From Gammaproteobacteria bacterium (GTDB lineage: Bacteria > Pseudomonadota > Gammaproteobacteria > Pseudomonadales > Halomonadaceae): a DNA stretch of 25,214 nt. Under the pieces are notes generated by a model, which did not search any database, was not told where the DNA came from, and worked only from the letters and a program-made list of their open reading frames with translations. Position numbers and translations under genes: made by a program. The DNA lies in NCBI GenBank assembly GCA_023485185.1, contig JAMCZP010000331.1:3416-28629 (forward strand). The letters run 5' to 3'. Of the stretch, positions 1-25,214 are shown in pieces (within the stretch, counting starts at the first letter, position 1; each line of letters opens with the position of its first letter).

Positions 1-1
1 G

Positions 2-49
2 GGCCTCTCTGCCTCCGTCACTGCCGATGGCGCGCACGCCCTGGACTAA
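2..49 (+). CDS. C-terminal tail of an unidentified gene (partial)
   Basis: Only 15 codons are visible, ending in HALD and a TAA stop, followed about 48 bases later by a good intrinsic terminator. The combination of an open frame ending just before a same-strand terminator suggests the 3' end of a real gene that begins left of the window. The fragment is too short to assign a family. In E. coli the gene beside ypjD is ffh, transcribed divergently, but no ffh start is visible here, so the neighbour appears to differ. Confidence 0.25.
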   Translation, partial: GLSASVTADGAHALD

Positions 50-96
50 ATAGTGGAAAGATTATACGCGCTCATGCTGTGAGTCTCCATGGGAGA

Positions 97-127
97 GTGC
101 CAGCGACCCGATGGGGCTGGCACTTTT
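97..127 (+). terminator. Rho-independent terminator
   Basis: The arms GTGCCAGC (97-104) and GCTGGCAC (116-123) form a perfect 8-bp stem with an 11-base loop, followed directly by TTTT. It closes the gene entering from the left edge and isolates ypjD transcription. Confidence 0.7.
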
Positions 128-280
128 ACACACTGAAAGCTTCTACCTATTTTCGTGCGGCTGCTCCGCTGGGCGACGCCGCTTGGATTAGTTATAGTAG
201 TTGGATAGATTTTCGTCGTAATCACGCTTAATTCGTTTATTTATTAACAGCAACGCGCTGCAAGGCGCACGGATAGCATC

Positions 281-1078
281 ATGCAGGCGCTCCCTTTCGC
301 CACGATTGCTTTTGTTCTTTATGTTGCCGCCGCCATTTGGCAGGGCATGACGCTGTTTCGTCGCGTACCGCCCCGCCAAGGGATGGTGCGCCTGCTTGCC
401 GTGCTGGGCCTGCTGCTGCACATTCCGGTAGTCGTCAAATTAGTCGGTCAGGCTCCTGGTTTGCTGCCGGGCTTTACCACCAGCGCCACGCTATTAATGG
501 CGGTGGCCGTCAATGTCGTGCTGGTAGCGAGTCTATTCAAACCGGTGCTCAACGCGGGCATAGCGCTTTTCCCGCTGGCAGGCATTGCCTTAATTGCCGC
601 CACTTGGCTGCCCAACCAAGGCGGCCACACTGGCCTTACACCGGGGATTTTGCTACATGCAGTGAGTTCTGCCTTGGCATTTGCCGTACTGGCCATCGCC
701 GCCGCTCAAGCTGTCCTAGTTGGCCTACAGAACCAAGCACTGCGCCATCATCATATTCGGGGCATTGTGCAGTCATTACCTCCGCTGACCACCATGGAGC
801 GGGTGCTCTTTGAGTTGGTTTGGGCAGGCATCATCATGCTTACGCTCTCCATCGCGAGCGGGCTTATTTTTCTAGATAACTTCTTTGCTCAACATTTAGC
901 CCATAAGACGGTGCTGTCGCTATTGGCCTGGGTGATATTTACAACGCTTCTGATCGGGCGTTACCGCTTTGGCTGGCGTGGCATGCGCGCCGTGCGATGG
1001 ACCTTGGGCGGCTGCGCCCTTCTGGTACTGGCCTACTTTGGCAGCAAGTTCGTACTTGAATTCTTACTCAATCGATAG
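281..1078 (+). CDS. ypjD: YpjD/CcsA-like inner membrane protein (cytochrome c assembly family)
   Basis: A 265-residue, strongly hydrophobic protein with about eight membrane segments. It belongs to the CcsA/ResC-like YpjD group, whose better known relatives handle haem during cytochrome c maturation; the precise role of YpjD is not settled. Supporting motifs are the His-containing helix LLHAVSSALAF (about residues 125-135), the TMERVLFELVWAG segment (about 172-184), the HKTVLSLLAW helix (about 208-217) and a hydrophobic C-terminal helix. The length is normal for the family. The ATG is preceded by only a weak GGAT-like ribosome site. The gene is followed by its own terminator and then corB; the same ypjD-then-corB order occurs in E. 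coli and Pseudomonas, which supports the assignment. Confidence 0.9.
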   Translation: MQALPFATIAFVLYVAAAIWQGMTLFRRVPPRQGMVRLLAVLGLLLHIPVVVKLVGQAPGLLPGFTTSATLLMAVAVNVVLVASLFKPVLNAGIALFPLAGIALIAATWLPNQGGHTGLTPGILLHAVSSALAFAVLAIAAAQAVLVGLQNQALRHHHIRGIVQSLPPLTTMERVLFELVWAGIIMLTLSIASGLIFLDNFFAQHLAHKTVLSLLAWVIFTTLLIGRYRFGWRGMRAVRWTLGGCALLVLAYFGSKFVLEFLLNR

Positions 1079-1089
1079 CGGCTCAACCG

Positions 1090-1122
1090 CTAAAGGCGCC
1101 CGCCCGCGCCTTTAGTTGTCTT
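1090..1122 (+). terminator. Terminator-like hairpin after ypjD
   Basis: A perfect 10-bp stem, CTAAAGGCGC (1090-1099) with GCGCCTTTAG (1106-1115) and a 6-base loop, follows the ypjD stop by 11 bases. The tail TTGTCTT is only moderately T-rich, so termination may be partial. It lies immediately before the corB promoter. Confidence 0.65.
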
Positions 1123-1149
1123 GACACATCCCTCGCGACCTTCTACAAA
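1121..1149 (+). promoter_or_regulatory. Sigma-70 promoter for corB
   Basis: A consensus TTGACA (1121-1126) is followed after exactly 17 bases by TACAAA (1144-1149). A Shine-Dalgarno AAAGGA (1168-1173) then precedes the TTG start of corB by 9 bases. Position and spacing make this the likely dedicated promoter of corB. Confidence 0.6.
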
Positions 1150-1182
1150 TCGAGCCTAATTCGCCACAAAGGACCTTTCGAC

Positions 1183-2457
1183 TTGAGCGACGACTTCCCC
1201 CTGGGGTTACTGTTCGGCCTGCTAGCCTTACTGATAGTGCTTTCTGCTTTCTTCTCAAGCTCTGAAACCGGCATGATGTCGATTAACCGCTACCGCTTGA
1301 GCCATCAGGCTAACAGCGGGGATCGTAGAGCCAAACGGGTCATGCGTCTGCTCACACGCCCAGATCGTCTTATCGGCGTTATCTTGATCGGCAATAATTT
1401 CGTCAACAACCTAGCCGCGTCGATTGCTACGATCATTGCCATTCACTTTTTTGGTGATGTCTCAGGCCCTGCGATCTCCACCGCACTGCTGACGATTACC
1501 ATTCTGATTTTCGCCGAAGTGACGCCGAAAACCTATGCCGCGATCAAGCCCGAGCGGATTGCTTACCCTACATCCTTCGCATTAGAGCCGCTGCTTAAGC
1601 TGCTCTATCCGCTGGTCTGGTTGGTCAACGTGATGTCTAACGGACTGCTTAGACTGATCGGCGTTAAAAGCGTTGATAATGGTGGTGATAGCCTAACTCG
1701 CGACGAATTACGCACGGTGGTGCACGAGGCAGGCACGCTGATCCCTTACCGCCACCGCGCCATGTTGCTGTCGATTCTTGACCTTGAGAATGTCACCGTG
1801 AACGACATTATGGTGCCGCGTCACGAGGTGCTGGGCATTGATTTGGATGACTCGCTAGAAGATATTCTGACCCAGATTCGTACCAGCCAGCACACCCGCT
1901 TGCCCGTCTACAAAGGCGACATCAACAATATTATTGGCATGCTGCATCTTCGTAACGCGGCACGCTTTCTCTCTCGTGATGAAGTGACTAAAGCTTCGAT
2001 CGTGCAAGAGGCACGTGAGCCCTACTTCATTCCCGAGTCGACGCCACTGCATACCCAACTGCTCAATTTTCAAAAGCAGAAACGGCGTATCGGCATCGTG
2101 GTCGATGAGTATGGCGATGTAGAAGGCTTGGTAACGCTGGAAGATATACTTGAAGAGATTGTGGGCGAGTTCACCACCGACGTATCTGAAGATGAAGAAA
2201 TTCACCAGCAGGACGACGGTAGCCACGTGATTGAAGGTACCGCCACAATTCGAGACATCAATAAAATGCTTGGTTGGCAGTTGCCCACCGATGGCCCCAA
2301 AACCCTCAACGGGCTAATTCTTGAGCATCTTGAGGCATTCCCTGAAGGGCCTGCCTGTCTGCAGATTGATAATATGCGGATGGAGATACTCGAGATTCGC
2401 GACAATCTGATCACCTCAGCGCGCTGTTGGCAAAAGCTACGCGTGCCACGGCGCTAG
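1183..2457 (+). CDS. corB: CNNM/CorC (DUF21-CBS) family transporter, CorB-like
   Basis: A 424-residue inner membrane protein of the HlyC/CorC (CNNM) family, linked to magnesium and cobalt transport or efflux. Domain order is typical: an N-terminal DUF21 membrane domain (residues 1-190) with the SSSETG signature at 25-30, a tandem CBS pair (about 200-325, with the NDIMVPRHEV segment opening it and VDEYGDVEGLVTLEDILEE near its end), and a C-terminal CorC_HlyC domain (about 340-420). The start is a TTG, chosen because AAAGGA lies 9 bases upstream and no ATG sits at the expected N-terminus. It matches E. coli YfjD/CorB in length and in being next to ypjD. Transport substrate is inferred from family only. 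Confidence 0.9.
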   Translation: MSDDFPLGLLFGLLALLIVLSAFFSSSETGMMSINRYRLSHQANSGDRRAKRVMRLLTRPDRLIGVILIGNNFVNNLAASIATIIAIHFFGDVSGPAISTALLTITILIFAEVTPKTYAAIKPERIAYPTSFALEPLLKLLYPLVWLVNVMSNGLLRLIGVKSVDNGGDSLTRDELRTVVHEAGTLIPYRHRAMLLSILDLENVTVNDIMVPRHEVLGIDLDDSLEDILTQIRTSQHTRLPVYKGDINNIIGMLHLRNAARFLSRDEVTKASIVQEAREPYFIPESTPLHTQLLNFQKQKRRIGIVVDEYGDVEGLVTLEDILEEIVGEFTTDVSEDEEIHQQDDGSHVIEGTATIRDINKMLGWQLPTDGPKTLNGLILEHLEAFPEGPACLQIDNMRMEILEIRDNLITSARCWQKLRVPRR

Positions 2458-2483
2458 GTGAGGGGGGTTACTTTTAAGCCATG

Positions 2484-3149
2484 CTAGCGGCGACTGGCAA
2501 GATCCTGATCAGCCGCTGCTTTTAATGCTCTAACACGCGCCTCAAGAAACCGCCGCAGTGCCATATCATCGGCGTCCAAGCGGTTGAGCGGTGGCCCAAA
2601 GTGCAAACTCACCGGCGCCCGAAATCGCTTGGGGCATTTCTTTAGTGCTTTGCCGCCATGATGTGATGTCCACGACCCCCACAGGCCTGCTAACCCCGCA
2701 GGGATCACCGGAACATCGTCCCTTGCCAGAATGGTCTCTAAACCTCGCCTGAAGGTGTGAATCTCACCGTCTGGGGTCAATCTTCCCTCTGGGAACACCA
2801 TCACTACCTGGCCTTGACGTAGCGCTTCGCTGACGTCATCCAGGGCGCGCCTGATAGCGCTGGGGCTGCGCCGCTCAGACTCAATGGGAATGGCACCGAC
2901 CAACTGAAACCACCACTTAAGCCATGGTGAGTCAAAAATCGGCTGGTCCATTACAAAGCGCAACGGACGTGGGCTAGCCCCGCCGAGCACGAGCGCATCC
3001 ATAAAACTTACGTGGTTACACACCACCAGCGCTGCACCCTGTTTGGGAATATGCTGTTGACCATGCACTTGTAGACGATAGCAAAGGCGCATTGAGATAA
3101 AAATAAGCCAACGCAGGATATGGCGGAACGCGCTGACCCACCCCTTCAC
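2484..3149 (-). CDS. PlsC-type lysophospholipid acyltransferase
   Basis: A 221-residue member of the 1-acyl-glycerol-3-phosphate acyltransferase family. The catalytic HX4D motif is visible as H46 to D51 (NHVSFMD), with the acceptor-binding FPEGR at 119-123 and an N-terminal hydrophobic helix (about 12-26) that should hold it at the inner membrane. These residues suggest it acylates a lysophospholipid or lysophosphatidate; whether it is the housekeeping PlsC or a side-chain remodelling paralogue cannot be told. The start is GTG, overlapping the stop of the upstream TetR gene by four bases (GTGA) with a GAGG ribosome site, so the two are translationally coupled. A TetR gene driving an acyltransferase suggests control of membrane lipid composition. 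Confidence 0.85.
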   Translation of the reverse strand: MKGWVSAFRHILRWLIFISMRLCYRLQVHGQQHIPKQGAALVVCNHVSFMDALVLGGASPRPLRFVMDQPIFDSPWLKWWFQLVGAIPIESERRSPSAIRRALDDVSEALRQGQVVMVFPEGRLTPDGEIHTFRRGLETILARDDVPVIPAGLAGLWGSWTSHHGGKALKKCPKRFRAPVSLHFGPPLNRLDADDMALRRFLEARVRALKAAADQDLASRR

Positions 3150-3760
3150 GTGGTCGCCTCGCGATGGCGAAGCCCCGCCAATATGGTACTCATCAGTTGA
3201 TCCAACAGTTCATCCACTTTTAATTGCTGCCCCTGCCAATAACCCAAACGCTCGTTAAGCCCAAGCTGAACAAGACCGTGAACGCTGCCCCACAGAGTGC
3301 GTCCTAAGCGGCGGGCTTCGAGATCATCCAGCGCTGGCTGGTAGGATTTGAGCGACGCCTCTACCTGGGTAAACAGCGCCTCAATCAGATCGCTTTGCCG
3401 CTGATCAAGCTCGCCTTCTTGCGCCAGCGGATAATCAAACAGCAGTTGCCAGCGGTAGCAATCCTGCTCTGCAAACTGCCAGTAAGCACGCGCTAGTGAG
3501 CGTAACCATGGTTCAGGGTCATCATCCACAAGACTGGTAATGGTGTGCTGCAAGCGCGCCAAGGTTTCCACATTGACGTGCTGTAATAAGTTATTAAAGC
3601 TGCCATATAGCTTGAGCAGCGTGCTTGGGGCGCAGCCGACTTCTCTGGCAAGGGCACGCAGTGAGAGACCATGGACTGGCTGCTTAGCCAACCACTCATC
3701 ACAAGCGTGCATGACCTGCGCATGGAGGGCATCGGGCGCATGCTGTCTAGGACGGGCCAT
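3146..3760 (-). CDS. TetR/AcrR-family transcriptional regulator
   Basis: A 204-residue protein with an N-terminal TetR helix-turn-helix (residues 10-58; core SLRALAREVGCAPSTLLKLYGS) and an all-helical C-terminal ligand domain, including a WGSVHGLVQLGL segment seen in the TetR subgroup with WHG-type C-terminal domains. It is first in a two-gene minus-strand unit with the acyltransferase. The 192-base gap to the divergent SRAP gene contains an inverted repeat that could be its operator. By analogy with other TetR proteins it probably represses its own operon and perhaps the divergent one; the ligand may be an acyl compound, which is inference from the neighbour. Confidence 0.85.
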   Translation of the reverse strand: MARPRQHAPDALHAQVMHACDEWLAKQPVHGLSLRALAREVGCAPSTLLKLYGSFNNLLQHVNVETLARLQHTITSLVDDDPEPWLRSLARAYWQFAEQDCYRWQLLFDYPLAQEGELDQRQSDLIEALFTQVEASLKSYQPALDDLEARRLGRTLWGSVHGLVQLGLNERLGYWQGQQLKVDELLDQLMSTILAGLRHREATT

Positions 3761-3828
3761 GGCGATCTCTTAAGGTCAACGGCAAACGAGGAGGAATGCC
3801 TCACTGCACTTTAGCGGGAGTAAAGGAT

Positions 3829-3841
3829 GGTATAGGATACC
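3829..3841. promoter_or_regulatory. Possible TetR operator (inverted repeat)
   Basis: The repeat GGTAT-AGG-ATACC lies between the divergent TetR and SRAP genes, about 70 bases upstream of the TetR start. A dyad in this position is where a self-regulating TetR protein would bind. The arms are only 5 bases, so chance cannot be excluded. Confidence 0.35.
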
Positions 3842-3952
3842 TTACATCGAACACTGTTTTCGACACTAAAACGCTACATTTCGCGCTTTATTACGTGAAG
3901 TCCCCCACTATATCGGTACACTTGCGCTACGATTTTGTTTTAGGAGATAGGT

Positions 3953-4639
3953 ATGACGGGGCGCCTGCATGTACAAAACTTACCACTGTCCCGCTTATTA
4001 CCCTCTCTTATTCCCTCTGAGCCACTGGTAGAGTCCCCCAATTTAGCGCCCCGTCGCCCCATTTCCGCGATTCGGCTTGAGCAAGGGGAATATCGCCTCT
4101 CTTCGCTTTTCTGGGGCCTCACGCCGCCTTGGCTGGACGTGCTGGATCATGCGCCGCACTGTGCTCGTGCCGAAACCCTTGAGTCGCGAGCAATGTTTCG
4201 CGAGGCCTTTAGCGCTCGCCGCTGCGTGATTCCGGTTAGCGGCTTCTATCTGTGGAAAACTCAGCCGCGCAGCAAACAGCCCTATTTAGTAACCCAGGTG
4301 ACACGGGCACCCCTGCTGCTGGGCGCCTTATGGTGCCGCTACCACACTACGTTAACAGCGTTCACTGACTCAGCAGCACTGATCACGGTGCCTGCCAATC
4401 TTTTGCTATCACCGTTAACCGACCGCTTACCGGTCACTATTCAACCCCATGCGCTAAGTGCGTGGCTGGACCCAGATACCGACCTGGAAACACTGAATTC
4501 GCTATTAACGCCTGCGCCCTTGGAACTGTTGGGCGCTTTTCCGGTATCAAAACATGTCAATAACCCCGCCTATCAGTCTTCGGTCTGTGCCCACCCTACG
4601 GGACCGATGCTGCGCTGGGCCGTGTCTCAGGAGACGTAA
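3953..4639 (+). CDS. SRAP (YedK/HMCES) family protein with replaced active site
   Basis: A 228-residue SOS-response-associated-peptidase-fold protein. Normal members (E. coli YedK, human HMCES) use Cys2 to crosslink abasic sites in single-stranded DNA, assisted by an Asn, a Glu and a His. The fold is recognisable (WGLTPPW, ARAET, RRCVIPVSGFY, DRLPV), but the catalytic positions read Thr2 (MTGR instead of MCGR), Cys70 (CARAET instead of NARAET), Leu100 (GFYLW instead of GFYEW) and Thr156 (LTDRLP instead of IHDRMP). Arg4 and Arg72, which contact DNA, are kept. The ATG has an AGGAG 6 bases upstream and no alternative start, so Thr2 is not an annotation error. Its TAA overlaps the ATG of the protease gene (TAATG). 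Likely a pseudoenzyme; any remaining function is unknown. Confidence 0.8.
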   Translation: MTGRLHVQNLPLSRLLPSLIPSEPLVESPNLAPRRPISAIRLEQGEYRLSSLFWGLTPPWLDVLDHAPHCARAETLESRAMFREAFSARRCVIPVSGFYLWKTQPRSKQPYLVTQVTRAPLLLGALWCRYHTTLTAFTDSAALITVPANLLLSPLTDRLPVTIQPHALSAWLDPDTDLETLNSLLTPAPLELLGAFPVSKHVNNPAYQSSVCAHPTGPMLRWAVSQET

Positions 4640-7488
4640 TGTTGCGACCCTCTTATGTAATGCGCTGGCATCAACTGCCTCAGCGTGCCCTGCTCAGCAT
4701 TGTCGCCAGTATCTGGTTAGCGCCGCTCGCGCTGGCTTCTGACGATGACGCTGTGGCCGAGGTCATCACGCCGAACGTTAGCCCTTATGACAGCCGTGAC
4801 TACCGCGTTTTAACGCTGGAAAATGGCCTTAATGTGCTACTGGTCAGCGACCCTGAGGCGGATAAAGCAGCGGCGTCAATGAATGTGCGTGTCGGCAGCG
4901 CCCAGGACCCCGAAGACCTGCAGGGGCTAGCGCACTTTCTTGAGCATATGCTGTTTTTAGGTACCGAACCCTACCCTGAATCCGACGCCTATCAGCGCTA
5001 CATTTCAGGCAACGCAGGGTCACACAACGCCTTTACCGCCCAGCAAGACACCAATTACTTCTTTGATATCGAGCCCTCGGCACTGCCCGGTGCCCTTGAC
5101 CGCTTTAGCGAGTTTTTTCTTTCGCCGCTGTTTAATGCAGATCATTTAGAGAGCGAGCGCAATATCGTTCACTCTGAGTATATGGCCCGCATTCGTGACG
5201 AATCCCGGCGCGAAAATGACGTACTCAATCAACTGCTCAATCCTAACAACGCCACGACTGGTTTTGCCGTGGGCAGCCGTGAGACCTTAGCCAGCCCGCC
5301 TGAAGGCGAAACGACGCTGCGCGAGCGAGTGATTGATTTTTATCACCAATATTACGACGCCAATGTCATGAATCTGGCGATTGTGGCACCGCAGCCGCTG
5401 GATACGCTTGAAGAGTGGGTAGCCGAACGCTTTGCCGACATTCCAGATAACGACCTGCGCGTGCCGACGATCGACGAGCCGTTAGTAGATCCTGACACCC
5501 TGCCGCGCTATATCGAACGCCAATCGCTGCAGGATCGTCGTCAGCTGCGCTTTTACTTCCCGGTTCCCGACCCCACCGATGACTACCGTAGTAAGCCGAC
5601 ACAACTCATCTCGCACCTGCTGGGTGATGAAGGGGATGGCAGCTTGCTAGCGGTACTGCGTGACGCAGGGCTCGCCGACGGTCTCTCTGCTGGCATTGGC
5701 CGTGGCGATGGTAAAGATGCCCTGTTTACCGTCTCTGTCAGTCTGACACCCGCCGGTGCTGAGCGTTTGGATGATATCGAAGCCACTCTGTTTGCCGCTA
5801 TTGAGCAACTACAAGACGACGGCCTCGCCTCCTGGCGCTATGAGGAACAGGCCAATCTTAACGAGCAGGCCTTCCGCTTTCAGCAGCATGGTGCGCCTCA
5901 ACAGGAAGCGACCCGCCTCTCCATGAGCCTTTCGCGCTACCCAGTGGAAGATGTACAGTACGCGGCTTACCGCATGGATGGCCCCGATGCCGAGCGCCAA
6001 CAGGCCTATCTCGATGCATTAACACCAGATAACATGCTGCGCTTCTACTCAGCGCCAGATGTAGAAAGCGACACCATCTCACCCTGGTTCAATACCCAGT
6101 GGAACGAGCAAACGCCTAACCAGTCAGGCCAAGCCCTTAGCGGCTTAGCACTGCCCGGCCCTAACCCCTTTATTGCCAATGATTTAACGCTTTTGGAAGG
6201 CCAGGACGAACACCCCAGTCAGTTAGTAGATACACCTTCATTTACTGCTTGGCATATGCAGGATGCGCGGTTCAACACCCCAAGCGTTGAATGGCGCGTC
6301 AGCCTGCAACACCCCAGCGCGAGCTACTCCGCTGAAGAAGCAGTGCTCACCCGTCTACTCGCCAGTTGGCTCAACGACAGCTTAAATGAATCGCTCTATC
6401 CCGCCTGGCTGGCAGGTCAAGCGTTCAGCGCCTACCCGCACGCCCGTGGCATGACACTCTCATTCTCCGGCTGGCGGGATGGTCAAACGCCGCTGATTGA
6501 GCAGGCCCTCAAGCAGCTTAAAACGGAGGAAATTACCGACGGCGCCTTTGAGCGCGTGCGCTACCAACTGCAGCGCGAGTGGCGCAATGCCCCTCAGGCA
6601 TCGCTTTACGGCCAAGCCAGCCGCACGCTCGGCGAAGCCTTGCTTACACCGCAGTGGTCAAACGCTGATTTTCTGACCGCTAGCGAGCGCTTTGAGCGCA
6701 ACCATTTGGTAGACTTCCGCAAACGCTTTCTAAAAGATCTTTACGTCGACGCCATGGCGGTGGGAAATCTTGACGCCGACTTAGCGCGCGAACAGGCCGA
6801 GATCATGCGTGGCTATCTTCGTCCGCGTTTAACCCGCGACGATATTGCCAACCTTACGCCTCTGGCGGTTAGCGAAGAGCACCGAGTGCTCCACCCTCAT
6901 AGCACCCGTGAAGAGTCGTTGATACTGCGTTATATGCAGGGACGCGACCAAACGCCCAAAGAGCAAGCCACGACCAGCGTGATCGCCCAGTGGTTAGAGA
7001 CGCCGTTCTACCAGCAGTTGCGCACTGAGCAGCAACTAGGATACGTGGTGAACGCAGGCTATTCGCCGCTGCTTGAAGCGCCTGGGATTGCGTTAGTTGT
7101 TCAATCACCGGATGTCGACAGCGACACCATTGCAGAGCGTATGGATACGTTCCTTGAAGAAGCTAGTCAGCGCCTTGAGCAATTAAGCGATGAGGACTTG
7201 GCGCCCTACCGCCAGGCAGTCAACAACCAACTGCGTCAGCGTGATACCAGCCTACCAGGCATGGCCAACCGCTACTGGCAGGCAACGGCATTAGAAGAGG
7301 TGCGTTTTGATCGCCGTGAGCAACTGGCCGACTTAGTGCTGAACGTGAGCCTGGAGGATATACAAGCGCTCTGGCCGTCGCTGCTCGAGCACACGCTGGA
7401 CATTCGCTTCAACCCAGAAGATGAACCCAGCGATGTGGCTGCCTATCGAGAAGCGCGCTCAGCGCTTCCCAACGTGCATAATGAATAA
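4639..7488 (+). CDS. ptrA: Periplasmic M16 family metalloprotease (pitrilysin/insulinase type)
   Basis: A 949-residue zinc protease close in length to E. coli protease III. A signal peptide is evident: a basic start, a hydrophobic core (about residues 18-32) and a signal-peptidase site after ALA at 31-33, so the mature enzyme is periplasmic. The inverted zinc motif HFLEH spans residues 99-103 (zinc ligands His99 and His103, catalytic Glu102), with the distal ligand Glu180 in RNIVHSE, 77 residues on as in pitrilysin. Four M16 half-domains account for the rest. It should degrade small peptides and misfolded fragments. The start codon shares its A with the stop of the SRAP gene, so it is probably translated from the same mRNA. 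This differs from the usual recBCD-linked location of ptrA in enterobacteria. Confidence 0.9.
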   Translation: MLRPSYVMRWHQLPQRALLSIVASIWLAPLALASDDDAVAEVITPNVSPYDSRDYRVLTLENGLNVLLVSDPEADKAAASMNVRVGSAQDPEDLQGLAHFLEHMLFLGTEPYPESDAYQRYISGNAGSHNAFTAQQDTNYFFDIEPSALPGALDRFSEFFLSPLFNADHLESERNIVHSEYMARIRDESRRENDVLNQLLNPNNATTGFAVGSRETLASPPEGETTLRERVIDFYHQYYDANVMNLAIVAPQPLDTLEEWVAERFADIPDNDLRVPTIDEPLVDPDTLPRYIERQSLQDRRQLRFYFPVPDPTDDYRSKPTQLISHLLGDEGDGSLLAVLRDAGLADGLSAGIGRGDGKDALFTVSVSLTPAGAERLDDIEATLFAAIEQLQDDGLASWRYEEQANLNEQAFRFQQHGAPQQEATRLSMSLSRYPVEDVQYAAYRMDGPDAERQQAYLDALTPDNMLRFYSAPDVESDTISPWFNTQWNEQTPNQSGQALSGLALPGPNPFIANDLTLLEGQDEHPSQLVDTPSFTAWHMQDARFNTPSVEWRVSLQHPSASYSAEEAVLTRLLASWLNDSLNESLYPAWLAGQAFSAYPHARGMTLSFSGWRDGQTPLIEQALKQLKTEEITDGAFERVRYQLQREWRNAPQASLYGQASRTLGEALLTPQWSNADFLTASERFERNHLVDFRKRFLKDLYVDAMAVGNLDADLAREQAEIMRGYLRPRLTRDDIANLTPLAVSEEHRVLHPHSTREESLILRYMQGRDQTPKEQATTSVIAQWLETPFYQQLRTEQQLGYVVNAGYSPLLEAPGIALVVQSPDVDSDTIAERMDTFLEEASQRLEQLSDEDLAPYRQAVNNQLRQRDTSLPGMANRYWQATALEEVRFDRREQLADLVLNVSLEDIQALWPSLLEHTLDIRFNPEDEPSDVAAYREARSALPNVHNE

Positions 7489-7499
7489 GTCGCACTGCT

Positions 7500-7538
7500 A
7501 AAAAAACCGATTCTGGCTCAGGCGTCAAACGCCTGAGC
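7500..7538 (-). terminator. Hairpin at the 3' end of sbcB, possible terminator
   Basis: A perfect 9-bp stem, GCTCAGGCG (7516-7524) with CGCCTGAGC (7530-7538), includes the sbcB stop codon. On the minus strand a run of seven T follows (7507-7501), but 8 bases beyond the stem, so termination is plausible rather than textbook. The two genes converge here, so it may also act against transcripts from ptrA. Confidence 0.4.
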
Positions 7539-9011
7539 TGGCATCATCGCTTCTATAAACATGACCAGCTCTTCCAGAATTTGCCGTTCGCGATCAGAGA
7601 GGGTTTGCTGATTGTACTGAGCAATTTCCCGCGCAAAAGCCTTTAATGTAAAGCCCGCCACCGCAGGGTCATTAATACGCATCCAGCGATACGCCTCCCA
7701 CTGCTCGCGCTCTTCACCTTCTAGCGTGTCGGGATAGTTGCGCGCGCGATAGCGAAATAGCATCTCTTCCAAGCGCGGATCTTGAAACGCAAAGCGTTGA
7801 CCCACCAGATCCCACGGCTCCATTTCCCGCACTCGCTCCATCTGCTGACGGTCCGCAGCGGAGAAGAAACTGCCGGAATAGAGCATCAAATCCGGGTCTT
7901 GCGGCGCATCCTCATACCCTGCACTGAATACCTCGGCGACTTTGCTAGTGAGACCACTGGCATCGCGCAGGGCTTTCCAGTGCCGTCGACAGATCTTCAC
8001 ATCTAAGCCTAAGCGCTCAACGATTGTCCCGTATTCACCCTTTTGCGGCCCATCAACATCTTTTAAGGCGCTGGCGGGAAACACCACCGGACAGCGATTG
8101 ATATGAATCACCTTCAGTGGGATGCGCACTTCACCTTCAGCTAAATCCTGCTGGCTGACAAACACACGCTCACGGATTTGCTCGGCGCTCATACTCAGCA
8201 AATCGCTAGGATCAACGCTTAAATCGTAAACAATCACCCCATTAGGGTTGGTGGGATGCTCGGCCAGCGGCATCACTAAGGCACTGCAGCCTCTGCTGGC
8301 AGGATATCGGCGGGAAATATGCAGTAGTGGTTTAGCACTGGGTAAATCGAGCTGGCTGGCAACCGCACGCTTGCCACGCAGGCCAAGCAAATAGTCGAAT
8401 AACTTGGCATTGCGCGCTTTGAGCAAGCGAGCCAAGGCTATGGTCGCCCGCACGTCGGCCACCGCATCGTGAGCGCCTTCATGGGCTATACCATTGGCGG
8501 CGGTTAAATGCTCCAGCTTAAAGCTCGGCGCGCCATCTTCCCGCAATGGCCATTCTATGCCCGAGGGGCGCAGTGCATAAAACGCGCGTACAACATCGAT
8601 TAAATCCCAGCGGGAGTTACCGTTCTGCCATTCGCGGGCATAAGGATCGAGCAGGTTGCGGTAAAACAGATGGCGCGAGACTTCATCGTCAAAACGTAAG
8701 CTGTTATAGCCGACCACGCAGGTGCCGGGCTCGCTCATATAGCGCTGTATTTCGCCTGCGAATGCCGCTTCTGGAATACCATGGCGCTGAGCTTTTTGAG
8801 GGGTAATACCGGTGATCAAACAGGCTGCAGGATGGGGTAAATAATCATCAGCCGGCTTGCAATAAAGCTCTATCGGTTCGCCGATCTCATTCAAATCGGC
8901 GTCGGTTCGTAGCGCGGCAAATTGCGCAGGTCGGTCGCGACGCGGATCCGCCCCGAAGGTTTCATAGTCATGCCATAGGAAACTGACAGGGGCAGCATTG
9001 GGTGGCGCCAT
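7518..9011 (-). CDS. sbcB: Exodeoxyribonuclease I
   Basis: A 497-residue 3'-5' single-strand DNA exonuclease of the DEDDh group. Catalytic residues Asp15 and Glu17 (HDYETFG), Asp108 (LRFDDE), His181 and Asp186 (HDAVADV) fall at the residue numbers known for E. coli ExoI. The SH3-like and C-terminal helical domains follow; length is slightly more than the E. coli protein (475). It trims 3' overhangs during mismatch repair and recombination and acts with SSB. The ATG has a GGAG 9 bases upstream. It lies downstream of minE on the same strand, with a 106-base gap, and converges with ptrA. Confidence 0.95.
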   Translation of the reverse strand: MAPPNAAPVSFLWHDYETFGADPRRDRPAQFAALRTDADLNEIGEPIELYCKPADDYLPHPAACLITGITPQKAQRHGIPEAAFAGEIQRYMSEPGTCVVGYNSLRFDDEVSRHLFYRNLLDPYAREWQNGNSRWDLIDVVRAFYALRPSGIEWPLREDGAPSFKLEHLTAANGIAHEGAHDAVADVRATIALARLLKARNAKLFDYLLGLRGKRAVASQLDLPSAKPLLHISRRYPASRGCSALVMPLAEHPTNPNGVIVYDLSVDPSDLLSMSAEQIRERVFVSQQDLAEGEVRIPLKVIHINRCPVVFPASALKDVDGPQKGEYGTIVERLGLDVKICRRHWKALRDASGLTSKVAEVFSAGYEDAPQDPDLMLYSGSFFSAADRQQMERVREMEPWDLVGQRFAFQDPRLEEMLFRYRARNYPDTLEGEEREQWEAYRWMRINDPAVAGFTLKAFAREIAQYNQQTLSDRERQILEELVMFIEAMMPAQAFDA

Positions 9012-9117
9012 GAAGAAGCACTCCGCTGAGCAATGAAAAGCCCAAGCCTAGCACACCCGCCACCCTTTTCGCCGCGTCTTCGACGCTTTGGCCTGCTCTT
9101 AAGATCAGCGCTATAGG

Positions 9118-9369
9118 TTAGCTCTTTGGAAGCGTAACGTTCAACTCAAGCACAGAGCAGTTGTCTTCGCTGTCCAAGGAGATTTGGATCGCATCGTCAT
9201 CGACGTGCACATAGCGACGAATCACCTCAAGCAGTTCGCGCTCAAGCAGCGGCATATAGTCGGGCTGGCCGCGCTGGCTACGCTGATGCGCCACAATAAT
9301 TTGCAAACGTTCTTTGGCAACTGAGGCAGACTTCCTGCGCTCTCGCTTCAAGAACTCAAGTAATCTCAT
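9118..9369 (-). CDS. minE: Cell division topological specificity factor MinE
   Basis: An 83-residue MinE. The N-terminal amphipathic segment ([23 protein letters not shown]) is the membrane-targeting and MinD-binding part, followed by the dimerising topological specificity domain ([15 protein letters not shown] onward). It stimulates the MinD ATPase and drives pole-to-pole oscillation so that division occurs at midcell. It overlaps the minD stop by four bases (ATGA) and has GGAGG within the end of minD, so it is coupled. Length is normal. Confidence 0.95.
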
Positions 9370-10184
9370 CGACGACCTCCCCCGAACATACGGCTCAGTA
9401 AGCTTTTACGTTGCAGTTCATGGAAACGCAGCGGCATGTCTTCCCCAAGTAGGCGTGATACCGTGTCACTGTAGGCTTGGCCAGCGTCGCTGGAAATATC
9501 GTGGGTCACTGGTACACCTTGGTTAGAGGCGCGCAGCACGGCCTCAGACTCAGGAATTAAACCCAGTAGATTAATCGCTAAAATCTCACGAATATCGTCC
9601 AGCGTCAGCATATCGCCAGAGGTAACCCGCTCAGGATTATAGCGAGTGACCAGCAGGTGCTCTTTGATAGGATCTTCGCCCTGCTCGGCGCGCCGAGTCT
9701 TGGATGCCAGCAGCCCTAAAATGCGATCAGAGTCACGCACTGACGATACTTCAGGGTTGGTGACCACAATCGCCTCATCGGCGAAGTACATCGCCAATTG
9801 GGCACCGCGCTCAATACCCGCCGGAGAATCGCAGAGAATAAAGTCGAAATCTTCTTTCAATTTCTCCAGGATTTCGGCAACGCCTTCCTGGGTTAAGGCA
9901 TCTTTATCACGGGTTTGTGAGGCCGGCAGAATAAACAAATTCTCAACGCGCTTATCACGAATCAACGCCTGATTGAGGCCTGCTTCGCCTTGAATCACGT
10001 TCACCAAGTCATAAACGACACGGCGTTCGCAGCCCATGATCAGATCAAGGTTGCGCAGACCTACGTCAAAATCAATCACAACGGTTTTTTTACCGCGCAG
10101 GGCAAGTCCTGTAGAGATAGCTGCTGCACTGGTGGTTTTGCCGACCCCTCCTTTACCAGAGGTCACTACAATTATTTTGGCCAA
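9366..10184 (-). CDS. minD: Septum site-determining ATPase MinD
   Basis: A 272-residue deviant Walker-A ATPase. KGGVGKTT is at residues 11-18 with both signature lysines (11 and 16), and the [11 protein letters not shown] motif follows near residue 40. The C-terminus ([14 protein letters not shown]) is the amphipathic membrane-targeting helix. It recruits MinC to the membrane and is released by MinE. The start codon is [16 protein letters not shown] is the canonical N-terminus, AAGGAAG lies upstream at good spacing, and an in-frame stop (TGA) sits two codons before it, so no earlier start is possible. Second gene of minCDE, 157 bases after minC. Confidence 0.95.
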
Positions 10185-10341
10185 GAGTCACTTCCTTCTT
10201 GAAGTCGTTCAACGCGAGCACTCGTTAATAGGTGCTCTGCACATAACGGGAACGTCAATGTCATCAACATGCCATACTGTAACGGATAGCGCCTTCGGCG
10301 TCGCTAGGCATGAAGCACCAACGCACGCTCATAAAAACACC

Positions 10342-11091
10342 TTATCCGAGAGACTTAATTTCAAGCTGCTCTTTTGTAAAGTGAACTTCTGCTGGTCGCC
10401 TCAAAAGCTTAGAGTCAATATCTTCTAAACGTTTGTAATTTCCCGCCACTGAAAGCAGCTCAGCCTCCAATTCACGGCAGTAAATACCCGCTTGGGTATT
10501 GCCATGAATGCCCGCTAAGGCGCGACCACGAAGCGCACCGTACACATGTATGCTACCTGCCGCCAACACTTCTGCTCCAGCGTTAACCGCACCGATCACG
10601 ACCAAGTCACCTTCAGAAGCGCTGACCTGCTGCCCCGAACGGACAGTGCCGCGGTATAAGCGTGTCGCTAGTGCTGGGGATTCACCTTCGTTTGACTCCA
10701 TATCATCACGGGTGACTTCATGAACAGGTGTCGTGTTAACACTTTCCAACACCCGACCACGCCCCTCCTCAATGGGCGGAAACCATCCTAACCCCAATGC
10801 CCAAGCGGACTGGCGAACGGGCTCTGAACCACCGCGCACTGCCACAGGTAGCAGCTTATGATCTCGACAAACAGCGCAAATTCGCTCAAGGGCTAAGTGG
10901 GGTTCATCAAGTTTTTCCACGCTGAGCACAACCGGTGTATGCTGAAAGAAAGCAGGAGACTGGGAAAGCTTGCCCGCCAGCTGCTGCCGGATTCGCTCTG
11001 GATCGGCGCTACTTAGCTCCATGACGGTCATCGGCAACATGCCGCCTTTGAAGGTAAAGGCCACAGCGGCACTATCCACGTTAAGGCTCAT
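10342..11091 (-). CDS. minC: Septum site-determining protein MinC
   Basis: The FtsZ-polymerisation inhibitor of the Min system, 249 residues when started at 11091. The N-terminal domain (FTFKGGMLPMTVMEL onward) inhibits FtsZ; the C-terminal beta-helix (RSGQQVSASEGDLVVIGAVNAGAEVLAAGSIHVYG region) dimerises and binds MinD. The frame stays open another 51 codons upstream with a hydrophobic sequence, but MSLNVDSAAVAF is where family members begin and a GGAG is 7 bases before this ATG, so the longer form is rejected. First gene of minCDE and divergent from the DUF349 gene. Confidence 0.93.
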   Translation of the reverse strand: MSLNVDSAAVAFTFKGGMLPMTVMELSSADPERIRQQLAGKLSQSPAFFQHTPVVLSVEKLDEPHLALERICAVCRDHKLLPVAVRGGSEPVRQSAWALGLGWFPPIEEGRGRVLESVNTTPVHEVTRDDMESNEGESPALATRLYRGTVRSGQQVSASEGDLVVIGAVNAGAEVLAAGSIHVYGALRGRALAGIHGNTQAGIYCRELEAELLSVAGNYKRLEDIDSKLLRRPAEVHFTKEQLEIKSLG

Positions 11092-11143
11092 GGCCGAACT
11101 CCATGTCATGTTCAAGTAAGATAAAGGTAGCGTACTATCACGT

Positions 11144-11172
11144 ATTGTGGTGTAGAAAATAGTCGCTGACCA
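11144..11172 (-). promoter_or_regulatory. Possible minCDE promoter
   Basis: On the minus strand TGGTCA (11172-11167) and CACAAT (11149-11144) are 17 bases apart, each matching the sigma-70 consensus at four of six positions. The -10 ends about 50 bases before the minC start. A weak but well placed candidate. Confidence 0.3.
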
Positions 11173-11176
11173 CATC

Positions 11177-11217
11177 ATAGTAATGCGAAATAGTAATGCG
11201 AAGAGTAGTAATGCCAA
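11177..11217. repeat. 13-bp tandem repeats in the minC/DUF349 divergent region
   Basis: ATAGTAATGCGAA occurs twice in perfect tandem (11177-11189, 11190-11202). A third copy with two differences, GTAGTAATGCCAA, follows after two bases (11205-11217). The array sits between the divergent minC and DUF349 genes, just upstream of the possible minC promoter. It could be an iterated protein-binding site or a simple slippage product. Confidence 0.7.
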
Positions 11218-11301
11218 GCTAAGCGACAGCGCCGATGACTGCAACCGCCTAAGTCACCGTCGACTGATTTTTTTTCATGCTACGCACCAGCAGGATGATC
11301 C

Positions 11302-14118
11302 ATGCACGGACTGTTAAGACGCCTGTTCGCTCCTCGGTGGCAACATCCCGACCCCGAGGTGCGGCGCCAGGCCCTCCAGCGACTCGACCCTCAACAACCA
11401 GAACAGCGCCAGGCGCTGCAGTCGCTTACTCAAGATAGTGATCATCAGATTCGTCTAGCCGCGCTGCTTGCATTGGATGACTGCGCCGGTCTTGTTGATG
11501 ATTATCCGCATTATCGGCACGAAGAAGCTTGGTTCAATGCCATCTGCCAACGGCTTAGTGGCCTTGAAGGCAATACTGACCTGCAGCAGCGACAAACCCT
11601 GGCCAATAAAATTGAAGAGCCACGAGCGCTAAGCGTTATCGCCTTACAGGGTGACAACCTCAATTTGCGCTTAATTGCCCTTGGCAAGCTCACCGACGAG
11701 GGTGATTTGATCCATCAGGCGTGTCACAACGGCGTCGCCGCCGTACGTCATCAGGCAGCCGAGCGCGTTGAAGGTGAAGAAGGCCTTAAGCGCTTATTGA
11801 AAGAAGCTCGTCGTGACCGTCAAGTTGTGCGCCTAGCGCGAGAACGCCTAAATCGTTTACGTAGCGACGCAGAATGGCTGGAAGCCGAACAGCAGCAATG
11901 CGAGACCCTGTTAAGCCAATTGGAGCAGCACGCACGCGCGCCTTGGGAGCCACTTTATGGTGGCCGCTTTCGTCATCTTGAGCGGCAATGGGAGCAACTG
12001 ACCCAACCACCGAGCACTGAGCAAGAGCATCGCTTTCATCAGGCGCTACTCAACTGCCGCAAAACGCTTCACGATCACGAAACTCAAGAACAGGCACGTA
12101 AACAAAGCGTCGAACGACGTGACGAAGCTGAGAGCACACGCGAACAGTTACTGGAAGGCATAGAAGAGACGCTTGACGGCCTACGCCACGCCTCAGCCAT
12201 GGCGGTGCAGGATATTGACAGCCTACGTGCGCAGCGCCAGCTATTAGGCCAACGCTGGCAATCACTTTCTGATATGCATCCGCCTAGCGACACTATGCGC
12301 CAGCGCTACACGCTGGCCATTCAACACTACGACCAATGTTTGGAGGCATGGCAGCGTTGGTGCGCGGTCAGCCCGGCCATTGAGACTGCCCTAGCGGATG
12401 GCGATCACCTCACATTGGCAGCGCAGGTAAGCCAATGCCAGTGGCCCGACGCCATGACACCGCCCGCGTTACTCAGCCGTGCTCAAGCGGCACTCAGCTC
12501 AAAAAACACGACCCAAGCCCAGCTCACGGAAGATAAGGCCGCACTAGCAGCCCATGCCGCCGAACTTGATACCTTTGAGCACCTACTTGAGCGTGGTGCG
12601 TTTAAAAGCGCCAGCCGCCTGCATCAACGGCTTAAGCCTCGCATTGAATCGCTAAAAAGTAGTGCCGCTCAACCGCTTAAAGCACGTTTAAAGCATTTAG
12701 CGGCTCGTCTTGCTGAGCTACGTGACTGGCGGGGGTTCGTTGCCGGCCCCAAGCGCGAACAGCTATGCGCTAGCATTGAAGCACTCGCCAATGATCTCCA
12801 CATGGCGGAGGACGCACTAGACCGCCACCATCGTCAATTGGTCAAAGAATGGAAATCTCTGGGCGACGCAGCCGCCAACCGTGAACAGGCCACCCGCTTT
12901 AGAAGTGCCTCGGACAATATTCATGAACGCCTCGCACCCTGGCGAAAACGCCGGGGCGAAGAGCGCGAGGCCAATCTTCAAGCCCGAGAAGCACTGTGCG
13001 ACCAGCTTGAAAGCCTACTGGCTCAGCCTGCTGAAGATGCAGACCCCGATGTGCTACGGCAAATTCGCGATAAAGCGCGCCAACAATGGCGCCATTATAG
13101 CCCGGTACCCCGCGAGCGCTCTGAAGCTGTTGGGCGCCGTTTCGGTAATATTCGTCATCGGTTACAGGCACTCATTGATCAACGCGCAGATACTATCGCC
13201 TCGCAAAAACAAGCGCTGATAAGCCAAGTCGCTGCCCTACGCAGCGACGAAAGCCAGCCTTTGTCCCAGCGTATTCATCTGACCAAACAGTTACAGCAGC
13301 AGTGGCGTGGGCTTGGACGTGCCCCAAAAGGCGAAGAACAAACGCTTTGGAAAGCCTTTCGCCATGAGTGTGACGAGCTATTTGCCCAACGTGAAGCACA
13401 TAAGCACGAGCAGGCAGCACGTCAGCAACAGCAGCTCGATGAGATGCAAACCCTGATCGACCAGATGGATAGTTGGCAGCCTATTAAGGCCAGCGAAGCA
13501 GCCACGCTGGATAATTTTCTAAGTCAGGCTAATCAGCTAGAACCACTGCCACGCAACCGGCGTAGTGAAGGCATGCAGCGACGCATGAGCGGCATTGTAC
13601 GTGCTCGTCGAGAACGCTTAAATCGCCTAGCGGTAGCCGACACAGTTCAGCTGTGGCACGCCCTAATGCCGTTGGTGAATGCCCATTTGGCCGCTGATCA
13701 GCAATACCTTAACGAAGCAGTGCCCAGTGAGGTCGATGCGCAAACAGTGCTCAGCGCCTCTCTACCGGCCGCTTTTAATGAGGCGCATAAAAAACGTAAC
13801 CAGCAACGTCAAAGTGTAGCGGTGCCGCTATCAGATACTAATCATGCCAACATTGCCGAGTCACTTGCCCGATTAAGGGTTCACCTTTCAATGCTGGCGG
13901 TAGGCAGCGTTCGCCAAAGCGATGAACCGCTGCGCCTAGCTATTCAGGTTGAGCGTTTAAATGAAGGTTTCAATCAAGAGCGCAGCCGTGATCAAGAAGT
14001 AGCCGATATATTGGTAGCGCTGCTGGCGCTGGGACCTATGCCTGCCACGCTATGGGCCACTGAAGTGAAAGAGTTGGATAATCTATTGAGTCGCCTGGCG
14101 CGTGTTCCGCTGCCATAG
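11302..14118 (+). CDS. Large DUF349-domain coiled-coil protein with N-terminal HEAT-like repeats
   Basis: A 938-residue soluble protein. The N-terminus (about residues 1-190) resembles HEAT repeats (HPDPEVRRQALQRL, HQIRLAALLALDD, VAAVRHQAAERV). The rest is highly charged, Gln-, Arg- and Glu-rich coiled coil with several DUF349 units marked by repeated W-x-x-L/Y-G-type segments (LGQRWQSLSDM, LVKEWKSLGDA, KARQQWRHYSPVPRERS, QQQWRGLGRAPKGEEQTLWKAFRHECD). No catalytic motif or signal peptide is visible. DUF349 proteins have no settled biochemical role. The ATG has CAGGA 6 bases upstream. It is divergent from minC and followed by a terminator, so it is probably monocistronic. Confidence 0.85.
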   Translation: MHGLLRRLFAPRWQHPDPEVRRQALQRLDPQQPEQRQALQSLTQDSDHQIRLAALLALDDCAGLVDDYPHYRHEEAWFNAICQRLSGLEGNTDLQQRQTLANKIEEPRALSVIALQGDNLNLRLIALGKLTDEGDLIHQACHNGVAAVRHQAAERVEGEEGLKRLLKEARRDRQVVRLARERLNRLRSDAEWLEAEQQQCETLLSQLEQHARAPWEPLYGGRFRHLERQWEQLTQPPSTEQEHRFHQALLNCRKTLHDHETQEQARKQSVERRDEAESTREQLLEGIEETLDGLRHASAMAVQDIDSLRAQRQLLGQRWQSLSDMHPPSDTMRQRYTLAIQHYDQCLEAWQRWCAVSPAIETALADGDHLTLAAQVSQCQWPDAMTPPALLSRAQAALSSKNTTQAQLTEDKAALAAHAAELDTFEHLLERGAFKSASRLHQRLKPRIESLKSSAAQPLKARLKHLAARLAELRDWRGFVAGPKREQLCASIEALANDLHMAEDALDRHHRQLVKEWKSLGDAAANREQATRFRSASDNIHERLAPWRKRRGEEREANLQAREALCDQLESLLAQPAEDADPDVLRQIRDKARQQWRHYSPVPRERSEAVGRRFGNIRHRLQALIDQRADTIASQKQALISQVAALRSDESQPLSQRIHLTKQLQQQWRGLGRAPKGEEQTLWKAFRHECDELFAQREAHKHEQAARQQQQLDEMQTLIDQMDSWQPIKASEAATLDNFLSQANQLEPLPRNRRSEGMQRRMSGIVRARRERLNRLAVADTVQLWHALMPLVNAHLAADQQYLNEAVPSEVDAQTVLSASLPAAFNEAHKKRNQQRQSVAVPLSDTNHANIAESLARLRVHLSMLAVGSVRQSDEPLRLAIQVERLNEGFNQERSRDQEVADILVALLALGPMPATLWATEVKELDNLLSRLARVPLP

Positions 14119-14144
14119 CGGGCCGATACCTCATCCCCATGAAC

Positions 14145-14170
14145 AACGGGAGGCTGATAGCCTCCCGTTT
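14145..14170 (+). terminator. Terminator between the DUF349 gene and phaB
   Basis: An 11-bp stem, AACGGGAGGCT (14145-14155) with AGCCTCCCGTT (14159-14169) and a 3-base loop, followed by only one further T and then GCGC. It lies 27 bases after the DUF349 stop and between convergent genes, so it may act in both directions. Confidence 0.75.
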
Positions 14171-14222
14171 GCGCTCTCCCCCTGGTAAGGGAAGCTAGCG
14201 TTTATCCGCCAGTGGAAAACCA

Positions 14223-14969
14223 CTAGCCCATAAACTGACCACCGTTGATATCGATGTTAGCGCCGGTGATAAAACCGGACTCCTTATCGGCTAGGAACGT
14301 GACCAGTCGGCCAATCTCTTCTGGTGTGCCATAGCGCTTAACGGGGATCGTCTCCCGAATAGCTTCACGCACTTTTTCTGGAATATTCATAATCATATCA
14401 GTGGCAATATAGCCAGGTGATACCGTATTAACGGTAATGCCTTTGGTCGCCGTTTCCTGCGCCAGCGACATGGTCAGACCATGCATGCCCGCTTTCGCGG
14501 CCGCGTAATTGACCTGGCCGAACTGTCCTTTACGACCATTAATGGAGGAAATATTGATAATCCGACCATAGCCATGCTCAAGCATCATCTCGATCACGCT
14601 GCGGCAGGTGTTAAAGACACTGTTGAGGTTAGTATCGAGCACTTCGTACCACTGCTCGTAGGACATTTTTTTCATGGTGCCATCACGGGTAATACCCGCA
14701 CAATTTACGAGCACACTGATGGGCCCATACTTGTCATGAATTTCTTGGGCTCCTTGTAGGCAGGCATTATGGTCGGAAAGGTCGACACCGGACAGCTCGA
14801 TATTGTTATAGCCGTCGGCATGCTGCGTTTCTAGCCAGGTTTTGGCCTTGTAGGGGTTACGGTAACCCGCCACGACCAGATATCCCGCATCTGCCAACGA
14901 ACGACAAATTGCCGTACCGATACCACCAGTTCCACCAGTTACCCAGGCGACGGGGGCTTGATTGGCCAT
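14223..14969 (-). CDS. phaB: Acetoacetyl-CoA reductase (SDR family), PHB synthesis
   Basis: A 248-residue short-chain dehydrogenase that should reduce acetoacetyl-CoA to (R)-3-hydroxybutyryl-CoA with NADPH, the second step of polyhydroxybutyrate synthesis. Visible motifs: the cofactor loop TGGTGGIG (about residues 11-18), NCAGITRDGTMKKM, the catalytic Ser in NISSINGRKGQFGQ and the YAAAK catalytic Tyr/Lys pair. The TRDGTMKKM and GQFGQVNY segments fit PhaB better than FabG, though the families are close. A strong AGGGAGG lies 6 bases before the ATG, suggesting high expression. No phaA or phaC is nearby, so the pathway is scattered, as is common in Halomonas. Confidence 0.88.
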   Translation of the reverse strand: MANQAPVAWVTGGTGGIGTAICRSLADAGYLVVAGYRNPYKAKTWLETQHADGYNNIELSGVDLSDHNACLQGAQEIHDKYGPISVLVNCAGITRDGTMKKMSYEQWYEVLDTNLNSVFNTCRSVIEMMLEHGYGRIINISSINGRKGQFGQVNYAAAKAGMHGLTMSLAQETATKGITVNTVSPGYIATDMIMNIPEKVREAIRETIPVKRYGTPEEIGRLVTFLADKESGFITGANIDINGGQFMG

Positions 14970-15041
14970 TGACTACCTCCCTGATATGACAAATGGCTTG
15001 GATCTCAAAGCATGTACGTTTCGTCGCAAGCCATTGTGAAT

Positions 15042-15057
15042 AAGCGCGATTGCGCTT
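15042..15057. promoter_or_regulatory. Palindrome upstream of phaB
   Basis: AAGCGC-GATT-GCGCTT is a perfect 6+6 inverted repeat about 75 bases upstream of phaB. Some 14 bases further a wider dyad, GTGCAT with ATGCAC, is present. These could be regulator sites for phaB. Nothing else is recognisable in the 270-base gap between phaB and the tRNA apart from the tRNA promoter. Confidence 0.25.
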
Positions 15058-15198
15058 GTATTACCCTAGTGCATAATTAAGTCTAGCGATGCACAAGCGT
15101 AAGCTTTTTGTTATGGCTACTTGAAGCATAGCTGCACTCCTTCCATGTTGCAGCAGGTTGCTCGCCACCGCTATAAGCCGAACGTGTTAATACCCCTA

Positions 15199-15226
15199 TT
15201 GACTTCACGTTAAACTTCTGTAGAAT
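15199..15226 (+). promoter_or_regulatory. Promoter of the tRNA-fMet gene
   Basis: TTGACT (15199-15204) and TAGAAT (15221-15226) are 16 bases apart, each near consensus, and the -10 ends 14 bases before the tRNA. The following bases are C-rich (ACGCCACAC), as expected at stable-RNA start sites under stringent control. Confidence 0.7.
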
Positions 15227-15240
15227 ACGCCACACGTTGA

Positions 15241-15317
<77 letters not shown>

Positions 15318-15328
15318 ATATTTTGAAA

Positions 15329-15361
15329 GGCAGATCAGTTACTTACTGATCTGCCTTTTTT
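15329..15361 (+). terminator. Strong terminator after tRNA-fMet
   Basis: A perfect 11-bp stem, GGCAGATCAGT (15329-15339) with ACTGATCTGCC (15345-15355), a 5-base loop and six T (15356-15361), with AAA before it to extend the stem. Textbook intrinsic terminator for the tRNA transcript. Confidence 0.92.
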
Positions 15362-15480
15362 GTGTTTATTAGCATACTAATATCCTGTGACACATATGTG
15401 ACGTATATGTGCCACATTAGCATTCTCTATTTCTTCAGGAATTTCTTCTAACGACCTTCAGGCGACTTACTCCACCGCCT

Positions 15481-15705
15481 CTAATCATTTCCCTTTGTAG
15501 CACGTTCTTCCTGAAATTCTAGCAAATCACCCACCTTACAATTGAAAAGCCTGCATAGCTTATCTAGAGCATCGAGCTCGATTCGCTGAGCAGTTTCTTT
15601 ATAAAGAAGCGTAACTGTATTGCGGTTAAGACCTGTTTCACGCGCAACATCCACGATCTTCATTTTGTGCTCACCCATCAAGCGCGCGAGATGACAACGA
15701 ACCAT
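15481..15705 (-). CDS. Small Cro/CI-type (XRE) HTH repressor of the element
   Basis: A 74-residue protein that is almost entirely a Cro-type helix-turn-helix: HLARLMGEHKMKIVDVARETGLNRNTVTLLYKE, then LDALDKLCRLFNCKVGDLLEF, as in small YozG-like regulators. The start at 15705 is ATG; a TTG one codon earlier is possible, but AAGGAGG is only 2 bases from it and 5 from the ATG. The gene is divergent from the excisionase-integrase genes across 151 bases packed with repeats, so it probably represses them, and itself, to keep the element integrated. Confidence 0.85.
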   Translation of the reverse strand: MVRCHLARLMGEHKMKIVDVARETGLNRNTVTLLYKETAQRIELDALDKLCRLFNCKVGDLLEFQEERATKGND

Positions 15706-15717
15706 CAAAACCTCCTT

Positions 15718-15815
15718 GAAATGCTTTTTGTCATTCTAAATGGCAAAAAATGCTTGCAAATGGTTTTTTGCTGTCTAAAATGCTACTCAGGATGACATTC
15801 TGATATTTGGAATGC
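15718..15815. promoter_or_regulatory. Operator-rich control region between repressor and excisionase
   Basis: This A/T-rich gap holds several related sequences: the inverted repeat GCAAAAAA (15743-15750) with TTTTTTGC (15764-15771), the dyad CATTC (15796-15800) with GAATG (15810-15814), and loosely repeated elements such as GTCATTCTAAATG, GTCTAAAATG and GACATTCTGATAT. The arrangement resembles a phage-like switch where a Cro-type protein binds several operators over divergent promoters. No single promoter stands out. Confidence 0.5.
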
Positions 15816-15856
15816 CTTTTAGTCACGCAGAATACCACTCCTTTTGGAGGTTTTCG

Positions 15857-16096
15857 ATGGAATCATCTTTTACCTATCTCACGACCGAAGAACTTGCCCA
15901 GCGCATCAAGTATGACTGCCGCACTATCCGACAGCAGCTAAAAGACAGCGTCCTTATCGAGGGCACCCACTACATCAAGCCATTTGGCCGACGGAAGATT
16001 TTGTTCTTATGGGAAGCCGTTGAAAAAGAAATGCTAAAAGCCGCTCATGGCAACATTTCCATTCCGATGGCAAATGGAGGCTATAGCCATGGGTAA
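15857..16096 (+). CDS. Excisionase-like small DNA-binding protein
   Basis: A 79-residue protein beginning MESSFTYLTTEELAQRIKYDCRTIRQQL, a winged-helix/MerR-like excisionase fold in which the first helix pair reads the DNA and the KPFGRRKILFLWEAVEKEM part forms the wing and last helix. The ATG at 15857 is chosen because TGGAGG is 6 bases upstream; the longer open frame has no ribosome site. Its stop overlaps the integrase start by 8 bases (ATGGGTAA), so both are made from one mRNA. Position directly before int supports a recombination directionality factor; a helper DNA-binding protein is the alternative. Confidence 0.75.
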   Translation: MESSFTYLTTEELAQRIKYDCRTIRQQLKDSVLIEGTHYIKPFGRRKILFLWEAVEKEMLKAAHGNISIPMANGGYSHG

Positions 16097-17327
16097 GGTT
16101 CGCCAACGTAAAGAGACGGGGAAGCTCTATCTGGATTTTTTCTACCAAGGCCTACGGTTGCGTGAGCAAACTGCACTGAAAGACACGCCCACTAACAGAA
16201 AAAAGGTGGAGCAATTACTGGCAAAGGTAGAAGCAAAGATTTTGCTAGATGACCTCGACTATGCTGAGTTTTTCCCTGGCAGTAAAAATTTGCAGAAGCT
16301 GGGGTTAAATAACGCCGCTAAAAATCAATCTCTTCAAGCTGCACAGATTGAGAACACTCAACCGACTGTGGAGACACCGCTCTTCAACGATTTTTCTGAT
16401 CAGTGGTTCGACGAAAGCAAAATCCAATGGCGTGCCTCTCACGCACGCAATGTGAGTTCGATCTTGGATAGCTCGTTGAAGCCAGCGTTTGGGAAAAAGC
16501 CCATCGGAGATATATCCAAGGCCGACATCATGGCGTTTCGCACCAGACTAGCCAAGCGCAAGGGCCGCGGTACCACAGGGTTAGTGTCGCCAAAGACGAT
16601 CAACAGCCATATGTCCATTTTGCGTATGGTGCTTGATGAGGCGGCCGAGCGTTTCGATTTTGAGACGCCGTACAAAAATATTAAGCCGTTAAAGCTACAG
16701 AAGACGCATATCGAGCCGTTTTCACTACACGAGGTGCAACGCATCATCGACAACGTCCGCGCAGACTATTGCAACTATTACACGGTACGGTTCTTTACCG
16801 GCATGCGCACAGGCGAAGTCGATGGATTGAAGTGGAAAAACATTGATTTTGCTAAGCGTGAAATCTTAGTTCGCGAAACACTGATTAATGGCGAAACGGA
16901 ATACACCAAGACCGATGGGTCACAACGAGAAATCCCCATGTTCGGGCAAGTGTATGACGCCCTAAAAACGCAGTACGCCGCCACTGGGCATATGAGCCAA
17001 TACGTGTTCTGCAATCAACTGGGGCAGCCGCTTGATCACAATAATGTGACGAAGCGCGTGTGGTATCCCTTGCTGAAGTCTCTTGGGCTAACCAAGCGGC
17101 GCCCTTACCAAACACGCCATACCGCCGCGACGCTTTTTCTGGCCTCAGGTGAAAACCCGGAATGGGTGGCGCGAATGCTGGGCCACAGTTCAACCGAGAT
17201 GCTGTTCAAGGTCTATTCCCGTTACGTCCCCAATGCCACCCGTATGGATGGCTCTGCCTTTGAGCGTTTGTTAGGCAACACCACGCCCACTAAGCCCCAG
17301 AAGGAGCAGCGTCATGAAACGGCTTGA
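16089..17327 (+). CDS. int: Tyrosine recombinase / integrase of the element
   Basis: A 412-residue phage-type integrase. The N-terminal arm-binding region starts MGKVRQRKETGKLYLDFFYQGLRLREQT, followed by a SAM-like core-binding domain (about 100-205) and the catalytic domain. Catalytic residues visible are Arg240 (GMRTGE), Arg343 (PYQTRHT, with Tyr340 where many relatives have His), His344, His366 (MLGHSS) and the likely nucleophile Tyr376 (VYSRYVP). The start at 16089 is preferred because TGGAGG is 8 bases upstream. It should catalyse insertion at, and excision from, the neighbouring tRNA-fMet gene. It overlaps the excisionase-like gene upstream and the HD gene downstream. Confidence 0.93.
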   Translation: MGKVRQRKETGKLYLDFFYQGLRLREQTALKDTPTNRKKVEQLLAKVEAKILLDDLDYAEFFPGSKNLQKLGLNNAAKNQSLQAAQIENTQPTVETPLFNDFSDQWFDESKIQWRASHARNVSSILDSSLKPAFGKKPIGDISKADIMAFRTRLAKRKGRGTTGLVSPKTINSHMSILRMVLDEAAERFDFETPYKNIKPLKLQKTHIEPFSLHEVQRIIDNVRADYCNYYTVRFFTGMRTGEVDGLKWKNIDFAKREILVRETLINGETEYTKTDGSQREIPMFGQVYDALKTQYAATGHMSQYVFCNQLGQPLDHNNVTKRVWYPLLKSLGLTKRRPYQTRHTAATLFLASGENPEWVARMLGHSSTEMLFKVYSRYVPNATRMDGSAFERLLGNTTPTKPQKEQRHETA

Positions 17328-18273
17328 TAACGCCCCTACTCACCTGTCTCGCACCTTCACGGGCACTTATCGCCTTACTGGGCGCTTAGTAGAGTTCGAC
17401 AACGCGAAAACGCCCTTCTTAAAGCTGCGGCTAAGCGATTGTGTGGGGGATCAAATCGCGATGCTCAACTTGAGCAAAACAACAGTACCTGAGCGCATCG
17501 GCCACCTGGACTTTGTTACCGCTTCCGGAGTGAAGTGTTTGTCAGGCCAATTCCTACTTGATGAGTTTCGCAAGGCGACCCGAGAGGAAGTGATCTCGTT
17601 GATGACACTGCAATCGTTGCCGCGGGTATATTGCCCAGTACCAGAGGTATTCGATCAGTTAGTCGCAACCGTGCAATCGCTTCAATCGGAATGCCTCCGT
17701 ACGTTCTTGACGCGGGTACTGGAACGTAAAGATCGTCTTGAAGCCTTTCTGAATGCACCAGCCAGCGTGACGTACCACCATGCTTATCCGGGTGGCTTAC
17801 TAGAGCACTCGTTGAACGTCGCTAACAATGCTGTGGCAATGCTGCGCCTTAATGAGCCAGCCGTGCCGCGGCTGATGCAGGAAACTTGCTTTGTAGCGGG
17901 GTTATTGCACGATATTGGTAAGACATATACTTATGACTCCAAGGGCAAGCCAAATGCGGCCTGGAAGCTCTGCAGTCATGACGTGTTTACGCTAGAGGCT
18001 TGTGCCTACGGGCTTGCGTACTTAGATGCACATGAGCCCGATATTGCGATGACATTACGCCATGTGTGGACGTGTGCTTCGCCGGGCGCCCGTTACGGTC
18101 ATCCCGCAGCGATGACGTTGGCCCGTTATATTCGTGACGCGGATGGGCAAAGTGCGATGGCGGATAACCAACAGCGGGCTTTTCGCCGTCAATCTAGCAA
18201 AGGGTTCGGTCGGATTGGCCAGAACCTCTTTTGGCAGCCTCAACCTCAACTACCTGCTGTCGCATCTCAATAA
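17314..18273 (+). CDS. OB-fold/HD-domain protein (YhaM- or TraI_2-like) coupled to the integrase
   Basis: A 319-residue protein with an N-terminal OB-like beta region (about 15-75, GTYRLTGRLVEFDNAKTPFLKLRLSD) and a metal-dependent HD domain: His155-His156 (SVTYHHAYPGGLLEHSLNVA), His165, then His199-Asp200 (AGLLHDIGKTYTY) and SHD at 221-223. The same layout occurs in YhaM-type 3'-5' exonucleases, and the HHAYPGGLLEHSL motif also in the TraI_2 domain of MOBH relaxases. Nuclease activity is therefore likely but its target is unknown. The ATG overlaps the end of int by 14 bases with AAGGAG upstream, so it is co-translated with the recombinase. It may process DNA ends during excision or transfer; it lacks the long C-terminus of full relaxases. 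Confidence 0.7.
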   Translation: MKRLDNAPTHLSRTFTGTYRLTGRLVEFDNAKTPFLKLRLSDCVGDQIAMLNLSKTTVPERIGHLDFVTASGVKCLSGQFLLDEFRKATREEVISLMTLQSLPRVYCPVPEVFDQLVATVQSLQSECLRTFLTRVLERKDRLEAFLNAPASVTYHHAYPGGLLEHSLNVANNAVAMLRLNEPAVPRLMQETCFVAGLLHDIGKTYTYDSKGKPNAAWKLCSHDVFTLEACAYGLAYLDAHEPDIAMTLRHVWTCASPGARYGHPAAMTLARYIRDADGQSAMADNQQRAFRRQSSKGFGRIGQNLFWQPQPQLPAVASQ

Positions 18274-18296
18274 TGTACACCTCTGTTTTCGACCTG

Positions 18297-18324
18297 AGCC
18301 GTCCACTTGATGTGTGGCGGCTTT
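18297..18324 (+). terminator. Hairpin after the HD gene
   Basis: AGCCG-T-CCAC pairs with GTGG-CGGCT around a 7-base loop (one bulged T), followed by only two further T. It lies in the 73-base gap before the next gene and ends close to that gene's ribosome site, so it could be a weak terminator or a translational control element. Confidence 0.3.
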
Positions 18325-18346
18325 ACCAGACTTACTGGAGAATTTT

Positions 18347-18565
18347 ATGACCATGCCAAGTGAGCGCACACGATCGGTCATTCAGGCCCGCGAGTTCTTA
18401 ATAGTGCTTAGCCATAACACAGATATTTCAGAATCCACCCGCAGGCAAGCAAAGCAGCTATTAAGGCATTACCCGTCACGGATGGATATACTTGGGGCTG
18501 GCCAACTGGAGGAGCACCTAGTTGACGGGACCATCTTTCAGCCGGTTTTCAGTTCGACTATTTAG
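18347..18565 (+). CDS. BPSL0761-like small genomic-island protein
   Basis: A 72-residue protein starting MTMPSERTRSVIQAREFL with REAK/RRQAKQLLRHYPSRMDI later; this N-terminal MTMPxERTR and central RRxAKxLLRHYPS pattern is what I recall for the BPSL0761 family, small uncharacterised proteins of islands and plasmids. The ATG has CTGGAG 6 bases upstream; an upstream alternative start in the same frame lacks one. No enzyme motif is visible. It probably belongs to the same transcription unit as the integrase and HD genes. Function unknown. Confidence 0.65.
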   Translation: MTMPSERTRSVIQAREFLIVLSHNTDISESTRRQAKQLLRHYPSRMDILGAGQLEEHLVDGTIFQPVFSSTI

Positions 18566-18749
18566 TAGTGAGTACGGTCAATGGTTATCTTCCTCTATCA
18601 TAAAGAAAAAACTTTACTCACCCAAAAAGCAATGACTCTTTCAATGCGCCACTTGAGTCTACTAGAACGGACAACACCAACGCCTCCTCTTTCCCTCGGA
18701 GGTAAGAAGACATACCCCACAAAAAAACGGGAGATATCAGTAGTAAGAG

Positions 18750-19100
18750 TGAACCGCCCCGGTTATTCCGGTGACCGGTTTGTTTGAGTCAGGCAGCTTC
18801 ACCCGACTCCTCCAGTTGACGATAATACGTTCTTTCTCGTTCTGCTGGTGGAACGTTTCCGATGGGTTCAAGCAGTCGGCGATTGTTAAACCAGTCAACC
18901 CCCTCCAGCGTGGCATATTCAACGGCATCTAGCCCCTTCCTTGAACCACGATGGTGAATCACCTCCGTTTTGAATAGGCCGATTATGGTCTCGGCCAGCG
19001 CATTGTCGTAGGAGTCGCCGGTGGTGCCGACTGAGGCATCGATACCCTCTTCAGCCATACGCTCTGTGTAGCGGATCGAGAGATATTGGCTTCCTCGGGC
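18750..19100 (-). mobile_element. IS3-family insertion sequence remnant
   Basis: The terminal inverted repeat is recognisable from 18750, TGAACCGCCCCGG continuing to about 18778, the end typical of one IS3 subgroup. Only the 3' end of the transposase follows. Homology stops near 19100 where the IS110-type element begins, and the rest of the IS3 element is not found on the far side, so it was truncated rather than merely interrupted. Confidence 0.8.
18789..19100 (-). pseudogene. IS3 transposase OrfB, C-terminal fragment
   Basis: In one frame the fragment reads RGSQYLSIRYTERMAEEGIDASV, then GTTGDSYDNALAETIIGLFKTEVIHH and VDWFNNRRLLEPIGNVPPAE, the end of the rve integrase core with the last catalytic Glu (in NALAET). 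The first two catalytic Asp residues and everything N-terminal are missing, so it cannot be active. Confidence 0.85.
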
Positions 19101-19113
19101 GCCCTTCTAAGTG

Positions 19114-20192
19114 TCAAGTGGCGATTTGCGTCTGGTTGATCTCCCGATGACGGCTGCGCATCACATAATAGAGCTCCCGTGCAATATAGCGTTTCAGGCA
19201 TCGAATGGCTTCCAGCTTGGAGTGGCCCTCTGCTACCCGCCGGGCAATGTATGCCTGAGTGTCGGCATCCAAGCGTAGTCACCCGATGGCGATGATATGC
19301 AGCGCACTATTGGCGGCCCGATCGCCACCCCGGTTGAGCCGGTGCCGCTGCGTCTTGCCTGACGAGGCAGGAATAGGACTAACGCCACATAGCGCCGCAA
19401 AGCTGGCTTCTTAGCGAAGACGGTCCGGATTGTCGCCTGCTGTGATCAGTAGCTGTGCCGCCGACTCGTAGCCTACTGCCGTTCGCGACACCAACTTTGG
19501 TGCCAGATCATCGACGATAGCCTTGATCATGACGTCCAAATCGGCAATCTCGTCGTGTAGCTCCAGGTAGCGGCGCGCGAGGGATTTCAAAGCGATGCGG
19601 TAGGCCATTGTGACTTCCCGACATCCAATCAGTCAGGGCGCCATGCGGCCGGCGTTCGGATCAACTTCATCCGCGACATGTTGCTCAACTGATCGCGCAG
19701 CTCCTCTAGTGCGGAGATAACCTGGGTCTGGATCATCTGAAGCGCCACACGGCGAGCTGCCACGGTAGTCTTCCGGCAGACCTTGAGTGCGCGCAAGGCC
19801 TCGATCATGCCATCACGGGTCTTTGGAGTGACGGTGCAAACGCCCGCATAGGCTACGTGAGCGGCATTCTCTGCATCGATGGCGTCATCCTTGCCACGCT
19901 TGCGCCGTACGGTCTTATCGGGTGTCGTGACCTCCAGGATAGTGATACCGGTGCGCTGCAAGCAGCGCAGCAGTCCAGCTCCATAGGTGCCGGTGCATTC
20001 GATCCCTACCCGGCTGACCTCGCCGAAGGAGCGCATCCAGGTCAGCATGGTCTTGTAGCCATGCCGGGTGGTCGGAAAGCTGGCGGTGCCAAGCACGCGG
20101 CCATGGGCATCCACGACGGCGGCCACATGCAGCTCCTTGTGGGTATCAACACCGCCGATAATGACAGAGCGATCACTGGGTTGCTGACTCAT
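19114..20192 (-). pseudogene. IS110-family transposase, frameshift and two nonsense codons
   Basis: The N-terminal DEDD (RuvC-like) domain is intact: the first Asp in IGGVDTHKELHVAAV, Glu in GIECTGTYGAGL, and Asp residues in GKDDAIDAENAA. This frame stops at 19629-19631. Homology continues in another frame (IALKSLARRYLELHDEIADLDV), and the C-terminal transposase_20 domain (EASFAALCGVSPIPASSGKTQRHR; ANSALHIIAIG) follows after an in-frame TAA (19411-19413) and is cut again by TGA (19279-19281) before the natural end at 19114. About 359 codons in total, a normal length, so the gene was once complete. Inactive. Confidence 0.85.
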
Positions 20193-20430
20193 GGTGGGTC
20201 TCCAAGCTATTGATTCAGGATGGCTTCACCGAGTTCGATAGCCTGGACACGACAGTAATGAAAGGCTGTCAGGCCCTTCTTGAGTCACATGCTTCGACGA
20301 GGTGAGCCCTCGCTGCCAGATGTTCCCGGGTCACCGACAGGTCCGTGGAAAGACACACTACCCGGTCGATCAGAGTGAGGGTCAGGAGACCCTAGAACCC
20401 TGGCGGCACCAGGTCTTTCAGCATAGGTCG
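20193..20430 (-). ncRNA. Possible fossil bridge RNA region of the IS110 element
   Basis: IS110-type elements encode a structured bridge RNA in the non-coding end upstream of the transposase. Here that stretch is about 240 bases long and contains compact hairpins: CCTGG/CCAGG with a 5-base loop (20399-20413), AGGGTC/GACCCT with a 4-base loop (20378-20393) and GAGG/CCTC (20299-20311). Identification rests on position and these stems only; no alignment to a known bridge RNA was possible and target loops are not assigned. Confidence 0.35.
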
Positions 20431-20438
20431 ATCGCTGT

Positions 20439-20717
20439 GTGAGTCAGGTCGACCCTGAAACACCCGGCATCTCTCAGTATTACTGCGCCCTTCTCAATAT
20501 CACTACACGGGGCCAGGACGATAACGGTAAATCCATTACTAAATCCGCTATCAAGCTAGTAACGCCGTTTCAAGCGGGACAGATCCAGCGACTGATTAGC
20601 CAATGGCCCGCCACGACCCAGGAGTGGTTCAGCGGTAAATACGGTTCAGCCGTGCAAGTCCCCCAGGCTGACTTCGACAAGCTACGTGCATCGCTCGTGA
20701 AACGTGCCGTTCAATAA
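20439..20717 (+). pseudogene. Truncated gene of unknown function next to the IS110 end
   Basis: An open frame of about 92 codons, readable from a GTG at 20439 but with no ribosome site, which begins right at the presumed IS110 boundary. The protein (ISQYYCALLNITTRG, then KLVTPFQAGQIQRLISQWPATTQEWF, ending LRASLVKRAVQ) looks like a natural soluble domain with a real C-terminus, so the IS probably removed the 5' part. I do not recognise the family. It could be an accessory gene of the integrated element. Confidence 0.5.
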
Positions 20718-20810
20718 CGTGCCAATGCCCCCGTTAAAAAGGAAGCCCTATGCAACTGCTGACAGTGGCGCAAGGCTCCCCCGAACGGCCGTCTTCGTGC
20801 TGGTCCCGTC

Positions 20811-21165
20811 CTCCTTGGCCTAGGTCATGCCGCCAACGCACTGGTCATCCTCCTTGGCGAAGCGCTCCAAGTCTTCCGGTTACCTGCGGTTACGCCTAAG
20901 CGTGTATTGCTGGCCGTTAGAACAATCACCGCTAGCGAGCCGCGCACCCAAGAGGCCTTGATCGTCTAGACCGAACCGTGTTGCGAGCACTGCAGGAAAC
21001 CGACAATGCCTTCAAAGTCTATGGCACAGCGGGCAGCACGCTTGGACTGTATTTGCTTGAGTCAGCAGTAAATCGCGAGGTGGCTCGTCTTGCCCGCGTG
21101 CGGTTCTCAGCAGGTGAAAGCATCTACATGGATGTGCTCAAAGCCGAACGGTCCGACTTTGTAAG
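20811..21165 (+). pseudogene. Decayed TolC/OprM-type outer membrane efflux protein
   Basis: Two pieces in different frames match the outer membrane factor of RND pumps. The first (20811-20897) reads LLGLGHAANALVILLGEALQVFRLP, resembling the segment that joins the halves of these proteins. The second (20969-21160) reads DRTVLRALQETDNAFKVY and later NREVARLARVRFSAGESIYMDVLKAERSD, resembling their last helical hairpin. The order is right but well over 100 residues between them are missing, and the N-terminal half is absent. Clearly dead. Its position before copA suggests the remains of a metal-efflux (Cus/Czc-like) cluster. Confidence 0.65.
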
Positions 21166-21329
21166 TCGGCGCGCACCACCAGTCTTTCGCACCAAGCAAT
21201 GGCTTGCGATTGTCAGTATCTAAAAAGCGCAGGACGGCTGCTGGGAGATTTGCTGGCAAACGGATTACGACTGCGGCTAAGCCGACGGAGGCCCAAACCA
21301 GTGCTTCACAAAATAAATTCGCCCAGGGC

Positions 21330-21360
21330 TTGACCTTCCCATTGTGGGAAGGTCCAAGCT
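21330..21360 (+). promoter_or_regulatory. CueR-type (MerR family) promoter/operator of copA
   Basis: A -35 TTGACC (21330-21335) is separated by exactly 19 bases from a -10-like CAAGCT (21355-21360), the stretched spacing typical of MerR-family promoters. Inside lies a perfect dyad: GACCTTCCCA (21332-21341), three bases TTG, and TGGGAAGGTC (21345-21354). ACCTTCC...GGAAGGT is the known CueR recognition pattern at copA promoters, so Cu(I)-dependent activation is likely. No cueR gene is in the window. Confidence 0.85.
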
Positions 21361-21395
21361 CTTTTTTTCAACAGAAACATTACAGGAGTAGTTCC

Positions 21396-23945
21396 ATGGC
21401 TACCGTCACACACCAACAAGATACTAAATCATCAATATCCTTCGACACTCGTCTGAGCCTGCCGGTCGAAGGCATGACGTGCGCATCGTGTGTCGGCCGT
21501 GTAGAAGCGGCATTGAAAGCTATACACGGCGTCGAAGGCGCAAACGTTAACCTAGCAACAGAAAAAGCGGAGATAACATTGACGGCCCCGGTCGCGCGTG
21601 AGGTGTTGGCAAAAGCGGTTCGGGAGGCTGGCTATGATGTTCCGAAAGCGTCGATTGATCTGGCGATCACCGGCATGACCTGCGCCTCCTGCGTCGGCCG
21701 GGTCGAAAAAGCACTGAAGGCGGTGCCCGGAGTAACCACGGCCACAGTCAACCTCGCAACCGAGAGTGCTCATATAACAGGCGGCGCAGACCTAGCCACA
21801 CTGATTGAGGCGGTCGCACAAACCGGCTATGAAGCCAAACCGATCGATCGGAGCAGCGACGAACATGCTGAAACGGCCGCTCGCAAGGATGCAGAGGAAG
21901 CCGCTCTCAAGCGCGACTTGACGCTGGCAGCTGCATTAACGCTCCCTGTTTTCATCCTTGAAATGGGCAGTCACCTCATTCCCGGCATGCATGAGCTGAT
22001 CATGAACACAATCGGCATGCAGACCAACTGGTATATTCAGTTCGGCTTTACGCTTCTGGTGCTCAGCATTCCTGGCCTTCGTTTCTATACCCACGGCTTT
22101 CCGATGCTGCTGCGCGGCACGCCAGACATGAATAGTCTCGTCGCGGTGGGCACGTCCGCCGCGTTTCTCTATTCGGTCGTGGCAACTTTCACACCGTCAC
22201 TGCTCCCAGCAGGCACCGTGAACATCTATTTTGAGGCGGCCGCGGTCATCGTCACCCTTATTCTGCTGGGTCGGTATCTCGAAGCGCGCGCTAAGGGCCG
22301 TACATCGGAGGCGATCAAGCGTCTCGTCGGTCTCCAGCCCAAGATGGCTCGGGTGCGCCGTGACGGCCAGACCACCGAGATTGCCGTCGCCGATGTCGCA
22401 CCTGGCGATATCATTGAGGTGCGACCCGGCGAGCGTGTGCCGGTCGATGGCACGGTGATCGAAGGAAAAAGCTACATAGACGAATCCATGATCACCGGCG
22501 AGCCGGTTCCGGTCGCCAAGTCGAAAAGCTCGGAGGTAGTGGCTGGCACGGTCAACCAGACCGGAGCGCTAGTCTTCGAGGCGACCGCCGTCGGAGCCAA
22601 TACGATGCTCGCGCAGATCATCCGTATGGTCGAGGAGGCGCAGGGATCTAAGCTGCCAATCCAGGCCGTGGTTGACCGGGTGACTATGTGGTTCGTGCCG
22701 GCCGTCATGCTGGCTGCCGCGGCAACCTTTATCGTCTGGATGATCTGGGGTCCCGACCCTGCTCTCACCTTTGGCCTCGTCAACGCAGTGGCCGTGCTGA
22801 TCATAGCCTGCCCTTGTGCCATGGGTCTCGCTACGCCGACCTCAATCATGGTAGGCACCGGGCGCGGGGCTGAGATGGGCGTACTCTTCCGCAGAGGCGA
22901 AGCCTTACAGCTTCTTAAAGAAGCGAAGGTCGTTGCACTCGACAAGACCGGCACCCTCACTGAGGGCAAACCGGCTCTGACGGATCTCCACCTAGCCGAA
23001 GGCTTCGACCGACAAGACGTTCTTGCCAAGATTGCGGCTGTTGAAGTCCAGTCCGAGCATCCCATCGCACGTGCCATCGTCGAAGCGGCCAAGGCCGAAG
23101 GGCTGGATCTACCGCAAGTGAAGGGGTTCGATTCCGTAACCGGTTTGGGCGTCGAGGCCGAGGTAGAAGGCGTACGTGTCGAGATTGGCGCCGACCGCTT
23201 CATGACCAAGCTTGGTCTCGATACGGCCCTGTTCACCGAGACTGCCCACAGGCTCGGTGACGAAGGCAAGACCCCGCTTTATGCGGCGATCGACGGAAAG
23301 CTCGCCGCCATCGTGGCGGTCGCCGATCCGATCAAGGAAACGACGCCCGAGGCGATCAGAGCGCTGCATGATCTGGGGCTTAAGGTCGTGATGATCACCG
23401 GCGACAACCGCCGCACGGCCGAGGCCATCGCACGCCACCTTGGCATCGATGAGGTCGTGGCTGAGGTGCTGCCCGGTGGAAAGGTGGACGCGGTCAAGCG
23501 GTTGAAAGCTGAGTATGGTCGACTCGCCTTCGTGGGCGACGGCATCAATGATGCACCGGCATTGGCAGAGGCCGATGTCGGCCTTGCCATCGGCACCGGC
23601 ACCGACGTGGCCATCGAAGCGGCCGATGTCGTTCTGATGTCCGGCAGCCTGAAAGGGGTGCCTAACGCAATCGCGATCAGCCAAGCGACGATCCGCAATA
23701 TCAAGCAGAACCTGTTCTGGGCCTTCGCCTACAACACAGCGCTGATCCCAGTAGCGGCGGGAGTGCTCTATCCTACCTTCGGCCTGCTGCTGTCGCCGAT
23801 CTTTGCAGCCGGCGCCATGGCCCTCTCCAGCGTTTTCGTCCTTGGTAATGCCCTGCGGCTGCGCCGGTTCAAGGCGCCGATGCACGGCGATGTGGCCTCC
23901 CATAGCACTAGTGTCAAACAGCCGCGCCTCGCCGCAGCGGAGTAA
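21396..23945 (+). CDS. copA: Cu(I)-exporting P1B-type ATPase
   Basis: An 849-residue inner membrane pump that exports cytosolic Cu(I). Two N-terminal heavy-metal domains carry GMTCASC (Cys29/Cys32 and Cys96/Cys99). The membrane metal site CPC is at 472-474, the phosphorylated Asp516 in DKTGTLT, the P1B signature His555-Pro556 in SEHP, and GDGIND at 714-719; eight membrane helices are expected. The start at 21396 is chosen for CAGGAG 7 bases upstream; the open frame continues 64 codons further but without signals and into the operator. A CueR-type promoter precedes it. Codons are more G/C-ending than in the backbone genes, and the sequence style resembles alphaproteobacterial CopA, which suggests transfer. 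Confidence 0.96.
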
Positions 23946-23958
23946 GCGCTCAAAAAAA

Positions 23959-23992
23959 GCGGGCTCCATGTTCTTTTAGATCCGGAGCCTGC
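23959..23992 (+). other. Hairpin between copA and the redox fusion gene
   Basis: GCGGGCTCC (23959-23967) pairs with GGAGCCTGC (23984-23992), one G-T wobble, around a 16-base loop. No T run follows, so it is unlikely to stop transcription; it could protect or process the mRNA between the two genes. Confidence 0.4.
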
Positions 23993-24016
23993 ACAACAAA
24001 CACAATGGAGGACATC

Positions 24017-25214
24017 ATGGTCTTCGAAAAAAATGCAGTCATACCCACTCTCCTCACGATCTATACAACGCCGACCTGCCCAGATTGCCACGCCCTAAAG
24101 GCATGGCTCCATCGCGAAGGCATCCTCTACGACGAACGCAATCTGACCGAGCAGGCCGTCATGCAGGAGGCGCTGGATCGCTACGGCGTGCGGGTTGCTC
24201 CGATTACCGCCGGAGAAGGCTGGTTCACTTACGGTAGTTTCGCAAAGCAGAAACCCGAGATCGAAGCAGTACTTCAGGCGCGGGCGCGAGTCATCACACA
24301 AAATGAAGCAACCCCCTCCCCCTCAAGCAAGGTTTGGATACAACAAGCGAACCGAACCATTCCGGTTCTCACAACCCAGACCGTTTTGGACGCAGCGCTC
24401 GAACAAGGTATCGACTATCCGCATGGATGCCGATCTGGACGCTGTGGCACTTGTAAGTCGCGTCTGATCGACGGCAAGGTCGATTTTCTGGAACATAGCC
24501 GTTTCGCGCTCACAGATACAGAGAAGGCGCAGGGGCTGATCCTTGCCTGCTGCTCGATCCCGACAACGGATGTGATTGTCGCGTGGCTTGGCGGCGACGA
24601 GGAGTTCCCATCCCATCCACACCGCCGTCTAAACTGTCGAGTGACCGCGATCGGGGACGCTACACACGACATCAAGGATATCCGGCTCGCTATCGACGGC
24701 GGCGAACCACTCGCTTTTACCGCAGGCCAATACGCTCGGCTTACCTTCCCGGGCGCTCCCTCCCGAGATTATTCCATGGCGTGCCAGCCCGGCGATAGAG
24801 AACTCGAATTCCATATCCGCCAGGTGCCGGGTGGGGTCGCAACCCAGCGCATCCATGCGCAGTTGAAGGTCGGTGATCCGGTAATGGTCGAAGGGCCATT
24901 CGGCTCTTCCTACCTGCGCGAGCAGCATGCAGGGCCGATCCTTTGCGTCGCCGGTGGCTCGGGCCTTGCGCCGATCAAAGGGATTGTAGAGACGGCAATC
25001 GCAAGCGGTATGAAGCAACCTATCCATGTTTATTTCGGTGCACGCAGCGTCCGCGATCTCTATCTCGTAGACCATTTTGAGAGTCTAGCGGAACGGCACC
25101 CCAACCTCGCTTTCACCCCCGTCCTTTCCTATGCTTCTTTGGATGCCGATGCCCCTTGGCGCACAGGCCTCGTGACCGATGTCATTGCCACGGATCTGGA
25201 GGATTTCGACGGCT
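24017..25214 (+). CDS. Glutaredoxin-[2Fe-2S] ferredoxin-FAD/NAD reductase fusion (partial, runs off the edge)
   Basis: The frame is open from ATG 24017 to the window end, at least 399 codons without a stop. Three modules are seen. Residues 8-88: a glutaredoxin/NrdH-like fold with the redox motif CPDC (21-24) and the cis-Pro region VRVAPIT (58-64). Residues 105-195: a plant-type ferredoxin with C138-x4-C143-x2-C146 (HGCRSGRCGTC) and the fourth ligand in LACC (178-179). Residues 200 onward: a ferredoxin-reductase FAD domain with RDYS (250-253) and an NAD(P)-binding start GGSGLAP (313-319). Electrons could flow NAD(P)H to FAD to the cluster to the dithiol. GGAGG is 5 bases before the start. It follows copA by 71 bases and may share its copper-induced promoter. 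Substrate unknown. Confidence 0.85.
   Translation, partial: MVFEKNAVIPTLLTIYTTPTCPDCHALKAWLHREGILYDERNLTEQAVMQEALDRYGVRVAPITAGEGWFTYGSFAKQKPEIEAVLQARARVITQNEATPSPSSKVWIQQANRTIPVLTTQTVLDAALEQGIDYPHGCRSGRCGTCKSRLIDGKVDFLEHSRFALTDTEKAQGLILACCSIPTTDVIVAWLGGDEEFPSHPHRRLNCRVTAIGDATHDIKDIRLAIDGGEPLAFTAGQYARLTFPGAPSRDYSMACQPGDRELEFHIRQVPGGVATQRIHAQLKVGDPVMVEGPFGSSYLREQHAGPILCVAGGSGLAPIKGIVETAIASGMKQPIHVYFGARSVRDLYLVDHFESLAERHPNLAFTPVLSYASLDADAPWRTGLVTDVIATDLEDFDG

Follow-up and report, generated by a model that had tools for sequence, protein, structure and literature searches.

The window analysed here, a stretch of 25,214 nucleotides, contains one reading frame in which a glutaredoxin-like domain, a plant-type [2Fe-2S] ferredoxin domain and an FAD/NAD(P)H reductase are joined behind the copper-exporting ATPase gene copA. 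Beyond the fused cases, the reductase module proved to be linked to copA, or else to its own CueR-type box, in 69 of the 74 unique loci which its clade comprises. Every single domain is already known, but neither the three-module fusion nor the CueR-type tie across the clade was found described in the open-access literature, and the module is very probably a redox partner of the copper-export system.

A three-module redox gene follows copA

The copA gene (21396..23945, + strand) encodes a Cu(I)-exporting P1B-type ATPase with two HMA matches, an E1-E2_ATPase match and a Hydrolase match in Pfam, and with the motifs CASC (listed with the two HMA domains), CPC, DKTGT and GDGIND. Upstream of it lies a CueR-type operator/promoter (21330..21353, + strand; TTGACCTTCCCATTGTGGGAAGGT) with the −35 hexamer TTGACC and the dyad ACCTTCC-N7-GGAAGGT; a −10-like hexamer follows at 21355-21360 with a spacer of 19 bases, and 42 bases separate the operator end from the copA start. 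The first-pass annotation had put the fused gene under a CueR-type promoter, and the site was indeed matched with 0/17 mismatches, by a pattern which was itself derived from this site. The copA stop and the next ATG on the same strand, at 24017, are 71 bases apart, exactly as that annotation had it, and no CueR-type box was found directly upstream of the window's own glutaredoxin part (best site, 8 mismatches).

From ATG 24017, which has GGAGG just 5′ of it and an in-frame ATG at 24005 as an alternative start, the frame stays open for 399 codons without a stop to the window end (24017-25213). The gene (24017..25214, + strand; defined from the open frame and Pfam) has its 3′ end beyond the window, and since two proteins of the same architecture, P0002 and P0003, both have 452 aa, approximately 53 C-terminal residues lie outside. 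The frame had been proposed to run uninterrupted through glutaredoxin, ferredoxin and reductase, and the Pfam-A search suggested for it returned all four expected domains in this order, each above its gathering cut-off: Glutaredoxin (PF00462, residues 14-62, E 6.9e-11), Fer2 (PF00111, residues 109-183, E 4.6e-17), FAD_binding_6 (PF00970, residues 207-298, E 1.3e-9) and NAD_binding_1 (PF00175, residues 311-396, E 2.1e-11).

Along the + strand, a glutaredoxin/NrdH-like domain (24050..24292, approximately residues 12-92) with CPDC at 24077-24088 (residues 21-24) is followed by a linker of residues 93-104 (24293..24328), which was placed from the junctions of 14 loci (2 fused) and a codon comparison with the Roseitalea locus L012, and which is the site of the grx stop and the fer2 start in unfused relatives. 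Next come the ferredoxin domain (24329..24604, residues 105-196), whose cluster cysteines C138, C143, C146 and C178 (C-x4-C-x2-C...C) are invariant in the alignment, the FAD-binding domain (24617..24934) with RDYS at residues 250-253, and the NAD(P)-binding domain (24935..25213), incomplete at the window end, with GGSGLAP at residues 313-319. CPDC, the cysteine set, RDYS and GGSGLAP all stood where they had been reported, and a predicted structure of the whole P0003 (pLDDT 80, pTM 0.64) lends model-based support to the domain assignments.

The window operon lies on an island and is of mixed descent

The exonuclease I encoded at 7518-9011 shares 94% identity with its Vreelandella indica counterpart and has its best named matches in Vreelandella and Halomonas; the left 15 kb is therefore a Halomonas/Vreelandella-type chromosome. 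An island (15800-21223) lies between this chromosome and the copper genes and holds an integrase (16047-17327), a TraI_2/HD protein (17314-18273), an IS110-type transposase remnant (19629-20192, minus strand) and short frames without Pfam matches. Because the first three of these separate copA from the chromosome, the copper genes are assigned to the island. In other records, a related operon is plasmid-borne.

The window CopA is 85% identical to that of L012 and at most 76% identical to the others among its ten best matches. With P0003 as the query, the identities to L012 were 76% for the Grx, 77% for the Fer2, 59% for the FAD and 54% for the NAD part, and the FAD and NAD parts of P0003 were 76-81% identical to loci of Luteibacter, Polaromonas and Massilia. 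A sliding comparison of the window's own protein placed a switch of relatives inside the ferredoxin domain. Judged from these identities, the window operon is a mosaic.

The fusion recurs in a few relatives

Searching the whole fused protein against 5.8 billion proteins gave 3544 matches, and among the best 120 of these three other full fusions were found: P0002 (93% identity, a cluster of 20 member sequences), P0003 (88%) and P0020 (58%, Pelagibacterium lentulum). Residues 1-105 of P0003 as a query led to the same three fused clusters, the query included, among 61 candidates, a number so small that distant fusions could escape this search. At the locus level, 84 loci were compared, comprising 80 genome loci (the best 80 of 120, from a pattern-based scan) and 4 plasmid regions, with identical copies kept. 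The gene was fused in two of them (L016 of P. lentulum and L022 of P. montanilacus); a separate grx gene stood directly 5′ of the reductase in 61, and 21 had no adjacent grx. These low counts agree with the first-pass view that a glutaredoxin added to such a reductase is unusual, and the survey which it called for did find the same fusion elsewhere, in three other protein clusters.

In L012, the closest relative of the window's copA-grx part, grx and fer2 share one frame with a single TGA, and an ATG follows two codons on. A sequencing or assembly error that fused two genes would agree with this interrupted frame and with the two separate genes of most loci; it is excluded in practice and exceedingly improbable because the same join occurs in P0002, P0003 and P0020, three clusters of which one has 20 members and one comes from a named Pelagibacterium genome, and no stop or frameshift lies between codons 88 and 105, where such an error had been expected to show.

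On the reductase tree, the label "fused", carried by the window group and by Pelagibacterium, takes three changes; given the mosaic nature of the window gene, this tree is compatible with one origin of the fusion as well as with several. In the genome of P. lentulum, L016 is fused and its near-copy L069 is not, and the fusion is therefore evidently optional. L016 and L069 are copA-grx-reductase operons on contigs of near-equal length, and the same genome carries a third reductase with a grx, L133. In a further protein, P0046 (401 aa, 67% identity), the frame includes no more of the glutaredoxin part than its C-terminal half, and CPDC is absent; this protein may be a decayed fusion or the result of a misassigned start site. 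None of the 62 pattern matches on viral contigs encodes a relative, and none of the 202 phage records with a match had one spanning 80% of the query; the five of the 202 that were listed are BenC/AntC-like or unannotated.

Copper linkage marks one clade of reductases

In the flanks of the 84 loci, a P1B ATPase was present in 74 and a CueR-like gene in 66; the sole ATPase of L024, L025 and L047 was distant (34-38%), and in 35 of the 84 loci the cueR match began 1,004-1,093 bases downstream of where the ferredoxin match starts. An operator with ≤4/17 mismatches was found in 56 of the 57 unique copA upstream regions, the window included, and the mean best mismatch was 2.2 in the copA regions versus 7.2 in shuffles. 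Upstream of grx or the reductase, 28 of 69 unique regions had a box of their own at ≤4 mismatches. As the background, ≤4 mismatches were reached by one or more of 30 shuffles in 7/57 copA and 6/69 grx/fer2 regions. A strict dyad (CCTT-N11..13-AAGG) had retrieved sites in only 19 of 71 copA upstream regions, the right half being degenerate, and was replaced by this mismatch scan.

Genomes of two classes were also searched, with the best 30 matches taken in each draw. In the class of G005 (Luteibacter), 63 of 274 genomes matched at E 1e-60, and four had a match of ≥49% identity, three of them in the copper clade, two of these three from genomes already sampled. In the class of G013 (Neorhizobium), 43 of 289 genomes matched at E 1e-60; among the best 30 loci, copper linkage was seen in three, of which two follow copA and one has a box to itself (genomes already sampled supplied two of these), and the other 27, at 47-59% identity, had no copper sign within approximately 1.5 kb. 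An FNR-seed identity of ≥47% was hence too wide a definition of a copper family, and for this reason the counts are given per clade.

After removal of 15 identical loci out of 90, and of L085-L114 as shorter cuts of places already represented, 75 unique loci at ≥47% identity were left: 39 followed copA on the same strand at no more than 600 bases (gaps of −20 to 429), 30 had a CueR-type box of their own (≤4/17 mismatches), and 6, L138 among them, had neither. Without L138, the copper clade comprises 74 unique loci, 69 of which are linked. The five unlinked clade loci are two at a contig end (L027, L056), two whose copA stands at another place in the locus (L023, L082), and L073 with no copper link. 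L073 (5986-6987, Alcaligenes pakistanensis) is the sole clade member that lacks a copper sign despite a flank of full length; among its neighbours are TctC, a sulfatase, a TonB receptor and a chromate transporter.

Linkage was seen in alpha-, beta- and gammaproteobacterial records. Two records sit oddly in the tree: a "Bacillus subtilis" contig (L059) groups with Brucellaceae and an "Oceanospirillaceae" MAG (L030) with Thalassospira, both possibly mislabelled or contaminated. In the Stenotrophomonas loci L007 (5840-7260), L008 and L010, grx and the reductase have their own box and no copA within the flanks; the four neighbours of L007 (abhydrolase, PAAR, amidase and metallophosphatase) have no evident copper role. 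Beside its grx-reductase pair, L032 carries at 2469-5640, on the opposite strand, a second P1B ATPase (34% to CopA) adjoining an ArsR-type regulator; an ATPase at this offset is found again in L034-L037, L042 and L045, the regulator having been examined in L032 only.

None of the 44 BenC-type controls (<47% identity) had copA, cueR or a box (0/44 for each), and none of the 27 sister-clade loci lay behind copA or had its own box (0/27); because the sequence spans no more than 2.6-4.1 kb in 26 of the controls and in every one of the 27 sister loci, distant copA genes could be missed in these, the other 18 controls having flanks of approximately 13-17 kb. In a quick tree of 153 rows (LG+G4, SH-aLRT only, with long control branches as in the second tree), the copper set (80 rows) and L073 formed one group with an SH-aLRT of 100, and the 27 sister loci formed one group with a support of 85, L138 falling outside the copper group. 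By the draws from the two classes, the copper clade is uncommon, and its sister is free of copper signs. Linkage to copper therefore characterises this clade rather than every reductase of like identity.

The sister-side Fer2-FNR reductases (L168-L194 and L138) have no copper linkage. Among four of their neighbourhoods, a short-chain dehydrogenase occurred in three (L138, L168 and L174), two of these with MarR; other neighbours were DctP and a cupin, and in L188 a nuclease-family protein was found along with a transhydrogenase subunit.

The reductase is of the BenC/GcoB type with clade-specific residues

With four cluster cysteines, an RxYS motif for FAD and a GGxGxxP motif for NAD(P), in that order, the reductase part belongs to the Fer2-FNR (BenC/GcoB) type, and its closest solved relatives were GcoB (5ogx) and BenC (1krh) both by sequence and by fold. 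The incomplete window copy scored 179.1 bits against the BenC equivalog NF040810, below its cut-off of 430 bits; in 29 genomes, six matches exceeded 430 bits, and the copper-linked copies scored approximately 187-214. No oxygenase gene was found in the window to 25214 or in the neighbourhoods of three annotated relatives; one Paracoccus locus, L032, has a FAD_binding_3 flavoprotein approximately 4 kb off.

Comparing 81 copper-clade rows with 28 sister and 44 control rows, we found six positions specific to the copper clade, R142, L158, H160, W400, F434 and P436, of which R142 (95%) and H160 (97%) were each present in ≤11% of the sister and control groups. R142 is within the ferredoxin cluster loop, and H160 is presumably near the cluster, by analogy with plant-type ferredoxins. 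This specificity suggests that the electron acceptor may have changed, though it does not amount to proof that copper is bound.

Clade-specific histidines were also considered as copper ligands and rejected. Against the 44 controls, 4 of 29 strict positions were histidine (H136, H160, H304 and H429; binomial P 0.026); after the sister clade had been added, one histidine (H160) was left among six strict positions (P 0.21). H304 and H429 are common to the sister clade and H136, which lies inside the peptide pattern used for locus finding, is partly so; being wholly or partly shared with a non-copper sister, the three are no evidence for copper binding.

The glutaredoxin-like domain is as near in fold to NrdH as to glutaredoxin

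Among the 63 grx copies that are adjacent or fused, 60 keep CPDC. The second active-site cysteine is not universal, since CPDF is found in L022, CPDD in L006 and CPDS in P0002; the grx of L048 has CSDC. The earlier label "glutaredoxin" holds as far as the Pfam domain goes, PF00462 being above its cut-off and the CxxC present as CPDC, and is loose otherwise, the glycine pair of the glutathione site being absent and the fold equally close to NrdH and to the dithiol cGrx1. Glutaredoxins bind glutathione at a site made of TVP and a glycine pair; in 32 aligned sequences inspected by eye, API was followed by G-x-F...P, and no glycine pair was found. NrdH-redoxins carry a WSGFRP motif, which is absent from this domain, and partner a class Ib ribonucleotide reductase; the NrdH model gave 31 versus 85.75 bits, and the frames scanned in the window include no nrd gene. 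W30 and the G-x-F...P stretch (mostly YGTFxxQKP) are conserved in the domain.

A proposed copper-induced electron supply and its alternatives

The copper-related role proposed in the first-pass annotation gained support from the linkage across the clade, and its reduction-for-export version fits at least as well as the dithiol reductase that was put first. Beyond the redox partnership itself, which we hold with high confidence, our preferred reading, at about even odds, is that copper induces a cytosolic supply of electrons to the Cu(I)-export route, with the Grx domain as the adaptor. That the acceptor is copper or a copper-thiolate, rather than a general protein disulfide, falls slightly short of even. 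The most specific reading, a dedicated CueR-controlled cytosolic copper reductase that has its own NAD(P)H input and feeds CopA, with the Grx-like partner for Cu(I)/thiol hand-over, is tentative and on balance doubtful; if true, it would give bacteria their first cytosolic copper-reduction system whose electron donor is known.

In such an electron supply, copper would act through CueR and might thereby induce the operon. Electrons from NAD(P)H would pass to FAD and then, one at a time, to the [2Fe-2S] cluster, as the families of the domains imply. The cluster might reduce Cu(II) or a copper-thiolate to Cu(I), for uptake by CopZ and CopA, and the CPDC domain might bind Cu(I) or swap thiols with the CxxC sites of CopA and CopZ, thus aiming the electrons. 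The fusion would tie this adaptor to the reductase; elsewhere the two are mostly encoded side by side, and sometimes the reductase stands without a neighbouring grx. As an adjacent grx is missing from 21 of the 84 loci, what stays constant is the reductase and what varies is Grx. BenC/GcoB-type reductases pass electrons singly through their [2Fe-2S] cluster, and the reduction of Cu(II) or a copper-thiolate fits because it is a one-electron task for a one-electron cluster. A point against a copper reductase is that the cytosol is already reducing, so that a dedicated enzyme may be superfluous.

The best surviving alternative is the self-contained reductase proposed at first, in which electrons run from NAD(P)H through FAD and [2Fe-2S] to CPDC and repair disulfides of CopA, CopZ or other proteins under copper stress. 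We rate this as unlikely. Ferredoxin-driven disulfide cleavage normally needs the [4Fe-4S] centre of FTR, an iron-sulfur-based module, and a Pfam scan of the fused protein found no FTR domain; a two-electron task is thus chemically awkward for a one-electron cluster of the BenC/GcoB type. An adjacent Grx is moreover missing from a quarter of the loci, and L022, L006 and P0002 have lost the second cysteine. In favour of it are the strong conservation of CPDC and the fusion in two groups far apart on the reductase tree, from which we infer that the grx and reductase parts probably touch. Precedents exist as well: human Grx1 is reported to accelerate redox exchange between glutathione and the CxxC of Atox1 and possibly to act on ATP7A (PMC5039574), copZ-prxgrx-gorB of B. 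pertussis is a CueR-controlled redox operon (PMC7794356), and a Grx-FTR fusion is on record (PDB 7pwe).

That the Grx-like domain serves iron-sulfur upkeep, carrying or rebuilding a copper-attacked [2Fe-2S] cluster of the ferredoxin domain, is improbable. The fusion would join carrier and client, and monothiol glutaredoxins bridge [2Fe-2S] clusters with BolA according to PMC7538681; here, however, the domain is mostly dithiol, lacks the glycine pair and in 21 of the 84 loci has no counterpart adjacent to the reductase. Even harder to sustain is an oxygenase electron-transfer component that merely rides on copper islands: GcoB and BenC, the nearest solved relatives, do serve oxygenases or P450s and the operon is on an island here and on plasmids elsewhere, but linkage extends over three proteobacterial classes, with own boxes when the module is away from copA, and the three annotated neighbourhoods hold no oxygenase.

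The fusion predicts physical cooperation of glutaredoxin and reductase, and a clade that follows copA or carries CueR boxes makes the cytosolic copper-redox step testable with a gene pair or a single fusion.

Comparison with known systems

How bacteria keep cytosolic copper as Cu(I) and the CxxC sites of the pump reduced is poorly known. A 2020 review calls cytosolic Cu(II) reduction necessary, describes specific bacterial cupric reductases as barely known, and states that it is unknown what donates electrons to CcoG and to the CopZ of A. fulgidus (PMC7558416). Glutaredoxins rise in Caulobacter under copper, and the portion of that report cited here names no such reductase (PMC8224329). In the open-access literature, we found no description of the fusion or of a copA-grx-ferredoxin-reductase operon, and no mention that CueR-type control extends over a whole clade of BenC-like reductases, be Grx present or not.

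BenC and GcoB (1krh, 5ogx) share with the present protein the Fer2-FAD-NAD(P) order, the cluster ligands, RxYS and GGxGxxP. They differ from it in that the present protein has an extra N-terminal CPDC domain, stands behind copA with no oxygenase seen, scores below the BenC cut-off and has clade-specific residues in or near the cluster loop. Compared with NrdH-redoxins and small dithiol glutaredoxins (1h75, 4fiw, 7c10), the domain here has no WSGFRP, shows W30 and G-x-F...P instead, and is fused to or beside a ferredoxin reductase. The Desulfotalea psychrophila fusion of glutaredoxin and ferredoxin-disulfide reductase (PDB 7pwe) likewise joins a glutaredoxin to an electron-transfer module; going by its entry, the partner there is FTR, whereas here it is a [2Fe-2S] ferredoxin with FNR and no FTR domain.

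The B. pertussis operon resembles the present one as a CueR-induced, NADPH-fed thiol and peroxide defence by copper genes that includes a glutaredoxin fusion; as its authors describe it, it comprises a peroxiredoxin-glutaredoxin and a glutathione reductase and depends on glutathione (PMC7794356), whereas Pfam found neither a peroxiredoxin nor a glutathione reductase domain here. CcoG and Archaeoglobus CopZ come closest in the proposed chemistry, the iron-sulfur-based Cu(II) reduction for CopZ and CopA that may also operate here (PMC7558416). CcoG is described there as a membrane protein with two tetranuclear clusters, whereas the present system has its NAD(P)H reductase built in.
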